From positions 3,794,749 to 3,858,748 of the forward strand of contig NZ_KQ033919.1 of NCBI RefSeq assembly GCF_000969825.1: 64,000 bases of DNA, given 5' to 3'. The notes beneath the pieces were generated by a model. The model worked only from the letters and a program-made list of their open reading frames with translations, had not been told where the DNA came from and did not search any database. Position 1 is the first letter of the stretch; each line of letters starts with the position of its first letter. The stretch is from Parabacteroides gordonii MS-1 = DSM 23371 (GTDB lineage Bacteria; Bacteroidota; Bacteroidia; Bacteroidales; Tannerellaceae). Positions 1 to 64,000 of this stretch are shown here, one piece after another. Both the position numbers and the translations under genes were made by a program.

Positions 1-112
1 ATGGGGTTCAGGGGAGAGCAGTCAAGATTGAAAGGAACAATAGAAAGGCTTTAGGCACTTAAAGTTGTGTGTTTTTATACGATAAAAATATTAATCAATT
101 AAATCATCTGTT

Positions 113-868
113 ATGCAAAACAAATTAAAAGGATGGATCGCACCGAACAGCATCACCAAGGATCCGAATGACAAGATCTTGATACTTGATCCTGCCGGAC
201 ATGTGGGGCTGGAGGAAATTTATAAAGAAATGAGGGAAGAAGATACCGGCTTGCGTCCGGAAACGTTGACTCATGTCGTTACCCTTTATGAGCGAATTGT
301 TGCCCGTTTTTTAATGAACGGTTATTATGTGAATACCGGTTTGTTTTATGCTGTGCCCCGTTTTTTGGGACTTATTGAAAAGGGATGTTGGAATCCTGAG
401 AAGAACAGTATTTATGTTGCATTTTCACAAGACAAGGTTTTGCGTGAAGAGATTGCCAAGACCGATATTGTCATTCAGGGTGAAAAGAACGATGTCATGT
501 ATATCTTGGAAACGGAAGATCGAAAAACGGGCTTGACCGATGGTAGGATGTCGTCGGGACGTAACCTGGTTGTCCGTGGCGCATACATCAAGGTGGTGGG
601 CGACGATCCTTCCGTGGGTATTTCTTTCCGTAACAAGGCTGACGATACGGTTGTCAAAGTGGAGGAAGAAATGTATAGTACCAATAACCCGTCGGAACTG
701 ATTTTTATTGTTCCTACTGAATTGAGTGATGGCGAGTATGAATTGACGGTTACTACGCAATATACGAAAAACAAAGGTGTGTTTCTGAAATCTCCCCGTT
801 CGGTATCCGTGCCGGTATATGTGGGAGAAAAGAAAAATGAAGAAGACGACCGTCCAGTGATAGAGTAG
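113..868 (+). CDS. IHF/HU-like DNA-binding protein with C-terminal Ig-like (DUF4469-type) domain
   Basis: A 251-residue protein. Residues 1 to about 120 resemble the HU/IHF-like domain that precedes DUF4469 in Bacteroidota, and residues about 140-235 look like a beta-rich Ig-like module. There is no signal peptide or membrane segment, so it is probably cytoplasmic and nucleoid-associated. The acidic tail ends in DDRPVIE, the same seven residues that end the HU-like protein at 61547-62005. The ATG at 113 is the only sensible start; no TAnnTTTG box is visible upstream. The next gene is a SusC homologue, separated by an inverted repeat. The family assignment comes from overall sequence pattern and the precise function is unknown. 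Confidence 0.7.
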   Translation: MQNKLKGWIAPNSITKDPNDKILILDPAGHVGLEEIYKEMREEDTGLRPETLTHVVTLYERIVARFLMNGYYVNTGLFYAVPRFLGLIEKGCWNPEKNSIYVAFSQDKVLREEIAKTDIVIQGEKNDVMYILETEDRKTGLTDGRMSSGRNLVVRGAYIKVVGDDPSVGISFRNKADDTVVKVEEEMYSTNNPSELIFIVPTELSDGEYELTVTTQYTKNKGVFLKSPRSVSVPVYVGEKKNEEDDRPVIE

Positions 869-882
869 GACGGCCGCCTGTA

Positions 883-949
883 CTTACTCCGTACTTTCCC
901 TGCCGGTAACTCCGGTGGGGAGTCAACGGTAAGGAATGTGCGGAGTAAG
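883..949. repeat. Imperfect inverted repeat between HU-like gene and susC
   Basis: The arms begin CTTACTCCG (from 883) and end CGGAGTAAG (to 949). They continue inward for about 20 bp with a few mismatches and contain a smaller ACTCC/GGAGT pair in the loop. No T-run follows, so it is not a standard intrinsic terminator. It could be a cruciform, a processing site, or a leader hairpin of the susC transcript. Confidence 0.6.
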
Positions 950-1005
950 TGCTAGGGAATCGATGGAGTATAAAATATATAATGTTTAACTTGAAGAATA
1001 ATATT

Positions 1006-4000
1006 ATGAAGTATCAACCTAATTTTAATTATCTCATAAAGTCGAGGTATATGTTGAAAATATGTTCGGCTTTTATGCTGACGGCATTCAGTGTCGTACC
1101 GGTTTTGGCTGAAGATTATCCCAATGTGGGAATCATGAAGCTTCAGCAATCAGAACAAAAAATTGCAGGAACCGTTGTTGATGCAAATAACGAACCTGTT
1201 ATTGGTGCAAATGTGTTGGTAAAAGGTACGACTAACGGAGTTATAACGGATATGGATGGAAAGTTTGCACTGACAGTTTCCCGGGGAGCGGTGTTGCAAA
1301 TATCTTATATCGGGTATATTACGCAGGAAATAAAAGTAACAAATAATACGACTTATACGATTCGTTTGGTTGAAGATTCGGAAACTTTGGAAGAAGTGGT
1401 TGTTGTCGGATATGGTACGATGAAAAAAAGAGATTTAACTGGTGCGGTTACTTCCGTTAAAATGGATGATGCTCCTGTTGGAACAATTTCGACCATTAGC
1501 CATGCTTTAGCAGGTAAAGCAGCCGGTTTGCAGGTTAACACTGTCAGTGCGCAACCTGGTGGTCAATCAACATTTCGTATCAGAGGTGCAGCTTCTTCGG
1601 ATAAAGCGGGAAATGATCCGCTGATTATTATCGATGGATTTCCTGTAAGTGATCCTGGCTCATTAGATAGCGGAAACCAATATTCGGATGGAAAGAAAGA
1701 TAATGTATTAGGTTCTATAAATCCCAATGACATTGAATCTATAGAGATATTGAAGGATGCAAGTTCAACAGCCATTTATGGAGCTCGTGCAGGAAATGGG
1801 GTTATCATTGTGACTACAAAGCGTGGAAAGAGCGGTGCCGCAAAAGTTCAATATTCAGGTTCTGCATCTGTACAAGAAATTGCAAAATCGTATGACGTGC
1901 TGGATGCGTCCGGTTTTATGAAGATACACAATCATTACAATAAGGAATTATGGATGTCTGCTAATGGTATTGGTATATATGGTGGAAAATCAGAAGCTGA
2001 GGCTTCTTCTCCTTTTGTTCCTAACTATACAGACGAACAGATTGCTAACCCGGAACATAACACTAATTGGTTTGATGAGATAACTCGTTTAGGTTTTCAA
2101 ACATCGCATAATATCTCTATAACAGGAGGAAATGATAATACAAAATATTTAGTTTCAGGCAACTATTTCAAACAGGATGGTGTGATCAAGAATAATGCCA
2201 TGGAACGTTATTCTGCCCGTGTCAATTTGGATCAGAAATTGAGTAAATATGTTAAGATGGGAGTGAATTTGAATGTGACGAGAAACTCTTATGACAATGT
2301 CTCTTTGGGGGATAACCAGGCTGGTAGTGCAGGTGTTTTGGTAACGGCTGTTCAATATAAGCCGACACTTCCTGTTCGAGATGAAAATGGAGATTATACT
2401 TTGAATCAAGATGTTGCTTATTTGCCGAATCCGGTGTCATTGTTGGACATAACCGATAAAACGACTAAGGAACGCTTGTTGGGAACGGTTTTCCTGGAAG
2501 TTCGTCCTATCCAAGATTTATTATTGAAAGCAAATTTCGGTATCGATAGAAATTATCAGAAACGTAGACAATATCTTCCTACTACGACTCTTTATGGTGC
2601 GAAGGAAAATGGTGCAGGATATATTGGCCAATCAGATAAATCAGATTATTTGATGGAGTTGACTGCCAATTACACAAAATCATTCGGAGACCATAACTTG
2701 AATGTTTTGGCCGGACACTCTTATCAATTATTTGATTCCGAGTTTCTTTCTGCTAAAAGTAATGATTTTATTACAGATGGTTTTTTATATAATAACTTAG
2801 GAGCAGGAAATGCAAAACGTCCTACTGTTGGTTCCAGTGCAACAAAATCGCGTATGGCTTCTTTCTTCGGACGTGTGAATTATTCGTTTAAAGATCGCTA
2901 TTTATTGACAGCTACGTTACGAGCAGATGGATCTTCGAATTTTGCGGAAGGGAATCGTTGGGGTATATTTCCTTCTGTAGCTGCTGGTTGGAGATTTTTG
3001 GAAGAAGACTTTATGCAGCCTTTGACTAATGTGTTATCAAATGGTAAATTGCGTTTAAGCTACGGTGAAACAGGTAATGCAAATGTTGGAGATAAAGCTT
3101 ATAGCTATTATAATGTTGGGTATAATAATATATTCGGCGGAAGTCAGATTAATGGTGTATATCTGAGCCAAATGGGTAATGCCGATCTGACCTGGGAGAC
3201 GACTCGTGAATGGAATGTCGGATTGGATTTCGGTTTCTTAGACGGACGCATTAATGTGACAGCAGAATATTATCACAAGGTTGTTTCTGATTTATTGAAC
3301 GAACATACTTTACTTTCATACAATGAGGTAAATAAAATTATAGCAAACGTAGGTAAGACGCAGAGTCAGGGCTTTGAACTAACGGTTAATACGACAAATG
3401 TGAAGAACAAAGAGTTCGAATGGACTTCAGACTTGACTTTCTCTTTGTATAGAGATAAATGGAAAGAAAGAGACCCGAATTGGAAACCAAGTTCTTGGGA
3501 TGAATACAATGGATATATGCGCTATTCTTCGGGTTATTTATCGGATGGTTTAGTACAACCCGGTGAAGAAATTGCCCATATGCCAGGGGCATTACCAGGT
3601 CAAGTAAAAATAAAGGATATAGATGGGTATGCCTATAATGCTGATGGTTCCATTAAAGTCGATAAACATGGTATTCCTTTGAAAACAGGAACGCCAGATG
3701 GCAAGTTGGATGATGCTGATAAAGTAATTTATGGTTCAAATGATCCGGGTTATTTATTAGGGTTTAATAATACATTCCGTTATAAGAACTTTGATTTGAA
3801 CGTTTATTTCTATGGACAGTTTAATAAATTAACCAGTGGTAGCTATAAAACAAAATGGCCGAGTGAATTTGTAAATGAGTTACGTAGAGGGTATAATCAG
3901 CCTACTTCTGTAAAGGATATTTGGAGTTCCACGAATCCGAATGGAAAGTTGCCTAGTTATTTCCAGATAGAGAGTGCATATGGAACAGGTGATTATTTTT

Positions 4001-4221
4001 ATGATAAGACTTGGTTTATTCGTTGTCGTAATATAACTCTTGGATATAATATACCAATGAAAAAGGAAAAACAAATTCTATCTAACGTTCGTGTTTACTT
4101 GGATGTCAATAATCCATTTGTGGTTACTCCTTATGATGGACTTGATCCAGAAACAGACGTAGATAATTATGCTTATCCTAATGTTCGTACTTATAGTTTA
4201 GGTTTGGATATTACATTTTAA
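1006..4221 (+). CDS. SusC/RagA-family TonB-linked outer-membrane transporter
   Basis: TonB-dependent porin that should import oligosaccharides across the outer membrane together with the SusD partner encoded 13 bp downstream. From the start used here it is 1071 residues. A hydrophobic signal segment lies near residues 15-36 and ends in PVLA. A carboxypeptidase-regulatory-like domain follows (IAGTVVDANNEPVIGANV, from about residue 52). Next come the SusC plug signature EEVVVVGYGTMKKRDLTGAV and the VTTKRGKSG motif, then a long beta-barrel ending in an aromatic residue. In-frame starts also exist at 949 (GTG) and 982 (ATG); 1006 gives the most usual signal peptide, but the N-terminus is uncertain. 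Base composition is clearly more AT-rich than the genes after 8.1 kb. No ECF sigma or anti-sigma gene is adjacent. Confidence 0.95.
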   Translation: MKYQPNFNYLIKSRYMLKICSAFMLTAFSVVPVLAEDYPNVGIMKLQQSEQKIAGTVVDANNEPVIGANVLVKGTTNGVITDMDGKFALTVSRGAVLQISYIGYITQEIKVTNNTTYTIRLVEDSETLEEVVVVGYGTMKKRDLTGAVTSVKMDDAPVGTISTISHALAGKAAGLQVNTVSAQPGGQSTFRIRGAASSDKAGNDPLIIIDGFPVSDPGSLDSGNQYSDGKKDNVLGSINPNDIESIEILKDASSTAIYGARAGNGVIIVTTKRGKSGAAKVQYSGSASVQEIAKSYDVLDASGFMKIHNHYNKELWMSANGIGIYGGKSEAEASSPFVPNYTDEQIANPEHNTNWFDEITRLGFQTSHNISITGGNDNTKYLVSGNYFKQDGVIKNNAMERYSARVNLDQKLSKYVKMGVNLNVTRNSYDNVSLGDNQAGSAGVLVTAVQYKPTLPVRDENGDYTLNQDVAYLPNPVSLLDITDKTTKERLLGTVFLEVRPIQDLLLKANFGIDRNYQKRRQYLPTTTLYGAKENGAGYIGQSDKSDYLMELTANYTKSFGDHNLNVLAGHSYQLFDSEFLSAKSNDFITDGFLYNNLGAGNAKRPTVGSSATKSRMASFFGRVNYSFKDRYLLTATLRADGSSNFAEGNRWGIFPSVAAGWRFLEEDFMQPLTNVLSNGKLRLSYGETGNANVGDKAYSYYNVGYNNIFGGSQINGVYLSQMGNADLTWETTREWNVGLDFGFLDGRINVTAEYYHKVVSDLLNEHTLLSYNEVNKIIANVGKTQSQGFELTVNTTNVKNKEFEWTSDLTFSLYRDKWKERDPNWKPSSWDEYNGYMRYSSGYLSDGLVQPGEEIAHMPGALPGQVKIKDIDGYAYNADGSIKVDKHGIPLKTGTPDGKLDDADKVIYGSNDPGYLLGFNNTFRYKNFDLNVYFYGQFNKLTSGSYKTKWPSEFVNELRRGYNQPTSVKDIWSSTNPNGKLPSYFQIESAYGTGDYFYDKTWFIRCRNITLGYNIPMKKEKQILSNVRVYLDVNNPFVVTPYDGLDPETDVDNYAYPNVRTYSLGLDITF

Positions 4222-4234
4222 TAATAATTGAATT

Positions 4235-5704
4235 ATGAAAAAAATAATATATGTATTGTTGAGTTTTTATTTCGTATCATGTACGAATTTGGATTCAGAA
4301 AGATATGATACTATTAATCCCGGTTTTTTCCCAAACACGGAAAAGGATGCAGATGCTTTGATTACTGCTAGTGTTTATGCACCGTTCCGAAATTCGGATT
4401 ATAATGGAATATTTAATTGTGCAAGTGGTATTCAAATTATAGGTGATATGACTACTGATTTAGCAGTATGTTGTTGGATAAATGATGCTTGGACTCCTTT
4501 AACACATCATAATTGGACTGCAAATCATTCTTATACAACAACGCAATATACGAATTATGTGAAATTCTTGGGGACAATGACATTAACTCAGGAGCGCATT
4601 GCTAATGTGACAATGAGTGATGAGGCAAGGAGCCGGATGAATGCGGAGATTCACATGGGACGTGGTTGGTTGGCATTTCTATTATACGATTTCTATGGAC
4701 CTGTTCCTATCCCGACCTTGGAACAATTAAATAATCCGTTAGCCGAAGGAATCATACCTCGAGCCACACAGGGTGAAATGACAGCATTTATTGAAACGGA
4801 ATTGAAAGCTGCATTGGAAGGCTTGCCTGTCCGCACTTCTTCTTTCGGTCGTTTTGATAAAGGCCTTGCCTATACGGTCCTGATGAAGTTTTATATGCAT
4901 GAAAAGAGTTGGGAAAAAGCAATAGAGTGTGGACGTGAATTGATAAAACCGGAATATAAATATGGTTTGATGGATTCGTATGCTTCTATTTTTACGTTGG
5001 AGAATGAGCAGAATGAGGAAATTATTTATGCTTGTACAGAAGAAAGAGGAACTCAATTGGAATTATGGCATGATCATTGCTTACCTGGTAATTATCCATT
5101 AAAGAACAACTCAATTCAACGTTGGGACGGTTTTAAAGTTCCCTGGAAATTTTACCATACATTTGATAAAAACGATGATAGGCTATCTGTCTTAATAGGA
5201 GAATATGAAGGAAGTGACGGTGTATTATTTAATGAAGAGACAGATATTGCTAAACGTGGTGATGTTTATTCAGGTGCTGTTCCTGTAAAATATGGGGAAG
5301 ATCCTGAGTCTACTGGGGATGGAAGCCAAATAGATTGGATTGTATATCGTTATGCAGATGTGTTGACATTGTTGTCCGAAGCTATTGTTCGTAACAGTAA
5401 TGTTGTAACACAAGAAGCAGTTGATTTGTTGAATCAAGTTCGTATGCGTGCCAAATTAAAGGCATATACAATGGGGGATATAAAAGGAGTTGAAGATTTT
5501 TTGGATAAGGTGTTGGAAGAAAGAGGGCATGAATTCTGGTGGGAAGGTGTTCGACGTTCAGATTTGATCCGTCATGGTAAATTTATTCAGGGTGCAATAG
5601 ACCGTGGATCGACAACGACAAAGCCTGAATTTGTATTATTTCCGTTGCCTCAAGCTGTGATAAATGAGGGAAAGGGTATTATTATTCAGAATCCCGGATA
5701 TTAA
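4235..5704 (+). CDS. SusD/RagB-family surface glycan-binding lipoprotein
   Basis: Partner lipoprotein of the SusC transporter, expected on the cell surface where it captures glycan for import. It is 489 residues. The N-terminus is a lipoprotein signal with lipobox FVSC (Cys at about 16). The C-terminal part carries the typical RagB/SusD pattern, with a VLEERGHEFWWEGVRRSDL stretch and a terminal segment built around FPLPQAVINEGKGIIIQNPGY-like residues. It starts 13 bp after the susC stop, so the two are co-transcribed. The glycan cannot be read from SusD, but the GH89 enzyme that follows suggests alpha-linked GlcNAc structures. Confidence 0.95.
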   Translation: MKKIIYVLLSFYFVSCTNLDSERYDTINPGFFPNTEKDADALITASVYAPFRNSDYNGIFNCASGIQIIGDMTTDLAVCCWINDAWTPLTHHNWTANHSYTTTQYTNYVKFLGTMTLTQERIANVTMSDEARSRMNAEIHMGRGWLAFLLYDFYGPVPIPTLEQLNNPLAEGIIPRATQGEMTAFIETELKAALEGLPVRTSSFGRFDKGLAYTVLMKFYMHEKSWEKAIECGRELIKPEYKYGLMDSYASIFTLENEQNEEIIYACTEERGTQLELWHDHCLPGNYPLKNNSIQRWDGFKVPWKFYHTFDKNDDRLSVLIGEYEGSDGVLFNEETDIAKRGDVYSGAVPVKYGEDPESTGDGSQIDWIVYRYADVLTLLSEAIVRNSNVVTQEAVDLLNQVRMRAKLKAYTMGDIKGVEDFLDKVLEERGHEFWWEGVRRSDLIRHGKFIQGAIDRGSTTTKPEFVLFPLPQAVINEGKGIIIQNPGY

Positions 5705-5730
5705 TATAATAAAATAACGTTTTTAAGGTA

Positions 5731-5776
5731 AAAAGGCTGTATTTTTGGCTGTGAAGGTCTAAAATTTCAGCCTTTT
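5731..5776 (+). terminator. Hairpin between susD and GH89 gene
   Basis: AAAAGGCTG at 5731-5739 pairs with CAGCCTTTT at 5768-5776, with a long loop. The A-rich 5' side and T-rich 3' side would allow partial termination or transcript stabilisation after susC-susD. It is weak evidence for a full terminator. Confidence 0.4.
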
Positions 5777-5813
5777 ATCAGATTATGAGTTGAATTATTA
5801 ATTGTAATTGCAT

Positions 5814-7964
5814 ATGAAATGTGTTATTCTAAGAAAAGTTTTTTTTGTTTTTGTATATGTGTCGTGTGTTTGGTGTGTGAATGCCACATCTCCAATAGAA
5901 GGTTTGTTGGAACGTATTGACAAAGGTGCATCGCGTAAGTTCATCATAGAGCGGGAGAATTCATTGACAGACTTTTTTGAACTTGATCAAAAAGGCGACA
6001 AAGTTGTTGTCCGTGGAAACAATTATGTAAGTATTGCTACAGGTATTAACTGGTATTTGAAATATTATGCTGGTATTCATCTTTCTTGGAATGGGATGAC
6101 AGCAGAATTGCCATCAACATTACCTCCTGTATTACAAAAGGAACGCCATGAAACAACGATGCAGTATCGTTATGATTTAAACTATTGTACCTATTCCTAT
6201 ACGATGGCTTTCTGGGATTGGGAACGTTGGCAAAAGGAAATAGATTGGATGGCGTTGCATGGTATCAATTTGCCTTTGGCTATTACCGGAACCGATGTGG
6301 TATGGTTTAATGTGCTGAAAAGGTTAGGATATACTAAAGAAGAGATAAACGAGTATATAGCAGGTCCAGGCTTTCAGGCATGGTGGTTGATGAATAATCT
6401 GGAAGGTTGGGGCGGACCGAATCCGGATAGTTGGTACATACAGCAAGCCGATTTGCAGAAAAAGATCTTGAAACGGATGCGCGAGTTTGGAATAGAGCCT
6501 GTTTTACCTGGTTATTCAGGCATGGTTCCGCATAATGCAAAAGAGAAACTGGGATTGGATGTCAAGCCCGGCTTATGGTGTTCTTATAATCGTCCAGCCT
6601 TTTTGTTGCCGACAGATCCTAGGTTTGGAGAAATCGCTTCCATTTATTATGAAGAGATGGATAAATTGTATGGTAAATCCAATTATTACAGCATGGATCC
6701 TTTCCACGAAGGAAGTGCTGAAGGTGTCGATTTGCCTGCTGCGGGACATGCTGTTATGAATCAGATGAAAAAGAATAACCCGGATGCAAAATGGGTTGTG
6801 ATGGCATGGGGAAATAACCCTCACTCCCAAATGATAAAAGGTTTGAAAAAAGGAGACTTGTTGGTGCTTGACCTGTTTTCGGAAAGTACACCGCAATGGG
6901 GTGATCCGGATTACAAAAATGGCAGAAAGAATGGACTTGATGGACATGACTGGTTATATTGTATGCTTCTCAATTTTGGAGGTAACGTTGGTTTGCATGG
7001 TAAAATGGCACATGTTATAAATAGTTTTTATAAAGCAAAATCTCATCCTACCTTTGGGAAAGACTTGAAAGGTGTCGGGTTGACGATGGAGGGGAGTGAG
7101 AACAATCCTGTCATGTTTGAGTTGTTGACAGAACTCCCCTGGCGGAATGAAAGGTTTGATAAAGACGCTTGGTTGGATAATTATACGATTGCTCGTTATG
7201 GGAAAGACTGCAAAGAAATTAAGCAGGCTTGGCGTATTTTATCAAATTCCATTTATAATGCTCCGGCAGCTTCCAGTCAACAGGGAACACATGAGTCTAT
7301 TTTTTGTGCGCGGCCTTCTTTAAAAGCTTATCAAGTATCGACATGGTCCTATATGAAAGATTATTATGACCCGAATGAAGTGATCAAGGCGGCCGAATTG
7401 ATGTTATCTGTTGCTGATCAATTTAAAGGGAATAATAATTTTGAATATGATTTGGTTGATATCGTTCGCCAGGCAATTGCCGAAAAAGGACGTTTACTGC
7501 TAAAAGTTGTCCGAGCCGCCCACGAAGCGGGGGAAAAGGATTTGTACAGAAGTCTTTCAAAACGTTTTTTGGATATGATTTTGTTGCAAGATGAGTTACT
7601 AAGTACACGATCTGAATTCAAGGTAGGTAATTGGATTGCACAGGCTCGTAATATAGGCAATACACAGGCTGAGAAAGATTTGTATGAATGGAATGCACGT
7701 GTGCAAATAACAACTTGGGGTAATCGTGCAGCTGCAGAAAAAGGTGGACTGTGGGATTATGCTCATCGGGAATGGAATGGTTTGTTGAAAGATGTGTACT
7801 ATGTACGCTGGAAAGCTTTTTTTGAAAAGGGAGAAAATGAGAAAGTTGATTACTATGTGTTAGATGAGGCTTGGACGAAAAAAACAAATTTCTATAGTGC
7901 ATCTTCTTCTGATGACTGTGTGGAAGTAGTAAAGAAGGTTTTTGAGATTGTTTTTAGGAATTGA
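5814..7964 (+). CDS. GH89 alpha-N-acetylglucosaminidase, secreted
   Basis: Family GH89 (NAGLU-like) exo-enzyme that removes terminal alpha-linked GlcNAc, known from heparan sulfate breakdown and from alpha-1,4-GlcNAc-capped mucin O-glycans. It is 716 residues, close to the family length. A hydrophobic signal segment covers residues 1-24. By analogy with human NAGLU (E316, E446), the catalytic residues are Glu299 in MDPFHEGS and Glu426 in LTMEGSEN. The ATG at 5814 is preferred over an in-frame TTG at 5808. The gene follows susC-susD on the same strand and shares their AT-rich composition, so it is probably the hydrolytic arm of a small polysaccharide-utilisation locus. Residues are placed by motif comparison; substrate choice is inferred. 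Confidence 0.92.
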   Translation: MKCVILRKVFFVFVYVSCVWCVNATSPIEGLLERIDKGASRKFIIERENSLTDFFELDQKGDKVVVRGNNYVSIATGINWYLKYYAGIHLSWNGMTAELPSTLPPVLQKERHETTMQYRYDLNYCTYSYTMAFWDWERWQKEIDWMALHGINLPLAITGTDVVWFNVLKRLGYTKEEINEYIAGPGFQAWWLMNNLEGWGGPNPDSWYIQQADLQKKILKRMREFGIEPVLPGYSGMVPHNAKEKLGLDVKPGLWCSYNRPAFLLPTDPRFGEIASIYYEEMDKLYGKSNYYSMDPFHEGSAEGVDLPAAGHAVMNQMKKNNPDAKWVVMAWGNNPHSQMIKGLKKGDLLVLDLFSESTPQWGDPDYKNGRKNGLDGHDWLYCMLLNFGGNVGLHGKMAHVINSFYKAKSHPTFGKDLKGVGLTMEGSENNPVMFELLTELPWRNERFDKDAWLDNYTIARYGKDCKEIKQAWRILSNSIYNAPAASSQQGTHESIFCARPSLKAYQVSTWSYMKDYYDPNEVIKAAELMLSVADQFKGNNNFEYDLVDIVRQAIAEKGRLLLKVVRAAHEAGEKDLYRSLSKRFLDMILLQDELLSTRSEFKVGNWIAQARNIGNTQAEKDLYEWNARVQITTWGNRAAAEKGGLWDYAHREWNGLLKDVYYVRWKAFFEKGENEKVDYYVLDEAWTKKTNFYSASSSDDCVEVVKKVFEIVFRN

Positions 7965-8043
7965 TTGTATCATATTAAGGAGATACAATAATAGTCCACA
8001 AAATAAGCAATAATTTGCTATTTTTTATCGGTAGGGGAGCCTT

Positions 8044-8051
8044 TATATTTG
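8044..8051 (+). promoter_or_regulatory. Bacteroidota -7 box for the beta-helix/corrinoid operon
   Basis: TATATTTG matches the TAnnTTTG consensus 45 bp before the start codon at 8096. No convincing -33 box is spaced at 18-21 bp. The short predicted leader leaves no room for a cobalamin riboswitch. Confidence 0.6.
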
Positions 8052-8095
8052 CATCATACTTACAGTACGATGTACAATAAAGTGATTGAAATACC

Positions 8096-9985
8096 ATGAA
8101 AAGAAAACAACTATTATTTACACTACTCTTGTTGTGTTGCGCGGTAGTACAGGCAAAAGAATACCATGTCTCCGTAAAAGGTAATGATATGAATGAAGGA
8201 ACGGAAAAGGCTCCCTTCCGGACTATCGGAAAAGCTGCGGAATATGCTTTCCCGGGAGACGTGATTACCGTGCATGGAGGAACGTACCGGGAATGGGTGA
8301 ATCCACCCCGGGGAGGCGAAAGCGATAAGAAACGCATTATCTACCGCGCAGCGCCAGGAGAAAAGGTCGAGATAAAAGGCTCGGAAAGAATTACCAACTG
8401 GACGAAAGAGAAAAACGGTGTCTGGAAAGTAACGATACCGAACACCTTCTTCGGAAATTATAATCCCTACGTAGATCTGATCTATGGAGATTGGTTTAGT
8501 GATATGGGACGCAAGCATCATACCGGAGAGGTATTCCTTAATAACAAGTCCCTTTATGAAAAGGAAACCTTGGATAAGGTGCTGACTCCTGTCGTGCACG
8601 AAAATAGCCGGGATAAGGAAGGGTCTGTCTACACCTGGTATTGCGAGAACGACGGTATAAATACCACTATCTTCGCCAATTTCCATAAATACGATCCCAA
8701 TAAAGAACTAGTGGAAATAAGTACCCGCCCCACTTGTTTTTATCCGGAGAAACCGGGTATCGACTACCTGACTATCCAGGGCTTTGAAATCAGTCAGGCA
8801 GCTACCCAATGGGGAGCACCGACCGCCGAGCAAATCGGTATGGTGGCTACCCATTGGAATAAAGGCTGGATTATTGAGAACAACATCATCAGCAACTCAA
8901 AGTGTTCGGGTATCACCCTCGGAAAAGAACGTAAAACCGGGCATAATGTCTGGCTGAACGACACTACCCTCGACGGCTCACTACATTATATTGAAGTTAC
9001 TTTCAATACGATCCGCCACGGCTGGAACAAGGAGAACATTGGTTCGCATATTGTTCGTAACAATGAAATATCCCATTGCGAACAAACGGGTATCTGTGGA
9101 AGTATGGGAGCTGCTTTCAGCTTGATTGAAAACAATCATATCCATGATATCTGGGTAAAGCGCCAGTTTACCGGTGCCGAGATCGGAGGTATCAAGTTTC
9201 ATGCCGCTGTGGATACACGGATTATTCATAACCGTATCCACAATGCCGGTCGTGCCCTTTGGCTGGATTGGATGACGCAGGGTACGCGCGTCTCCTGTAA
9301 TTTATTCTATGATAATACTATGGAAGATCTGTTCCTGGAAGTTAATCACGGTCCGTTCCTGGTTGATAATAATATCTTTGCTTCCCGCCGGAGCATTCTC
9401 GAACAATCACAGGGAGGAGCTTATGTACACAATCTGATTGTCGGAGAGATCTACCGTTACGTGGAACATGGACGGTATACGCCTTATTTCCAGCCTCATT
9501 CGACGGAAGTAGCCGGTTTGTCCATCATCCCTGGAGGAGACGATCGTTACATCAATAACCTCTTTGCTACGGTTCTTCCTCTAAATGAAAAAGATAGTAA
9601 ACGGAAATACGGTCTGGCTGATTATAACGGGACTGTTTATCCGATGATGGTGGACGGAAATGTTTATTACAATGGCGCGTTACCTTTTGGAGGTGAAAAG
9701 AATAAAGTGGTTCTACTTGACTTCATTCCGAATGTGAAAGTCGATGAAACGGCTGATGGCGTTTATCTTTCTTTTTCCGTGAAAGGTCTGGAAGGTTTGC
9801 AAACTTCCAGAGTGACAACCGAAAGGCTGGGGAAAGCAAAACTTCCACGCCAGACCTTCGACCAACCGGACGGAAGCCCGATTGATATTGCTACCGACTA
9901 TCTGGGCAATGCACGTGGAAATCAACCTAAACCCGGGCCGTTGGAATCTATCCGCGACGGAGAGGTCAGGATTAAAGTATGGTAA
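8096..9985 (+). CDS. Secreted right-handed parallel beta-helix protein, putative carbohydrate-active enzyme
   Basis: A 629-residue protein with a clear signal peptide (hydrophobic residues 6-18, likely cleavage after VVQA). The N-terminal part (KEYHVSVKGNDMNEGT, PFRTIGKAAEYAFPGD) is the DUF1565-type opening of many beta-helix glycosidases and lyases. Repeated short strand patterns with Asn ladders (IIENNIISNS, IVRNNEISHCE, LIENNHIHDIW) run over residues about 250-450. The family is not certain; a GH141-like enzyme is one possibility. It lies 18 bp before the first methyltransferase gene on the same strand with its own promoter, so it heads that operon. This is an unusual pairing of an exported enzyme with a cytoplasmic corrinoid system. 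It could expose or release the methylated substrate, but that is inference. Confidence 0.8.
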   Translation: MKRKQLLFTLLLLCCAVVQAKEYHVSVKGNDMNEGTEKAPFRTIGKAAEYAFPGDVITVHGGTYREWVNPPRGGESDKKRIIYRAAPGEKVEIKGSERITNWTKEKNGVWKVTIPNTFFGNYNPYVDLIYGDWFSDMGRKHHTGEVFLNNKSLYEKETLDKVLTPVVHENSRDKEGSVYTWYCENDGINTTIFANFHKYDPNKELVEISTRPTCFYPEKPGIDYLTIQGFEISQAATQWGAPTAEQIGMVATHWNKGWIIENNIISNSKCSGITLGKERKTGHNVWLNDTTLDGSLHYIEVTFNTIRHGWNKENIGSHIVRNNEISHCEQTGICGSMGAAFSLIENNHIHDIWVKRQFTGAEIGGIKFHAAVDTRIIHNRIHNAGRALWLDWMTQGTRVSCNLFYDNTMEDLFLEVNHGPFLVDNNIFASRRSILEQSQGGAYVHNLIVGEIYRYVEHGRYTPYFQPHSTEVAGLSIIPGGDDRYINNLFATVLPLNEKDSKRKYGLADYNGTVYPMMVDGNVYYNGALPFGGEKNKVVLLDFIPNVKVDETADGVYLSFSVKGLEGLQTSRVTTERLGKAKLPRQTFDQPDGSPIDIATDYLGNARGNQPKPGPLESIRDGEVRIKVW

Positions 9986-10003
9986 TTTTAAATATATATT
10001 GAT

Positions 10004-11260
10004 ATGACATCCAGAGAGCGCGTACAAAGCGCATTAAACCATAAGGCTCCCGACTATATACCTGTTGACTTCGGAGCCACATCCGTCACTGGCATTCATT
10101 GCAAGGTCGTGGAAGCATTAAGACAACATTACGGGCTGGACGCCCATCCCGTCCGTATTATCGAACCCTTTCAGATGCTGGGCGAGATAGAAGATGATTT
10201 GCAGGAAGTGATGGGAATAGACTGCGTCCCTGTTTTCGGACGTAAAAATATGTTCGATATCGACGAAACCCAACTGCATGAGCAGATTACCCCCTGGGGA
10301 CAGAAGGTTATGATCGCCACCGGTATCGACCTGACGACAGATAAGGAGGGAGATGTCTATATTTATGCCGGTGGCGACCGTTCCTATCCTCCCAGTGCCG
10401 TGATGCCTTCCGATTGCTATTTTATCAATGCGACGGAAAGACAGGAATATGTGAATGACGACGAAATCACTCCGGAGGATAATCTGGAAGAGTTCGGTCT
10501 TATTTCGGAGGAAGACCTGCAATATTATAAGACGGCTGTAGGCCGGGCCGCTTCAACAGGAAAAGCCGTTGTTGCCAGTTTCGGAGGAACTGCATTAGGG
10601 GATATCGCCTTTGTCCCCGGCATGGGATTGAAGAACCCGAAAGGTATCCGTAATGTTGCCGAGTGGTATATGTCGACCGCCATGCGCCGTGACTATGTGC
10701 AGACTGTATTTGAAAAACAAACCGACATAGCAATAGCAAACTATCAGCGGTTGTGGGATACGGTTGGAGACAAGGTTGATGTTGTTTTTACCTGTGGTAC
10801 TGACTTCGGAACTCAGGATTCCCAATTCTGTTCGCTGGATACCTTCAGGGAACTGTGGCTTCCCCATTATAAGCGGATGAATGACTGGATACATCAGCAT
10901 ACTAATTGGAAAGTATTCAAACATTCCTGCGGGGCTATTATGCCGATCCTTCCCGGCTTGGTGGAAGCAGGCTTCGACATTATCAACCCGGTACAGATCA
11001 ATGCAAAGGATATGGATCCGGCGGTTTTGAAAAGAGAATATGGCAGCCGGGTTACTTTCTGGGGTGGGGGAATCGATACTCAGCGTATTTTACCGAATGC
11101 AACCCCTGAAGAAGTTAGGAGCCATGTTTTGCAGGAATGTGAAATATTGGGTGCAAACGGAGGTTTTATATTCAACGCCGTCCACAATATCCAGGCCAAT
11201 GCACCTGTACGAAATGTGGTGGCTATGATCGAAACCTTACGCGAAATACGGAACATATAA
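10004..11260 (+). CDS. URO-D-family methyltransferase, candidate substrate:corrinoid methyltransferase
   Basis: A 418-residue cytoplasmic protein of the uroporphyrinogen-decarboxylase-like superfamily. It opens with MTSRERVQSALNHKAPDYIP, a pattern typical of members that act as corrinoid-dependent methyltransferases rather than haem enzymes. A VFKHSCG motif supplies His and Cys zinc-ligand candidates, followed by WGGGIDTQ and NAVHNIQ near the C-terminus. It sits directly before the corrinoid-protein gene (18-bp gap). As the larger of two URO-D proteins in the operon it is the better candidate for demethylating the substrate, in the way URO-D-type MtvB works in three-component O-demethylases. 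The substrate cannot be read from sequence. A true HemE role is unlikely given the operon. Confidence 0.85.
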   Translation: MTSRERVQSALNHKAPDYIPVDFGATSVTGIHCKVVEALRQHYGLDAHPVRIIEPFQMLGEIEDDLQEVMGIDCVPVFGRKNMFDIDETQLHEQITPWGQKVMIATGIDLTTDKEGDVYIYAGGDRSYPPSAVMPSDCYFINATERQEYVNDDEITPEDNLEEFGLISEEDLQYYKTAVGRAASTGKAVVASFGGTALGDIAFVPGMGLKNPKGIRNVAEWYMSTAMRRDYVQTVFEKQTDIAIANYQRLWDTVGDKVDVVFTCGTDFGTQDSQFCSLDTFRELWLPHYKRMNDWIHQHTNWKVFKHSCGAIMPILPGLVEAGFDIINPVQINAKDMDPAVLKREYGSRVTFWGGGIDTQRILPNATPEEVRSHVLQECEILGANGGFIFNAVHNIQANAPVRNVVAMIETLREIRNI

Positions 11261-11278
11261 TTTATACAGAATAAAGTT

Positions 11279-11914
11279 ATGGCAGATTTAGAGAGTTTAT
11301 ATGAAGCTATTTTGAAAGGTAAACTGGAAGTAGCCAAAACGGTGACAACCGAGGCGATTGCGGAGAATGTGGATCCGCATCTGATCATCAACGACTATAT
11401 GTCGCGGGCAATGGAAGATATAGGTAAACGTTTTGAGGAAGGAAAAGCCTTTGTCCCTGAACTATTAATGGCAGCCCGTGCCATGAAAGGAGCACTCGAC
11501 CTGCTGAAGCCGCTGATGAAAGGAGCTGCTTCCCATTGCTTGGGTAAGGTGGTGATAGGAACGGTAAAGGGGGATTTGCATGATATCGGTAAGAACCTGG
11601 TAGCTTCCATGTTGGAAGGTTGTGGTTTTGAGGTGATCAACTTGGGGACGGATATCTCTTCGGAAAAGTTTATAGCGGCGATCAGGGAAAACCAGGCGCA
11701 GATCCTTTGCCTTTCCGCCTTGCTGACAACGACAATGAATTATATGCAGGAGGTTATCAATGCTCTCGAAACAACCGGTATCCGTCAGCAAGTGAAAGTG
11801 ATGATTGGAGGAGCACCTGTATCGGAGTCGTTTGCTCACCAGATCGGAGCGGATGGCTATAGTGATAATGCGAATGCTGCTGTGACATTGGCAAAATCGT
11901 TGTTATCAGCTTGA
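11279..11914 (+). CDS. Corrinoid (cobalamin-binding) methyl-carrier protein, MtaC/MtvC-like
   Basis: A 211-residue methyl carrier. Residues 1-85 form the helical B12-binding cap and residues about 90-211 the Rossmann-like cobalamin domain. The signature GDLHDIGKN places the lower-ligand His at residue 101. Further B12-domain landmarks are GFEVINLG, LSALLTTTM and VMIGGAPV. It accepts a methyl group from the first methyltransferase on Co(I) and donates it to the second. It is flanked on both sides by methyltransferase-system genes with gaps of 18 and 4 bp, so co-translation at similar levels is likely. Assignment to the family is firm; the substrate is unknown. Confidence 0.95.
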   Translation: MADLESLYEAILKGKLEVAKTVTTEAIAENVDPHLIINDYMSRAMEDIGKRFEEGKAFVPELLMAARAMKGALDLLKPLMKGAASHCLGKVVIGTVKGDLHDIGKNLVASMLEGCGFEVINLGTDISSEKFIAAIRENQAQILCLSALLTTTMNYMQEVINALETTGIRQQVKVMIGGAPVSESFAHQIGADGYSDNANAAVTLAKSLLSA

Positions 11915-11918
11915 TACT

Positions 11919-12596
11919 ATGCTTGATTGTAAATTGGATTTTAGTACGTTATCCCTGACAGCAGACGATTTGCTTGCTGAAATGGGATACGGAAACACTG
12001 CTCCGGAAGAACCTGTGGAAGCATTGACTGTTTCCATGTTGGAAGAGGTTTCTTCCTGGATTGTTCCGCGTTGTTTTTTCAGCTTATTTGAAGGTACGGT
12101 TGATGCCGGAGTTGTATCTCTCGCTTGCGGTCAGACTATCCCTGTGGGAGATACGATCGCTTCCCTGCTGAAAGGATCCAGACGTTTTGCCCTTTTTGCG
12201 GCTACGGCGGGAACGGTTTTTCAGGAATACCAGGATCGTCTGAAGGAGGAAGGAGATATTCTGAAATGTTTCATCGCAGATATTATCGGAACATGTGTAG
12301 CAGAAAAAGCCGGCGATTATATGGAACGTCTGCTAGAGGAAGAGTTGAAAGGTGAGCGGCATACGAACCGCCTGAGTCCCGGCTATTGTGGCTGGCACCT
12401 GACGGGGCAGAAAGCCTTGTTCCGGCTGATGGGCGGAAATCCCTGCGGCATCAGCCTGTCGGATGTTTGCCTTATGACCCCGATCAAATCGATCAGCGGA
12501 ATAATCGGTATCGGCCCGGAAGTCGATGTGAAAAAATACGGTTGCCAGTATTGTGAACTGGAAACCTGCTATAAACGAAAAAGAAAGAAGAGTTAA
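11919..12596 (+). CDS. Stand-alone MetH-activation-domain-like protein, candidate corrinoid reactivase
   Basis: A 225-residue protein resembling the C-terminal activation domain of cobalamin-dependent methionine synthase. The RLSPGYCGW stretch corresponds to the SAM-binding R-x-x-PGY motif of MetH. A Cys-rich C-terminus (YGCQYCELETC) may bind a metal or cluster. In MetH this domain uses SAM to re-methylate cobalamin that has slipped to Co(II). Here it is encoded separately between the corrinoid protein and the second methyltransferase, 4 bp after the former and overlapping the latter by one base (TAATG). It probably repairs the oxidised corrinoid protein. The usual iron-sulfur reactivase of anaerobic O-demethylases is not present in the window. 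Confidence 0.85.
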   Translation: MLDCKLDFSTLSLTADDLLAEMGYGNTAPEEPVEALTVSMLEEVSSWIVPRCFFSLFEGTVDAGVVSLACGQTIPVGDTIASLLKGSRRFALFAATAGTVFQEYQDRLKEEGDILKCFIADIIGTCVAEKAGDYMERLLEEELKGERHTNRLSPGYCGWHLTGQKALFRLMGGNPCGISLSDVCLMTPIKSISGIIGIGPEVDVKKYGCQYCELETCYKRKRKKS

Positions 12597-13600
12597 TGGA
12601 AATACAAAAATGGCTACAGGAAACAATCGGGCAGAATGAGCGTAGGGCTATCCCTATCATGACTCATCCCGGTATTGAGCTTTGTGGAAAGACAGTAAAA
12701 GAAGCCGTCACCAGCGGTACGGTACATGCAGAAGCTATTTGCCGGCTGAATGAGTTATATCCCGCGGCCGCTCCGACCGTGATCATGGATCTGACAGTGG
12801 AAGCCGAAGCTTTTGGTGCGAAAGTGGTATTCCCCGAAGATGAAGTCCCCAGCGTGACGGAACCGTTGGTATCGGATAAAGAATCGATCGACAATTTGCA
12901 GATACCTTCTCTGGATAGTGCGCGTATTCCTGAATATCTGAAGGCAAACCGACTGACAGCGGAACGTATCAACGACAAACCGGTCTTTGCCGGTTGTATC
13001 GGGCCGTTTTCACTGGCCGGACGCTTGTTCGGTTTATCGGAGCTGATGATTGCCCTTTATGTAGAACCCGAGAATATAACAATTCTATTAGATAAATGTA
13101 CCCGCTTCCTGATCGACTATTGTCGTGCGATCAAAGCAACCAGCGTTCACGGAGTAATTATGGCGGAACCGGCAGCGGGGCTGATCTCGAACGAAGACTC
13201 TATACTTTATTCGACAACCTATGTCCGTCAGGTCGTGGAAGCCGTGCAGGATGAGAACTTCATTGTGATCTTACATAATTGCGGGAATGCCGGTCATTGT
13301 ACGGATGCTATGGTTCAGTCGCGGGCAGCCGGCCTTCATTTCGGTAATAAGATCAATATGATGGATGCGCTGGCAGATTGCCCGACAGATCGTTTGGTGA
13401 TGGGTAACCTGGATCCTGTCGGTCTTTTTAAACAATCATTTTCGGAAGAAGTGTATGCTGCAACGATGGATCTGTTACAGCAAACCAAGTCATGGAAAAA
13501 TTTCATTCTGTCGACAGGCTGTGATGTACCGCCCCATATTCCGGCAGAGAATATAAAAAGCTTTTATCAGGCACTTAGTGATTTTAACCGATCAATGTAA
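12596..13600 (+). CDS. MtaA/MtbA-like URO-D methyltransferase, candidate methylcorrinoid:acceptor methyltransferase
   Basis: A 334-residue protein of the methylcobamide methyltransferase branch of the URO-D superfamily. The zinc site is recognisable as His227 and Cys229 in ILHNCGN plus Cys309 in LSTGCDVP, the H-x-C-xn-C arrangement of MtaA/MtbA. It should move the methyl group from the corrinoid protein onto a thiol or folate acceptor. Methanogen relatives use coenzyme M, which Bacteroidota are not known to make, so tetrahydrofolate or another acceptor is more likely; this is inference. The start overlaps the previous stop (TAATG), a sign of translational coupling. It is the last gene of the operon, and a bidirectional terminator follows at once. 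Confidence 0.88.
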   Translation: MEIQKWLQETIGQNERRAIPIMTHPGIELCGKTVKEAVTSGTVHAEAICRLNELYPAAAPTVIMDLTVEAEAFGAKVVFPEDEVPSVTEPLVSDKESIDNLQIPSLDSARIPEYLKANRLTAERINDKPVFAGCIGPFSLAGRLFGLSELMIALYVEPENITILLDKCTRFLIDYCRAIKATSVHGVIMAEPAAGLISNEDSILYSTTYVRQVVEAVQDENFIVILHNCGNAGHCTDAMVQSRAAGLHFGNKINMMDALADCPTDRLVMGNLDPVGLFKQSFSEEVYAATMDLLQQTKSWKNFILSTGCDVPPHIPAENIKSFYQALSDFNRSM

Positions 13601-13606
13601 AAAAGA

Positions 13607-13640
13607 AAGCCCTGTGTAAAGTTGTACTTACACAGGGCTT
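13607..13640. terminator. Bidirectional intrinsic terminator between convergent operons
   Basis: AAGCCCTGTGTAA (13607-13619) and TTACACAGGGCTT (13628-13640) form a perfect 13-bp stem with A/T-rich flanks. It separates the methyltransferase operon from the convergent glnN gene. Confidence 0.9.
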
Positions 13641-13657
13641 GTTATTTATAGTCTTTA

Positions 13658-15847
13658 TTACCGGATGAACAGCAACTCTCTGTATTTCGGCAATGGCCAC
13701 ATCTGGTTATCCACCATCAACTCCAGTTCGTCGATATGTTCGCGGATCTCATCCAGGAACGGAACAACCGTGTCGTGATAAGCGATCGCCTTGCTGCGGT
13801 AGTCGGTTATGACATTTGCCTTCTTGCGGGCTTCGATCATTTCGTCTGTCATGCGTGTTACGGCATTTACATGTTTGGAGATCTTACGTACCAGACGGCG
13901 CGGTTCGGCTGACAGTTCCTCGTATTCTTCCGGACTGAATGTTTCTTTCAGTTTGGTGATATTGCTGAGCAGTAAAGACTGGTAATGCAATACGACCGGA
14001 ATAATATGGTTCATGGATAAGTCTCCCAATACACGGGCTTCGATCTGTACTTTCTTGATATAGATCTCCCATTTCACCTCGTTACGTGCTTCCAGCTCCT
14101 TTTCATTCAAAACACCGGTTTCCTTGAACATACGGATCACTTCCGGTTTCAGGTAAGCATCGTATTGCAACGGAACGCTGTTTTCACAATCCAATCCACG
14201 GCGGGCAGCTTCTTTTTTCCACTCGTCGCAGTAGCCGTTACCGTCGAAACGGATAGGTTTAGACTCTTTTATGTATGCTTTCAATGTTTCGAAGATGGCA
14301 ACTTCTTTGCTCTTTCCTGCAGCCTGAAGTGCTTCTACATCTTTTTTGAACTGTTGCAACTGATGGGCTACAGCCGAGTTGACAGCCAGCATAGCCGATC
14401 CGCAGTTAACGGATGAACCCGGGGCACGGAACTCGAAACGGTTTCCGGTGAAAGCGAAAGGAGAGGTACGGTTACGGTCGGTATTATCCAGCAGCAGTTC
14501 GGGGATCTGTCCGAAGCCCAGGCTCAGACGCTTCTTGTCGTCCACCTCGATGGCATCTTCGATCGAACTGTTTTCGAACTTATCCAGTACTTCGCTGATC
14601 TGCGTTCCCAGGAAAGATGAGATAATTGCCGGAGGTGCTTCGTTGGCACCCAGGCGATGTGCGTTGGTTGCAGAAGCGATACTGGCTTTCAGCAGCGCAT
14701 TGTATTTATATACAGCCATCAGCGTATTCACAACGAAGGTGATGAAACGCAGGTTGTCTTCGCGGTCTTTACCCGGCGAGAACAGGTTGATACCCGTATC
14801 GGTTCCCATCGACCAGTTACAATGCTTACCCGAACCATTCACACCCATAAAAGGTTTTTCGTGAAGCAGTACGCGGAAGTTATGACGGCGTGAAACACGT
14901 TTCATGACCGACATCAGCAACTGGTTATGGTCGTTGGCCAGATTACATTCCTCATAGATGGGAGCCAACTCGAACTGGTTGGGAGCAACCTCATTATGAC
15001 GTGTCTTAACCGGGATACCCAGCTTATAACATTCCACTTCCAGGTCTTTCATAAATTCCTGTACGCGGGAAGGGATGGCACCGAAATAATGGTCGTCCAA
15101 CTGCTGGTTCTTGGCACTTTCGTGTCCCAGCAAGGTACGTTCCGTCAGTGACAGGTCGGGACGGGCGGAATACAATTCTTCGTCAACCAGGAAATACTCC
15201 TGTTCCCAACCCAGATAAGTGATTACTTTATGAACATCTTCGTTGAAGTAGTTGCAAACATCTTTTGCCGCCTTGTTCAGAGCCTCTACTGAACGGATCA
15301 GCGGAGTTTTGTAGTCGAGTGCCTCACCGGTATAAGCGATAAAGACAGTCGGGATACACAGTGTGTCGTCTACAACAAATGCGGGGGAGGAAGGATCCCA
15401 GGCAGAATATCCGCGGGCTTCGAACGTGTTGCGCAGTCCGCCGTTGGGGAAGCTGGAAGCATCCGGTTCCTGTTGGGCGAGCAGCTTGCCACTGAATTCT
15501 TCGATCATACCGCCATTGCCGTCGTGTTCTACAAAAGCGTCGTGCTTTTCGGCTGTTCCGTCGGTAAGAGGCTGGAACCAGTGTGTGTAATGAGTTACTC
15601 CTTTTTCCAGTGCCCACATACGCATACCGGCTGCCACATGATTGGCTATTTCGCGGTCGATAGGTGTTCCATTATCAATAGAGTGGGTCAGGGCTTTGTA
15701 CGTTTCCTTGGAGAGATACTTCTTCATTGCCTTACGGTTAAATACGTTCTCGCCATAGTACTCTGATACTTTCTGATTGGGAGTGACGGCTTCTACGGCC
15801 TTACGGTTGGAAGCTTTCTCCACTGCATTAAAGCGTGAGATTGACAT
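13658..15847 (-). CDS. glnN: Type III glutamine synthetase
   Basis: Makes glutamine from glutamate, ammonia and ATP; the type III enzyme is the large form found in Bacteroidota. From the start used here it is 729 residues, the usual GSIII length. GSIII landmarks include the N-terminal FNRKAMKKYLS region, HWFQPLTDGTAEKHDAF, VNGSGKHCNWSMGT near the middle and NRTSPFAFTGNRFEFRAPGS. The ATG at 15847 (MSISRFNAVEK) is preferred to in-frame upstream codons because the -7 box at 15875-15882 lies between them. It is monocistronic and converges on the methyltransferase operon. Confidence 0.95.
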   Translation of the reverse strand: MSISRFNAVEKASNRKAVEAVTPNQKVSEYYGENVFNRKAMKKYLSKETYKALTHSIDNGTPIDREIANHVAAGMRMWALEKGVTHYTHWFQPLTDGTAEKHDAFVEHDGNGGMIEEFSGKLLAQQEPDASSFPNGGLRNTFEARGYSAWDPSSPAFVVDDTLCIPTVFIAYTGEALDYKTPLIRSVEALNKAAKDVCNYFNEDVHKVITYLGWEQEYFLVDEELYSARPDLSLTERTLLGHESAKNQQLDDHYFGAIPSRVQEFMKDLEVECYKLGIPVKTRHNEVAPNQFELAPIYEECNLANDHNQLLMSVMKRVSRRHNFRVLLHEKPFMGVNGSGKHCNWSMGTDTGINLFSPGKDREDNLRFITFVVNTLMAVYKYNALLKASIASATNAHRLGANEAPPAIISSFLGTQISEVLDKFENSSIEDAIEVDDKKRLSLGFGQIPELLLDNTDRNRTSPFAFTGNRFEFRAPGSSVNCGSAMLAVNSAVAHQLQQFKKDVEALQAAGKSKEVAIFETLKAYIKESKPIRFDGNGYCDEWKKEAARRGLDCENSVPLQYDAYLKPEVIRMFKETGVLNEKELEARNEVKWEIYIKKVQIEARVLGDLSMNHIIPVVLHYQSLLLSNITKLKETFSPEEYEELSAEPRRLVRKISKHVNAVTRMTDEMIEARKKANVITDYRSKAIAYHDTVVPFLDEIREHIDELELMVDNQMWPLPKYRELLFIR

Positions 15848-15874
15848 ACGGATTATTTTTTTGTTTACCGACCG

Positions 15875-15882
15875 CAAAGATA
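15875..15882 (-). promoter_or_regulatory. -7 box of glnN
   Basis: CAAAGATA on the plus strand reads TATCTTTG on the minus strand, matching TAnnTTTG. It lies 28 bp upstream of the glnN start chosen here. No well-spaced -33 box is evident. Confidence 0.6.
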
Positions 15883-15992
15883 CGAGCAAATCTTTATTTA
15901 TGCTTTCAATGGGTAGTTAAAAACAAAAAAGTCCGCTGACTTTGGATGAGCTCGATTTTTCCTTTTTTAGTGTAGTATGTTAGAACAACCTT

Positions 15993-16319
15993 TCAGTTGA
16001 ACATACTGTCAAAGAAATCTTCGTCCGTATTATCGAGGAAAGTGACCCAATATTGATGTGTCATCCGATCGAAATAATGCAGTGCCCCGTTATTACAAAG
16101 GATATAGAGGGTATCGCCGGCTTTTAATGTCCCATAAATAGTGGTTAGTGGCATGACGAGGACAGGAGTTCCATCTTCCATAAATACCAGGCAACCATTC
16201 AAAAAAGCAAATTCCCATTCTTCGCAGATGGAGTAAAGTAAAGCGGCGATATCGCAGGGACATTGTCTCGGGATGCGGTCGGCGATGTGGCGAAGTTGTA
16301 CTAGTGTTTTCTTTTTCAT
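15993..16319 (-). CDS. Hypothetical protein, 108 residues
   Basis: I do not recognise this protein. It is 108 residues with no signal peptide or clear membrane helix. It contains a CPCDIAALLYSICEEW stretch in the first third, several beta-like segments, and an acidic C-terminus (DNTDEDFFDSMFN). The start codon has a GTAGGAT sequence a few bases upstream. It lies immediately downstream of the candidate structured RNA at 16361-16575 on the same strand, so it may be expressed by read-through from that promoter. Base composition is ordinary for the region. It could be a small cytoplasmic regulator or housekeeping protein of Bacteroidales; nothing firmer can be said. Confidence 0.6.
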   Translation of the reverse strand: MKKKTLVQLRHIADRIPRQCPCDIAALLYSICEEWEFAFLNGCLVFMEDGTPVLVMPLTTIYGTLKAGDTLYILCNNGALHYFDRMTHQYWVTFLDNTDEDFFDSMFN

Positions 16320-16360
16320 ATCCTACTGAGTTTTAAGTCTGATATGTTCCGCAACCGCAC

Positions 16361-16575
16361 AAAAAAGGGGCACGTAACATATACATAAACCCCAGCTGTA
16401 GGTACTGGAATACCCCAAAATCGAGAATACGTAGCATGCCCGTACCCCCACTTATCGTAACAAAAATTACATAAGCGTGGCACGAACATCCAATCATCGA
16501 TTTTGTTAAATTTCCAGTTTTACAGCTAGATAATTAAATGTTCTATAACAAATTGCCGGATTTCTCCCCGGTAAT
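16361..16575 (-). ncRNA. Candidate structured non-coding RNA with rod-like 6S RNA-like fold
   Basis: A strong minus-strand promoter (see 16581-16611) should start transcription near 16575. The RNA folds into one long interrupted rod. From the tip outward: CCAC-CTTAT-GTAA with TTAC-ATAAG-TGG (16448-16480); a wobble-rich 12-bp stem 16435-16446 with 16479-16490; AAAATCGA with TCGATTTT; CTGGAA with TTCCAG; GCTGTA with TACAGC; AACAT with ATGTT. Asymmetric internal loops separate the stems. It ends with CCCC followed by six T (16361-16366). Length near 215 nt and a single rod with open bubbles are the hallmarks of 6S RNA. Alternatively it is the leader of the 108-residue protein. Pairing is read directly; the 6S identity is inference. 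Confidence 0.55.
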
Positions 16576-16580
16576 GACAG

Positions 16581-16611
16581 CAAAGATAGAATATTGGTTT
16601 TAGATAGCAAA
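16581..16611 (-). promoter_or_regulatory. Strong promoter of the candidate structured RNA
   Basis: On the minus strand a -33 TTTG (16608-16611) lies 19 bp before a -7 TATCTTTG (16581-16588). This is one of the best matches to the Bacteroidota consensus in the window. It has no protein start codon within 250 bp downstream. Confidence 0.75.
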
Positions 16612-17073
16612 AATTATGGCTGACGGATTTATGAATAATTAGTATGTAGAAGAGTGTAACTCTTGGTGGATGATAATATATGATTGGGGGTATACTATCT
16701 ATAAAACGTAAAGGTCAGAGATGGTTTTGAAAAAATGATCATTTTGTCATTTTGATATTTATGCTGCGGGAGAACCCGTTGTATGCGGGGAAGCGGACGG
16801 TGGTTTTCAAATAACGAACGGAGCAAATGTTGGGCATTGACATAATGATAGCGGTTTGTTTATAATGGTAAAATAAATTTCATTATTATGGAAAGCTCCG
16901 GCGGGTAATTTGCTCATCGGTTACCGGTTGGTTGATATACAGATAAAAATGTCAATCGGGAATAAACTTGTTCGGACGAGCTTCTGTGTAAAAAAGGGGG
17001 CTGTTTGATATAGACGAGGATGCTTTTTGCAGATATTTTCCGAAAAAAGAAATTGTCTGCGCAGTTAGTTCGG
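16612..17073. other. Non-coding spacer, nothing recognised
   Basis: No convincing gene was found here. A 61-codon minus-strand reading frame from 17099 to 16914 lacks a promoter, a family and coding character. The stretch is AT-rich, with no strong hairpin or tandem repeat. Confidence 0.5.
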
Positions 17074-17197
17074 ATTACCCGGCAGGTAATCGCGACCAAC
17101 TGCCGGGTAATTGCCGGTGAAGTCCGAGGTAATTGAAACTACCTGCCGGGTAGTTGGCATTGGGCAGGACTTAATTTGCAATTACCTGCCGGAAATT
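17074..17197. repeat. Cluster of four TACCTGCCGGGTA-type palindromes
   Basis: Four related elements lie within 124 bp: ATTACCCGGCAGGTAAT (17074-17090), AACTGCCGGGTAATT (17098-17112), AACTACCTGCCGGGTAGTT (17137-17155) and AATTACCTGCCGGAAATT (17180-17197). Two are near-perfect palindromes and orientation alternates. No gene lies under them. They could be REP-like elements or binding sites. Confidence 0.7.
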
Positions 17198-17371
17198 GGC
17201 TGATAGCCGGCTTTTAGGACTGTATAAAAAGAAGGTACTGTTATAAATATTCCATAAAACCGACCATTATGTTCATTGTTGTACTCAATTTACATCTGTT
17301 TGATATTAACGTAGCGAAGCATTTAGAAGGAAGTTTGCCAACCAACGATTTAGAAATAATATATGAATACA

Positions 17372-18544
17372 CTAAAGCCTTTTTCTAATCTTCCCGATAA
17401 ATAACACATTATTATCATTCTCATTCAAAGAAGCAGCCAGCTCCCCGAGTTTCTTTTTGTCCTGGGCGGGGCATTTACCGGAAGCGAGATGAGTCTCTAT
17501 TTGTTCTGCCAGCTGTCCCGGTTCCAGATTCTGGATAAAATATCCACGGTAAAAGCGGTATCCCGGATTGGAGATCGGGAGATTTCCGTAGAAATCGTTT
17601 ACGAGGCGGAAATGGGAGGAGGCATTCTTTTGCGTATCTACCAATATGTCTCCACCATTTTCCGGACCGTTTTTCCTCCAATAGTAATAAGTAATTATAA
17701 AATGGTTTGGTAGTCTGTAATAAAAATGTACCGGTTTCTCTTTCGGATTCGGGAAAGTCATGGTGAATTCCGGCAATAGCCGGTTGCCGGCAGGATCGTA
17801 GACAAAGAGAGTGTCTATGTTGGTGTGGAAGAAATCGAAATCGTTGCAGTTTCTGGGAGAGAAAACTTCTCCGTTGAAGTCACTTACTTTTGTTGTTGCG
17901 GTTGCCGGGATTTGTTGCAGGATGTTACCTTCCGGATCCATGCGGAAAGCAAAATACTCTCCTTCGGCAAAAGGCATGTGCACGACCGATAAGGTGCCGT
18001 CTGTGTTTAAGTATATTTTGGGCTTGTTGAGTCTTGTGGGGAGCTTGATGTCTTTTATCCAACTGCCGTCTGTACTATACATCATGATTTTGTCGCCAAC
18101 AAAAGGAGAAAGAAAGATATGGCCGTTCTTTTCGTCGATGACTTCATCGTAGATGGAAATGGCATATTCTCCCGCCCCATTCCCCACGGAGCCGATATCA
18201 TGCAGGAACCTACCCTCTTTATCGAAAAGTTTGAAGGGGGCGCCTTCTTGCCGTACCCCGATATACTGGTCGGTGGCAAGGGTGAACCAGGCTTTAAACA
18301 TAGCTTTGTCGGAGTTGTCGAAATGTATGATTCGACAGTCGTCGATAAATTCGCTGAGCGGCACGTCGATGGTATCTTTCGCGAGGGCGAAGTCGCACAT
18401 GGTCAGTTTGTGCCCGTCTGTTTCAACAGTGGTGATACTTCCGTCGTTTGCTTTCTGCGTTTGTTGTTTCCGGGTGGAGGTGTCGCATGCTGATAAACAT
18501 CCTGCTAACAGGATGGAGGAGAGGAGTAGGCCAGTTGTTTTCAT
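17372..18544 (-). CDS. Six-bladed beta-propeller lipoprotein (BF3164-like)
   Basis: A 390-residue lipoprotein of a beta-propeller family common in Bacteroidales. The signal peptide carries lipobox-like LLAGC and, four residues later, LSAC; either Cys could be lipidated. After a short linker, residues about 50-370 show repeated blade patterns such as FDKEGRFLHDIGSVGNGAGEY, MYSTDGSWIKDI and VYDPAGNRLLPEF. The GxGxGEY element is typical of the family. The true start is the ATG at 18544, not the upstream in-frame codon at 18577, because the -7 box overlaps that position. The gene stands alone, leftward, between two repeat-rich spacers. Function is unknown; relatives are often found near regulatory or surface genes. 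Confidence 0.8.
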   Translation of the reverse strand: MKTTGLLLSSILLAGCLSACDTSTRKQQTQKANDGSITTVETDGHKLTMCDFALAKDTIDVPLSEFIDDCRIIHFDNSDKAMFKAWFTLATDQYIGVRQEGAPFKLFDKEGRFLHDIGSVGNGAGEYAISIYDEVIDEKNGHIFLSPFVGDKIMMYSTDGSWIKDIKLPTRLNKPKIYLNTDGTLSVVHMPFAEGEYFAFRMDPEGNILQQIPATATTKVSDFNGEVFSPRNCNDFDFFHTNIDTLFVYDPAGNRLLPEFTMTFPNPKEKPVHFYYRLPNHFIITYYYWRKNGPENGGDILVDTQKNASSHFRLVNDFYGNLPISNPGYRFYRGYFIQNLEPGQLAEQIETHLASGKCPAQDKKKLGELAASLNENDNNVLFIGKIRKRL

Positions 18545-18574
18545 ACAAGATCGTTTAAAGTTATTTACTGTATA

Positions 18575-18582
18575 CAAAAATA
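18575..18582 (-). promoter_or_regulatory. -7 box of the beta-propeller lipoprotein gene
   Basis: CAAAAATA reads TATTTTTG on the minus strand, matching TAnnTTTG, 31 bp before the start at 18544. Confidence 0.5.
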
Positions 18583-18930
18583 CGAATGATTCGTAATTAC
18601 GGGCTATTCGTACAGGAATGTTTGAGTCCGATTAAATTCTATTAACTGTTCCGGAGTAAGCTCCAACTTGTGTCACAAACTGTGGAACAAATACGCTGTT
18701 TTGTGCCTGTATTAGGTGGAAATGTGCCCGAAAAAGTGTTAAAAAGTGCCGTTTTTAAGGAACAAGTAGCTGCCAATATGCGTGTTTTTGCCGATTGTTT
18801 CCCGGGTAATGGGCAGGTAAAAGCCTGTTAAAAGGGGATTCGATGTAATTTGCTTGTTTTGGCTTTATTGTTTGATAATCTGTGTTTTATCTGTGAAATT
18901 GTTTTGAGGCGAGACTCCTCTTTTTAGTAA

Positions 18931-19084
18931 TTGGGGGCAGATGGGGGCGGCAAAAAGACCTTTTGGTAAACTTCTGTATAGTATGTTCCTTGTTCCATCT
19001 ATGAAAGGTTCGTAGATGGAACAAGGAACATCTTATTATAAAGTTTTCAAAACAGCCTTTTTGCTGCCCCCATCTGCCCCCCAA
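18931..19084. repeat. 154-bp near-perfect inverted repeat (long hairpin)
   Basis: The left arm 18931-19000 and the right arm 19014-19084 are about 70 bp each and complementary apart from roughly a dozen mismatches or small gaps. The outer ends read TTGGGGG-CAGATGGGGGC on both arms and the inner 18 bp (ATGTTCCTTGTTCCATCT) are a perfect match around a 13-base loop. It contains no gene. The shape fits a MITE-like or REP-like element, or a transcript folding into a very long stem. The rest of the 18600-18930 spacer holds nothing I recognise. Confidence 0.85.
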
Positions 19085-19089
19085 ATAAG

Positions 19090-19132
19090 AAAAAATGGCT
19101 GCCGCAGCTAATTTATTTTGCTGCGGCAGCCA
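19090..19132 (-). terminator. Terminator of hppA within a GCTGCNGCAGCC repeat cluster
   Basis: TGGCTGCCGCAGC (19096-19108) and GCTGCGGCAGCCA (19120-19132) form a 13-bp stem. On the minus strand six T follow (19090-19095). Related copies GTTGCCGCAGCC (19143-19154) and GGCTGCAGCAGTC (19163-19175) lie between it and the hppA stop. Confidence 0.8.
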
Positions 19133-19182
19133 CCAAAAATAGTTGCCGCAGCCACTAAAAACGGCTGCAGCAGTCATTTTAT

Positions 19183-21387
19183 TCAGAACAAGCTCCAAGC
19201 CACCGTCAATCCCGCCATCACGATGGCCACCATGCTCATCAGCTTGATTAGGATGTTCAGGCTCGGACCGGAAGTGTCTTTGAACGGATCGCCTACGGTA
19301 TCGCCTACTACGGTCGCTTTATGGGCTTCACTGCCTTTACCGCCGTGGTTGCCTTCTTCCACATGCTTCTTGGCGTTGTCCCAAGCTCCGCCGGCGTTTG
19401 CCATGAAGATAGCCAGAACAAATCCGGTACTCAGACCACCTATCAGCAAGCCGATCACTCCCGTTACACCGAATATAAGCCCTGTCAGGATCGGGGCGAT
19501 GATAGCCAGCAGAGAGGGAAGAACCATTTCATGCTGTGCCCCTTTGGTGGAGATCTCTACACAGCGGGCGTAATCCGGTTCTGCTTTGCCGGTCAGTATA
19601 CCCGGTATTTCACGGAACTGTCGGCGCACTTCTTCCACCATATGTCCGGCGGCACGGCCTACGGCATTCATTGTCAATCCGCAGAACATGAAAGCCATCA
19701 TCGAACCGATGAACATACCCGACAGCACTTTCGGGTTCATCAGCGTGACGTCATAATAGACCATAAAGTCGGAGAAAGAAGCTTTCGACACTTCTACCGT
19801 ACTGCCGTTGGCAAACGATAATACCGTTTCGCCCAGACGCAGCAGGCCGATTTTTATCTCTTCAATATAAGAAGCCAGCAGTGCCAGTCCCGTCAGGGCT
19901 GCCGAACCGATGGCAAAACCTTTACCGGTTGCCGCTGTGGTGTTTCCCAGCGAGTCGAGGGCGTCGGTACGTTTACGCACCTCTTTTCCCAATCCCGACA
20001 TTTCTGCATTTCCCCCGGCATTGTCGGCTATCGGCCCGTAAGCGTCGGTAGCCAGTGTGATACCCAGGGTAGAAAGCATTCCGACTGCGGCGATACCGAT
20101 GCCGTAAAGCCCCATTCCGGTATTGTTAAAGTCGAATCCGGAAGCAAAAAGGAACGAACAGATGATACCTACCACGACGGCCAATACCGGAATGGCTGTT
20201 GATAACATACCCAGTCCAAGCCCCGAGATAATGACGGTTGCCGGGCCTGTAAGTCCCGACTCCGATACCCGCTGTGTCGGTTTGAACGATTGTGAAGTAT
20301 AATATTCCGTGGCCTGTCCGATTACGATACCGACCAGCAGACCGATAATTACCGAGCAGCTGATCCAGAACCAGTTGTCGAGTCCCAGCAGATACAGGAT
20401 ACCGAACGTGGAGACGGCGATCAGGACGGAACTGAGATTGGTTCCGACAGCCAGTGCTTTCAGTAGTTGCCGGATCGTTGCATTCTCGTTTGTACGCACG
20501 GCAAAGATACCGATAATGGAAAGGACGATCCCGACAGCGGCGATCAGCATCGGGGCGATCACGGCTTTATATTGCATTTCTACATTTCCGGAAGAAACGA
20601 AAGCCGCAGCTCCCAGGGCAGCAGTGGCGAGGATTGAGCCGCAGTACGACTCGTAGAGGTCGGCGCCCATACCGGCAACGTCGCCTACATTATCACCCAC
20701 ATTGTCGGCGATGGTGGCCGGGTTGCGTGGATCGTCTTCCGGAATGCCGGCTTCCACCTTTCCTACCAGATCGGCACCCACGTCGGCAGCTTTGGTATAG
20801 ATACCGCCACCCACACGGGCAAAAAGCGCCTGGGTGGATGCTCCCATTCCGAAGGTAAGCATGGTGGTGGTGATAATAGTCAGTTTATGTGTAGGGTTTA
20901 ATGCTTCGTCGGGGATAAGGGCATTCAGCAGGAAATACCAGAAGGATATATCTAACAGTCCGAGCCCGACAACCACGAGCCCCATCACAGCCCCGCTGCG
21001 GAAAGCCACCTGCAACCCTTTGTTGAGCGATGTACGGGCGGCATTGGCGGTGCGGGCGGAAGCGTAGGTGGCTGTTTTCATTCCCAAAAATCCGGCCAGT
21101 CCTGAGAAGAAACCGCCGGTCAGGAAAGCAACGGGTACCCATTCGTTCTGCACCCCGAAGCCATAAGCCATAATTGAAAACAAGATAACCAAAACAAGAA
21201 AGACAGAGGCAACAACCTTGTATTGTTGTTTCAGGTACGACATCGCACCTTCACGTACGTATGAAGCGATTTTAGCCATCGTTTCCGTTCCTTCACTCTC
21301 TTTCATCATTTGCCGGAAGAAGAACCAAGCAAATACCAGCGCCAGGATCGACGCAACAGGAATAATCCAGAAAATACTTGTTATCAT
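19183..21387 (-). CDS. hppA: Membrane-bound ion-pumping pyrophosphatase, K+-dependent type
   Basis: Integral-membrane pyrophosphatase that couples PPi hydrolysis to Na+ and/or H+ export. It is 734 residues with about 16 hydrophobic segments. The catalytic loops are clear: [20 protein letters not shown], then [20 protein letters not shown], and near the C-terminus [15 protein letters not shown] with [18 protein letters not shown]. The [10 protein letters not shown] segment has Ala where K+-independent enzymes carry Lys, so it should be K+-dependent. Gut Bacteroides homologues pump Na+, and sometimes also H+. It lies alone, leftward, and is closed by a strong terminator. Ion specificity is inferred. 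Confidence 0.95.
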
Positions 21388-21566
21388 AGCAGTTCGATTT
21401 AAAAGTAATTCAGTCTTAATCGTTTCATGACAAGCCTTTCAAGGTCTTGTTTCATGCCCTGTAAATGTAAGAAAAATAAAGTTGCAGAGAAACTTTTTTA
21501 AGAATAATACTGTTTCATACTAAAAAAAACATCATATTTGCCACTGCTAAAGAGAAGAAACATACA

Positions 21567-22406
21567 ATGACGCAAGAATCGAACCATACGACCTATAAGT
21601 TGGGCCTGGCTCTGAGTGGAGGAGGCGCGAAAGGATTTGCACACATCGGAGTGTTTAAATTGTTGGAAGAGTGTGGATTGATGCCGGATGTGATCGTTGG
21701 AACGAGCGTCGGTGCGTTGATGGGTGCCCTGTTTGCCGACGGTTATACGGCCGACGAGATAAAAGAACTCTTTAGCGGCCGCGAATTCTCCGAGTTTGCA
21801 CAGCTCCAACTTCCCAAGTCCGGATTGTTCGACAGCAAACGCTTCCGGCATTTCCTACGACGCCATTTAAGGGCAAAAACGTTTGAAGAACTAAAGACTC
21901 CTCTGATCGTAATGGCTACCGACCTCGATAATGGCGAAAGCCACGAGTTTCGCAGCGGGCCGATCGTGGAAGCGGTGACCGCTTCGTGCAGTATCCCGAT
22001 TATTTTCAGCCCTGTGGTTATCAATGGGGTGCATTATGTTGACGGAGGCTTGTTCCATAACTTCCCGGTATCCATTATTCGCGACTCGTGCGAAAGGGTG
22101 ATCGGGGTAAACGTGAGTCCGCTTATTTCGCAGAAATATAAGCAGACGATCTTTCATATCGCAGAGCGTTCATACCATTATATGTTCCGTGCCAATACGA
22201 TAGAAGACCGTGAAATGTGTGACGTGCTGATCGAAGCGGAGGAGTTCGGCATGTATAAAACGTTCGATCTGGAGAATGTGGATCAGATATCTAAAATCGG
22301 TTATTCTGCCGCTGTCCGTGCATTCGAACTGGTGATACAAGAGAATAAATATGAAACCCTGGTGAAAGCAATTACGGAGCATAAGACGAATATCCTTATG
22401 CCGTAA
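21567..22406 (+). CDS. Patatin-like phospholipase (RssA/YlbK-like)
   Basis: A 279-residue cytoplasmic serine acyl hydrolase of the patatin family. The oxyanion-hole motif is GGGAKG (residues 18-23), the nucleophile elbow GTSVG has Ser47, and the catalytic Asp is Asp159 in VDGG. There is no signal peptide, as expected for the short RssA/YlbK-type bacterial patatins. A CATATTTG sequence just upstream (21533-21540) is one base off the -7 consensus. The GH13 gene follows on the same strand after 59 bp, so the two could be co-transcribed, though a GC-rich palindrome (AAGCCGGGCCCGGCTT, 22405-22420) lies at the boundary. The lipid substrate is unknown. Confidence 0.9.
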   Translation: MTQESNHTTYKLGLALSGGGAKGFAHIGVFKLLEECGLMPDVIVGTSVGALMGALFADGYTADEIKELFSGREFSEFAQLQLPKSGLFDSKRFRHFLRRHLRAKTFEELKTPLIVMATDLDNGESHEFRSGPIVEAVTASCSIPIIFSPVVINGVHYVDGGLFHNFPVSIIRDSCERVIGVNVSPLISQKYKQTIFHIAERSYHYMFRANTIEDREMCDVLIEAEEFGMYKTFDLENVDQISKIGYSAAVRAFELVIQENKYETLVKAITEHKTNILMP

Positions 22407-22465
22407 GCCGGGCCCGGCTTGGGGCCGGAACTACTTTCACCGATAATTTAAAGTTGATAAAGGCG

Positions 22466-24163
22466 ATGAAACAAAAGGACAAAATGGTTATATATCAGGT
22501 TTTTCCCCGTTGGTTCGGAAATTCGACATATCCGTTGGTCAAGAACGGTAGTATTACGGAAAACGGAGTGGGTAAATTCTCCGCATTTACCCCTACGGCT
22601 CTGGCCAGAATCAAGGAACTGGGAACTTCCCACATTTGGTATACAGGCGTGATAGAGCATGCCACACAGACTGATTACACCGCTTATCAGATACATAAGG
22701 ATCATTCGGACGTTGTGAAAGGCAAGGCCGGTTCCCCTTATGCCATCAAAGATTATTATGATATCGATCCCGATTTGGCCGACCGCGTGCCGAACCGTAT
22801 GAAGGAGTTTGAAGCCCTTGTGAAACGGACGCATGATGCCGGGATGAAAGTGATCATCGATTTTGTCCCTAACCATGTGGCGCGCGAATATCATTCGGAT
22901 GCACGTCTTTCGTATGTGGAAGACCTCGGGCAACACGATAACACATCGAAGGCTTTCGATATAAACAATAACTTCTATTATATACCCGGACAACCTTTGC
23001 AGTTGCATTTCGGGGATAACCAGGAAGATTTCGAATATAGCGAGTTCCCGGCCAAAGTAACCGGTAACAACCATTTTGATGCCTCTCCCGGCAAGAACGA
23101 CTGGTATGAAACAGTAAAGCTGAACTATGGGGTGGATTATGTGAACGGGGGTATTTGCCATTTCAACCCGATACCGAATACGTGGACGAAGATGCTCGAT
23201 ATCCTGCTGTTCTGGGCGGATAAAGGCATTGACGGCTTCCGTTGCGACATGGCGGAAATGGTTCCGGTAGAATTCTGGAACTGGGTAATCCCAAAGGTGA
23301 AAGAGAAGCATGATGTCTGTTTCATTGCCGAAGTATATAATCCTAACGAATACCGTAATTATATCTTCAACGGTCATTTCGATTATCTGTATGACAAGGT
23401 AGGCCTTTACGATACCGTGCGTGCGGTTATGTGCGACCAGGCTCCGGCTACCAATATTTCCGGTTGCTGGCAGGCGTTGGAAGGTATTCAGTCTCATATG
23501 TTGAACTTCCTCGAAAACCATGACGAACAACGTGTGGCTTCTTATTTCTTTGCTGGTGATCCGCGTCCGGGTATTCCGGGACTGATCGTGTCGGCTACTC
23601 TGAATACCAACCCTGTGATGATTTATAGCGGACAGGAATTGGGCGAACCGGGTATGGACGAAGAAGGTTTCAGCGGACGTGACGGACGCACTACGATATT
23701 CGATTACTGGAGTGTGGAAAGCCTGCGTAACTGGATGAATGACGGTGCTTTCGACGGCGGTAAACTGACTTCAGAACAGCGTCTCCTTCGCTCGCAATAT
23801 GCTAAAATACTGAACGTGGCTAAAACGGAGCAGGTGATTTCCCAGGGTGCCTTCTACGACCTGATGTATGCCAACTCGCGCAACCCGTATTTTAATACGA
23901 GCCGCCAGTATGTCTTTATGCGTAAATACCAGAAGGAAGTGCTGTTGGTTGTTGTCAATTTCGATAAGAATGAACAGACCGTACGGGTGAAAATTCCATC
24001 GGAAGCGTTTCAATCACTGGGATTTGATGATAACAAAGCGGCTGTCCTGACCGATTTACTGACAGGAGAGACAAGTATCAGTACCCTGACGGCTGCATGT
24101 CCGTATCAGGTCTCTCTTTCGGCCTATTCGGGTAAGTTACTGAAGTTTACGTATAAGAAATAA
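22466..24163 (+). CDS. GH13 alpha-amylase-family enzyme, cytoplasmic
   Basis: A 565-residue alpha-glucan-active enzyme of the GH13 clan. There is no signal peptide, so it acts in the cytoplasm, for example on glycogen or imported maltooligosaccharides. The four GH13 regions are visible: VIIDFVPNHV; GFRCDMAEM with the nucleophile Asp261; CFIAEVYNP with the acid/base Glu289; and FLENHDEQRV with Asp353. A beta-sandwich C-domain follows from about residue 470. The ATG at 22466 has an AAAGG ribosome-site-like sequence upstream and is preferred over an in-frame TTG at 22454. Whether it is a hydrolase or a transferase cannot be decided from motifs alone. Confidence 0.92.
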   Translation: MKQKDKMVIYQVFPRWFGNSTYPLVKNGSITENGVGKFSAFTPTALARIKELGTSHIWYTGVIEHATQTDYTAYQIHKDHSDVVKGKAGSPYAIKDYYDIDPDLADRVPNRMKEFEALVKRTHDAGMKVIIDFVPNHVAREYHSDARLSYVEDLGQHDNTSKAFDINNNFYYIPGQPLQLHFGDNQEDFEYSEFPAKVTGNNHFDASPGKNDWYETVKLNYGVDYVNGGICHFNPIPNTWTKMLDILLFWADKGIDGFRCDMAEMVPVEFWNWVIPKVKEKHDVCFIAEVYNPNEYRNYIFNGHFDYLYDKVGLYDTVRAVMCDQAPATNISGCWQALEGIQSHMLNFLENHDEQRVASYFFAGDPRPGIPGLIVSATLNTNPVMIYSGQELGEPGMDEEGFSGRDGRTTIFDYWSVESLRNWMNDGAFDGGKLTSEQRLLRSQYAKILNVAKTEQVISQGAFYDLMYANSRNPYFNTSRQYVFMRKYQKEVLLVVVNFDKNEQTVRVKIPSEAFQSLGFDDNKAAVLTDLLTGETSISTLTAACPYQVSLSAYSGKLLKFTYKK

Positions 24164-24177
24164 TCTGTTTACATACG

Positions 24178-24230
24178 GAAAACGAGTAGGAAGGGCGGGG
24201 GTGACTCGCCCTTCTTGTTGAAAGTTTTCC
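24178..24230 (+). terminator. Terminator after GH13 gene
   Basis: GAAGGGCG (24190-24197) pairs with CGCCCTTC (24207-24214), and the flanks GGAAAAC and GTTTTCC extend the stem with an internal loop. It closes the patatin-GH13 unit before the prs promoter. Confidence 0.75.
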
Positions 24231-24262
24231 TAAGATAAAGAGATAATTGCAAATAAGTTTTG

Positions 24263-24270
24263 TACTTTTG
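24263..24270 (+). promoter_or_regulatory. -7 box of prs
   Basis: TACTTTTG matches TAnnTTTG, 44 bp before the prs start. A TTG lies closer than the usual -33 spacing, so the upstream box is uncertain. Confidence 0.6.
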
Positions 24271-24314
24271 CACCACAATTCAAATCTATTTACTTAAGAT
24301 AAATATTCGGAATA

Positions 24315-25256
24315 ATGAGTGCACAAACTCCTTTCTTGGTGTTTTCGGGAACCAACTCCCGGTATCTTGCAGAGAAAATTTGCAATAGTCTTGGTTGTCC
24401 TCTGGGACAGATGAACATTCAACATTTTGCTGACGGTGAGTTTTCGGTTTCTTACGAAGAGTCTATCCGTGGTCGCGATGTGTTCCTGGTTCAATCAACA
24501 TTTCCTAATTCGGACAATCTGATGGAGCTTCTCCTGATGATTGACGCTGCTAAACGTGCTTCTGCACACTCTGTGATAGCCGTAGTTCCTTATTTCGGTT
24601 GGGCTCGCCAGGACAGAAAGGATAAACCCCGTGTGTCTATCGGTGCGAAACTGATCGCTGATATGTTAAGTACAGCCGGTATCGACCGTTTGATTACGAT
24701 GGACTTACATGCAGACCAGATCCAGGGCTTCTTTAATGTTCCGGTGGATCACCTGTATGCTTCTTCTATTTTCCTTGATTACATTAAATCGGAACTGCCG
24801 TTGGAGAATTTGTGTATCGCAACTCCCGACGTAGGTGGTACGAAACGTGCCAGCAGCTATTCTAAATATCTTGGCTTGCCGATGGTTATTTGCCATAAGT
24901 CCCGTCTTCGTGCAAACGAAGTGGCTGAAATGCGTATCATTGGTGATGTGGAAGGTCTGGATGTGCTGTTAGTTGACGATATGGTGGACACAGCCGGTAC
25001 GATCACGAAGGCTGCCAACCTGATGTTGGAGAACGGTGCGAAGTCTGTACGTGCTATTGCCAGCCACGCTGTTATGTCTGATCCGGCTTCAACACGTGTC
25101 GACCAGTCTGCATTGGCAGAAATGATCTTTACAGACTCTATCCCTTACGCTAAGAAATGCGAAAAGGTAAAGGTCCTGTCTGTTGCCGATATGTTTGCCG
25201 AAGCAATCCGTCGTGTTTGCAGTGGCGAGTCTATCAGTTCTTTGTACGCTATTTAA
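24315..25256 (+). CDS. prs: Ribose-phosphate pyrophosphokinase (PRPP synthetase)
   Basis: Makes PRPP from ribose 5-phosphate and ATP, feeding purine, pyrimidine, NAD, His and Trp synthesis. It is 313 residues, the standard class I length. Landmarks are FADGEFSV, the ATP-loop region YFGWARQDRK with its basic residues, the MDLHADQIQGFF metal-site region, and the PRPP-binding loop LLVDDMVDTAGT. It is a single-gene unit with its own promoter and a strong terminator. Nothing unusual is seen in it. Confidence 0.97.
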   Translation: MSAQTPFLVFSGTNSRYLAEKICNSLGCPLGQMNIQHFADGEFSVSYEESIRGRDVFLVQSTFPNSDNLMELLLMIDAAKRASAHSVIAVVPYFGWARQDRKDKPRVSIGAKLIADMLSTAGIDRLITMDLHADQIQGFFNVPVDHLYASSIFLDYIKSELPLENLCIATPDVGGTKRASSYSKYLGLPMVICHKSRLRANEVAEMRIIGDVEGLDVLLVDDMVDTAGTITKAANLMLENGAKSVRAIASHAVMSDPASTRVDQSALAEMIFTDSIPYAKKCEKVKVLSVADMFAEAIRRVCSGESISSLYAI

Positions 25257-25274
25257 TCATTGTACATAATATAA

Positions 25275-25320
25275 AACAGGCACGGAATGCACATTCAGTT
25301 GTGTTTCCGTGCCTGTTTTT
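25275..25320. terminator. Bidirectional terminator between prs and the leftward operon
   Basis: AACAGGCACGGAA (25275-25287) and TTCCGTGCCTGTT (25305-25317) form a perfect 13-bp stem. T-rich sequence follows on the plus strand. Confidence 0.9.
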
Positions 25321-25324
25321 ATGT

Positions 25325-25609
25325 TTAGTCTCCGATATATCCTTTCAGGGCATTCACATAGTTTTCGAAGGCTTGCCGGCCTGCGAGCGTTATCCGGCAG
25401 GTGGTGCGGGGCTTCTTTCCGACGAAACTTTTCTCAACTTCTATATAGCCGGCTTCGTTCAGTTTATCTATCTGGACACTCAGGTTACCGGCTGTTGCCT
25501 GTGTCTTTTCCCGCAGATAGACGAAATCCGCCTCTTCGACCGACAGAAGTATAGACATCACGGCGAGCCGTAATTGTGAGTGGAGTAGTGGATCTAGTTC
25601 TTTAAACAT
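25325..25609 (-). CDS. Small winged-helix transcriptional regulator
   Basis: A 94-residue protein consisting of a single winged-helix DNA-binding domain of the MarR/PadR-like HTH_34 type. The helix-turn-helix lies around residues 28-60 (YLREKTQATAGNLSVQIDKL) and the wing around residues 60-75 (EVEKSFVGKKPRTTCRI). It has no separate ligand-binding domain. Its start overlaps the end of the membrane-protein gene by 16 bp, so translation is probably coupled. It is the last gene of the leftward cluster 29073-25325 and is a candidate binder of the two matching palindromes in that cluster's promoter. That link is inferred from position. Confidence 0.8.
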   Translation of the reverse strand: MFKELDPLLHSQLRLAVMSILLSVEEADFVYLREKTQATAGNLSVQIDKLNEAGYIEVEKSFVGKKPRTTCRITLAGRQAFENYVNALKGYIGD

Positions 25610-26223
25610 TGCTTCTTGGCTTTATGATTGACGATATGTCCGGGTATGATCATCATAAACACGAACGATAAACCGAAGTAAAGATACCACAAAAGTGTTA
25701 CTTTAGTGCCTATCATTAGCATGGTTAGCATATATATTGCTATGATAAATGCAATAAGAGGACTATATGTCATCCAGCGTTCTTGTATTATAATGCCTGT
25801 AATGGCAGTCCCAAGTCCGCAATAGATCAGGGACAGCGGTAACATAAGCATAAAATCTGCGTGTCTGGCGAATGTGAATTCCATAACACCGATCGTTAGA
25901 AAAGTGATGATGAACATATATCCCATTACTTGCCATACCTGTGAGATCACTTTGTCTGTATAGGTTACGACTTTCGGCTTATTTTGCCGTTTTCTATAAG
26001 AGATTACCGGCCATACGACAAACATCAGCATCCATCCCCAACTCCACATAAAGTTGTGTGTGAAGTTTATCAATAGGAACAGTATAACTGATAAGGCTGT
26101 TGTAAAATATCCCCAAAACAGCATGATGTTTCCCTGTCCCATCTCCATGTTTTTTTTGCTGGAGTTTATCATCTGTGTGATGAGTGTCAGGCTTTCTTTC
26201 TCGTTTAATGTTCTTTCTTCCAT
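25594..26223 (-). CDS. Multi-pass membrane protein, regulator partner
   Basis: A 209-residue integral-membrane protein with about six hydrophobic segments (two near residues 30-75 and four over residues 95-195), a cytoplasmic acidic N-terminus (MEERTLNEKESLTLITQMI) and a basic C-terminus. I do not recognise a function; such proteins are often encoded just before an HTH_34-type regulator in Bacteroidales and may sense or modulate its signal. The start at 26223 is chosen because the promoter at 26263-26293 would begin transcription near 26256; ATG codons at 26250 and 26277 are in frame but leave almost no leader. It overlaps the regulator gene by 16 bp. Confidence 0.7.
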   Translation of the reverse strand: MEERTLNEKESLTLITQMINSSKKNMEMGQGNIMLFWGYFTTALSVILFLLINFTHNFMWSWGWMLMFVVWPVISYRKRQNKPKVVTYTDKVISQVWQVMGYMFIITFLTIGVMEFTFARHADFMLMLPLSLIYCGLGTAITGIIIQERWMTYSPLIAFIIAIYMLTMLMIGTKVTLLWYLYFGLSFVFMMIIPGHIVNHKAKKQCLKN

Positions 26224-26262
26224 GATTATATTTGTTTTTATTTTGTTCATACTATGTTTGTT

Positions 26263-26293
26263 CAAAGATAATGTCATTGTTTTTAACAGTCAA
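26263..26293 (-). promoter_or_regulatory. Internal promoter upstream of the membrane protein/regulator pair
   Basis: On the minus strand -33 TTG (26291-26293) lies 20 bp before -7 TATCTTTG (26263-26270). This lets the membrane protein and regulator be made independently of the upstream receptor genes. The palindromic operator seen at 29187-29203 is absent here. Confidence 0.7.
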
Positions 26294-26303
26294 TCATTCC
26301 GGT

Positions 26304-28694
26304 CTATTTTTCATTCAACCGGTTTCTTTCAGAGTTTACTTCCCGTTCGATCGTCGACTTTTTGACCTTCTTGCCGCTGTTGAAGTTCCAAGTCAGTGTC
26401 GCTTTAAAGGAACGTCCGAGGTGGCCGCTTTCGAAATGGCTTTGTGCCGTATAAGCCTCGATATGGCTGGTGAAGTCATTGTAGCGGTTGAAGATATTGG
26501 CGACCGAAATGGTTATCAGGAAGCGGTTACCGGCCAACTTCTTCCGGGCAAACAGGCTGACGATGTGCCGGGGAGCTACTTCGCTGTTTCCCGAATATAG
26601 GCGACTGGCTCCGTTGTATTGTCCTTCGAGCGTGATGTCTTTCGGCAGGGTGAAGGTTGCAGTTGCATTTGTAAATGCCAGGTAATGGTGAGCAAAGGCG
26701 GCTTTCTCCGTTATACGGATATCCTGTCTGACACCTACGAAATTGGCTGCCAGGTTAAGCCATGAGACGGGTTGCACCGGAATATTGGCGGCAACGAACC
26801 AATGGTTTTCGACATCATGGTTTTCGTAAGTGATATACGATACATCCGGATCGATGGCATCCACCTTGCAGAATTCGCGGATCAGGTTGCGGTGCAGGCT
26901 GGCTCCGACCGTCAGCGTGTAACGGTAGTTATAGACAAGGGTTGTGCTGAAACGATGGATATAGGTCGGTTTCAGGTAAGGATTGCCTATGTTGTAGCTA
27001 TAATCGGAAGTCTGGAGCCGGTTCGGGTTGAGGGTATAGAAGGCCGGTCGCTCGATGTTGCGGGCGTATTGTCCGACCAGCATCCAGGTTTTCAGGTTGT
27101 TGAAGGCATAGGTGGCGCTCAGGCTCGGGAACAGGTCGAAGTAATCCCGTTTGATACGGTCGCTTTCGTTTGAAGTGCGGGTATATTCTCCCCTTAGCCC
27201 GGCGATGAGCGACCAGCGGTTGATTTCTGCTGAAAAAGCGGCGTATACACCTAGTATGTTTTCTTTGTATTTGAGAGCGTATCCGTAAGCCGGACTTACC
27301 GTCCACTGCTGATCTTCCGACAATCCTTCGTATTGCGAGTTGTCATCCATAAACGTATGTGTATATTTCAGACCGGCATCGAATGACATACCTCTCCTGA
27401 TATGCTTTTTCATTGAAATGTCTGATGTGACAATTTCATAGGTGGCATCCGCATTACTCCGGTACGTACTGTCTTTGTCTCCACCCTTGTCCCCCGAATT
27501 TAGCCTTTGCCGGCTATGATAGTCATTCTTTCCTGTCGATTTTTTGTTGGCATAATCCACGATCAGCTTGAGGATGGAACCTTTATTGTCGAATTTGTGC
27601 AGATAATTGGCTGTGGCGGCTACCGTGTTATAATCCTCTCTTTGCATGTAATCGCCGAAGCTGTTTATCGAAAATCCATCCTTTGTTAATTGGGTTTGAC
27701 TGCGTGATCCGCCTTTAGACTTTTGCCCGACATACTCTATTTCAGCTCCGATATTGTTGAGCGTATCTATTTCATAGATTGTACTGATACGTCCTGTACT
27801 GTAGCCGGAACGGGTGTTGAGTTCGGAAAGGCTCGAAAAACGGTTGTTACTGTCCGGGTAATGCCGTTCGGAAGTCATTTTACTGTCGTTCTTAGGGGTG
27901 AAAGTACCGGAGGCGGCAGCATTGATCGTCCATTTCCCGATACGTGCATTCATTGTGCCGGCGAGGAGATGACGGCCGAAGGTAGAAGATAAAGCTGTTC
28001 CCATTGTTACATTTCCTTGGATACCATTGTTTTGTCGCCGGCGGAGGGATATCTGTATGATCCCTCCACGGGAACTGGCGTCATACTCAGCCCCGGCAAT
28101 TGGTATGATCTCTATCCGTTTTATATCCTCCGATTTCAGGGAACGTAAATAGGCGAGGAGGTCTTCTCCGGTGAGTTTGATTTCCCGGTCGTCGACAAAT
28201 ACTTTGGTGCCCTGCGCGCCATTGATAGAAATATTATCTTCTGCCAGCCATACGCCTGGTGCCTGCGATAATAACTCCGTTCCGTCTTTTCCCGCGGAAG
28301 GCGAAACCGATATGACAAACCGGTCTGCCTTACGTTCCATATTCCTGGCTTGTACTACGACCTCTTTTAATGCATAGGCGGAGGCCTTTAGTACAAGTGT
28401 GTCCTGACCGGATACAGGTAATTGTCTGTTTTTCCGTATGGGGTCGTATCCGAGACATTGGACAATTACCGTATATGTTCCGGCTTTCGCCTCCAGGATG
28501 AAATTACCGTTGCTGTCGGTGGTTCCGCCGGCTTTCTGGTAATCATCCTGTAGCAAAACGATCGTTGCATATTCCACTCCGTTTCCCTGTTCATCTGCCA
28601 GATGGCCTGAATAAGGCTTAGTCTCTGCCGGCTTTTGAGCCATGCCCGTAAAGCCGGAAGAAAGGAGGAGTATAAGGAGTAGGATCCCTTTCAT
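26304..28694 (-). CDS. TonB-dependent-receptor-like outer-membrane beta-barrel protein
   Basis: A 796-residue outer-membrane protein. It has a signal peptide (hydrophobic residues 3-17, cleavage near GMAQ), then a carboxypeptidase-regulatory-like domain (residues about 28-110), a plug-like domain with LKEVVVQARNMERKADRF and SINGAQGTKVFVDDREI, and a C-terminal OMP_b-brl_3-type barrel from about residue 230. It is shorter than SusC and lacks a SusD partner. Relatives are often annotated as outer-membrane receptors of unknown ligand. It begins 4 bp after the DUF2141 gene, so the two are co-transcribed from the operator-bearing promoter at 29175-29206. The ligand is unknown. Confidence 0.88.
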   Translation of the reverse strand: MKGILLLILLLSSGFTGMAQKPAETKPYSGHLADEQGNGVEYATIVLLQDDYQKAGGTTDSNGNFILEAKAGTYTVIVQCLGYDPIRKNRQLPVSGQDTLVLKASAYALKEVVVQARNMERKADRFVISVSPSAGKDGTELLSQAPGVWLAEDNISINGAQGTKVFVDDREIKLTGEDLLAYLRSLKSEDIKRIEIIPIAGAEYDASSRGGIIQISLRRRQNNGIQGNVTMGTALSSTFGRHLLAGTMNARIGKWTINAAASGTFTPKNDSKMTSERHYPDSNNRFSSLSELNTRSGYSTGRISTIYEIDTLNNIGAEIEYVGQKSKGGSRSQTQLTKDGFSINSFGDYMQREDYNTVAATANYLHKFDNKGSILKLIVDYANKKSTGKNDYHSRQRLNSGDKGGDKDSTYRSNADATYEIVTSDISMKKHIRRGMSFDAGLKYTHTFMDDNSQYEGLSEDQQWTVSPAYGYALKYKENILGVYAAFSAEINRWSLIAGLRGEYTRTSNESDRIKRDYFDLFPSLSATYAFNNLKTWMLVGQYARNIERPAFYTLNPNRLQTSDYSYNIGNPYLKPTYIHRFSTTLVYNYRYTLTVGASLHRNLIREFCKVDAIDPDVSYITYENHDVENHWFVAANIPVQPVSWLNLAANFVGVRQDIRITEKAAFAHHYLAFTNATATFTLPKDITLEGQYNGASRLYSGNSEVAPRHIVSLFARKKLAGNRFLITISVANIFNRYNDFTSHIEAYTAQSHFESGHLGRSFKATLTWNFNSGKKVKKSTIEREVNSERNRLNEK

Positions 28695-28698
28695 GGTG

Positions 28699-29073
28699 CT
28701 ACTCGTTTGACGGGTAATATAACTTCAGCTTAACTGTTTCTTCCTCTTTCCGAGTTTTACAGCTTTTCATAGCATATCCTTCCGCAGGCTTTTTATCGTC
28801 TGTGAAATCCATTTTGTAATTCTCGTTTTCGTCATGAAAGACGGAGAGGTCGAATTGCTCCCATTCTACATTCTCGAGCGTAATGGTTGCTTCTCCTTTT
28901 TCCGGTTTTGCCATGCCGTAAACAGGTTTACTCTCTTTTCCAGATTGGGCCATGACAAGGATCGTTCCTTGTTCTCCGCGGATATTGCTTACTTTTACAA
29001 TAATTGTACGTGCTCCGACTGTACTATAGGTGAAGATCATTGCCAGAATGATTAATAATGCTGTTCGTTTCAT
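28699..29073 (-). CDS. Secreted DUF2141-family protein
   Basis: A 124-residue exported protein. It has a signal peptide over residues 1-20 (MKRTALLIILAM...VGA) and then one beta-rich DUF2141 domain with the characteristic FHDENENYKMDF segment. It is presumably periplasmic or surface-exposed; the biochemical role of DUF2141 is not established. The start at 29073 is supported by the signal peptide and by an AGAGCAAG ribosome-site-like sequence; the upstream in-frame ATG at 29157 would add a non-secretory stretch. First gene of the leftward cluster with the outer-membrane receptor. Confidence 0.82.
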   Translation of the reverse strand: MKRTALLIILAMIFTYSTVGARTIIVKVSNIRGEQGTILVMAQSGKESKPVYGMAKPEKGEATITLENVEWEQFDLSVFHDENENYKMDFTDDKKPAEGYAMKSCKTRKEEETVKLKLYYPSNE

Positions 29074-29106
29074 TGTTTCTTGCTCTTTAAAGGATGAAAT
29101 AAATAA

Positions 29107-29121
29107 GTTTATAATATAAAC
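29107..29121. promoter_or_regulatory. Operator palindrome O2
   Basis: GTTTATAATATAAAC is a perfect 15-bp palindrome apart from its central base. It matches the core of the O1 palindrome at 29187-29203, and their centres are 81 bp apart. It lies in the predicted leader of the DUF2141 transcript. Confidence 0.7.
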
Positions 29122-29174
29122 CATATATGGATAAAAAAAGTGTAAGGAGCTGCGCATTTCTCACCTACACACCG

Positions 29175-29206
29175 CAAATATAAAACGGTTTATATTATAA
29201 ACCAAA
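29175..29206 (-). promoter_or_regulatory. Promoter of the DUF2141/receptor operon with operator O1 inside it
   Basis: On the minus strand -33 TTTG (29203-29206) and -7 TATATTTG (29175-29182) are separated by 20 bp. The palindrome GGTTTATATTATAAACC (29187-29203) fills almost the entire spacer, so a bound protein would block RNA polymerase. Confidence 0.8.
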
Positions 29207-29249
29207 TAAAATAGAAGAAAAATAATTATTTATTGTGGTGTAGTACAAA

Positions 29250-29285
29250 AAAATAACGGCTATTCAAAAGAGTAGCCGTTATTTT
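29250..29285. terminator. Terminator after mnmA
   Basis: AAAATAACGGCTA (29250-29262) pairs with TAGCCGTTATTTT (29273-29285). On the minus strand it closes the mnmA gene; the flanks are A/T-rich on both sides. Confidence 0.85.
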
Positions 29286-29303
29286 GAGAGTATAAATGAA
29301 AGA

Positions 29304-30383
29304 TTACTCTTTGCTGTCGTCAATAATCATACCGCTTCCCAGGCAAAGATGATGGTCTTTGTCATAGACAACACCGTACTGACCGGGGGCAATTCCCTGT
29401 ATTTTGTTCTCTGACTCGATACGATAGAGATCTCCGATGCGGCGGATACGTCCCGGGGTGAAATCCGGGGTGTGACGGATTTTGAATGTGATTTCCTTTT
29501 CGTCAGTGAACTCGCCCCACGGATCTTCTGTAATGAAGTCGAAACCATGCAGGTTGATTGTTTTGCCATATTGTGTTTCGGGATCGTAGCCATTGGATAC
29601 ATATATTATGTTACGCTTGATATCCTTCTTGATAACGAACCAGGGGCCACCGCTAAGACCTAACCCTTTACGCTGTCCGATGGTATGGAACCAGTAACCG
29701 TTGTGTTTGCCCAGCACTTTGCCTGTTTCCAGTTCGACGATCTTTCCGATGCGTTTACCCAGATAACGTTCGATGAAATCGTTGTAGTTGATCTTTCCGA
29801 GGAAGCAGATGCCCTGGCTGTCCTTCCGCATGGCGCTTGGTAGCTTTTGTTCGGCGGCAATGGCACGTACTTCGGCTTTCATCAGGTGACCGATGGGGAA
29901 CATCAGTTTCTGTATCTGCAGGCGCGTGATCTGTCCGAGGAAGTCAGTCTGGTCTTTCACCGGGTCTTTGGCGGTGGAGAGCCATACTTTTCCGTCTATC
30001 TCGGTCGTTGTGGCATAATGGCCGGTGGCGATCTTGTCGAAGTCTTTTCCCCATTTCTCTTCGAAGCATCCGAATTTGATGAATTTGTTGCACATCATAT
30101 CCGGGTTGGGGGTAAGGCCACGTTTCACCGAGTCGATCGTGTAGCTGACCACCTTATCCCAATATTCTTCATGCAGGGATACCACTTCGAAACGGCATCC
30201 GTATTTACGGGCTATGTAAGATGTTATTTCAATGTCTTCTTCGGCAGGGCAGTCGATATATCCGTCTTTATCTTCCATACCGATACGGATATAGAAGATG
30301 GTAGGATCATATCCCGCCTCCTTTAACTGATGGACTACTACAGAGCTGTCCACACCTCCTGATACTAATGCTGCTATTTCCAT
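29304..30383 (-). CDS. mnmA: tRNA-specific 2-thiouridylase
   Basis: Adds the 2-thio group to U34 of Lys, Glu and Gln tRNAs, using sulfur relayed by persulfide carriers and ATP for activation. It is 359 residues. The PP-loop SGGVDSS is at residues 8-14. The catalytic Cys98 sits in NPDMMCNKF, and the second Cys in [10 protein letters not shown], as in the E. coli enzyme. [15 protein letters not shown] starts the C-terminal domain. The gene is alone and leftward with a -7 box at 30405-30412. Some Bacteroidota carry a second MnmA-like gene; this one has all catalytic residues. Confidence 0.95.
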
Positions 30384-30404
30384 TCTTTACTAATATATCG
30401 GCTA

Positions 30405-30412
30405 CAAAGGTA
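30405..30412 (-). promoter_or_regulatory. -7 box of mnmA
   Basis: CAAAGGTA reads TACCTTTG on the minus strand, matching TAnnTTTG, 22 bp before the mnmA start. Confidence 0.55.
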
Positions 30413-30454
30413 CAAAATATTAGGGTGATATTCCTACGGGTTCGATTTATTCGT

Positions 30455-30462
30455 TACCTTTG
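30455..30462 (+). promoter_or_regulatory. -7 box of the M49 peptidase operon
   Basis: TACCTTTG matches TAnnTTTG, 58 bp before the start at 30520. It is divergent from the mnmA promoter 43 bp away. Confidence 0.55.
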
Positions 30463-30519
30463 CGGGAGAGCCTTTCTTTGTAATACTTCAGAAAAAACAA
30501 AAGAATTAGTATAAATAAT

Positions 30520-32577
30520 ATGAGAAATACAATTGTATCGCTTATGACAGCAATGGCATTAACCGCTTGCGCAGGCCAGAAGGCTGATGACGCCCAGGCT
30601 CCGCAGGGAGAATTCAATTATGTAGTAGACCAGTTCGCAGACCTGCAGATCCTTCGCTATCAGGTTCCGGGATTCGAGTCTCTTTCGTTAAAACAGAAAC
30701 AGTTATTATATCATCTGGCGGAAGCTGCGCAGATGGGGCGCGACATATTCTTCGATCAGAATTGCCGTTACAACCTGCCGATCCGCCGTTCACTGGAAAC
30801 AATCTATAAGGAATACAAGGGTAATCGGGAAGATGCGCAATTTAAGGCTTTGGAAACTTATTTGAAACGGGTATGGTTCTCCAGTGGTATCCACCATCAT
30901 TATGCCGAAGATAAGTTTGCTCCGGGTTTCACTCCCGAATTCTTTAAGGGTTGTCTGGAACAGGTTAACGTTTCGGATCTGCCTTTGCGTGAAGGACAGA
31001 CACTGGAACAATTCATCGCCGAGATCTCTCCGGTTATCTTTGATCCGGCGGTTTTGGCCAAACGTACCGTACAGAGTGGTGACCGGGATTTGATCCAGGC
31101 TTCGGCCAATAACTATTATGGTGGCGGTATCACCCAGAAAGAGGTGGAAGATTACTATGCTACTATGAAAGTCGGACAGGATACCATCACTCCGATATCC
31201 TACGGTTTGAACAGCCGACTGGTAAAGGAAAACGGCAAGGTGGTGGAGAAGGTTTGGAAAGTGGGCGGTCTCTATTCTCCTGCCATCGAACAAATCGTTA
31301 AAGAACTTCAGAAAGCTGTTCCTTTTGCAGAGAATGGCACACAGAAAGCTATCATTGAAAAGCTGATCGCATATTATCAGACTGGTGACCTGAAAACATT
31401 CGATGCTTATTCGATCCTTTGGGTAGAAGATACTACTTCGGATGTGGACTTCGTGAACGGCTTTATCGAAACATACGGCGATCCGTTGGGAATGAAAGCC
31501 AGCTGGGAGTCTACTGTGAACTTTATCAATAAGGAAGCGACCAAGCGTACAAAAGTGATCAGTGATAACGCGCAATGGTTCGAAGACCATTCTCCTGTAG
31601 ACAGCCGTTTCAAGAAAGAAAAGGTGAAAGGGGTAAGTGCAAAAGTGATCACTGTCTCTATGTTAGGTGGGGATTGTTATCCGGCTACTCCGATCGGAAT
31701 AAACCTGCCGAATGCAGACTGGATCCGCCGTGATCACGGTTCCAAATCGGTCACTATCGAGAATATAACGGAAGCTTATGATAAAGCTTCGCAAGGGAAC
31801 GGCTTCAATGAAGAATTTATCTGGAGCGATACTGAACGCGAAGCCCTTAATAAATACGGCTTCCTGACAGACAACTTACACACAGACCTTCACGAATGCC
31901 TCGGACACGGCTCCGGTAAACTCTTACCAACTACCGAGTCGGGCGCTTTGAAAGCTTACGACTCTACATTGGAAGAAGCCCGTGCCGATCTGTTCGGACT
32001 TTATTATCTGGGGGATCCGAAACTGGTAGAGTTGGGACTGGTGCCGGATAGTGAAGCTTATAAAGCAGAGTATTACAAATATATAATGAACGGCTTGATG
32101 ACACAGCTTGTCCGCATCGAAGCAGGCAAAGATGTGGAAGAAGCCCATATGCGTAACCGTCAGCTGATTGCCAAATGGGCATACGAAAACGGTAAAGCCG
32201 ACAACGTGATCGAATACAGAAAACGCGACGGCAAAACGTATGTTGTAGTGAATGACTACGAAAAGCTACGTAAGCTGTTCGGGACTCTGTTGGCCGAGGT
32301 ACAGCGTATCAAGAGCGAAGGAGACTTTGCTGCTGGTAAGAAGCTGGTAGAAGATTACGCCGTGAAAGTGGATCAGACATTGCACGACGAAGTGCTAGCC
32401 CGTTATGCCAAACTGAATCTGGCTCCCTATAAAGGTTTCGTGAACCCGGTTATGAAGGAAGTGAAAAACGATAAAGGTGAAGTTACCGATATCGTGCTCG
32501 ATTATACCGAAGGTTACACCGAGCAGATGCTCCGTTACAGCAAAGATTATTCATTCTTACCTTCTTACAACGATTAA
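30520..32577 (+). CDS. Dipeptidyl-peptidase III-like zinc peptidase (M49), lipoprotein
   Basis: Zinc peptidase of family M49 that removes dipeptides from short peptides. It is 685 residues. The N-terminus looks like a lipoprotein signal (ALTACAG, Cys at about 17), so it is membrane-anchored rather than cytosolic like the human enzyme. The family motif HECLGH places His458, Glu459 and His463, and the third zinc ligand is Glu486 in LEEARADLFG. These are spaced as in M49 enzymes of Bacteroidetes. The gene has its own -7 box and is followed after 3 bp by the AlkD-like gene, so they share a transcript. Confidence 0.93.
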   Translation: MRNTIVSLMTAMALTACAGQKADDAQAPQGEFNYVVDQFADLQILRYQVPGFESLSLKQKQLLYHLAEAAQMGRDIFFDQNCRYNLPIRRSLETIYKEYKGNREDAQFKALETYLKRVWFSSGIHHHYAEDKFAPGFTPEFFKGCLEQVNVSDLPLREGQTLEQFIAEISPVIFDPAVLAKRTVQSGDRDLIQASANNYYGGGITQKEVEDYYATMKVGQDTITPISYGLNSRLVKENGKVVEKVWKVGGLYSPAIEQIVKELQKAVPFAENGTQKAIIEKLIAYYQTGDLKTFDAYSILWVEDTTSDVDFVNGFIETYGDPLGMKASWESTVNFINKEATKRTKVISDNAQWFEDHSPVDSRFKKEKVKGVSAKVITVSMLGGDCYPATPIGINLPNADWIRRDHGSKSVTIENITEAYDKASQGNGFNEEFIWSDTEREALNKYGFLTDNLHTDLHECLGHGSGKLLPTTESGALKAYDSTLEEARADLFGLYYLGDPKLVELGLVPDSEAYKAEYYKYIMNGLMTQLVRIEAGKDVEEAHMRNRQLIAKWAYENGKADNVIEYRKRDGKTYVVVNDYEKLRKLFGTLLAEVQRIKSEGDFAAGKKLVEDYAVKVDQTLHDEVLARYAKLNLAPYKGFVNPVMKEVKNDKGEVTDIVLDYTEGYTEQMLRYSKDYSFLPSYND

Positions 32578-32580
32578 GCG

Positions 32581-33264
32581 ATGTTGCAGGACGAATTAAG
32601 AGAAATACGTACCCAACTCCGTATGGCTATGAATGGGGTTATCTCGACAAGTATGCGTGAGAAGGGTATGATCTATAAACTGAACTTTGGCGTTCCATTG
32701 CCGGAAGTAAAGCTGATAGCCGCCAGACATGAACCGGGTTCGGAGCTGGCAGCAGCTTTGTGGAAAGAGGATATTCGTGAGTTCAAGCTACTGGCCCCTT
32801 TGTTGCAGCCTGTTGATGATTTTCCTCTTGAACAGGCGGAGCAGTGGGTTGAGGAAATCCCCTATCTGGAAATAGCCGAGCAATGCAGCAGGAATTTGTT
32901 TTGTAAGCTTCCCTATGCTGAAGATTTGACTCTGGGACTTATCGTTAACAAGAAAGATGAATATGCGCGGACGGTTGCTTTCCTGATATGGTGCGAAATG
33001 TTCCGGCAGGGAAAAGATATGACTGAACCGGCAAAGGCAACCTTTCTGGCTGAGTCTATGCGCACGGTGTTGAGGACAGATTTCGGTGCATCCTGGAAAG
33101 AAATACAGTCTGCTGTGAAAGCAATGAAATTTTACGGCCGTCAGTCTCCTCTTCATGCCGGACAAATATTGAGTGGCTTCGAAGATTTTCCGGAGCTGAT
33201 GACGACTGCCGAGAAGCAGGAAATCTATAATGAATTAAAATTTGAATTTGAATATTATAGCTAA
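32581..33264 (+). CDS. AlkD-like HEAT-repeat protein, putative DNA alkylation repair
   Basis: A 227-residue all-helical protein resembling the DNA-alkylation-repair (AlkD) family of HEAT-like repeat glycosylases, which remove bulky or positively charged alkylated bases. The pattern of paired helices (GVPLPEVKLIAARH, ALWKEDIREFKLLAPLL, YARTVAFLIWCEMF) supports the fold. I cannot confirm the catalytic Trp/Asp/Arg set from sequence alone, and several Bacteroidales members are divergent, so enzymatic activity is uncertain. It starts 3 bp after the M49 peptidase stop. Confidence 0.75.
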   Translation: MLQDELREIRTQLRMAMNGVISTSMREKGMIYKLNFGVPLPEVKLIAARHEPGSELAAALWKEDIREFKLLAPLLQPVDDFPLEQAEQWVEEIPYLEIAEQCSRNLFCKLPYAEDLTLGLIVNKKDEYARTVAFLIWCEMFRQGKDMTEPAKATFLAESMRTVLRTDFGASWKEIQSAVKAMKFYGRQSPLHAGQILSGFEDFPELMTTAEKQEIYNELKFEFEYYS

Positions 33265-33267
33265 GGC

Positions 33268-33297
33268 TTTGCGTTTAAAATAAATGCGCTAACTTTG
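33268..33297 (+). promoter_or_regulatory. Promoter of the Fur-family regulator and purA
   Basis: -33 TTTG (33268-33271) and -7 TAACTTTG (33290-33297) are spaced by 18 bp. The start codon of the regulator is 24 bp downstream, which rules out the in-frame TTG at 33295. Confidence 0.75.
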
Positions 33298-33321
33298 TCG
33301 GTCGCGTGGTGTCGCAACAAA

Positions 33322-33786
33322 ATGGATGAAAAGAAGTACATAGAGATGAAGCAGTCATTTACGGAGTACCTGACTGAGAAAAAACTACGAAAGACCGAAG
33401 AAAGATATGCTATATTCGAATGCATATGCGGTTTCTCTGGGCATTTCGACATGTACTCACTCCAGGAAAGGCTCGAAGAAACAAACTTCCATGTGAGTAA
33501 GGCAACGCTTTACAATACATTGGATGTGCTGGAAGACGGCGGAATGATCGTGCGGCATCAGTTGAACGCCCAGTCGGTTCAATACGAACTACGGGCTTTG
33601 GCGGAAACGCATTTGCATCTGATCTGTATGAAATGCGGGGCGATCAGGGAAATGAAAGACAGCGTGTTGAAAAAGGATGTTTGTAATTTGAAGATATCCC
33701 GCTTCACTCCCGAGTTTCATTCGTTATATATCTATGGGATATGCAGCAAATGTAAATTCAAGCTTCAGCAGAGAATTGGAAAATAA
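33322..33786 (+). CDS. Fur-family metalloregulator
   Basis: A 154-residue transcription factor of the Fur superfamily (Fur, Zur or PerR type). The winged helix covers residues about 15-85 (HVSKATLYNTLDVLEDGG is the recognition region). The dimerisation/metal domain contains the structural zinc pairs Cys102-x-x-Cys105 and Cys141-x-x-Cys144 and a HLHLICMKCG motif. The regulatory-site residues do not let me choose between iron, zinc and peroxide sensing. The ATG at 33322 is preferred because the in-frame TTG at 33295 is inside the -7 box. purA follows after 29 bp, probably on the same transcript. Confidence 0.9.
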   Translation: MDEKKYIEMKQSFTEYLTEKKLRKTEERYAIFECICGFSGHFDMYSLQERLEETNFHVSKATLYNTLDVLEDGGMIVRHQLNAQSVQYELRALAETHLHLICMKCGAIREMKDSVLKKDVCNLKISRFTPEFHSLYIYGICSKCKFKLQQRIGK

Positions 33787-33815
33787 GAATATTAACAGCC
33801 TATTATAAAGATAAA

Positions 33816-35087
33816 ATGAAAGTAGATGTTTTATTAGGATTGCAATGGGGTGACGAAGGCAAAGGTAAAGTTGTCGACGTGCTGACTCCTAACTACGATG
33901 TAATCACTCGTTTTCAGGGAGGTCCCAATGCAGGACACACACTGGAGTTTAACGGAGAGAAGTATATTTTACGCTCTATCCCGTCAGGTATTTTCCAGGG
34001 TGGAAAAGTGAATGTAATCGGTAATGGTGTCGTTCTCGACCCGTTATTGTTCAAACAGGAAGCCGAAGCGCTTGCTGCCAGTGGTCACGATCTGACCAAA
34101 CAACTTTGTATTTCTAAAAAGGCACACCTGATCCTGCCTACCCACCGTATGCTGGACGCTGCTTACGAAGCTGCCAAAGGTTCCGGTAAGATCGGTACTA
34201 CAGGTAAAGGTATCGGCCCGACATATACAGACAAGATTAGCCGTAACGGTCTCCGCGTAGGTGATTTGCTGCATAACTTCGATGAAAAGTACGCTGCCGC
34301 CAAAGCGCGCCATGAAGCTATCCTGAATTCATTGAATTATTCTTACGATATCAAGGAACTCGAAGCCCAGTGGTTCGAAGCATTGGAATACCTGAAGAAA
34401 TTCAACCTGATCGATAGCGAACATGTCGTAAACAACTACCTGAAAGAAGGTAAGTCTGTTTTGGCAGAAGGTGCACAGGGCACTATGCTGGATATCGACT
34501 TCGGTTCTTATCCGTTCGTTACTTCATCCAATACGATCTGCGCAGGATGCTGTACCGGTCTGGGCGTGTCTCCGCGTAATATCGGTGAAGTTTATGGTAT
34601 CTTCAAAGCTTACTGTACCCGTGTGGGTAGTGGCCCGTTCCCGACGGAGTTGTTCGATGAAACAGGCGACCAGCTTTGCGAACTGGGACATGAGTTCGGT
34701 TCCGTAACAGGACGTAAGCGTCGTTGCGGATGGATCGACCTTGTAGCGTTGAAATATGCCGTTATGATCAATGGTGTAAGCCAGTTGATTATGATGAAGA
34801 GCGACGTACTCGACGGTTTCGAAACGATCAAGGCTTGTGTAGCTTATAAGATCAACGGGGAAGAGGTAACAGAATTCCCGTTTGAAATTGACGATACGAT
34901 CGAACCTGTATACGTTGAACTGCCGGGTTGGAAGACAGACATGACAAAGATGCAGAGTGAAGATGAATTCCCGGAAGAATTCAATGCATACCTTGCTTTC
35001 CTTGAAGAAGAGCTGGGTGTTCCTGTTAAAATCGTGTCAGTAGGGCCTGACCGCGAACAGACAATTATCAGATATACCGAAGAATAA
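33816..35087 (+). CDS. purA: Adenylosuccinate synthetase
   Basis: Joins IMP and aspartate using GTP to make adenylosuccinate, the first step from IMP to AMP. It is 423 residues. The N-terminal loop GLQWGDEGKGKVVDVL holds the catalytic Asp, the second loop is GGPNAGHTL with the general-acid His, and the GTP-binding regions follow (SSNTICAGCCTGLGVSP and VTGRKRRCGWIDLVALKYA). It is full length with no anomaly. It follows the Fur-family gene closely and is closed by a strong terminator. Confidence 0.97.
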   Translation: MKVDVLLGLQWGDEGKGKVVDVLTPNYDVITRFQGGPNAGHTLEFNGEKYILRSIPSGIFQGGKVNVIGNGVVLDPLLFKQEAEALAASGHDLTKQLCISKKAHLILPTHRMLDAAYEAAKGSGKIGTTGKGIGPTYTDKISRNGLRVGDLLHNFDEKYAAAKARHEAILNSLNYSYDIKELEAQWFEALEYLKKFNLIDSEHVVNNYLKEGKSVLAEGAQGTMLDIDFGSYPFVTSSNTICAGCCTGLGVSPRNIGEVYGIFKAYCTRVGSGPFPTELFDETGDQLCELGHEFGSVTGRKRRCGWIDLVALKYAVMINGVSQLIMMKSDVLDGFETIKACVAYKINGEEVTEFPFEIDDTIEPVYVELPGWKTDMTKMQSEDEFPEEFNAYLAFLEEELGVPVKIVSVGPDREQTIIRYTEE

Positions 35088-35104
35088 ACATCAGATACTA
35101 TTAC

Positions 35105-35155
35105 AAAATGGCAGAAGACCACCTCTAGCAGGCCAATCTTCTGCCATTTTTGTTT
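35105..35155 (+). terminator. Terminator after purA
   Basis: AAAATGGCAGAAGA (35105-35118) pairs with TCTTCTGCCATTTT (35137-35150), followed by a T-rich tail. Confidence 0.9.
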
Positions 35156-35209
35156 TTGGCAGACTTTTTGTAAGACATTTCTAGTATAACACTTAATTAT
35201 TTGGACATT

Positions 35210-35896
35210 ATGAGCATGTATTGGATTATATTTATTGGTTTTGCCTTGTTAAGCTGGTTGGTTTCTTCCAGACTGAAAAGCAAGTTTGAGAAGTATTCTA
35301 AGATTCCTATGCCTAACGGTATGACCGGAAAGGATATAGCAGAGAAGATGTTGCACGATAACGGCATCTACGATGTAAAAGTAATTTCTACTCCCGGACA
35401 TTTGACAGACCATTACAATCCTGCAAATCAAACGGTGAATCTGAGTGAATCGGTTTATTATAGTAATAGTATCGCTGCTGCGGCTGTGGCGGCACACGAA
35501 TGTGGTCATGCGGTACAGCATGCTACGGCTTATGGCCCGCTGAAGATGCGTTCGGCTCTGGTTCCGATCGTAAGTTTTTCTTCCAACATTATGACCTGGG
35601 TATTGCTGGGCGGTATGTTGATGTTGCATACGTTTCCGCAGTTGATGCTGTTCGGTATCATTCTGTTCGCGATGACTACGCTGTTCAGCTTTATTACATT
35701 GCCGGTAGAGATCAATGCCAGCCAGCGTGCTTTGGCCTGGTTGAGTAATGCCGGGATAACGAATGCCTATACACATGATAAGGCCGAAGATGCTTTGCGT
35801 TCTGCTGCTTATACCTATGTGGTTGCAGCTTTAGGTTCGCTGGCTACCTTATTATATTATGTAATGATATTCCTGGGTGGCAGAAGCCGCGACTAA
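35210..35896 (+). CDS. Membrane zinc metallopeptidase (Zn_peptidase_2/YugP-like)
   Basis: A 228-residue membrane-bound peptidase of the neutral zinc metallopeptidase family. The N-terminus has one membrane segment (residues 5-18). The active-site HECGH (His96, Glu97, His100) sits in AAAVAAHECGHAVQHA. Three more hydrophobic segments follow (around residues 118-170 and 195-220). The ATG at 35210 is used; an ATG two codons later is equally possible, and the in-frame TTG at 35201 is less likely. Substrates are unknown. A terminator separates it from purA, so it is probably its own unit, although I see no good -7 box. Confidence 0.85.
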   Translation: MSMYWIIFIGFALLSWLVSSRLKSKFEKYSKIPMPNGMTGKDIAEKMLHDNGIYDVKVISTPGHLTDHYNPANQTVNLSESVYYSNSIAAAAVAAHECGHAVQHATAYGPLKMRSALVPIVSFSSNIMTWVLLGGMLMLHTFPQLMLFGIILFAMTTLFSFITLPVEINASQRALAWLSNAGITNAYTHDKAEDALRSAAYTYVVAALGSLATLLYYVMIFLGGRSRD

Positions 35897-35904
35897 GCGG
35901 GGCT

Positions 35905-35939
35905 GACTGCTGTAGCAGATTTTGCTGGCTGCTGCAGTC
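35905..35939 (+). repeat. GCTGCNGCAGTC-type palindromic repeat after the zinc peptidase gene
   Basis: GACTGCTGTAGCAG and CTGCTGCAGTC form an imperfect stem. The GGCTGCTGCAGTCA sequence here is closely related to GGCTGCAGCAGTCA at 19163-19176 after hppA, so the two sites belong to one repeat family found at gene ends. Confidence 0.6.
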
Positions 35940-35970
35940 AATAAAATCCGCTGCAGCACCCAATAAAACT

Positions 35971-36008
35971 AACTGCCCGAGTCATTCTGAATGGCTTGGG
36001 CAGTTGTT
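35971..36008. terminator. Convergent terminator
   Basis: AACTGCCCGAG...CTTGGGCAGTT forms a near-perfect long stem (35971-36005), followed by six T on the plus strand. It ends transcription from the zinc peptidase gene and the convergent small-protein genes. Confidence 0.85.
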
Positions 36009-36010
36009 TT

Positions 36011-36124
36011 TTATTTCTTCTTATTCTTTTCTTGTTTAAACTTCCGTTCCATATAAATAAGCCAGATTAATGCTATAATAGCTAATGTTATAGGAATCAT
36101 AAAAGCCATAATTATATTTGTCAT
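36011..36124 (-). CDS. 37-residue single-pass membrane microprotein
   Basis: A short gene with sequence MTNIIMAFMIPITLAIIAL in the first half, forming one membrane helix, followed by a strongly basic tail (MERKFKQEKNKKK). A full Shine-Dalgarno AAGGAGGA lies 6 bases before the ATG (36131-36138), which is unusual in Bacteroidota, where such sites are rare. That site is inside the end of the upstream small gene, two bases away, so translation is probably coupled. I recognise no family. Its reality rests on the ribosome site, the clean helix plus basic tail, and the tight spacing. Confidence 0.65.
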   Translation of the reverse strand: MTNIIMAFMIPITLAIIALIWLIYMERKFKQEKNKKK

Positions 36125-36126
36125 AA

Positions 36127-36333
36127 TTATTCCTCCTTATATTTAGTGAATAATAAACCAAGGCCAAAGAATCCTCCAATCGCAATGATCCCGAGGGCAT
36201 AAATAATAATTGTATTCTCTCCGAAATCTTTTAACAGGGTCGTTACAATTACACCTGTGGCAATATATTTTGCAAGATCAGTAAAAAAACTACTCATCTC
36301 GCCATATAACGCTTTCTTCTGTTTCTTTTTCAT
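36127..36333 (-). CDS. 68-residue membrane protein, DUF6722-like
   Basis: A 68-residue protein with a basic N-terminus (MKKKQKKALYGEMS) and two hydrophobic segments (residues about 18-35 and 42-62). It resembles the small DUF6722 proteins of Bacteroidales, whose function is unknown. It lies 2 bp before the 37-residue microprotein on the same strand and has a good promoter at 36360-36390. The pair may form a small membrane complex; this is inference from adjacency. Confidence 0.75.
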   Translation of the reverse strand: MKKKQKKALYGEMSSFFTDLAKYIATGVIVTTLLKDFGENTIIIYALGIIAIGGFFGLGLLFTKYKEE

Positions 36334-36359
36334 AGTCTCGTCATATTTTGATTATGTTA

Positions 36360-36390
36360 CAAACGTAGCAAAAAGAAACGGATAAACCAA
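36360..36390 (-). promoter_or_regulatory. Promoter of the two membrane microproteins
   Basis: On the minus strand -33 TTG (36388-36390) lies 20 bp before -7 TACGTTTG (36360-36367). Confidence 0.65.
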
Positions 36391-36430
36391 TGAACTTACC
36401 CAATAAATAACGAAATTGAAACAAAATACC

Positions 36431-36438
36431 TACCTTTG
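36431..36438 (+). promoter_or_regulatory. -7 box of hisS
   Basis: TACCTTTG matches TAnnTTTG, 68 bp before the hisS start at 36506, and excludes the in-frame codon at 36416 as a start. Confidence 0.6.
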
Positions 36439-36505
36439 CATTCCGAATAATAATATAATAGATAAAAGTCGGTTAGCTCCGACGATAAAGAAGAGCAAAC
36501 AGTAT

Positions 36506-37861
36506 ATGCAGAAGCCGTCTATACCAAAAGGTACAAGAGATTTTTCGCCCGAAGAAATGGCGAAACGTAATTATATATTCAATACAATTCGCGAAGTATA
36601 TCATCTGTACGGATTTCAGCAAATCGAAACTCCGGCTATGGAAAACCTGTCTACCTTGATGGGTAAATATGGCGAAGAAGGTGATAAACTGCTTTTCAAG
36701 ATATTAAACTCCGGTGATTGCTTCTCCGGCATTACAGATGAAGAACTATTGGAACGTAACGCCGTGAAATTCGGTGTAAAAGCCTGCGAGAAAGGCCTGC
36801 GTTACGACCTGACTGTCCCTTTTGCCCGTTACGTGGTGCAGCACCGCAACGATATAACCTTCCCTTTCAAACGTTATCAGATACAACCTGTATGGCGTGC
36901 CGACCGTCCGCAGAAAGGACGTTACCGCGAGTTCTATCAGTGTGATGGCGACGTGGTTGGTTCTGACTCACTGGTCAATGAAGTGGAACTGATCCAGATC
37001 ATGGATGAGGTGTTCCACCGTTTCGGTATCCGTGTTTGCATCAAGATGAATAACCGTAAGATTCTGTCCGGTATTGCCGAGATCATTGGCGAAGCGGATA
37101 AGATCGTCGATATAACTGTCGCCATCGATAAACTGGATAAGATCGGCCTCGACAATGTGAATGAAGAACTTCGCAGCAAAGGCCTGACCGAAGAGGCTAT
37201 AGCCCGCCTGCAACCGATTATTATGCTGACAGGTAGCAACCGTGAAAAACTGGCCGTCCTGAAAGAACAACTGGCAACATCCGAGATCGCTATGAAAGGC
37301 GTAGAAGAAATGACCTTCATCCTCGACCGTATCGATCTGCTGCCTATGCATTCCGAACTGGAGCTCGACTTGACCCTGGCGCGCGGACTGAACTATTACA
37401 CCGGAGCTATCTTCGAAGTAAAAGCATTGGATGTTCAGATCGGAAGTATCACCGGGGGCGGACGTTATGACAACTTGACCGGCGTATTTGGCATGGATGG
37501 CGTATCCGGCGTAGGTATCTCCTTCGGTGCAGACCGTATCTTCGACGTACTGAACCAGTTGGAGCTTTATCCTGCCGATTCATTACTGACAACACAACTA
37601 CTGTTTGTCAACTTTGGAGAGAAAGAAGAGAGCTATCTGTTGCCTATTATCGCCAAAGTACGTGCCGCCGGCATCCGTACCGAACTCTTCCCGGAAGCAG
37701 CCAAGATGAAGAAACAGATGGGATATGCCGATACAAAGAAGATCCCGTTTGTCGCTATCGTCGGTGAAAATGAAATGAACGAAGGTAAGATAAACCTGAA
37801 GAATATGCTCACAGGAGAACAAGTGCCTGTTACCGTAGAAGAACTGATCGCACGGTTCTAA
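36506..37861 (+). CDS. hisS: Histidine--tRNA ligase
   Basis: Charges tRNA-His. It is 451 residues from the ATG at 36506 ([17 protein letters not shown]), which is the standard N-terminus. Class II motifs are visible: motif 2 region [19 protein letters not shown], histidine-specific [15 protein letters not shown], and the motif 3 GGGRYDNL with GISFGADRI. The anticodon-binding domain occupies about the last 95 residues. A terminator with a perfect 14-bp stem follows. Nothing is unusual. Confidence 0.97.
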
Positions 37862-37884
37862 CCTGATTCGGAAAGCTAACAAAC

Positions 37885-37919
37885 ACAACGACTTCTCTCG
37901 ATAAAAGAGAAGTCGTTGT
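37885..37919. terminator. Terminator after hisS
   Basis: ACAACGACTTCTCT (37885-37898) pairs perfectly with AGAGAAGTCGTTGT (37906-37919). Only a short T-rich tail follows. Confidence 0.85.
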
Positions 37920-37938
37920 CCTTTATATTTACTGCCTT

Positions 37939-39369
37939 ATGAAAACATATTATTTAATTCTCACATTCGCCCTCTGTCTCTCTTCCTGCTCTTTCCAACC
38001 AAGAGCTTCCTGGGTGACAACCACTGAAAACGAACCGTGGCAGGAGCAGTCCGACCTCGTTTCTGCTTCTCCGGATACCATTCCTGAGATCGATGCCATC
38101 ATCCATACCAATAAAAAGCTACAGAAGATAGACGGTTTCGGCGCCTGTTTCAACGAACTGGGCTGGATCTCCCTGAGCAAACTCGACCCGGTTGTAAGGG
38201 AAGAAATCATGGAAGAACTCTTTTTCCCGGAGATAGGGGCTAACTTTACTATTTGCCGTATGCCTGTGGGAGCCAACGACTTCTCCCGCGACTGGTACTC
38301 CTATAATGAAACGGATGGCGACTTCGAAATGAAGTATTTCACCATTGCCAACGACCAGCAAACGCTGATCCCTTTCATCAAGAGTGCGCAGAAATACAAT
38401 TCCGACCTGCGTATCTGGGCTTCCCCCTGGTGCCCTCCTTCCTGGATGAAATACAATAAACATTACGCCTCTGCCTATACAGGCGAAAACTTCAACGAGA
38501 AATACCGTAACGGATTGCCGGCCGATAAAGTTGGCTACGAAGGTACGGACATGTTTATCCAGGACTCCCTTTATCTGCAGGCCTACGCACTGTATTTCTC
38601 CAAGTTTATCGAAGCCTATCGTGAGCAGGGGATCGACATCTTTGCCGTTATGCCGCAGAACGAATTTAACTCGGCCCAGATCTTCCCCAGCTGTTGCTGG
38701 ACGGCCGCTTCTTTGGCAAACTTTATCGGCCGTTATCTGGGCCCGGCAATGAAGGATCAGGACGTAAAGGTGATGTTCGGTACTATGGAACGTGCCAACG
38801 AGGCCCTGGTGGATACCATCCTGACAGACCCGGCAAGCGGTAAGTATATCAGCGGTGTCGGTTTCCAATGGGCAGGGAAAGGAGCGATCAAAGGCTTGCA
38901 CGAACGTTACCCTGATATGAAGCTCTACCAGACCGAGCAGGAATGTGGCGACGGACAGAACGACTGGAGCGGAGCCGTCTACTCCTGGAACCTGATGCGT
39001 CATTACCTGAATAACGGTGCTTCAGCCTATATGTACTGGAATATTTCGCTGGATAAAGGTGGTATCAGCCGGTGGGGATGGGCGCAAAATTCCCTGGTGG
39101 TTGTCGACCCCGATACGAAATCTTTCCATTACACTCCCGAGTATTATGTAATGAAGCACCTGAGCCACTACGTGCAGCCCGGTGCCCGTAAACTCGAAAC
39201 TTCCGGCCTTTTCGCCAATCTCCTGGCCTTTATCAACCCCGATAAAAGCATCGTTGTCGCTTTGGCAAACGAGGGAAACGACGACCGGCAGGTATCTGTC
39301 GAAATAGACGGCCGCGTGTATCAACCTGTATTACCGGCACATTCTATCTCCACTCTCCTGATAGACTAA
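37939..39369 (+). CDS. GH30 glycoside hydrolase, lipoprotein
   Basis: A 476-residue secreted enzyme of family GH30 (glucosylceramidase/beta-1,6-glucanase group). The N-terminus is a lipoprotein signal (LCLSSCS, Cys at about 17). The TIM-barrel holds the acid/base Glu242 in VMPQNEF and the nucleophile Glu333 in LYQTEQE. The typical IDGFGACFNELGW and WASPWCPPSWMK motifs are present, and a small beta-domain forms the C-terminus. Known GH30 members of this shape act on beta-1,6-glucan or beta-glucosides. It stands alone without SusCD; the substrate is inferred only at family level. Confidence 0.93.
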   Translation: MKTYYLILTFALCLSSCSFQPRASWVTTTENEPWQEQSDLVSASPDTIPEIDAIIHTNKKLQKIDGFGACFNELGWISLSKLDPVVREEIMEELFFPEIGANFTICRMPVGANDFSRDWYSYNETDGDFEMKYFTIANDQQTLIPFIKSAQKYNSDLRIWASPWCPPSWMKYNKHYASAYTGENFNEKYRNGLPADKVGYEGTDMFIQDSLYLQAYALYFSKFIEAYREQGIDIFAVMPQNEFNSAQIFPSCCWTAASLANFIGRYLGPAMKDQDVKVMFGTMERANEALVDTILTDPASGKYISGVGFQWAGKGAIKGLHERYPDMKLYQTEQECGDGQNDWSGAVYSWNLMRHYLNNGASAYMYWNISLDKGGISRWGWAQNSLVVVDPDTKSFHYTPEYYVMKHLSHYVQPGARKLETSGLFANLLAFINPDKSIVVALANEGNDDRQVSVEIDGRVYQPVLPAHSISTLLID

Positions 39370-39442
39370 TCGATAGCTTACTATATATTAATGTAGGGGA
39401 AGGCAGATTCTAAATCTTTCTTCCCTTATTTTTTTGCTTTTG

Positions 39443-39522
39443 AGCATGCTCGAAATTAATTTTTAGCATGGTCGAAATCAATTTTGAGCTAGCTCAAAAT
39501 TAAATTGAAGCATGCCCAAAAG
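39443..39522. repeat. 22-bp tandem repeat, 3.6 copies
   Basis: Units begin at 39443, 39465, 39487 and 39509, each opening AGCATGSTCGAAATYAATTTT or a close variant. The first 6-8 bases of each unit are palindromic (GCATGC, GCTAGC). The array lies in the 415-bp spacer between the GH30 gene and groES, 340 to 260 bp before the groES start. It is too short in unit length for CRISPR and has no spacers. Confidence 0.8.
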
Positions 39523-39579
39523 AATAAAAATATAGCACTTATCAGTTAAAAGATAGTTACCTGTGAACTACTTTCCCGG

Positions 39580-39587
39580 TACTTTTG
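39580..39587 (+). promoter_or_regulatory. Possible vegetative -7 box upstream of groES
   Basis: TACTTTTG matches TAnnTTTG, about 200 bp before groES. No clear -33 box is seen. It may give basal expression with a long leader. Confidence 0.35.
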
Positions 39588-39697
39588 TTCTAGTCGGGAA
39601 GCAAGTAAGGCGGGAAGGATAGTCATCCTGTCAGTTGTGTCGGTATAACTAACTGTCGGGTTATGCAAATTTGTCAGTCTTTTTCCTGCCAAATGTT

Positions 39698-39714
39698 TTG
39701 GCACAGATTTCGCA
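39698..39714 (+). promoter_or_regulatory. Sigma-54-like promoter of groES-groL
   Basis: TTGGCACAGATTTCGCA matches the -24/-12 consensus (YTGGCACGRNNNTTGCW) with GG and GC separated by exactly 10 bases and one departure in the -12 element (TCGC for TTGC). It lies 71 bp before the groES start. No CIRCE element is seen. Confidence 0.5.
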
Positions 39715-39784
39715 TAGGAGTAAGCGTGAATTAGAAATACACATATTATACATAATATTATTAACATTAAAAATATATCAAAAG

Positions 39785-40054
39785 ATGAACATTAGACCAT
39801 TAGCAGACAGAGTGCTTATCAAGCCGGCTGCAGCAGAAGAAAAGACACTTGGCGGAATCATTATCCCGGATTCAGCAAAAGAAAAACCTTTAAAAGGTGA
39901 AGTTGTTGCCGTAGGTAACGGAACAAAAGATGAAGAAATGGTTGTTAAAGCAGGCGATACTGTACTGTACGGAAAGTATGCAGGAACAGAAATCGAACTG
40001 GATGGTGAGAAATATCTTATCATGCGTCAGTCTGATATCTTAGCTATTATCTAA
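39785..40054 (+). CDS. groES: Co-chaperonin GroES
   Basis: The 10-kDa lid of the GroEL chaperonin. It is 89 residues from the ATG at 39785 ([14 protein letters not shown]); the upstream in-frame codons are rejected because they fall in the promoter region. The mobile-loop region [18 protein letters not shown] and the GEVVAVGNG strand are typical. It is followed by groL after 33 bp as one heat-shock operon. Confidence 0.97.
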
Positions 40055-40072
40055 TTCATTAACGGACAATAA

Positions 40073-41728
<1,656 letters not shown>

Positions 41729-41753
41729 TTCCTTCTCCGGAAAATAAAACCCG

Positions 41754-41792
41754 AAACGGCTGCTTCCAAAAAAGGAAGTGGCCGTTTTTTTA
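41754..41792 (+). terminator. Terminator after groL
   Basis: AAACGGC-TG-CTTCC pairs with GGAAG-TG-GCCGTTT around an A-rich loop, followed by a run of T. The T-run directly abuts the -7 box of the next gene. Confidence 0.9.
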
Positions 41793-41793
41793 T

Positions 41794-41801
41794 TATATTT
41801 G
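41794..41801 (+). promoter_or_regulatory. -7 box of the AraC-family regulator
   Basis: TATATTTG matches TAnnTTTG, 28 bp before the GTG start at 41830. It overlaps the end of the groL terminator. Confidence 0.55.
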
Positions 41802-41829
41802 TCACGGTTTACATATATAATAATGTATA

Positions 41830-42738
41830 GTGATAAAGATTAAAGAAGGATTTAAAGGAGAGCGTTTTGTCTCTTTGCCGGACGAATTGCTGAACGCCTA
41901 TAGCCACGAGCCGCTTATCGGGAATCTGTATGTCCGTAAAATCGGTTTCTTCCCCAGGGTAAAGTACCATTACGTACAAAAAGACCAGGGATGCAGCTAT
42001 GCCATGCTTATCTACTGTATAGAAGGAGAGGGGTGGTATACGATTAACGGCAAGACTTATCCGGTGAAACAGAACCAATACATTATTATACCGCCCAATG
42101 TCTCTTATTCCTTCGGTGCTTCCGAACACGATCCCTGGACTATCTACTGGGTTCATTTCATGGGAAAGCTAAGTAAGGAGTTTCTCCCGTCTACCCCGAT
42201 ACCGGGAACGATCCTGCCGGGAGAATATTCGCGCCTGCAAGACAGGATACAATTATTCGAGGAGATTTACAGTTGTTTCTCGATGGGATATATTAAGGAG
42301 TATATGGTTTACTCGTCGATGTGCCTGTATATGTTCCTTACCTCTTTTTTATATCTGGAGCAGTATCGTTACATTAATTTGCCTAATCACAAAGAGTATT
42401 CTTTTGCTTCGCGCGTGATCCATTATATGAACGAACATGTGGAGCGTAACCTGACTTTGGATCAGTTGGCGGCTTATTTTAAATATTCTCCTTCCCACTT
42501 TTCCATGCTTTTCCAGAAAGAGACCGGTGTGTCGCCGATAAGCTATTTTATCCGTCTGAAGATACAGAAGGCCTGTCAGTATATTGTATTGACAAACCTG
42601 AAGCTGAATGAGATATCTACCAAGCTTGGTTTTGAAGAGCCCGCTTATTTCTCGCGTACCTTTACAAAGGTAATGGGAGTATCTCCTTCCGATTACCGTA
42701 AGAAAGAGTCGGAGCATGGCCGGACCCAGCAAGGATGA
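41830..42738 (+). CDS. AraC-family transcriptional regulator
   Basis: A 302-residue cytoplasmic regulator. Residues about 25-170 form a cupin-type sugar-binding/dimerisation domain (YCIEGEGWYTINGKTYPVKQNQ and IIIPPNVSYSFGA are typical). Residues about 200-297 are the double helix-turn-helix, with LTLDQLAAYFKYSPSHFSMLF and LNEISTKLGFEEPAYFSRTF. The start is a GTG; no in-frame ATG lies between the promoter and the conserved region. It is followed by the secreted DUF6383-type gene but has its own unit, and its target is unknown. Confidence 0.9.
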   Translation: MIKIKEGFKGERFVSLPDELLNAYSHEPLIGNLYVRKIGFFPRVKYHYVQKDQGCSYAMLIYCIEGEGWYTINGKTYPVKQNQYIIIPPNVSYSFGASEHDPWTIYWVHFMGKLSKEFLPSTPIPGTILPGEYSRLQDRIQLFEEIYSCFSMGYIKEYMVYSSMCLYMFLTSFLYLEQYRYINLPNHKEYSFASRVIHYMNEHVERNLTLDQLAAYFKYSPSHFSMLFQKETGVSPISYFIRLKIQKACQYIVLTNLKLNEISTKLGFEEPAYFSRTFTKVMGVSPSDYRKKESEHGRTQQG

Positions 42739-42854
42739 TTTACTATGTCCTTAAAACCGCATTATTTGTACGTTTTAAACCAAGAATCGGATAAGAAAGC
42801 ATGGTTAAAGGGAAAAAAATATAACAAAAAAATAGTGCAACCAAAAAAGATATG

Positions 42855-42862
42855 TATCTTTG
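42855..42862 (+). promoter_or_regulatory. -7 box of the DUF6383-type protein gene
   Basis: TATCTTTG matches TAnnTTTG, 126 bp before the start at 42988. It implies a leader of about 120 nt that includes a 33-bp tandem duplication. Confidence 0.65.
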
Positions 42863-42920
42863 CCATACGATTTAGGTGCGAAGTATGCACAGTTAGAATG
42901 ATAAAGATAAATCGTTAGAG

Positions 42921-42986
42921 CTTTATATTTTATTACAGTATAGATTATTTGAACTTTATATTTTATTACTAATTAAATTATTTGAT
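42921..42986 (+). repeat. 33-bp tandem duplication in the leader of the DUF6383-type gene
   Basis: Two 33-bp units (42921-42953 and 42954-42986) both begin CTTTATATTTTATTAC and end TTATTTGA plus one base, with a divergent 8-base middle. The second unit runs to the base before the start codon at 42988. Very AT-rich, so it would be unstructured RNA. Confidence 0.8.
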
Positions 42987-42987
42987 T

Positions 42988-45900
42988 ATGAACAAAAAGT
43001 TTTCTACTCTTCTTGTCGGCGCTCTGCTGACAACAAGTCTTGGAGCTTTCGCGCAAGGTACTACCGCAGTGCATACCAACAAAAATGAGATTGGTCACGG
43101 TATTACTCTTCGTCCAACTGCAACTGCAAGTGCCGCAGTAGGATCTGACATCACTCGTTTTGATGCAGACAAATTGTATCAGTTGACAGATGCAGACGGA
43201 AAAGTGCTTATCCAGACTCGTAATTACACAACAGGTGAATTAAACATGAAGTTGGTTGAAGTAGCTGACGCTCCTATCAATGCTTCTTTGTGGTCAGTTA
43301 AAGTAAACGATGATAACGCTAGCGGTATCAGTTTTACATTGATCAATAAAGAAACAAATCTGGAGTTGGTTTACTCGCATGTAAATGCTACTTTATTTGA
43401 TGTGGCTACTAAAACTTCTGATCAGGATCTGCCTACTTCTATTCTAGAAGGCTGTTTAACAGATTGGACTTGGTATACAACCGATAATCAGGGAAATACT
43501 CCTTTTGCTTACAAACCTGTTTATTCTTATTTTGCAAATCGTGACTCTGTTGTTGTTTTACAGAAAAATGATAACAACGAAATCATCGCAGCTAAGTATT
43601 CTCACGATATAGCTCAAACTCATGTTCAAGCTATTACTGATGCTGTGCAGTTGAAACCGGTTTTGGCTGGTGGTATCATCCTTACTGCTGATGACTTGAA
43701 CAGAATGGTTGACATTCAGTATGATGGTACATTCGGTATCGTTTCTGCTGTTACTCCGAACACGGCAAGTCCACTGCTGACTGAGAAGTTCACAGCTGTG
43801 GAACTTAATGCTACAGACTTCCCGGTAGTTTCAACTGCTACTGCAACAGAAGCTGTTAGAGATCAGTTAGGTCTTAGTGATACACCTGGTGCAGATGCTT
43901 TGGTTGCAGAAGAATTCGTATATTTGAAGAATGCAAAGGGTGAAGTTCTGTCTGTAGGTACAGAATTTTATTCAAGTCTAAGTAAGGAATTACCTTTGGT
44001 TCTGCTGGAAGATGCTCCTACAAGAGTTGCTATTCCTGATGGAACAAACCTGACTGCAGGAACTTGGGAAGCTCGTAGCTTGTTCAGATTTACTTACTAT
44101 CCTTCAAATGATAGTTTGTTCATTGAGCCTATGAATGCTTTGCCGAAGAATCCGGCTAGCAGCTTGTGGCAGAATCCTGATTTCGCATTCAACTCTGTTT
44201 ACAATGACTTGACAAAACTTCATACAAGTGCAGCGGCTACACCTGGTGCAGGTCTTCATACAGCCGAAAATGGTCAGGTTGCAGTTCGTATCGCTTATCT
44301 GACAGAAGGTAAGGCTGTTATCACAGCAAAGAATACTGAAACAGACGGTGGTATTGAACTTCCTGGTTCTCTTCAGACTAAGTTTACTTTCAAAGATAGA
44401 AAATTTGACTATCTGACTCGTGCTAAAGTTGATCAAGGTCTATATTTCATCAAAGACGTAGCTACAGGTAAGAATGTAGTTGATAACTTCATCGGTCGTC
44501 TGATGTTGGATGCTGCTACTACTGCTCAGGATTACAATGATATGCCGGCTACTATGTGGGTTGTTAAAACTACAGGTTGCGGTGATGTTCCTACAGTTGC
44601 TGTTTACAACCGTGAATATGCAGACGAAGTATTTGAAGGTCAGCTTTACACAGATGCAACCGGTACTTACTTCATCAATAAGAATTATGATAGCTTCAGA
44701 CAGAAAGAGCTTCTGAACGAAGATACTTATACATTCACTGCTGTAGAAGATAATGAAGCTAAAACAAGTGTTCGTCATGGTTACAAATATCTGAACTCTG
44801 ATGATCTGCTTTATACTAAGTATTATCTGAACTATAACCTGTTCGCAAATCAGGAACTTTATCTGAATGTAACAGAGGATAAGAGCTTTGCTCCGACTCC
44901 AGGTCAGGCTACAACTTATGAATTGATCGAAGCGAAAGATGTTCCGGTTGAAGACGAAGAAGCTATTGACGTTCCGTTCGGTTACGGTGCAGAAATCGGT
45001 TTGCCTCAGTTGGCTAGAACTGCTTATGTACTGAAAGTAAGCGACAAAAACTTGATCGACAACGATAAGGTATATGTATATCTGGTAAGCCCGCAGGGTA
45101 AGACTCCTTACTACAAGGCTATGACTAAGGCTCAGGCTGAAGATAATGCAGCTGATAATCCTAAACTGGGTGTATTCTATCTGAAAGCTGACCAGGTGAA
45201 GGGTGACGAAATCTGCTATGTATTAGTTGATATCAACAGTGGTGCAGTTCTTGAAACTTCTAATGGTTGGATGCAGGCACATTGCGAAGACGGCGTTGGC
45301 GAAATGAGCTATCTGCCTCTGAACAACGTAGCTACTGAAAGAGCTTCTGCATTTGCAGTTATCAAAGACGACCGTCCATTGTATATGGATCTGGGTGAAA
45401 TCGGTAAGAACATCAATATCTTCCGTGCAAGAGGTACAGGTTCTGAATTCCTGTTCGAAGACTCTAACAACCAGAGCAATGCTCCGCAGGTAGTGAAAGA
45501 CTTCGGTTACCTGGGTATGACAGCTGAAAAGATCCAGCCGGTAGGTAAAGAAAGCACAAAAGCTCTGTATGCAGATTATGTATTAAGTTCTTCTGATCGT
45601 ATGCCTCAGTATCTGTTCGTTGTACGTCCGGATTCTGTAAAAGACGGCAAATGGTGTAACACTCACGGTTACAACCCGAACTGCGAGCACGAAGTTGATT
45701 ACAATGGTTACCTGGCTGGTAGCTTCCTGATCAACCTGACTGACTCGGTTAAGAGCAGCACTAACATGTTGAACAATCCTGACGTTTACAAATGGCAGTC
45801 TTACACTCGCCTTGGTTTTGTAGAAGGTGTTCACCAGGTAGATGCAGACGGCGAATTCTTGTATATCCTGAAAGACGGTAAGAAATTGGCAGACCTGAGA

Positions 45901-46449
45901 ACTAAAGACGGCGTTCTTGATCCTCGCGACCTGTACAATGAAGCTATCTTCGAAAAGAAACCGGTAGATGGTTTACATAAGAACTATGCATTCTCTCTGC
46001 GTTACACAGACGATGATCATAAAGACTTCTTACTGGAATCTAACCTGGACGGTGTATCTCACGTTGCTTCCTTCAAGGGTGCATGGGTGAAAATCCACAA
46101 CGGTGTTCCTGTATTGGCTGAATATACTGTAGATAACGGTAATCATGCAGATGACGACCAGAAGATGCAGGAATTGATCAACCAGGCTCAGATCTTCAAT
46201 CTGGAAGATACTGAAGACTTCGCAACATCTAACGAAGGTGTTTCTACATCAACAGTTAGCGTAATTGCAGGTGAAGGTAAGATCACTATCCAGAATGCAG
46301 CTGGTAAGACAGTAACTGTAAGCAACATCCTTGGTCAGACAGTAACAGTTCAGACTCTGAACTCAGACAACGTAACATTCTCTGCTCCTGCAGGTATCGT
46401 AGTTGTTGCTGTTGACGGTGAAAGCGCAGTTAAAGCTATCGTTAAGTAA
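42988..46449 (+). CDS. Large secreted protein with DUF6383-like C-terminal domain, candidate surface-layer protein
   Basis: A 1153-residue exported protein. The signal peptide covers residues 1-23 (cleavage near AFAQ). The body is a long beta-rich region without recognised enzyme motifs. The last 70 residues (ITIQNAAGKTVTVSNILGQ, then VTFSAPAGIVVVAVDGE) fit DUF6383 and look like a type IX secretion sorting tail. At least four DSV/DSL sequences match the Bacteroidetes O-glycosylation motif. Codon bias resembles groL, the leader is long, and a strong terminator follows, all suggesting an abundant protein. Surface-layer identity is inferred by analogy with the glycosylated, tail-bearing S-layer proteins of Tannerella. 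The ATG at 42988 is preferred to a TTG two codons earlier. Confidence 0.8.
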   Translation: MNKKFSTLLVGALLTTSLGAFAQGTTAVHTNKNEIGHGITLRPTATASAAVGSDITRFDADKLYQLTDADGKVLIQTRNYTTGELNMKLVEVADAPINASLWSVKVNDDNASGISFTLINKETNLELVYSHVNATLFDVATKTSDQDLPTSILEGCLTDWTWYTTDNQGNTPFAYKPVYSYFANRDSVVVLQKNDNNEIIAAKYSHDIAQTHVQAITDAVQLKPVLAGGIILTADDLNRMVDIQYDGTFGIVSAVTPNTASPLLTEKFTAVELNATDFPVVSTATATEAVRDQLGLSDTPGADALVAEEFVYLKNAKGEVLSVGTEFYSSLSKELPLVLLEDAPTRVAIPDGTNLTAGTWEARSLFRFTYYPSNDSLFIEPMNALPKNPASSLWQNPDFAFNSVYNDLTKLHTSAAATPGAGLHTAENGQVAVRIAYLTEGKAVITAKNTETDGGIELPGSLQTKFTFKDRKFDYLTRAKVDQGLYFIKDVATGKNVVDNFIGRLMLDAATTAQDYNDMPATMWVVKTTGCGDVPTVAVYNREYADEVFEGQLYTDATGTYFINKNYDSFRQKELLNEDTYTFTAVEDNEAKTSVRHGYKYLNSDDLLYTKYYLNYNLFANQELYLNVTEDKSFAPTPGQATTYELIEAKDVPVEDEEAIDVPFGYGAEIGLPQLARTAYVLKVSDKNLIDNDKVYVYLVSPQGKTPYYKAMTKAQAEDNAADNPKLGVFYLKADQVKGDEICYVLVDINSGAVLETSNGWMQAHCEDGVGEMSYLPLNNVATERASAFAVIKDDRPLYMDLGEIGKNINIFRARGTGSEFLFEDSNNQSNAPQVVKDFGYLGMTAEKIQPVGKESTKALYADYVLSSSDRMPQYLFVVRPDSVKDGKWCNTHGYNPNCEHEVDYNGYLAGSFLINLTDSVKSSTNMLNNPDVYKWQSYTRLGFVEGVHQVDADGEFLYILKDGKKLADLRTKDGVLDPRDLYNEAIFEKKPVDGLHKNYAFSLRYTDDDHKDFLLESNLDGVSHVASFKGAWVKIHNGVPVLAEYTVDNGNHADDDQKMQELINQAQIFNLEDTEDFATSNEGVSTSTVSVIAGEGKITIQNAAGKTVTVSNILGQTVTVQTLNSDNVTFSAPAGIVVVAVDGESAVKAIVK

Positions 46450-46495
46450 ATAAGACACTCCTGGTAAACCGTAAGGTTGACAGGTAACATACTAC

Positions 46496-46528
46496 AAAGC
46501 CCCGCTGGTTATCCGGCGGGGCTTTTTG
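46496..46528 (+). terminator. Terminator after the DUF6383-type gene
   Basis: AAAGCCCCGC and GCGGGGCTTTTT form a GC-rich stem followed by five T; a textbook intrinsic terminator. Confidence 0.93.
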
Positions 46529-46634
46529 CGTCTTATAGAAAAATCAGAACATAGTACAACTCAATCGGAATAATATGACTTGCCGGAATCGTGAAAGATT
46601 ACTTCTTTTGTCAATTAAAACAATCTTTGCAGTT

Positions 46635-49600
46635 ATGGGAAAAAGAATACTCTCGCTTGGTTGTCTGTGTTGCTTGATAATTACTTCATGTACAGTACCG
46701 GAAAAGGGACAACAGGTATGGAATATTGGTGTGGCTGACAGTTCGGCTGTCGAGCTGGCTCTGGGACCTGATCGATATAAAGAATTTCTGGCGAATGACT
46801 TTGGCTTTGAAGACCGATATTATCTGGTAGGGAGAAGTGATGCCAAAGAATCGTTCCCTTATGTTTTGCCGGGGCCTGCCGACCAATGGGGAGGAACCTG
46901 GTCTACTGCCGGTTTGCGGACGCATGAGTCTAATATTCTCTTTGGTCTGGATAAACTTCCGGCAAAGGGAGAATGGAATTTGGTAATCGACCTCGCTGAT
47001 AACTCTCCGCATCTTCCCCCTTTATTAAAAATAACAATCAACAATTGTCAGGAAGAAAAAATACAACTAGCTGCCGGAGGAAGCGATACTTCTATTACAG
47101 GAGATATGAGTCAGGGGAAACCTGTCCGTCTGATTGTTCCTGTAAAGAGAGAGTCTTTGCGAAAAGGAGGGAACTGCATTACGCTTTCCGTACTTGAAGG
47201 ATCGTGGCTTTTATTTGATCATATAGCATTGGAAGGGCCGGGAAATGTCCGGACAACAGTTCCGGAAAAGGCATTTGTCCGTTCCGTAGAAGCCGCAAAT
47301 TATGAAATAGAAACAGATGGAAATAAGATACAACCTCTGCTTGTCGATGTAGAACATCTGGAAGGGCAACCGCTTTTATCTGTCAGACTGGATGGAAAGG
47401 AAATCCTGTCTACCCGGCTGGATACGGCACGCTATTGCCTTGAAGCTCCGATGCCGTCTGTTACCCGAGAGGTGACAAGTTCTTATGAGGTTCGTGCAGA
47501 TGGTAAAGTCCTTCAGAAAGGAGAGATACAACGCCGGCAACAACCACTTCAAACATTCGCACAATATGTTGATACAAGAATCGGTACGGCTCATTCCCGC
47601 TGGATGATTGCTCCCGGCCCCTGGATGCCTTTCGGTATGGTTAAACTAAGTCCGGATAACCAGAATGCCGGATGGCAGGCCGGTTATCAGCCCACTTTTG
47701 AAAGTGTAGGTTGTTTTAGCCATATCCATGAATGGACAATGGGGGGTTTAGGAATGATGCCGACAAATGGTTCTTTGAATACCGTCGTTGGAGATGAATC
47801 AGATCCGGACTCGGGCTATCGCTCCCGGATCGATAAGTTGAGTGAAGAAGCCCCTCTGGGATATTACAAAGTCGATCTTACTGATTATGGCATCCGTGCA
47901 GAACTGACAGCGACTACCCATTGTGGTTTCCAGCGATATACTTTTCCTTCGGATAAAGACAGTGCCCGCGTTCTGGTAGATTTACATATACCTGCCGAAT
48001 ACGATTATCAATTAAAAGATATTGAAATTAAAAAAGTCAGTGATACCCGTATCGAGGGATTTAGTCATCAATTGTCTAAGAATGTATGGAGTTCGGATGC
48101 AGACCAGGAATATACCATACATTTTGTAATAGAATTTGATCAACCGATCTTGTCGATGGGCGGATGGGTGAATGAAAAGCGGCAGATAACCGATTGTTTG
48201 ACTGCCCGTGATATAAAAGATGCCGGAGCCTGGTTGCAGTTTGATGCCCGGAAGTCGCCTGTAGTACAGGCTCGTTCCGGCATTTCTCTGGTTAGTGTTG
48301 CCAATGCAGCGGATAACCTGGAAAAAGAAATCAGCACTCCTTTTGGCTGGCAGTTTGATCAGGTACGTGCTAACCAACAGAATGTGTGGAATGATTTATT
48401 CAACCGGCTACAGATAACGACTGATAACCGATTGGAAAAAGTCCGTTTCTATACGAATATGTACAGAGCTTTGTGCAGCCGCAATATATGGAGTGATGTA
48501 AATGGAGAATGGGTGTCTGCCGATGAAAAAGTGCGTCGTTTTACTGATCCGGATGATGTAGCATTGGGTTGCGATGCTTTCTGGAATACGTTTTGGAATC
48601 TGAATCAGTTCTGGAATCTGGTCACTCCGGAGTGGAGCAATCGCTGGGTGAAGTCACAACTGGGAATGTATGATGCAAACGGTTGGCTGGCAAAAGGCCC
48701 GGCAGGTATGGAATATATTCCAGTGATGGTAGCGGAACATGAAATTCCCCTGATCGTTAGTGCCTGGCAAATGGGTATTCGTGGTTTCGACGGAGAAAAG
48801 GCCTTTGAAGCTGTAAAGAAGATGCAGACAACTCCAAGTCAAAAGGTTTGTGGTGGTTATGCCGGAAATCGAGACTTGATCCCTTATCTGAAACATAAAT
48901 ATGTTCCGACCGATCAGGGACGTTTCTCCAACACGCTCGAATATGCTTATGATGATTGGACGGTCTCCCAATTAGCAAAATCACTGAATAAGGAAGAGGA
49001 TTATAAATACTTTACAGAACGGGGGACATGGTGGAGAAATGCAATTAATCCGGAGACCGGATACGCCCAGATGCGCAGTAGCGATGGCAGTTGGTCTAAA
49101 GATTTTGACCCGTTCCATTCGGGAGCCAACCATCATTATGTGGAAGGAAACGCCTGGCAGCTTACTTATTTTGTTCCGCAAGATGTTCCGGCATTGGCAG
49201 AAGTCATCGGAAAAGATCGTTTTGTTGAACGTTTGCAATGGGGATTTGAAGCGAGTGAACCCTGGAGATATAATGCCCCGAACGATCAGTACTGGGATTA
49301 TCCGGTGGTTCAGGGTAATCAACAATCCATGCACTTTGCATTTTTATTTAACTGGGTTGGCAAACCCTGGTTGACTCAGCGGTGGAGCCGTTCTATCATA
49401 GAACGTTATTATGGTACAGGTATGGCTAATGCCTATCTGGGCGATGAAGATCAGGGACAGATGAGTGGTTGGTTGATAATGGCCTCCCTGGGTCTCTTTC
49501 AAACAGACGGAGGTTGCAGCACCGAGCCTGTTTATGAAATAGCAAGCCCCTTGTATGAAAAAGTTGTAATCGATTTGGGAGAACGCTTCGGTAGAGGTAA

Positions 49601-49775
49601 AACATTTACGATTGAAGCCCGTAATGCTTCCCGTAGTAATAAATATGTACAAAGCGCTCTCCTGAATGGTAAACCTTTGCAGTCTTTTAGTTTTCCGGCT
49701 TCAGAATTACTGAAAGGAGGCTCGCTTGTTTTTGAAATGTCATCGGAGCCCAATTACTCATGGGGGATAAAATAA
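46635..49775 (+). CDS. GH92 alpha-mannosidase with N-terminal beta-sandwich module, lipoprotein
   Basis: A 1046-residue exo-alpha-mannosidase of family GH92, calcium-dependent enzymes that trim N-glycans or yeast mannan. The lipoprotein signal ends LIITSC (Cys at about 20). Residues about 25-200 form an extra beta-sandwich like the lyase-associated domain of PL4 proteins (VWNIGVADSSAVELALG, YVLPGPADQWGGTW). The GH92 domains start with FAQYVDTRIGTAHS. The probable acid Glu837 is in VEGNAWQ and the base pair Asp937/Asp939 in YLGDEDQGQMSGW. An in-frame ATG at 46575 would spoil the lipoprotein signal. It has no SusCD partner. Confidence 0.92.
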   Translation: MGKRILSLGCLCCLIITSCTVPEKGQQVWNIGVADSSAVELALGPDRYKEFLANDFGFEDRYYLVGRSDAKESFPYVLPGPADQWGGTWSTAGLRTHESNILFGLDKLPAKGEWNLVIDLADNSPHLPPLLKITINNCQEEKIQLAAGGSDTSITGDMSQGKPVRLIVPVKRESLRKGGNCITLSVLEGSWLLFDHIALEGPGNVRTTVPEKAFVRSVEAANYEIETDGNKIQPLLVDVEHLEGQPLLSVRLDGKEILSTRLDTARYCLEAPMPSVTREVTSSYEVRADGKVLQKGEIQRRQQPLQTFAQYVDTRIGTAHSRWMIAPGPWMPFGMVKLSPDNQNAGWQAGYQPTFESVGCFSHIHEWTMGGLGMMPTNGSLNTVVGDESDPDSGYRSRIDKLSEEAPLGYYKVDLTDYGIRAELTATTHCGFQRYTFPSDKDSARVLVDLHIPAEYDYQLKDIEIKKVSDTRIEGFSHQLSKNVWSSDADQEYTIHFVIEFDQPILSMGGWVNEKRQITDCLTARDIKDAGAWLQFDARKSPVVQARSGISLVSVANAADNLEKEISTPFGWQFDQVRANQQNVWNDLFNRLQITTDNRLEKVRFYTNMYRALCSRNIWSDVNGEWVSADEKVRRFTDPDDVALGCDAFWNTFWNLNQFWNLVTPEWSNRWVKSQLGMYDANGWLAKGPAGMEYIPVMVAEHEIPLIVSAWQMGIRGFDGEKAFEAVKKMQTTPSQKVCGGYAGNRDLIPYLKHKYVPTDQGRFSNTLEYAYDDWTVSQLAKSLNKEEDYKYFTERGTWWRNAINPETGYAQMRSSDGSWSKDFDPFHSGANHHYVEGNAWQLTYFVPQDVPALAEVIGKDRFVERLQWGFEASEPWRYNAPNDQYWDYPVVQGNQQSMHFAFLFNWVGKPWLTQRWSRSIIERYYGTGMANAYLGDEDQGQMSGWLIMASLGLFQTDGGCSTEPVYEIASPLYEKVVIDLGERFGRGKTFTIEARNASRSNKYVQSALLNGKPLQSFSFPASELLKGGSLVFEMSSEPNYSWGIK

Positions 49776-49825
49776 ATAATATTGAAAAATAAAGAGTGAA
49801 TATTTTGTAGAATAAAAAAAAACAC

Positions 49826-49833
49826 TACCTTTG
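49826..49833 (+). promoter_or_regulatory. -7 box of tRNA-Leu
   Basis: TACCTTTG matches TAnnTTTG, 43 bp before the mature tRNA 5' end. Confidence 0.6.
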
Positions 49834-49875
49834 CACCGCAATCACGAGAGATTGCTTACCTGAAAATAATGAATT

Positions 49876-49957
49876 GCCCAGGTGGCGGAATTGGTAGACG
49901 CGCACGTTTCAGGTGCGTGTGTCGCGAGGCGTGCAGGTTCGAGTCCTGTTCTGGGCA
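49876..49957 (+). tRNA. tRNA-Leu (anticodon CAG)
   Basis: The acceptor stem GCCCAGG pairs with TCTGGGC, with discriminator A at 49957. The D-arm is GTGGCGGAATTGGTAGACGC, the anticodon stem CACGT/GCGTG holds loop TTCAGGT with anticodon CAG, a long variable arm follows, and the T-arm contains GGTTCGAGTCC. This is a class II tRNA reading CUG codons. The CCA end is not encoded. Confidence 0.96.
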
Positions 49958-49964
49958 CTTCTGA

Positions 49965-49998
49965 AAAGCGGACAACTGTAAAGTTGCCCGCTTTTTTT
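49965..49998 (+). terminator. Terminator after tRNA-Leu
   Basis: AAAGCGG-CAACT pairs with AGTTG-CCGCTTT with one bulged base on each side, then a run of T. Confidence 0.9.
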
Positions 49999-50038
49999 AT
50001 ATCCGTTTTTTTTATATATTTACGCCAAAATAGAGAGG

Positions 50039-50590
50039 ATGCAGCAGTATACAGAAGATGAATTAGTAGAACAGCTACGGGATCCGGCCAGGCAAAGGGA
50101 TGCTTTTGCCCGGGTGGTGAATCTTTATGGGGAAAAGTTGTACTGGCAGATACGGAAGATGGTGTTGAGTCATGATGACGCCAACGATCTTTTGCAGAAT
50201 ACATTTCTGAAGGCCTGGACGAATATAGACTATTTCCGGGGCGAGGCAAAGTTATCTACCTGGCTATATAAAATTGCAATCAATGAATGTATTACTTTTC
50301 TGAACCGTCAGCGGAATATGAATAATGTGTCGATCGACGATACGGATGTCTTTTTGCTGGAACGGCTGAAAGGAGACGAATACTTTGATGGTGATGAAGC
50401 ACAGCTGAAGTTGCAGAATGCAATTCTTACTTTGCCGGAGAAACAACGTTTAGTGTTTACCATGAAATACTTTGACGAGATGAAGTATGAAGATATGTCG
50501 GATATTCTGGGTACTTCGGTTGGTGCCCTGAAAGCCTCTTATCACCATGCTGTAAAAAAAGTCGAGGAGTTTTTAACAAAAGACATTTAA
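50039..50590 (+). CDS. ECF-type RNA polymerase sigma factor
   Basis: A 183-residue extracytoplasmic-function sigma factor. Region 2 is visible as DDANDLLQNTFLKAWTNIDYF and LSTWLYKIAINE. Region 4 is LPEKQRLVFTMKYFDEMKYEDMS with the recognition helix SVGALKASYHHAVKK. The ATG at 50039 has a GAGAGG ribosome-site-like sequence. The next two genes on the same strand encode a small membrane protein and an exported Spy-like protein, so the three likely form an envelope-stress type operon. The target promoters are unknown. Confidence 0.92.
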   Translation: MQQYTEDELVEQLRDPARQRDAFARVVNLYGEKLYWQIRKMVLSHDDANDLLQNTFLKAWTNIDYFRGEAKLSTWLYKIAINECITFLNRQRNMNNVSIDDTDVFLLERLKGDEYFDGDEAQLKLQNAILTLPEKQRLVFTMKYFDEMKYEDMSDILGTSVGALKASYHHAVKKVEEFLTKDI

Positions 50591-50636
50591 ACCTTTTGGA
50601 CGGAAGCTCGTCAAAGGTGTATTAAAACGCAGGAGT

Positions 50637-51023
50637 ATGGAAAAAGAACAAAACAATCTGGATCGTTTTAAAGGAAAAAATCCTTTTACCGTGCCCGACG
50701 GGTACATGGAGGATTTGACGGCTAATATAATGAGCCAGCTGCCTGAGAAACCGCAAGTAGAGGCGAAAAAGATCTCTATGATGGATCGTATGCGTCCGTG
50801 GTTGTATATGGCTGCTGTATTTGCCGGGCTGGGGCTGTTCTTTAAAGCAATTGTAGGCATCGACGGTGAGCAAAGTAAAACAGATACATTATTAGTGCAG
50901 TCTAACGATGCATCTGCAACAATATCTGCTATACAGGAAGCTGAAAATGAGGAATACCTGGAGTATCTGGAAGCACAGTACACGGATTATCTTTTAGCAG
51001 AAGAATTGGGTAATTATGAATAA
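50637..51023 (+). CDS. Small single-pass membrane protein, candidate anti-sigma factor
   Basis: A 128-residue protein: a soluble N-terminal segment with FKGKNPFTVPDGYMEDLTANIM, a single membrane helix at residues about 56-70 (PWLYMAAVFAGLGLFF), and an acidic C-terminal part on the other side. The PDGYFE-like motif is common in proteins encoded just after ECF sigma genes in Bacteroidales. It starts 46 bp after the sigma gene. A role in holding the sigma factor at the membrane is likely but not shown; it lacks a recognisable zinc anti-sigma motif. Confidence 0.7.
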   Translation: MEKEQNNLDRFKGKNPFTVPDGYMEDLTANIMSQLPEKPQVEAKKISMMDRMRPWLYMAAVFAGLGLFFKAIVGIDGEQSKTDTLLVQSNDASATISAIQEAENEEYLEYLEAQYTDYLLAEELGNYE

Positions 51024-51071
51024 TTTGACGAAAAAAAGAAGTTATTAGCATATTTTTGTAATAATACTTGT

Positions 51072-51542
51072 ATGAATAAAATATTTTTTATTACATTTGT
51101 GGCGATTTCAGTATTGTTCTCTTCGAAAGTGTTGGCGCAGGGAGATAAAGAACATCGACATTTTGACAAAGAAGCCTATCAGGCAAAGAGAAGTGCTTTT
51201 ATTACAGCTGAAGTAGGTCTTACACCGGAAGAAGCAGCAGCTTTTATTCCGTTATGTAACGAATTGCAACAGAAGATGTTTGAAGTCGGTCGTGAATGCC
51301 GTAAACTGACGAAAGAAATGAGGCATAAGAAGTCTCCGACAGAGTCCGATTATTCAAAGGTTAACGATGAATGTCTCGGAGTAAAGTTGAAAGAGGCTGC
51401 TCTGGAAAAAGAATATTACGAGAAATTCAAAAAGATATTATCGCCTGAGAAACTTTATAAATACCGGCGGGCAGAATATAAGTTTGCACGGAGTTTTATG
51501 AAAGGGCCGGACGATAAGAAAGATGAAAACAAGAAAAAATAA
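51072..51542 (+). CDS. Exported Spy/CpxP-like helical protein
   Basis: A 156-residue periplasmic protein with a signal peptide over residues 1-22 (cleavage near VLAQ) and a charged all-helical body. VGLTPEEAAAFIPLCNELQQK and LSPEKLYKYRRAE resemble the LTxxQ-type repeats of the Spy/CpxP family, which act as periplasmic chaperones or stress sensors. It is the third gene of the sigma-factor operon, in line with an envelope-stress output. A basic and acidic low-complexity tail (DDKKDENKKK) ends it. Family assignment is by pattern only. Confidence 0.7.
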   Translation: MNKIFFITFVAISVLFSSKVLAQGDKEHRHFDKEAYQAKRSAFITAEVGLTPEEAAAFIPLCNELQQKMFEVGRECRKLTKEMRHKKSPTESDYSKVNDECLGVKLKEAALEKEYYEKFKKILSPEKLYKYRRAEYKFARSFMKGPDDKKDENKKK

Positions 51543-51599
51543 AATATTATCATTATTTGTGTTTTTTGTTTAGATTTAGTTTTGGCGTTTAAGTTAAGG

Positions 51600-51640
51600 G
51601 AGGGGTGGCGACGTGATGTCGGTTCCCCTTTTGTTTTTTA
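51600..51640 (+). terminator. Terminator between the sigma operon and mazG
   Basis: AGGGG...GAC pairs with GTC...CCCCT (51601-51629) with an internal loop, followed by a T-rich tail that overlaps the mazG stop codon. Confidence 0.7.
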
Positions 51641-52423
51641 TAACCCTTTCGATTTGGCTTCGTTCCATATCTTATCCATTTCTTCCAACGGCATATCTTT
51701 CAATGAACGTCCCTGTTTGATAGTATGATCTTCCAGGTAATTGAAACGTCGGATAAATTTCTGGTTCGTGCGTTCCAGTGCATTGTCGGGATTGATCTTA
51801 TACAGGCGGGCGGCATTGATCAGACTGAAGAATAAGTCGCCGAATTCGCCTTCCATCTTGTCGGCATCCATCTTGTCGATTTCCTCTTTCAGCTCGGTAA
51901 ATTCCTCGTGTACTTTATCCCATACCTGATCGCGCTGTTCCCAGTCGAAGCCTACGTTGCGTGCTTTGTCCTGGATGCGGTGTGCTTTGACAACAGACGG
52001 GAGAGAGGCGGGGACACCTTCCAGGACGGTTTTGTTGCCACCTTTTTCTTTTAGTTTTATTTGTTCCCAGCTTTGTTCCACCTTCTGGGGCGTATCGGCA
52101 GATGCATCGCCGAAAACGTGCGGATGGCGGAAGATAAGTTTCTGGCAGAGACTGTCGCATACATCCTTGATGTCGAATGCTTCTTTCTCTTCGCCTATTT
52201 TAGCATAGAAGACGATATGCAGGAGCAGGTCGCCCAACTCTTTTTTGATGTTATTGTTATCGTTCTTCATAATGGCGTCGCACAATTCGTAAGTTTCTTC
52301 GATCGTGTTGGTACGTAGGCTCTCATTTGTTTGTTTTCTGTCCCAGGGACATTTTACCCGGAGTTCATCCAGGATGTCGAGCAGTTGCCCGAAGGCTTCC
52401 ATTTTTTCTTGTTTCGTTGACAT
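51638..52423 (-). CDS. mazG: Nucleoside triphosphate pyrophosphohydrolase MazG
   Basis: Hydrolyses (d)NTPs to the monophosphate and PPi, cleansing the pool of aberrant nucleotides. It is 261 residues with two tandem MazG domains as in the E. coli protein. The metal-binding EETYE lies at residues 42-46 in NTIEETYELCDAI, with the second half KELGDLLLHIVFYAKI; the C-terminal repeat has EFTELKEEID and EGEFGDLFFSLINAA. It begins with MSTKQEKMEAFGQLLDILDELRVKCPWD in the usual way. It is separated from the DsbD-like gene by a terminator. Confidence 0.94.
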   Translation of the reverse strand: MSTKQEKMEAFGQLLDILDELRVKCPWDRKQTNESLRTNTIEETYELCDAIMKNDNNNIKKELGDLLLHIVFYAKIGEEKEAFDIKDVCDSLCQKLIFRHPHVFGDASADTPQKVEQSWEQIKLKEKGGNKTVLEGVPASLPSVVKAHRIQDKARNVGFDWEQRDQVWDKVHEEFTELKEEIDKMDADKMEGEFGDLFFSLINAARLYKINPDNALERTNQKFIRRFNYLEDHTIKQGRSLKDMPLEEMDKIWNEAKSKGL

Positions 52424-52462
52424 ATTATAAAGGCGGATAGACCACGCCAGGGTTTATAGTTT

Positions 52463-52491
52463 TAAAAAAGGGGTAGGCAAAACCTACCCCT
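52463..52491 (-). terminator. Terminator after the DsbD-like gene
   Basis: AGGGGTAGG (52469-52477) pairs with CCTACCCCT (52483-52491). On the minus strand a run of T follows (52463-52468). Confidence 0.9.
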
Positions 52492-52501
52492 CTATGGTGT
52501 T

Positions 52502-54577
52502 TTATTTACTTTGCTCTTTAAATGTCTTCAATCCGTTTTCAAGGAATTGTACATATTTCGATACATCTTCGTTGAAAGCATAGGATGGGCCGAGCGGTTG
52601 GCCTTCGTCGTTCAGCAGGATATAGAACGGTTGGGCGTTAGCACCGAATTTGCTTCGTTGCAGGTAGCTCCATTTGTCACCGATCGTTTTCAGCTTACGC
52701 ACTTTGCCATGTTCTTCGATCTCGATCGGATGCGGCAGTTTAGTTTTATCGTCGACCATCAGGGTGATCAGGACGTAATCTTTTTCCAGTAACTGTTTTA
52801 CTTTCGGATCTGTCCATACAGAGGCTTCCATCTTACGGCAGTTGACACAGCCGAAACCGGAGAAGTCGATCATCACCGGCTTATTTACCCGTTTGGCATA
52901 AGCCATACCGCTTTCGTAATCATCGAAAGCTGCATGTACTTCATCGTCATACAAGCTGAAATCCTGTGTGTACAAAGGAGGAGCGAAGGCACTGATCGAT
53001 TTCAGCGGTGCACCCCAAAGCCCCGGAACCATATAAACGGCAAAACCGAATGAAATGATTGCCATGAACAGGCGCGGTACAGATACATATTTCACATCGC
53101 TGTCGTGGCTGAACTTGATCTTGCCTAAGAGGTAGAAGCCCAACAGAACGAATATCACAATCCATAATACGATAAAAACTTCACGATCCAGCAAACGCCA
53201 GCCGTAAGCCAAGTCGGCAACAGAAAGGAATTTCAGTGCCAGAGCCAGTTCCAGGAAGCCTAATACAACCTTTACGGAGTTCAGCCAACCGCCTGATTTA
53301 GGCATACTTTGCAGCATATTCGGGAAGATGGCGAACAAACTGAACGGAATGGACAATGCTAATGCGAATCCGAACATTCCGATAGCCGGGCCAACTGCGT
53401 TACCCATAGATGCAGCTTGAACTAGCAATGTTCCGATGATAGGGCCGGTACAAGAGAAGGATACCAATACCAACGTAAACGACATAAAGAAGATACTCAA
53501 TATACCGGTTGTCGAGTCTGCTTTGCTATCCAGCTTAGTAGTCCATGAGGCAGGTAATACCATTTCAAATGCTCCGAAGAACGAAATAGCAAATACTACC
53601 AGTAGCAGGAAGAATATGATATTGAAGATCGCGTTCGTTGATAAGTCGTTCAGCGCACTGGCTCCGAATATGCCGGTGATCAGTAATCCCATAACCAGAT
53701 AGATAACGATAATGGAAAGACCGTAAGTCAATGCATCGCGGATGGCTTTCTTCCGGTCTTTGGTGCGTTTCAGGAAGAAGCTGACCGTCATCGGGATCAT
53801 AGGCCATACACAAGGTGTCAGCAGGGCGATCAATCCACCCAGGAACCCGGCGAAGAAGATAAACAACCAGGAGGTATCTGTGGCTGTAACAGTTGTATCA
53901 CCGAATGCTTTCAGGTTATCGATGACCGGTGTCCAGAGAGCAGCGTCGTCTGTCAGCTCATTGGCTATCTTTGCCGGGCTGGAAATTATATTATCGGTCT
54001 TTGCAACCGGATCGGGAGTCGTAAGCGTTTCTGCTTCTTGCGCCACCTGTTCGGTATCCGGTTGGATAGCCGTTACATCCTCTTTGTCGATGGCTGGGGC
54101 ATCCGACGGTAAGGTCAGTTTTGTATTCTTTGCATCGAAAGTAAAGCTTACACGATCAGGAGGTAAACAAGTTTCGTCGTTGCAGGCCATGAATTCAACT
54201 TCACCTTCAATCTTGAATTTCTTCGGATCGGTGATTTTGACTTTTTGAGTGAATGAAACCGTTCCCGGATACCAACGGAGATCCATCGCGAACAGTTCGT
54301 CATAAACTACAGTCGGTTTAACGGATGAAACCGGTTGTCCGATCAATTCGGCCCCTTTTAAAGTCTCGAATGTGAATGAAGTAGAAACGGGCCCTCCCTC
54401 AGGCAGATTCATATCGTACAAATGCCATCCCTTCTCAGAGGTAGCGGTAAACACGATTTCTTTTTCGGCAGTTTTGGAGTCCTCCAGTTTGATTTTCCAC
54501 TTGACAGGCTGATGTATCTGCGCCTGTACAGCCAGTGTTACGAACACCAGCAAAAAGATGCTAAAGAGTTTCTTCAT
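52502..54577 (-). CDS. DsbD-like thiol:disulfide interchange protein
   Basis: A 691-residue membrane protein that carries reducing power from cytoplasmic thioredoxin to the periplasm. A signal peptide (residues 1-19) is followed by an N-terminal DsbD-alpha-like domain with the Cys pair CNDETC. Next come about eight membrane segments over residues 230-490 with the DsbD-beta Pro/Cys signature (TPCVWPMIPMT and SFSCTGPIIG). The C-terminal thioredoxin domain has Cys577-V-N-Cys580. It starts 24 bp after the pseudouridine synthase gene on the same strand, so the two share a transcript. Confidence 0.93.
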   Translation of the reverse strand: MKKLFSIFLLVFVTLAVQAQIHQPVKWKIKLEDSKTAEKEIVFTATSEKGWHLYDMNLPEGGPVSTSFTFETLKGAELIGQPVSSVKPTVVYDELFAMDLRWYPGTVSFTQKVKITDPKKFKIEGEVEFMACNDETCLPPDRVSFTFDAKNTKLTLPSDAPAIDKEDVTAIQPDTEQVAQEAETLTTPDPVAKTDNIISSPAKIANELTDDAALWTPVIDNLKAFGDTTVTATDTSWLFIFFAGFLGGLIALLTPCVWPMIPMTVSFFLKRTKDRKKAIRDALTYGLSIIVIYLVMGLLITGIFGASALNDLSTNAIFNIIFFLLLVVFAISFFGAFEMVLPASWTTKLDSKADSTTGILSIFFMSFTLVLVSFSCTGPIIGTLLVQAASMGNAVGPAIGMFGFALALSIPFSLFAIFPNMLQSMPKSGGWLNSVKVVLGFLELALALKFLSVADLAYGWRLLDREVFIVLWIVIFVLLGFYLLGKIKFSHDSDVKYVSVPRLFMAIISFGFAVYMVPGLWGAPLKSISAFAPPLYTQDFSLYDDEVHAAFDDYESGMAYAKRVNKPVMIDFSGFGCVNCRKMEASVWTDPKVKQLLEKDYVLITLMVDDKTKLPHPIEIEEHGKVRKLKTIGDKWSYLQRSKFGANAQPFYILLNDEGQPLGPSYAFNEDVSKYVQFLENGLKTFKEQSK

Positions 54578-54601
54578 ACTTTGTCTATATTTCTGTCTTA
54601 G

Positions 54602-55513
54602 TTATTTAGCTAATGAAACGAAAGCATCCGGAATACGTGTTTCAAAACGCATCTCTTCACCTGTTGCCGGATGAATAAAGAAGAGCCGTCGGGCATGAAG
54701 CATCAGCCGTCCGGCGGGATCAGTATCTGCGCCGTACTTGTAATCGCCGGCGATGGGATGTCCGATAGATTCCATCTGGACACGTATCTGGTTTTTGCGG
54801 CCTGTCTCCAGGTCGAGTTCCAATAATGAATAATGGCCATTGCTATGCAGCACATGGTAGCGGGTGATGGCTTCCTTTCCGTCGCCGTCGACAGCTACAT
54901 ATACCTGCATCTTGGCATTTTCAACCAGGTTGGAGACAATCAGGTCGGAGTCTTTTTCCGGCTTGCCTTCCACAACAGCGACATACGCACGTTGGGTAAT
55001 GGCTGAATTCCAGTTCGACTGCAATGCTTTCTGCACACGTTGGTTTTTGGCGAACATCATCAGCCCCGATGTGTCACGGTCGAGACGGTGCAGGACAAAT
55101 ATTTTATTTTTAGGATCGCTCTTTTTCACGTAATCGCTAAGCAGATGATAGGCGGTACGTTCTTTTACACGGTCGCTGGAAACGGACATGAGCCCGCTTT
55201 TCTTGTTGACCACTATCAGGTCGTCATCTTCCCAAACAATGTGCAATAGCGGATTGGTGAACTCCACTTTCCCCCGTTCGTAACTGATCTCGACTTCGTC
55301 TCCCGGCACTAAAGGAGCGTTGAACTGGGAAGTAACCTTCCCGTTTATCAAGATTTGTCCGTGGCCTAATAGCGCTTTAACGGAACTTTTGCTCTGTTGG
55401 CTCAGCAATTCGAAAAGGAAAGGAAGAAGAGTATTCTCTTCCTTCACCGATACTTTGCGTCCGCGAGGGGCTTTTTTTAGATTTGTGTCTTTGTAACCTG
55501 AGCGTCTTCCCAT
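54602..55513 (-). CDS. RluA-family pseudouridine synthase
   Basis: Converts specific uridines of rRNA (or tRNA) to pseudouridine. From the start used here it is 303 residues. An S4-type RNA-binding domain lies near residues 30-80 (SSVKALLGHGQILINGKV). The catalytic motif HRLDRDTSG has Asp145, and the later signatures GRKNQIRVQM and LMLHARRL are intact. The ATG at 55513 (MGRRSGYKD) is used because the promoter at 55534-55564 overlaps the longer in-frame alternative. Which RNA position it modifies (RluC/RluD-like) cannot be settled here. The DsbD-like gene follows. Confidence 0.92.
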   Translation of the reverse strand: MGRRSGYKDTNLKKAPRGRKVSVKEENTLLPFLFELLSQQSKSSVKALLGHGQILINGKVTSQFNAPLVPGDEVEISYERGKVEFTNPLLHIVWEDDDLIVVNKKSGLMSVSSDRVKERTAYHLLSDYVKKSDPKNKIFVLHRLDRDTSGLMMFAKNQRVQKALQSNWNSAITQRAYVAVVEGKPEKDSDLIVSNLVENAKMQVYVAVDGDGKEAITRYHVLHSNGHYSLLELDLETGRKNQIRVQMESIGHPIAGDYKYGADTDPAGRLMLHARRLFFIHPATGEEMRFETRIPDAFVSLAK

Positions 55514-55533
55514 TTTATTTCGTAAATAATTCA

Positions 55534-55564
55534 CAAAGATACTGGCATTTGCGGAATGTTGCAA
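55534..55564 (-). promoter_or_regulatory. Promoter of the rluA-family/dsbD-like operon
   Basis: On the minus strand -33 TTG (55562-55564) lies 20 bp before -7 TATCTTTG (55534-55541). Confidence 0.75.
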
Positions 55565-55654
55565 GCCGTGTTTGTATATCTTAGTTATTAATCTGTAAGG
55601 GATGCCTTATTTTGTGATTTTTTTTATAGTTGGCACGTGTTTGTACGGGCTTCT

Positions 55655-55687
55655 TTTGCCAATATTTTGATTTAAATCTTACATTTG
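55655..55687 (+). promoter_or_regulatory. Promoter of the second ECF sigma operon
   Basis: -33 TTTG (55655-55658) and -7 TACATTTG (55680-55687) are 21 bp apart. Transcription would start near 55694, which forces the sigma start codon to lie downstream of that point. Confidence 0.7.
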
Positions 55688-55707
55688 TAGAAAAATATAA
55701 GAACAAC

Positions 55708-56286
55708 TTGCTGTTTTTCAGACGTAACATATCGACCTATTCCGACAGTGATCTGGTGCGATTATATAAGGAAACCGGGGAAAGCGATTACTTCGGTGAA
55801 TTGTATAACCGCTATATCCCGTTGATCTATGGGCTGTGTCTGAAATACTTGCAGGAAGAGGTTAAGGCACAGGATGCCGTGATGCAATTGTTTGAAGACC
55901 TGCTGCCTAAATTGTCACGTTACGAGATACGTGAATTCAAAACCTGGATTTACAGTGTGGCGAAGAACCATTGTTTCCAGTTGCTCCGGAAAGAAAATCC
56001 GGAGATAGCAACCGATTTCGACCAACAATTTGTGGAAACGTACGATATTTTGCATCTATTAGACAAGGAAGAGACAAGCGACGATGCCCGTACGGCAGCC
56101 CTCAAACATTGCATGGAGAAACTGCCCGAACCGCAGCAACGTTGTATCCTCTCTTTCTTTATGGAAGAAATGTCGTACGCCGATATCATGGAACAGACCG
56201 GATATCAGCTGAAGAGCGTAAAAAGTTATATCCAGAATGGCAAACGCAATCTGAAAAGTTGTATTGAAAAGAGAATGGCGCAATGA
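55708..56286 (+). CDS. ECF-type RNA polymerase sigma factor with probable TTG start
   Basis: A 192-residue ECF sigma factor. Region 2 reads YFGELYNRYIPLIYGLCLKYL with FKTWIYSVAKNHCFQLLRKE; region 4 reads LPEPQQRCILSFFMEEMSYADI and QLKSVKSYIQNGKRNLK. The promoter at 55655-55687 excludes the longer in-frame start at 55630, and no ATG lies between the promoter and region 2. TTG at 55708 gives an N-terminus (MLFFRRNISTYSDSDLV) that fits Bacteroidales homologues. It overlaps the next gene by 4 bp (ATGA), so the two are translationally coupled. The sequence differs clearly from the sigma factor at 50039. Confidence 0.85.
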   Translation: MLFFRRNISTYSDSDLVRLYKETGESDYFGELYNRYIPLIYGLCLKYLQEEVKAQDAVMQLFEDLLPKLSRYEIREFKTWIYSVAKNHCFQLLRKENPEIATDFDQQFVETYDILHLLDKEETSDDARTAALKHCMEKLPEPQQRCILSFFMEEMSYADIMEQTGYQLKSVKSYIQNGKRNLKSCIEKRMAQ

Positions 56287-56975
56287 AAAATCTGATGCAA
56301 TACATACAAGGTTCACGAAAAGGCAAGGAAGCCCATCGCCTGGAGAAAGAGGCGATGAAAGACCCTTTCCTTTCGGAAGCGCTCGACGGTTACCAGTCCG
56401 TCGAGGGCAACCATGTGGAAAGTATTGGAGAGATGCGCCGCCGGATCTCCCGCCGTACCCGTTCCCGTCGCGACAGCATAACGAAATGGAGCATTGCCGC
56501 CAGTCTGTTGATTTGTGTAGGTTTCGGCAGCTACTTCTGGCTGAACCGTCAACCGGGGATGCCTGCACAATCACCGTTGGCAGTAGTGACGGAAGAAGAG
56601 GCAGCTCCGTTGGAACAGGCACAGGTAGAACCGTTTGCCGCTGCTCCCGCTATGGCTCAGCTGGAAGCCCGGTCTATTGCCGAAGATGACGTAGCTGTGG
56701 CCGATCGCCGTCCCCGCCCTGTTGTCGGTGAGGAAGCCTATCAGGAATATCTGAAAAAAGAACTGATCCATCCGCAGGACTCTCTTTGCAAGGACGTTAG
56801 CGGAACCGTAATAGTAGAATTTCATATCAACGAACAAGGTCGTCCTGTCGACCTGGCAGTCAAACAAAGTCTTTGCGAGTCGGTCGATAAGGAAGCACTT
56901 CGCCTGATAGAGAAAGGGCCGGACTGGGAAGTGGATACGATGAAGGTGTCTGTACCCGTTGTTTTTGCTCCGTAA
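56283..56975 (+). CDS. Membrane protein combining an anti-sigma-like N-terminus with a TonB-like C-terminal domain
   Basis: A 230-residue protein encoded with a 4-bp overlap after the ECF sigma gene. The N-terminal cytoplasmic segment of about 60 basic residues could contact the sigma factor. One membrane helix follows at residues about 65-85 (WSIAASLLICVGFGSYFWL). A Pro/Ala/Glu-rich periplasmic linker leads to a TonB C-terminal-like domain (residues about 150-230, with SGTVIVEFHINEQGRPVDLAV). Such fusions could link outer-membrane receptors to sigma control. The TonB-type region lacks any visible ExbB-contact feature beyond the helix, so an energy-coupling role is uncertain. Confidence 0.75.
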   Translation: MKNLMQYIQGSRKGKEAHRLEKEAMKDPFLSEALDGYQSVEGNHVESIGEMRRRISRRTRSRRDSITKWSIAASLLICVGFGSYFWLNRQPGMPAQSPLAVVTEEEAAPLEQAQVEPFAAAPAMAQLEARSIAEDDVAVADRRPRPVVGEEAYQEYLKKELIHPQDSLCKDVSGTVIVEFHINEQGRPVDLAVKQSLCESVDKEALRLIEKGPDWEVDTMKVSVPVVFAP

Positions 56976-57048
56976 ACTCTCATATACAGATAGATATAGG
57001 TAAAAGTATATATTCTCCGCAATATATTGGGGGAGGCTATGAATACCA

Positions 57049-57068
57049 TAGTCCTGAGAGAACTATGG
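57049..57068. repeat. Small inverted repeat CCATAGT/ACTATGG
   Basis: CCATAGT and ACTATGG flank a short loop in the spacer after the TonB-like gene, within GC-rich flanks. It may be a weak terminator. Confidence 0.4.
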
Positions 57069-57112
57069 CATTTCTCCGGTAAAAATAGAAACAATTCGCT
57101 AATATCTTTGCT

Positions 57113-57120
57113 TTTTCCCT
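57113..57120 (+). promoter_or_regulatory. -7 box of the TPR/AraC regulator gene
   Basis: TATCTTTG matches TAnnTTTG, 149 bp before the start at 57269. The long leader includes the perfect hairpin at 57213-57237. Confidence 0.5.
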
Positions 57121-57212
57121 AAAAAAGAACTTGTTTTTTAATACTGCTTCAATCCTGACAGCCTAAAAAAGGTCTTATTCTACCAAAAAACGGACAAAAG
57201 GGATTCTGTTAT

Positions 57213-57237
57213 AACCGAGTTCTCTCAGAACTCGGTT
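57213..57237 (+). repeat. Perfect inverted repeat in the leader of the TPR/AraC regulator
   Basis: AACCGAGTTCT and AGAACTCGGTT are perfectly complementary around CTC. No T-run follows. GAGTTCTC within it also occurs in both duplicated promoter blocks at 59129 and 60916, so it may be part of a regulatory site. Confidence 0.6.
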
Positions 57238-57268
57238 GAATAATACACTCTTATTAATATTAACGACA

Positions 57269-59053
57269 ATGTCCCGAAGAACCGTATTTAATATTCTGTT
57301 TTTCATACTCGGAGCGACAGCCTCTGCCGCTGTTCCCGACACATTGTTGTTACATATGTACGACAACCCGATGCACCACCTGTATCAGGTTCGCGAAAAG
57401 AGCGAGGAAGACCGGAGCAAATACCTGTTTAATGCCGATACATTGTTTTATAGGTATGCCACCGAAGGATATGCCGCTTTGCCGGACGAATTATACTATT
57501 ATTACCATGATTATGTCTCCTATATGAGCTTGGAAGAAGCAGAAAAAGAAGTGGAGCGCATGCGTGATGCCGCCCGCCGCTATAAGAGCAAAGCGCTGGC
57601 CAACGAAGCAGACCTGATGAAAGTGTCGGTACTCGATTATTATAAAGACAGCCTTTTGCAAGTCTGCAACCGGATTGTCAGGAAAGTTGCCGTGCGGGCC
57701 GGAAAAGAGGGCGATGCCGTATCCCGAATACGGGCGATGAACTTCGATTTTATATCCAACTATCGCACCGGGCATTATGCCTATGCCTTTGCTTTCGCCC
57801 CCTGTGTCGTGGAGGAACTCAATAAACTGACTGACCGGCAATATACCGAGCGGCGGGAAATGTTTTTCCATCTGGGACGGGCCTATATGGATTTCCGCGA
57901 TTATCCCCGTGCGCTCTCTTACCTTCGCGAAGCGCTGGTCGATACGACCCGTTTCTTTTTCGACCGTTCCAATATCCGCGCCCGTGTGGAGTTGGGCAAC
58001 TATTTCCGTACGGAGCAGCAGCTCGACTCGTCCGATTACTATTTCCGTTCCATTATAACCAGCCGCGATATGATCAAATTCCGTCCCTATTACGATCATC
58101 TGGCCCTGGTCGAACTGGGGTATAACCTGTATTTGAGAGGATCGTACGATAACGCGGCCGATTATTACCGCTATGCCGCCGACTTTGCCTGCAAGGAGGG
58201 TTACCATACCCTGGCCGCCACGATCTTCACCGGACTGGGCGAAGTGTATCAGGTAAAGAAAGACCCGGTGCAGGTAAAAGCCATGATCGACTCGGCCTTT
58301 GTCTACCTGCACAAAGGAAAGGCCGGAGCCGACAATTCCGTGTATTTCCGGTTGTATCCGTTGATGTATAAATATTATGCGGAGAAGGGCAATATGCCGT
58401 TGTTTCAGGCTTACCTCGATTCGGCAACCGTTGTCCGTCACCGGCGGGAAGAACGGTTCAATGCACAGGTATTGCTCCGGGCCGAACAGGAGGTGGCGGC
58501 ACAGCAGGAGGAGACGGCTGCCCACCGGATCGCCGTGCAACGCCGGTTACTGGGATGGATTACGGCCGGCTGTGTGTTGCTTGCTGCCGGATTGCTTGTA
58601 TTATGGATGTTCTACCGGCAGAAACGGAGCGCTTACCGTATCCTGGTAGAGCGTAGCCGCGAATGGGCCCGGAAGCAGACGATCGGGGAGTTACCGTTGT
58701 CTGTTGCCGACGACGACCGTCTGTTGATGCACCGGGTGCATGTTTTACTGGAAGAGGAACACCTTTACCGTGATCCCGACCTGACGCTCGACTCGATGGC
58801 AACCCGGCTCGATGTACACCGCAATACCCTTTCGAGAGTAATCAATCTTATCCAGAACCAAAATTTCAACCAGTATATTAACGACTTCCGCCTGCGTGAA
58901 GTGATCGAACGGCTGTCCGATCCCGCCGACCGTGCGACCATCCTCGACATTGCTTTCTCTGCCGGTTTCAGGAGCCAGCAAACATTCTACCGTCTATTCA
59001 AAACCGAAACCGGCCTTTCCCCTGCGCTCTTCCGCAAGAACAGCGTCCGGTAA
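57269..59053 (+). CDS. Membrane-bound one-component regulator: signal peptide, TPR repeats, transmembrane helix, AraC-type HTH
   Basis: A 594-residue protein. Residues 1-20 are a signal peptide or signal anchor. Residues about 60-400 are helical repeats of TPR type (REMFFHLGRAYMDFRDYPRAL, YNLYLRGSYDNAADYYRYA) placed in the periplasm. A membrane helix lies at residues about 428-450, then a short linker and an AraC-type double helix-turn-helix in the cytoplasm (LTLDSMATRLDVHRNTLSRVI and ILDIAFSAGFRSQQTFYRLF). It resembles hybrid two-component regulators without the kinase and receiver parts. The ATG at 57269 fits the signal peptide. It precedes two genes with duplicated promoters and is their most likely regulator. 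Confidence 0.88.
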   Translation: MSRRTVFNILFFILGATASAAVPDTLLLHMYDNPMHHLYQVREKSEEDRSKYLFNADTLFYRYATEGYAALPDELYYYYHDYVSYMSLEEAEKEVERMRDAARRYKSKALANEADLMKVSVLDYYKDSLLQVCNRIVRKVAVRAGKEGDAVSRIRAMNFDFISNYRTGHYAYAFAFAPCVVEELNKLTDRQYTERREMFFHLGRAYMDFRDYPRALSYLREALVDTTRFFFDRSNIRARVELGNYFRTEQQLDSSDYYFRSIITSRDMIKFRPYYDHLALVELGYNLYLRGSYDNAADYYRYAADFACKEGYHTLAATIFTGLGEVYQVKKDPVQVKAMIDSAFVYLHKGKAGADNSVYFRLYPLMYKYYAEKGNMPLFQAYLDSATVVRHRREERFNAQVLLRAEQEVAAQQEETAAHRIAVQRRLLGWITAGCVLLAAGLLVLWMFYRQKRSAYRILVERSREWARKQTIGELPLSVADDDRLLMHRVHVLLEEEHLYRDPDLTLDSMATRLDVHRNTLSRVINLIQNQNFNQYINDFRLREVIERLSDPADRATILDIAFSAGFRSQQTFYRLFKTETGLSPALFRKNSVR

Positions 59054-59060
59054 CCGGCAT

Positions 59061-59104
59061 AGGTATTCTTATCATTATTCTTCCGGATAGAGGTATTCCT
59101 ATCA
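59061..59104 (+). promoter_or_regulatory. Paired direct-repeat elements upstream of the DUF4988-type lipoprotein gene
   Basis: AGGTATTCTTATCA (59061-59074) and AGGTATTCCTATCA (59091-59104) are 30 bp apart start to start. The same pair with identical spacing occurs at 60849-60892. Tandem direct repeats are the usual layout for AraC-type regulators. Confidence 0.8.
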
Positions 59105-59128
59105 ATAGTTTATTTTTCATGGTAAAAA

Positions 59129-59182
59129 AGAGTTCTCAAATTGTAATTTGGGAAGAATTGTTCAGATGGAAAACGGATATTT
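59129..59182 (+). promoter_or_regulatory. Conserved promoter block A
   Basis: AGAGTTCTC...GAATTGTTC (59129-59163) is 35 bp and differs from the block at 60916-60950 at one base. It is followed by GATATTTG, a near -7 box (one base off TAnnTTTG). The start at 59212 is about 30 bp further on. Confidence 0.75.
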
Positions 59183-59211
59183 GGACAAATTCATAATAAT
59201 AACAATACAAG

Positions 59212-60768
59212 ATGATGAAAACAAAGAACCTACTTCTGATTGCCATTGCAGTTCTATCACTGTTCGGCTGCAAGTATGATGATGACGCCATTTGGGATGC
59301 CGTCAGGAACCTGGAAGAGCGCCTTATTAATTTAGAAACATGGCAGAAACAAGCCAGTGAAGAAATCGCTCTTTTGAAGGCAATAACCGATGAGAGCGAC
59401 TATATTCTTTCTGTCGTTCCCGTTATGGAGGGCGAAACCCAAAAGGGATATACTATTACTTTTAAAAAGAGTGGAACCATCACCCTATTGAATGGTCAGA
59501 AAGGCGACAAAGGGGATAAAGGCGACACTCCGCTTATCAGCCTGAAACAAGAAAAAGACGGTAACTGGTATTGGACGCTGAACGGCTCCCTGATGACCGA
59601 TGCCTCCGGTGCACCTATTCGAGCCAACGGAACCAACGGAACCAACGGCACTTCGGCCCCGACACCGCAACTGAAAACGGGCCGTCAGTTAAAAGTCGAT
59701 TCCGTTGCCGGCACCTGGCAGGACGACGCCTTCTACCTCTCGGTTGATAATGGAAAGACATGGAATAAAGTGTCCGGTGATAAAGGTGACAAAGGTGATA
59801 AAGGCGATAAAGGTAACACCGGCGATCCCGGAACTGGCTCGTCTTCTATTAAAATAACAGATGATTCCAACTATGACTATGTCATATTTGACGTGAATGG
59901 AGATAAGATAAAGGTTCCACGCTATGATGTAACACTGTCGCTGGTTGTGAAAGACGGAAAAGGCCTGATAATACCTAGAGGAGAAATACGGTCAGTGAAA
60001 TTCGAAGGAACCTTAAATGTTTCCTTCTCTGACCTATCAGAAGGTTCCTTGGTAATAAGTGTGAACCGTTCGAATAATTCTTGGGGTCTACAAGAAGAAC
60101 CTAACTCCAGCCGTACTATCAAAGCCCCAAGTAAAGACGATTGCCAATCAGACCCGGATAAGGCCGAGTGTAAAGTGATTGTTACAGTTAAAAACAAAAT
60201 TGGAGAAACATCCGAGTATACCTTCTTCTTGGTAGCTTCCGACTTTCTCTATTGCAAAGCCAATAACCTGTCATCCATGTTGGAAAACTACCGCGATCAG
60301 GCGAATTATCTGAAAGTCAGTGGAAGATTGACATCTGAGCATATGAATGAAATCCAAAAGTTACCACTAGAGGGGATAGATCTGGAAGATGCGACCTTGG
60401 AGGGGAATGCTATTCCCGATAATTACTTCTCTGGAAAAACAAATCTGACCACCGTGAAGCTACCGGAGAAATGTTATACGATCGGTACTGGTGCTTTTTC
60501 AGGCTGCACTTCTTTAAAGGAGATTGAATTACCTAAGTATTTGAAAACCATTGGAAATAATGTCTTTTCAGGCTGCACTCCCTTGGCGTCTATAAGTTGT
60601 TGGAATAGTGCTCCACCACAGGCTGCTGCTTCCAACTATTCTTTAGGCGAGGGCCTGAGTAGTCTTAAAAAAATATACGTGCCGACGCTATATGTAGATC
60701 TGTATAAGGGTGATAAGTTCTGGAAGCAGTATGAAAGTCTGATAGAAGGCAAAGCGATACCTCAATGA
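59212..60768 (+). CDS. Surface lipoprotein with DUF4988-type N-terminus, collagen-like repeats and BspA-type leucine-rich repeats
   Basis: A 518-residue lipoprotein (lipobox LFGC, Cys at about 20). Residues about 25-65 form a coiled coil (VRNLEERLINLETWQKQASEE) typical of the DUF4988/PL29-associated N-terminus. Two collagen-like Gly-X-Y tracts follow at residues 95-106 and 189-209, built from GDK triplets. A beta-rich middle domain comes next, and residues about 380-470 are LRR_5/BspA-type repeats (NYFSGKTNLTTVKLPEK, GAFSGCTSLKEIELPKYLK). It should be displayed on the cell surface and may bind host or bacterial ligands. Its promoter shares blocks with the gene at 61031. The lyase function implied by some domain names is not supported. 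Confidence 0.85.
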   Translation: MMKTKNLLLIAIAVLSLFGCKYDDDAIWDAVRNLEERLINLETWQKQASEEIALLKAITDESDYILSVVPVMEGETQKGYTITFKKSGTITLLNGQKGDKGDKGDTPLISLKQEKDGNWYWTLNGSLMTDASGAPIRANGTNGTNGTSAPTPQLKTGRQLKVDSVAGTWQDDAFYLSVDNGKTWNKVSGDKGDKGDKGDKGNTGDPGTGSSSIKITDDSNYDYVIFDVNGDKIKVPRYDVTLSLVVKDGKGLIIPRGEIRSVKFEGTLNVSFSDLSEGSLVISVNRSNNSWGLQEEPNSSRTIKAPSKDDCQSDPDKAECKVIVTVKNKIGETSEYTFFLVASDFLYCKANNLSSMLENYRDQANYLKVSGRLTSEHMNEIQKLPLEGIDLEDATLEGNAIPDNYFSGKTNLTTVKLPEKCYTIGTGAFSGCTSLKEIELPKYLKTIGNNVFSGCTPLASISCWNSAPPQAAASNYSLGEGLSSLKKIYVPTLYVDLYKGDKFWKQYESLIEGKAIPQ

Positions 60769-60848
60769 ACGAATGCTGTTCATCTGTCGGTAAGGTTCCG
60801 GTTAATAAGGAAATAACCCTGAAACCGAATCTGTCCGATAACCGACAT

Positions 60849-60892
60849 AGCTATTCTTATCATATTTTTCCCGGATAAAGGTATTCTTATCA
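60849..60892 (+). promoter_or_regulatory. Paired direct-repeat elements upstream of the 120-residue protein gene
   Basis: AGCTATTCTTATCA (60849-60862) and AGGTATTCTTATCA (60879-60892), 30 bp apart start to start, match the pair at 59061-59104 in sequence and spacing. Confidence 0.8.
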
Positions 60893-60915
60893 AGCTCTTA
60901 TTTTTTTTGAAAAAA

Positions 60916-60970
60916 AGAGTTCTCAAATTGTAATCTGGGAAGAATTGTTCGGAAGAAAAATAAACATTTG
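60916..60970 (+). promoter_or_regulatory. Conserved promoter block B
   Basis: The 35-bp block AGAGTTCTC...GAATTGTTC (60916-60950) repeats block A with one mismatch. AACATTTG (60963-60970) is a near -7 box at the same relative place as GATATTTG in block A. Confidence 0.75.
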
Positions 60971-61030
60971 TACAAGTTTCTGAGGCTTTGCCAAGGAACA
61001 TATGTCAAACCTTTTAAATATTTAAGTATT

Positions 61031-61393
61031 ATGGATTACAAGTTTACTATTATCAATCAGACCGGTTCGCCGATCACAGTGAATGCTTTCGATGAGGACA
61101 AAGCAGATTGGACAAATCAAAAAGATCCTGAAACAGTTATTCTTCATGCAGAAATTTCTACTTCTCACACATTCTATCTTTCGGGTAAAGCGTTTGCTTC
61201 TGACCCATGGTTTAAAATGGAAGTAAAAAATAGTGCAGGAGAAACAATTGCTACTCTTTACACTAAATTTGATGGGAATACACTCCATGAAATAGTGATA
61301 AATAGTGACTATGATTGTGTAGACTCTAATCATGTGATTGTACGTGATTATTCGAATAAAGATGACTATTCTTATTCGATCGCTCGAAAATGA
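61031..61393 (+). CDS. Hypothetical protein, 120 residues, regulon member
   Basis: I do not recognise this family. The protein is 120 residues from the ATG at 61031 (MDYKFTIINQTGSPITVNAF). An in-frame codon upstream falls in the promoter and is rejected. There is no signal peptide or membrane helix. The sequence alternates beta-strand-like segments (FTIINQTG, TFYLSG, WFKMEVKNSAGETIATLY, HEIVINSDYDC) and looks like a single beta-sandwich domain. Its promoter region is a near-copy of that of the surface lipoprotein at 59212, so the two should be co-regulated. Its composition is more AT-rich than the HU-like gene that follows. Confidence 0.7.
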   Translation: MDYKFTIINQTGSPITVNAFDEDKADWTNQKDPETVILHAEISTSHTFYLSGKAFASDPWFKMEVKNSAGETIATLYTKFDGNTLHEIVINSDYDCVDSNHVIVRDYSNKDDYSYSIARK

Positions 61394-61434
61394 AACTAAG
61401 CTGAAAGGATACTTTTCAGCCCGTTGTTGAACTG

Positions 61435-61500
61435 TATTCGATCCGTCACAGAACCCTATTCAGTCCGTCACTGAATCACATTCGGTCCGTCACTGAATAG
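61435..61500 (+). repeat. 22-bp tandem repeat, three copies, each with a small hairpin
   Basis: Units start at 61435, 61457 and 61479 and share ATTC-N2-TCCGTCACWGAA. In two units TTCRG and CTGAA flank TCCGTCA, forming a small stem. The array fills the spacer between the 120-residue protein gene and the HU-like gene. It may act as a terminator-like or binding element. Confidence 0.8.
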
Positions 61501-61546
61501 GGAACCTCTTTATAAGGAATATTCGTATATAAACACAATATAAATT

Positions 61547-62005
61547 ATGGCATTTTTTAAGAGAGTTCAACAGAAAATTAACGGGCTTTGGTATCCGAAG
61601 TCCGTTACAGTGGGCAAGCCCGTCAACACCAACCAGGTGTCGGCACGGCTGGCCGAAATATCAACCGTCAGCCCTGCCGACACCTTCGCCGTACTGAAAT
61701 GCCTCGGCGGTGTATTGGGCGACTTCATGGCGCAGGGCCGTACCGTCAAACTGGACGGGCTGGGCACCTTTTACTTAACCGCCGTTGCCACCAAACAGGG
61801 TGTCGATTCGCGGGAAAAGGTAAAAGCCTCTCATATTATCGGCACGCGTGTCCGGTTTATCCCTGAAACGACTCGTACCAGTGGCCGGAAGGTAGCTACC
61901 CGTTCCCTCATCTCCAACGATATCTTCTGGGAAGAATGGGGCGGCACCGAATCTCCCGACTCTCCCGATACTCCTGACCCCGACGACCGCCCGGTAATTG
62001 AATAA
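61547..62005 (+). CDS. HU-family-like DNA-binding protein with acidic DDRPVIE tail
   Basis: A 152-residue protein of the HU/IHF superfamily variety found in Bacteroidales. Residues 1-120 carry the fold (VNTNQVSARLAEISTVSPADTF, VKLDGLGTFYLTAVATKQG and RVRFIPETTRTSGRKV are landmarks). The C-terminal tail is a Ser/Asp/Pro-rich run (ESPDSPDTPDPDD) ending RPVIE, the same end as the protein at 113-868. It probably binds DNA in the nucleoid. The ATG at 61547 is clear; there is no TAnnTTTG box, so it may be read through from upstream genes. Confidence 0.85.
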   Translation: MAFFKRVQQKINGLWYPKSVTVGKPVNTNQVSARLAEISTVSPADTFAVLKCLGGVLGDFMAQGRTVKLDGLGTFYLTAVATKQGVDSREKVKASHIIGTRVRFIPETTRTSGRKVATRSLISNDIFWEEWGGTESPDSPDTPDPDDRPVIE

Positions 62006-62111
62006 CCGCCCGACGATCGCATGGCCTGGTGGCACCACCTCTATCAGGGGCAGACTGTAACAATTTCTTCCATCCTGTCAATAAACAATGGCGTTCTTTG
62101 ACAGGATGGGA

Positions 62112-62141
62112 TTGGAGAAAAGAATATATTTGTTATATTTG
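62112..62141 (+). promoter_or_regulatory. Promoter of the DUF6922/AbiEii pair
   Basis: -33 TTG (62112-62114) and -7 TATATTTG (62134-62141) are spaced by 19 bp. A second TATATTTG-like sequence overlaps at 62125-62132. Confidence 0.7.
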
Positions 62142-62174
62142 CGAGTGAAAATAGTAACAACAAATCACCTCTTT

Positions 62175-62495
62175 ATGGAACAATCAGATAATATGGTAAG
62201 CAACTTCATTGAGAAGTTTTCTCCCCATTTATTTTGGGATACTGATCGGAGTAAACTGGATTGGACAAAGCATCGTTCTTATATTGTAGAACGTGTTCTG
62301 GAATACGGTTTATTTTCGGACTGGCAACTTCTCCGCAGCAGGTTATCTGTCACCGAAATAGCGAAACTGGCCAAACAGTTCCGCCAACTCGATACAAAAA
62401 CCCTTGCCTTTATTTCTGCGATATCAAATACTCCTAAAGAAGAATTCAGATGTTACAATACCAAACAATCGAACCAGCCACACTGGAACTTCTAA
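62175..62495 (+). CDS. DUF6922-like protein, candidate antitoxin
   Basis: A 106-residue cytoplasmic protein with the pattern HLFWDTDRSKLDWTKHRSYIVERVL, typical of DUF6922 proteins, which in Bacteroidota are commonly encoded just before AbiEii-type nucleotidyltransferases. No DNA-binding motif is obvious, so how it might neutralise the partner is unknown. The ATG at 62175 is used; an in-frame upstream codon at 62088 precedes the promoter. Its last 46 bp overlap the start of the next gene, a sign of translational coupling. Confidence 0.75.
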   Translation: MEQSDNMVSNFIEKFSPHLFWDTDRSKLDWTKHRSYIVERVLEYGLFSDWQLLRSRLSVTEIAKLAKQFRQLDTKTLAFISAISNTPKEEFRCYNTKQSNQPHWNF

Positions 62496-63061
62496 GAGAT
62501 TTACTGGCTATCCCCGAATTTAAAAATTTACGACTGGCAGGAGGAACCTCTCTGGCTCTCCAGATTGGGCATCGTAAATCCATAGACCTCGATTTATTCG
62601 GAGCAATTGAAATTGAACCGAATGAAATATTGGATATACTCAATTCTATTGGTAGCTTGACTACCATCAGGAATATGAGAAATATCCACGTATTTATGAT
62701 TAACGGAATAAAAGTCGACATCATAAATTATTCTTATCCTTGGTTACATCAAGCAAATAAAGCAGATGGTTTACGTTTGGCGTCTATTGAAGACATTGCA
62801 GCTATGAAATTAGCAGCAATAGCCGGACGCGGTACCCGGAAAGATTTTATAGACATTCATTTTCTTCTCAGACAATTTTCTTTACAGGAAATGCTGGATC
62901 TGTACACTGCCAAATATGCAGATGGCTCCGTATTTATGATCCTGAAAAGTCTGATTTATTTTGATGATGCCGAAAATGATCCGGAACCTTTTATGTTTGA
63001 AGCCATCGATTGGAATCTGGTTAAATCTGAACTCCGCGATGAAGTTGCCAGGCTGACTTAA
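62450..63061 (+). CDS. AbiEii/AbiGii-type nucleotidyltransferase, candidate toxin
   Basis: A 203-residue protein of the AbiEii/AbiGii family (type IV toxin-antitoxin or phage-defence nucleotidyltransferases). The core motif GGTSLALQIGHRKSIDLDLF, near residues 31-50, contains the Gly loop and the metal-binding DLD, and a later basic-acidic motif (AGRGTRKDFIDIHFLL) completes the fold. Known members modify tRNA ends or bind GTP and halt growth. The gene overlaps the upstream DUF6922 gene by 46 bp, the typical order for this pair. No mobile element is adjacent. Confidence 0.88.
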   Translation: MLQYQTIEPATLELLRDLLAIPEFKNLRLAGGTSLALQIGHRKSIDLDLFGAIEIEPNEILDILNSIGSLTTIRNMRNIHVFMINGIKVDIINYSYPWLHQANKADGLRLASIEDIAAMKLAAIAGRGTRKDFIDIHFLLRQFSLQEMLDLYTAKYADGSVFMILKSLIYFDDAENDPEPFMFEAIDWNLVKSELRDEVARLT

Positions 63062-63182
63062 TTCCTTATAATATCCTTATTCCCCAATCGTATCTGTAAC
63101 CTATAGCAGATGGTGGAATGGTTTCAAAGTAACAGAACCGCTATATTTATAGACTGAACATGCTATATGATAATATTTTTTG

Positions 63183-63190
63183 TACCTTTG
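63183..63190 (+). promoter_or_regulatory. -7 box of valS
   Basis: TACCTTTG matches TAnnTTTG, 64 bp before the valS start. Confidence 0.6.
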
Positions 63191-63254
63191 CGAATCAAAA
63201 AATAACGGGCTGGCTGGCCTGTATTTAATAAGGATATAATTAGAACAAAACAAT

Positions 63255-64000
63255 ATGGAAATTGCAAGTAAGTACAACCCCGCCGAAGTAGAGGGAAAGT
63301 GGTATCAGTATTGGTTGGATAACGGCTTCTTCAAGTCGAAACCAGACGGCCGTGAGCCGTACACAATCGTCATTCCGCCCCCTAACGTCACCGGCGTACT
63401 TCACATGGGACACATGCTTAACAATACCATTCAGGATATTCTGATTCGCCGTGCCCGTATGCTGGGTAAGAATGCTTGCTGGGTGCCCGGTACCGACCAT
63501 GCCTCTATCGCAACCGAAGCGAAGGTGGTGAACAGACTGGCGCAGCAGGGCATCAAGAAAACAGACCTGACCCGCGACGAGTTCCTGAAACATGCCTGGG
63601 AATGGAAGGAAGAACACGGAGGTATCATCCTGAAACAGTTGCGTAAACTGGGTGCATCTTGCGACTGGGACCGTACGGCTTTCACGATGGACGAAAAACG
63701 TTCGGAAAGCGTATTGAAAGTATTCGTAGACCTGTTTGAAAAGGGATTGATCTACCGCGGTGTACGTATGGTAAACTGGGATCCGAAAGCCCTGACTGCT
63801 CTTTCCGATGAAGAAGTGATCTATAAGGAAGAACATAGCAAACTGTTTTACCTGCGTTATAAAATAGAAGGCGAAGACGGTTATGCCGTAGTGGCGACTA
63901 CTCGCCCGGAAACGATCATGGGCGATACTGCCATGTGTATCAATCCGAACGACCCGAAGAACCAGCATTTGAAAGGTAAGAAAGTGATCGTTCCGCTGGT
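63255..64000 (+). CDS. valS: Valine--tRNA ligase, 5' part (cut by the window end)
   Basis: Charges tRNA-Val. The first 248 codons are present and the rest lies beyond the window. The class I HIGH motif appears as HMGH at residues 50-53 in [14 protein letters not shown]. The [13 protein letters not shown] segment and the start of the editing domain ([15 protein letters not shown]) follow. The ATG at 63255 gives the standard N-terminus. Nothing is unusual in the visible part. Confidence 0.96.

Follow-up and report, generated by a model that had tools for sequence, protein, structure and literature searches.

Methyl ethers are present on the sugars of dietary and microbial glycans. The locus described here, from Parabacteroides gordonii MS-1 = DSM 23371, encodes a corrinoid methyl-transfer set directly behind a glycoside hydrolase, which raises the question of where the transferred methyl group would come from and where it would go. 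The window, i.e., the whole analysed stretch of 64,000 nucleotides, spans positions 3,794,749-3,858,748 of NZ_KQ033919.1, and the coordinates below are relative to it.

Architecture of the locus

949..4221, + strand: SusC-type TonB-dependent outer-membrane transporter (TIGR04056, 919 bits, above cut-off; true start possibly later)
4235..5704, + strand: SusD-type glycan-binding protein (PF07980 and PF14322 above cut-off)
5808..7964, + strand: GH89 alpha-N-acetylglucosaminidase (NAGLU; three NAGLU domains above cut-off)
8044..8051, + strand: possible promoter -7 box TATATTTG (pattern match alone)
8096..9985, + strand: GH120 glycoside hydrolase, beta-helix (PF21258, Beta_helix, 3vst match)
10004..11260, + strand: MT1, UROD-fold methyltransferase, proposed O-methyl-sugar:corrinoid (URO-D, C-terminal half)
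11279..11914, + strand: CorP, corrinoid methyl-carrier protein (PF02607, B12-binding_2, and PF02310, B12-binding, above cut-off)
11919..12596, + strand: Act, MetH-type activation (AdoMet-binding) protein (PF02965, Met_synt_B12)
12596..13600, + strand: MT2, MtaA-like UROD methyltransferase, proposed methylcorrinoid:thiol (homocysteine) (URO-D, 180.7 bits)

The five genes from GH120 to MT2 are collinear on the plus strand, with intergenic gaps of 18, 18, 4, and -1 bp by ORF calls, and the Pfam families agree with this arrangement as given in a first-pass annotation. The SusC, SusD, and GH89 genes, missing from that annotation, lie directly upstream of GH120 on the same strand. The cobalt ligand His101 of CorP, within DLHDIG at residues 99-104, and His227, Cys229, and Cys309 of MT2, invariant in 20 aligned MT2-type proteins, are placed where they had been reported. 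The claim of a complete set also holds by homology: a putative donor methyltransferase, a carrier, a putative acceptor methyltransferase, and an activator are encoded together, and their function is almost certainly corrinoid methyl transfer. A transcript start at about 8044/8058 fared less well. The lone -7 box TATATTTG at 8044-8051 is there, but a promoter at this place is weakly supported, because no Bacteroidales-like -7 box with a spaced -33 box was matched in window 1-16000 and eight lone -7 boxes of this kind occur on the plus strand of these 16 kb. No cobalamin riboswitch or other Rfam element was found in window 1-20000 at gathering thresholds.

The first gene of the five had been described as encoding a secreted beta-helix enzyme; this stands and can be made more precise. 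By homology, the protein is a xylosidase-like member of family GH120. Its insertion domain PF21258 scores 132.9 bits (cut-off 27) within a Beta_helix protein, and the xylosidase 3vst is matched over the full length (E 2.9e-172). Asp391 and Glu415, invariant in five aligned GH120 proteins, align with Asp382 and Glu405 of 3vst, which we take to be its catalytic pair. An N-terminal signal peptide was judged by eye.

Recurrence of the cassette and its sugar-gene neighbours

MT1-CorP-Act-MT2 recurs with order and strand kept in 16 of 60 named MT1 loci (L030-L038, L040-L042, L053, L078, L084, and L085); CorP itself was found in only 32 of the 60 within the stretch covered. In the same-genus sample, MT1 is present at >=68% in 4 of 38 genomes, and GH120 adjoins it in three of them (G000, G037, and G008, the last with a different gene order). 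The fourth, G012 (the P. goldsteinii contig with L030), has no GH120 in the stretch covered. Among the 60 named loci, GH120 stands beside the cassette in L031-L033 and beside MT1 in L043. Thus, the conservation of the beta-helix gene next to the methyltransferase genes holds in part: the conserved unit is the four-gene cassette, and GH120 is optional. GH120 as an obligatory part was rejected, as it is missing from L030 and from 13 of the 16 named cassette loci.

Across 295 genomes of the order, MT1 occurs in 17, GH120 in 15, and both in 9, compared with 0.86 expected (p 2.5e-9). Strong GH67 matches (12 genomes, a cut chosen afterwards) share five genomes with MT1, compared with 0.69 expected (p 2e-4). 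The control family GH89 shares three, compared with 2.0 expected (p 0.33), and was rejected as a linked partner. GH120 lies within 10 kb of CorP only in the P. gordonii genome, judged by eye among the matches listed for the 15 GH120 genomes. GH120 and MT1 are not adjacent in the eight other genomes where they co-occur, and lifestyle may explain the co-occurrence. Order-wide, MT1 mostly lies apart from CorP: of 17 stretches from 16 genomes (L142-L158, short contigs among them), not one has CorP beside MT1, and other corrinoid-system genes appear only at L146.

The surroundings of the cassette and of MT1 are rich in genes of sugar metabolism that vary from locus to locus, with others standing in for GH120 where it is missing. 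At L034, the cassette is surrounded by GH26, GH5, GH3, GH130, MFS_2, and a GlcNAc-2-epimerase family protein, and gene clusters of this locus recur in L035-L037 and L078. At L040, an MFS transporter follows the cassette in a cluster shared with L041, L042, L053, and L085; in rumen loci such as this one, the preceding genes encode a Zn peptidase, a PIG-L/glucosamine isomerase, and a PurL-like protein, not sugar hydrolases. Two genes on each side of MT1 were considered in 38 usable non-cassette loci (131 of 133 scanned), giving GFO_IDH_MocA (7), alpha-L-fucosidase (5), Sugar_tr (3), AP_endonuc_2 (3), DUF4432 (2), and 3-keto-disaccharide hydrolase (2), together with the corrinoid-type families B12-binding (8) and RACo (4). 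These are absent from the 25 commonest families among 113 control genes more than 6 kb away, a set that has sugar-related members of its own: BPD_transp_2 (2), GH2 (2), and URO-D (7). For the 17 order-wide stretches, BLAST against the analysis's own annotated gene set placed sugar-type genes within three ORFs of MT1 in eight (L142, L144-L148, L150, and L151) and none in the other nine. In other phyla, too, relatives of MT1 are frequently neighbours of sugar genes, and seven of the eight URO-D proteins of the P. gordonii genome belong to three corrinoid loci in which sugar genes are present as well. The first-pass suggestion of glycan use has strong support in these neighbours and in GH120 adjacency in three of the four genus genomes. 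The neighbours do not point to a single sugar: GH29 with hexokinase (L043 and L147), the mannan genes of the L034 type, the GH67 co-occurrence, and GH120 diverge. No one sugar fits the xylosidase, mannan, fucosidase, and hexokinase contexts together.

Methyl donor, activation, and methyl acceptor

In MT1, His307, Cys309, and His394 are invariant in a 47-sequence alignment, and the protein may bind a metal; the metal role of His394 is uncertain because it also aligns with a URO-D His. The predicted model (pLDDT 93.5) has the URO-D/MtaA fold, and in the structure comparison URO-D, MtaA, and MetE rank first; CdmB is absent among the best 50 matches listed, which excludes nothing. Searches of the PDB found no direct relative, either with the single protein (E 0.001) or with the profile (E 0.01). 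The only solved O-demethylase relative to emerge, in a profile search up to E 10, was CdmB, with a weak similarity (E 0.046 over 53 residues); the comparison, which bears on membership of MT1 in the MtvB/VdmB/OdmB/MtoB clade, covered solved structures. The best reading is that MT1 would act in the cytoplasm, taking the methyl group off an O-methylated sugar, and the donor is probably a sugar methyl ether.

It could also be considered that glycoside hydrolases such as GH3 and GH120 act on plant glycosides, releasing methoxyphenols (lignans, flavonoids) whose aryl methyl ether MT1 then cleaves, like MtvB, VdmB, or OdmB. The layout is alike (MTI, corrinoid protein, MTII, activator), as is the UROD superfamily. 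However, the neighbours are genes for poly- and monosaccharides (a GH26/GH130 mannan set, sugar transporters, hexokinase, epimerase), similarity to CdmB is weak, and neither of two marks of methoxyaromatic O-demethylases, a PF00809 partner of the separate THF-type and a RACo-type activator, was matched in the genome. This explanation is unlikely.

Act is likely the activator of CorP. It combines similarity to PF02965 with the MetH activation fold, which places it among MetH-type activation proteins: all 19 Foldseek matches at E <=0.001 are methionine synthase (best 1j6r, E 1.2e-10). Its tail, C209-x2-C212-x4-C217, is present in the 19 genuine members of Act alignment A2 and invariant in alignment A9. 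PF02965 matches only MetH and two Act proteins in the genome. RACo was rejected as activator, since PF14574 is unmatched in this 99.92% complete genome, and the open frame L028:15179-15829 at the second locus of the genome was rejected as an Act (18% identity; L028 has no Act profile match).

The closest solved relative of MT2 by profile is 4ay7 (E 4e-39). MT2 shares family and the His-x-Cys...Cys site (H227, C229, and C309, invariant in alignment A4) with the soluble coenzyme M methyltransferases MtaA, MtbA, and MtsA, but scores 128.1 bits with TIGR01463 (MtaA/CmuA subfamily), below the cut-off of 235.4. Bacteroidales would not be expected to contain coenzyme M. Tetrahydrofolate, the acceptor suggested at first pass, did not survive for this genome: PF00809 (pterin-binding) matches only MetH and a 306-aa open frame, taken as FolP by its size, no separate THF-type methyltransferase was matched, and the MT2 site is of the thiol type. 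Among 69 CorP loci, 24 have a window-type MT2, 11 a homocysteine methyltransferase, 9 a THF-type enzyme, 25 neither, and none both (exclusivity p 2.7e-5, or 0.012 for 46 sampled loci, in statistics that ignore kinship). The MT2 label changes at least five times on the CorP tree. In two genomes (L098 and L099), an unassigned domain, a homocysteine S-methyltransferase, and CorP are fused, and the fused CorP and the window CorP fall in one starred clade of 21 rows. The distribution of PF00809, the His-x-Cys...Cys site, and the replacement or fusion at CorP loci argue for homocysteine rather than THF, and homocysteine is a fairly likely acceptor. Two MT1 neighbours outside cassette loci are Pterin_bind proteins; therefore, THF may serve elsewhere.

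The MT2 site would suit any thiol, so a sugar O-methyl group could instead pass to sulfide, cysteine, or a small thiol and leave as a methylated sulfur compound. Against this, homocysteine methyltransferases stand in for MT2 at related CorP loci, and a close CorP carries one as a fusion; this reading is improbable.

Sulfur or selenium methyl compounds would be the donors if the cassette resembled type 1 mlp clusters, an improbable reading. MT2 does group with MtaA-like thiol methyltransferases, and Kountz and Balskus (PMC10418091) describe UROD methyltransferases paired with a corrinoid protein in anaerobes, with no THF methyltransferase in the cluster. However, those clusters, linked to sulfur/selenium, hold Mlp2, Mlp3, and a Ram/RACE activator, and the P. 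gordonii genome has no RACo match; the main text of that paper has no words beginning with Bacteroid, glycos, or sugar, and glycan genes surround the window cassette. Finally, it is very improbable that the methyl group comes from methanol, or from some other simple donor derived from pectin or glycan esters, and that the sugar neighbours reflect co-regulation only. MtaB is next to MT1 in L039 and is found one gene away in L065, but it is a separate family, loci with both would seem to combine two donors, and no MtaB or pectin esterase is among the eight window genes scanned.

Proposed pathway and relation to known systems

If the donor is a methylated sugar, GH120, with GH89 and SusCD, would free and import the sugar or oligosaccharide. 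MT1 would transfer its methyl group to Co(I) of CorP, MT2 would pass it to a thiol, of which homocysteine, with methionine as the product, is the most likely, and Act would rescue Co(II) CorP with AdoMet, as the MetH activation domain does; the demethylated sugar would enter ordinary sugar catabolism. The families, conserved residues, cassette recurrence, sugar neighbours, and lack of matches to RACo or a separate THF-type methyltransferase are read from the sequence, from which we infer the direction of transfer, the substrate class, the homocysteine acceptor, and metal binding. A glycan-locus-linked corrinoid O-demethylation module as a whole is, in our estimate, only marginally favoured. 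More tentatively, it might be a portable B12-dependent module that carries methyl groups from glycan methyl ethers to methionine, has an activator using AdoMet and a Cys-rich tail, and draws on donor enzymes common to anaerobes from several phyla, in the gut and in the environment.

The open-licence literature searched yielded neither a sugar demethylase of the anaerobic corrinoid type nor a route removing sugar methyl ethers in oxygen-free guts. According to PMC12282258, a Bacteroides thetaiotaomicron enzyme releases 2-O-methylfucose of rhamnogalacturonan II; words starting with demethyl do not occur in the main text of that paper. A glycan-locus corrinoid module would provide the missing route, account for a use of B12 in Bacteroidales other than in MetH and methylmalonyl-CoA mutase, and possibly supply methyl groups for methionine independently of folate. 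The question becomes directly testable: which methyl sugar is used, and does label reach methionine?

The likeness to MtvABC/MtaABC systems proposed at first pass extends to the component set and should otherwise be drawn with caution. The acetogen O-demethylases (MtvABC, Vdm, Odm) and CdmBCA share a UROD-fold donor enzyme, a small corrinoid carrier, a second methyltransferase, and a separate activator with the window system; they differ in that its activator is MetH-type rather than RACo, MT2 is MtaA-like and thiol-type rather than a THF methyltransferase, MT1 only weakly resembles CdmB, and the genes lie in glycan loci. GH120 matches xylosidase 3vst over the full length and in the Asp/Glu pair, and is unlike it in being tied to a corrinoid cassette. 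CorP resembles the cobalamin domain of MetH (and 1y80, E 4.5e-51) and Act its activation domain; here, however, the system is split into separate proteins, the donor would not be methyl-THF, and the homocysteine step would be performed by an MtaA-like protein. In marine Flavobacteriia, as PMC10033563 describes, a cytochrome P450 encoded near CAZymes likewise takes a methyl ether off a glycan-derived sugar, 6-O-methylgalactose, in an O2-dependent reaction releasing formaldehyde. The window system might be its anaerobic counterpart, which would keep the methyl group and tie B12 supply to glycan foraging.

The window locus and the predicted roles of its proteins

The five collinear genes recognised in the first-pass annotation were borne out by ORF calling, with the same strand and gaps of 18, 18, 4 and -1 bp; the ORF and Pfam assignments are as follows:

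8096-9985, + strand, GH120, secreted glycoside hydrolase (GH120 insertion domain and beta-helix)
10004-11260, + strand, MT1, donor methyltransferase, 418 aa (URO-D, C-terminal half only)
11279-11914, + strand, CorP, corrinoid protein (B12-binding_2 and B12-binding)
11919-12596, + strand, Act, activator (Met_synt_B12)
12596-13600, + strand, MT2, MtaA-like methyltransferase (URO-D)

Genes for SusC, SusD and GH89 directly precede GH120 in the same orientation, and the five genes thus resemble the end portion of a polysaccharide-utilisation locus. The earlier interpretation stands for the corrinoid set and is refined by naming the beta-helix protein as GH120 and by adding SusCD and GH89, while its activator and acceptor have been revised. 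The xylosidase 3vst matches GH120 along almost its full length (query 22-629, E 2.9e-172), and Asp391 and Glu415 of GH120 correspond in the alignment to 3vst Asp382 and Glu405, which we take to be the catalytic pair. The two GH120 residues are invariant across five family members encoded at corrinoid loci. The GH120 N-terminus, MKRKQLLFTLLLLCCAVVQA, is by eye a signal peptide, and none was seen by eye in MT1, CorP, Act or MT2.

CorP is similar to corrinoid proteins (1y80, E 4.5e-51) and carries His101 within a DLHDIG motif. The closest solved structure to MT2 in a profile search is MtaA (E 4e-39); MT2 scores 128.1 bits against the 235.4 required by the curated MtaA/CmuA cut-off. Its residues H227, C229 and C309, invariant in 20 aligned relatives, stand in a profile alignment opposite H307, C309 and H394 of MT1, invariant among 47 relatives. 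This alignment gives the donor enzyme a His-x-Cys...His site and the acceptor enzyme a His-x-Cys...Cys site, the type found in thiol methyltransferases. H307, C309 and H394 of MT1 form a putative metal site, but H394 also aligns with a URO-D histidine, which makes a metal role less certain. The predicted MT1 model (pLDDT 93.5) has the URO-D/MtaA fold, with 4ay8 as the best structure match (E 9.2e-12, TM 0.55 by query); a second structure comparison gave Z scores up to 23.6 for URO-D and 21.6 for MtaA (rmsd 3.3-4.2 over 297-318 residues).

The Act model (pLDDT 87.6) had 19 structure matches at E <=0.001, each to methionine synthase, and the SPGY motif is kept. The tail C209-x2-C212-x4-C217 (window 12543-12569), found in 19 genuine members of one Act alignment (A2) and invariant in another of 15 rows (A9), belongs to a low-confidence region of the model and is, at a guess, possibly a metal or iron-sulfur site. 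PF02965 occurs in the P. gordonii genome in MetH and two Act proteins, and no RACo match was found there.

Recurrence of the cassette and its sugar-related neighbours

A pattern-based scan of the named-genome collection yielded 60 MT1 loci, the closest to the window MT1 being those of P. goldsteinii and P. faecis (88-89% identity). The cassette MT1-CorP-Act-MT2 was found in the same order and strand in 16 of them, near-copies such as two B. fragilis strains included, and its hosts are Parabacteroides, Bacteroides, Alistipes and rumen Bacteroidales. CorP was present within the examined stretch, in some cases a short one, in 32/60, and GH120 adjoins MT1 or the cassette in four (L031, L032, L033 and L043). 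Within the genus, 10/38 genomes contain an MT1 match at E 1e-5 and four an MT1 of >=68% identity; of the latter, G000, G037 and G008 have an adjacent GH120 (in G008 in the order Act-MT1-CorP-GH120), and G012 does not.

Among 295 genomes of the order, MT1 was called at E 1e-60 in 17 and GH120 in 15, of which 14 exceed the curated cut-off; both occur together in 9 genomes vs 0.86 expected (Fisher p 2.5e-9; p 2.6e-8 with the P. gordonii genome left out). Comparison of positions revealed GH120-MT1 adjacency in none of the shared genomes other than P. gordonii, so the co-occurrence may reflect lifestyle. Strong GH67 matches (12 genomes at E <=1e-15, a cut set after the matches were inspected) share 5 genomes with MT1 vs 0.69 expected (p 2e-4), GH67N matches to ~2e-5 (55 genomes) share 9 vs 3.2 (p 0.001), and the weak GH67N matches alone share 4 vs 2.5 (p 0.22). 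No significant excess was seen for GH89 (35 genomes, 3 shared vs 2.0 expected, p 0.33). GH67 is an alpha-glucuronidase family, and the sharing of its strong matches with MT1 hints at 4-O-methylglucuronate as one candidate substrate.

The gene neighbourhoods of MT1 are varied. In B. fragilis-type loci the cassette lies amid GH26, GH5, GH3 and GH130 genes, with a GlcNAc-2-epimerase family protein and an MFS_2 transporter also encoded there. In rumen loci it is followed by an MFS transporter and preceded by genes other than glycan hydrolases. Outside the cassette loci, 41 loci were taken, 38 with a usable MT1 ORF; 133 genes lie no more than two positions from MT1, and 131 of these were scanned, the two longest being dropped for size. 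With a simple ORF caller, which may err in G+C-rich loci, the families were URO-D (18), B12-binding (8), RACo (4) and Pterin_bind (2); GFO_IDH_MocA (7), Alpha_L_fucos (5), Sugar_tr (3), AP_endonuc_2 (3), DUF4432 (2) and 3keto-disac_hyd (2) were also found, together with ABC_tran (4), Peripla_BP_4 (4) and BPD_transp_2 (2). Among 113 control genes of these loci, each at a distance of >6 kb, URO-D was commonest (7), BPD_transp_2 and GH2 had 2 each, and GFO_IDH_MocA, Alpha_L_fucos, Sugar_tr, AP_endonuc_2, B12-binding and RACo were absent from the 25 commonest families, although single members may exist. In 17 further MT1 stretches of the order sample (L142-L158), whose genes were classed by BLAST against the annotated set of this analysis only, sugar-type genes (GH29, hexokinase, GFO_IDH_MocA, 3-keto-disaccharide hydrolase, SusCD, Sugar_tr) lie within three ORFs in 8 and in none of the other 9; CorP was beside MT1 in 0/17, and one stretch (L146) has Act, CobW and a URO-D.

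GH29, MT1 and hexokinase are adjacent in two genomes (L043:1824-5826 and L147:5834-9907), in the order GH120-MT1-GH29-hexokinase in L043 and, as homologues, hexokinase-GH29-MT1 in L147. Hexokinase is an odd companion for a fucosidase-family enzyme, and this pairing could hint at the true sugar. Separately, a methanol-type MtaB adjoins MT1 in L039:793-2169 and is one gene away in L065:3756-5126.

The P. gordonii genome encodes eight URO-D proteins, seven of them at three corrinoid loci. The second locus (L028, C1:3716500-3736000) contains URO-D, CorP, URO-D, a GH95-like enzyme, another GH120 (55-56% identical), an ORF without Pfam match and URO-D; GH38-type genes flank it on both sides and no Act was found in it. 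The third (L029, C1:2768500-2788000) comprises SusC, SusD, CorP, MT2 (59%), Act, RhaT and an MT1 relative (33%), a type repeated in another genome (L119) with Act, MT2 (57%), CorP, a GH29-like protein (28%), MT1 type (64%) and RhaT (52%). Both point to sugars, and L029 suggests a methylated 6-deoxyhexose. The eighth URO-D protein (347 aa, C1:3787475-3788476) stands alone ~6 kb before the window, with the nearest B12-binding match ~18 kb off.

The methyl acceptor

Tetrahydrofolate (THF), suggested earlier as a possible acceptor, has given way to homocysteine as the leading candidate. PF00809 has two matches in the P. gordonii genome, MetH and a 306-aa open frame that is probably FolP, judging from its size and family. 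Beside the named loci, 48 CorP loci of the order sample were examined, and the 69 loci in which a CorP ORF was called (46 from the sample) were classed, those near a whole MetH being excluded from the homocysteine class: window-type MT2 was found in 24, homocysteine S-methyltransferase in 11, THF-type in 9, neither in 25 and both in 0. Four loci in which no CorP ORF was called fall outside the 69: L045 and L065, which carry a homocysteine methyltransferase, and the MT2 loci L053 and L084. With kinship ignored, the chance of zero overlap is 2.7e-5 for the 69 loci and 0.012 for the 46 sampled ones. Over the starred branches of the CorP tree there are at least 5 MT2-label and at least 6 homocysteine-label changes, which suggests repeated exchange of the acceptor module.

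Two proteins, L098:6851-9904 (1017 aa) and L099:7441-10398 (985 aa), are fusions in which a homocysteine S-methyltransferase is flanked by an unassigned N-terminal domain and a corrinoid domain. Their corrinoid domains, 60% (L098) and 56% (L099) identical to window CorP, share with it a starred 21-row clade, and free-standing relatives of the N-terminal domain occur at other corrinoid or MT1 loci (L116, L094, L061, L072, L067). The fusion may be an all-in-one methyl-donor-to-methionine enzyme. GH31-like and MFS-like genes lie near it in L098. Given this fusion and the substitution of MT2 by homocysteine methyltransferase at related loci, homocysteine is the leading candidate for the acceptor of MT2.

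The proposed pathway and known systems

In the proposed mechanism, SusCD would import a glycan, GH89 and GH120 would trim it, and the methylated sugar would enter the cytoplasm; the window cassette includes no inner-membrane transporter for the sugar. MT1 would then take the methyl group off the ether oxygen and place it on Co(I) CorP, MT2 would pass it from methylated CorP to homocysteine, and Act would repair Co(II) CorP with AdoMet. Methylated sugars are assigned as the substrate class with moderate confidence.

Precedents exist for corrinoid three-component systems, for MtaA-like enzymes and for GH120. Anaerobic corrinoid demethylation of sugars was not reported among the best matches in open-licence literature, which is weak evidence, as subscription journals are largely outside it. 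CdmBCA is part of the methoxyaromatic/haloalkane branch (PMC13222342), and type 1 mlp clusters differ from the window cassette in activator and gene context (PMC10418091). The P450 demethylation of 6-O-methylgalactose (PMC10033563) is an oxygen-dependent analogue of the anaerobic system proposed here.
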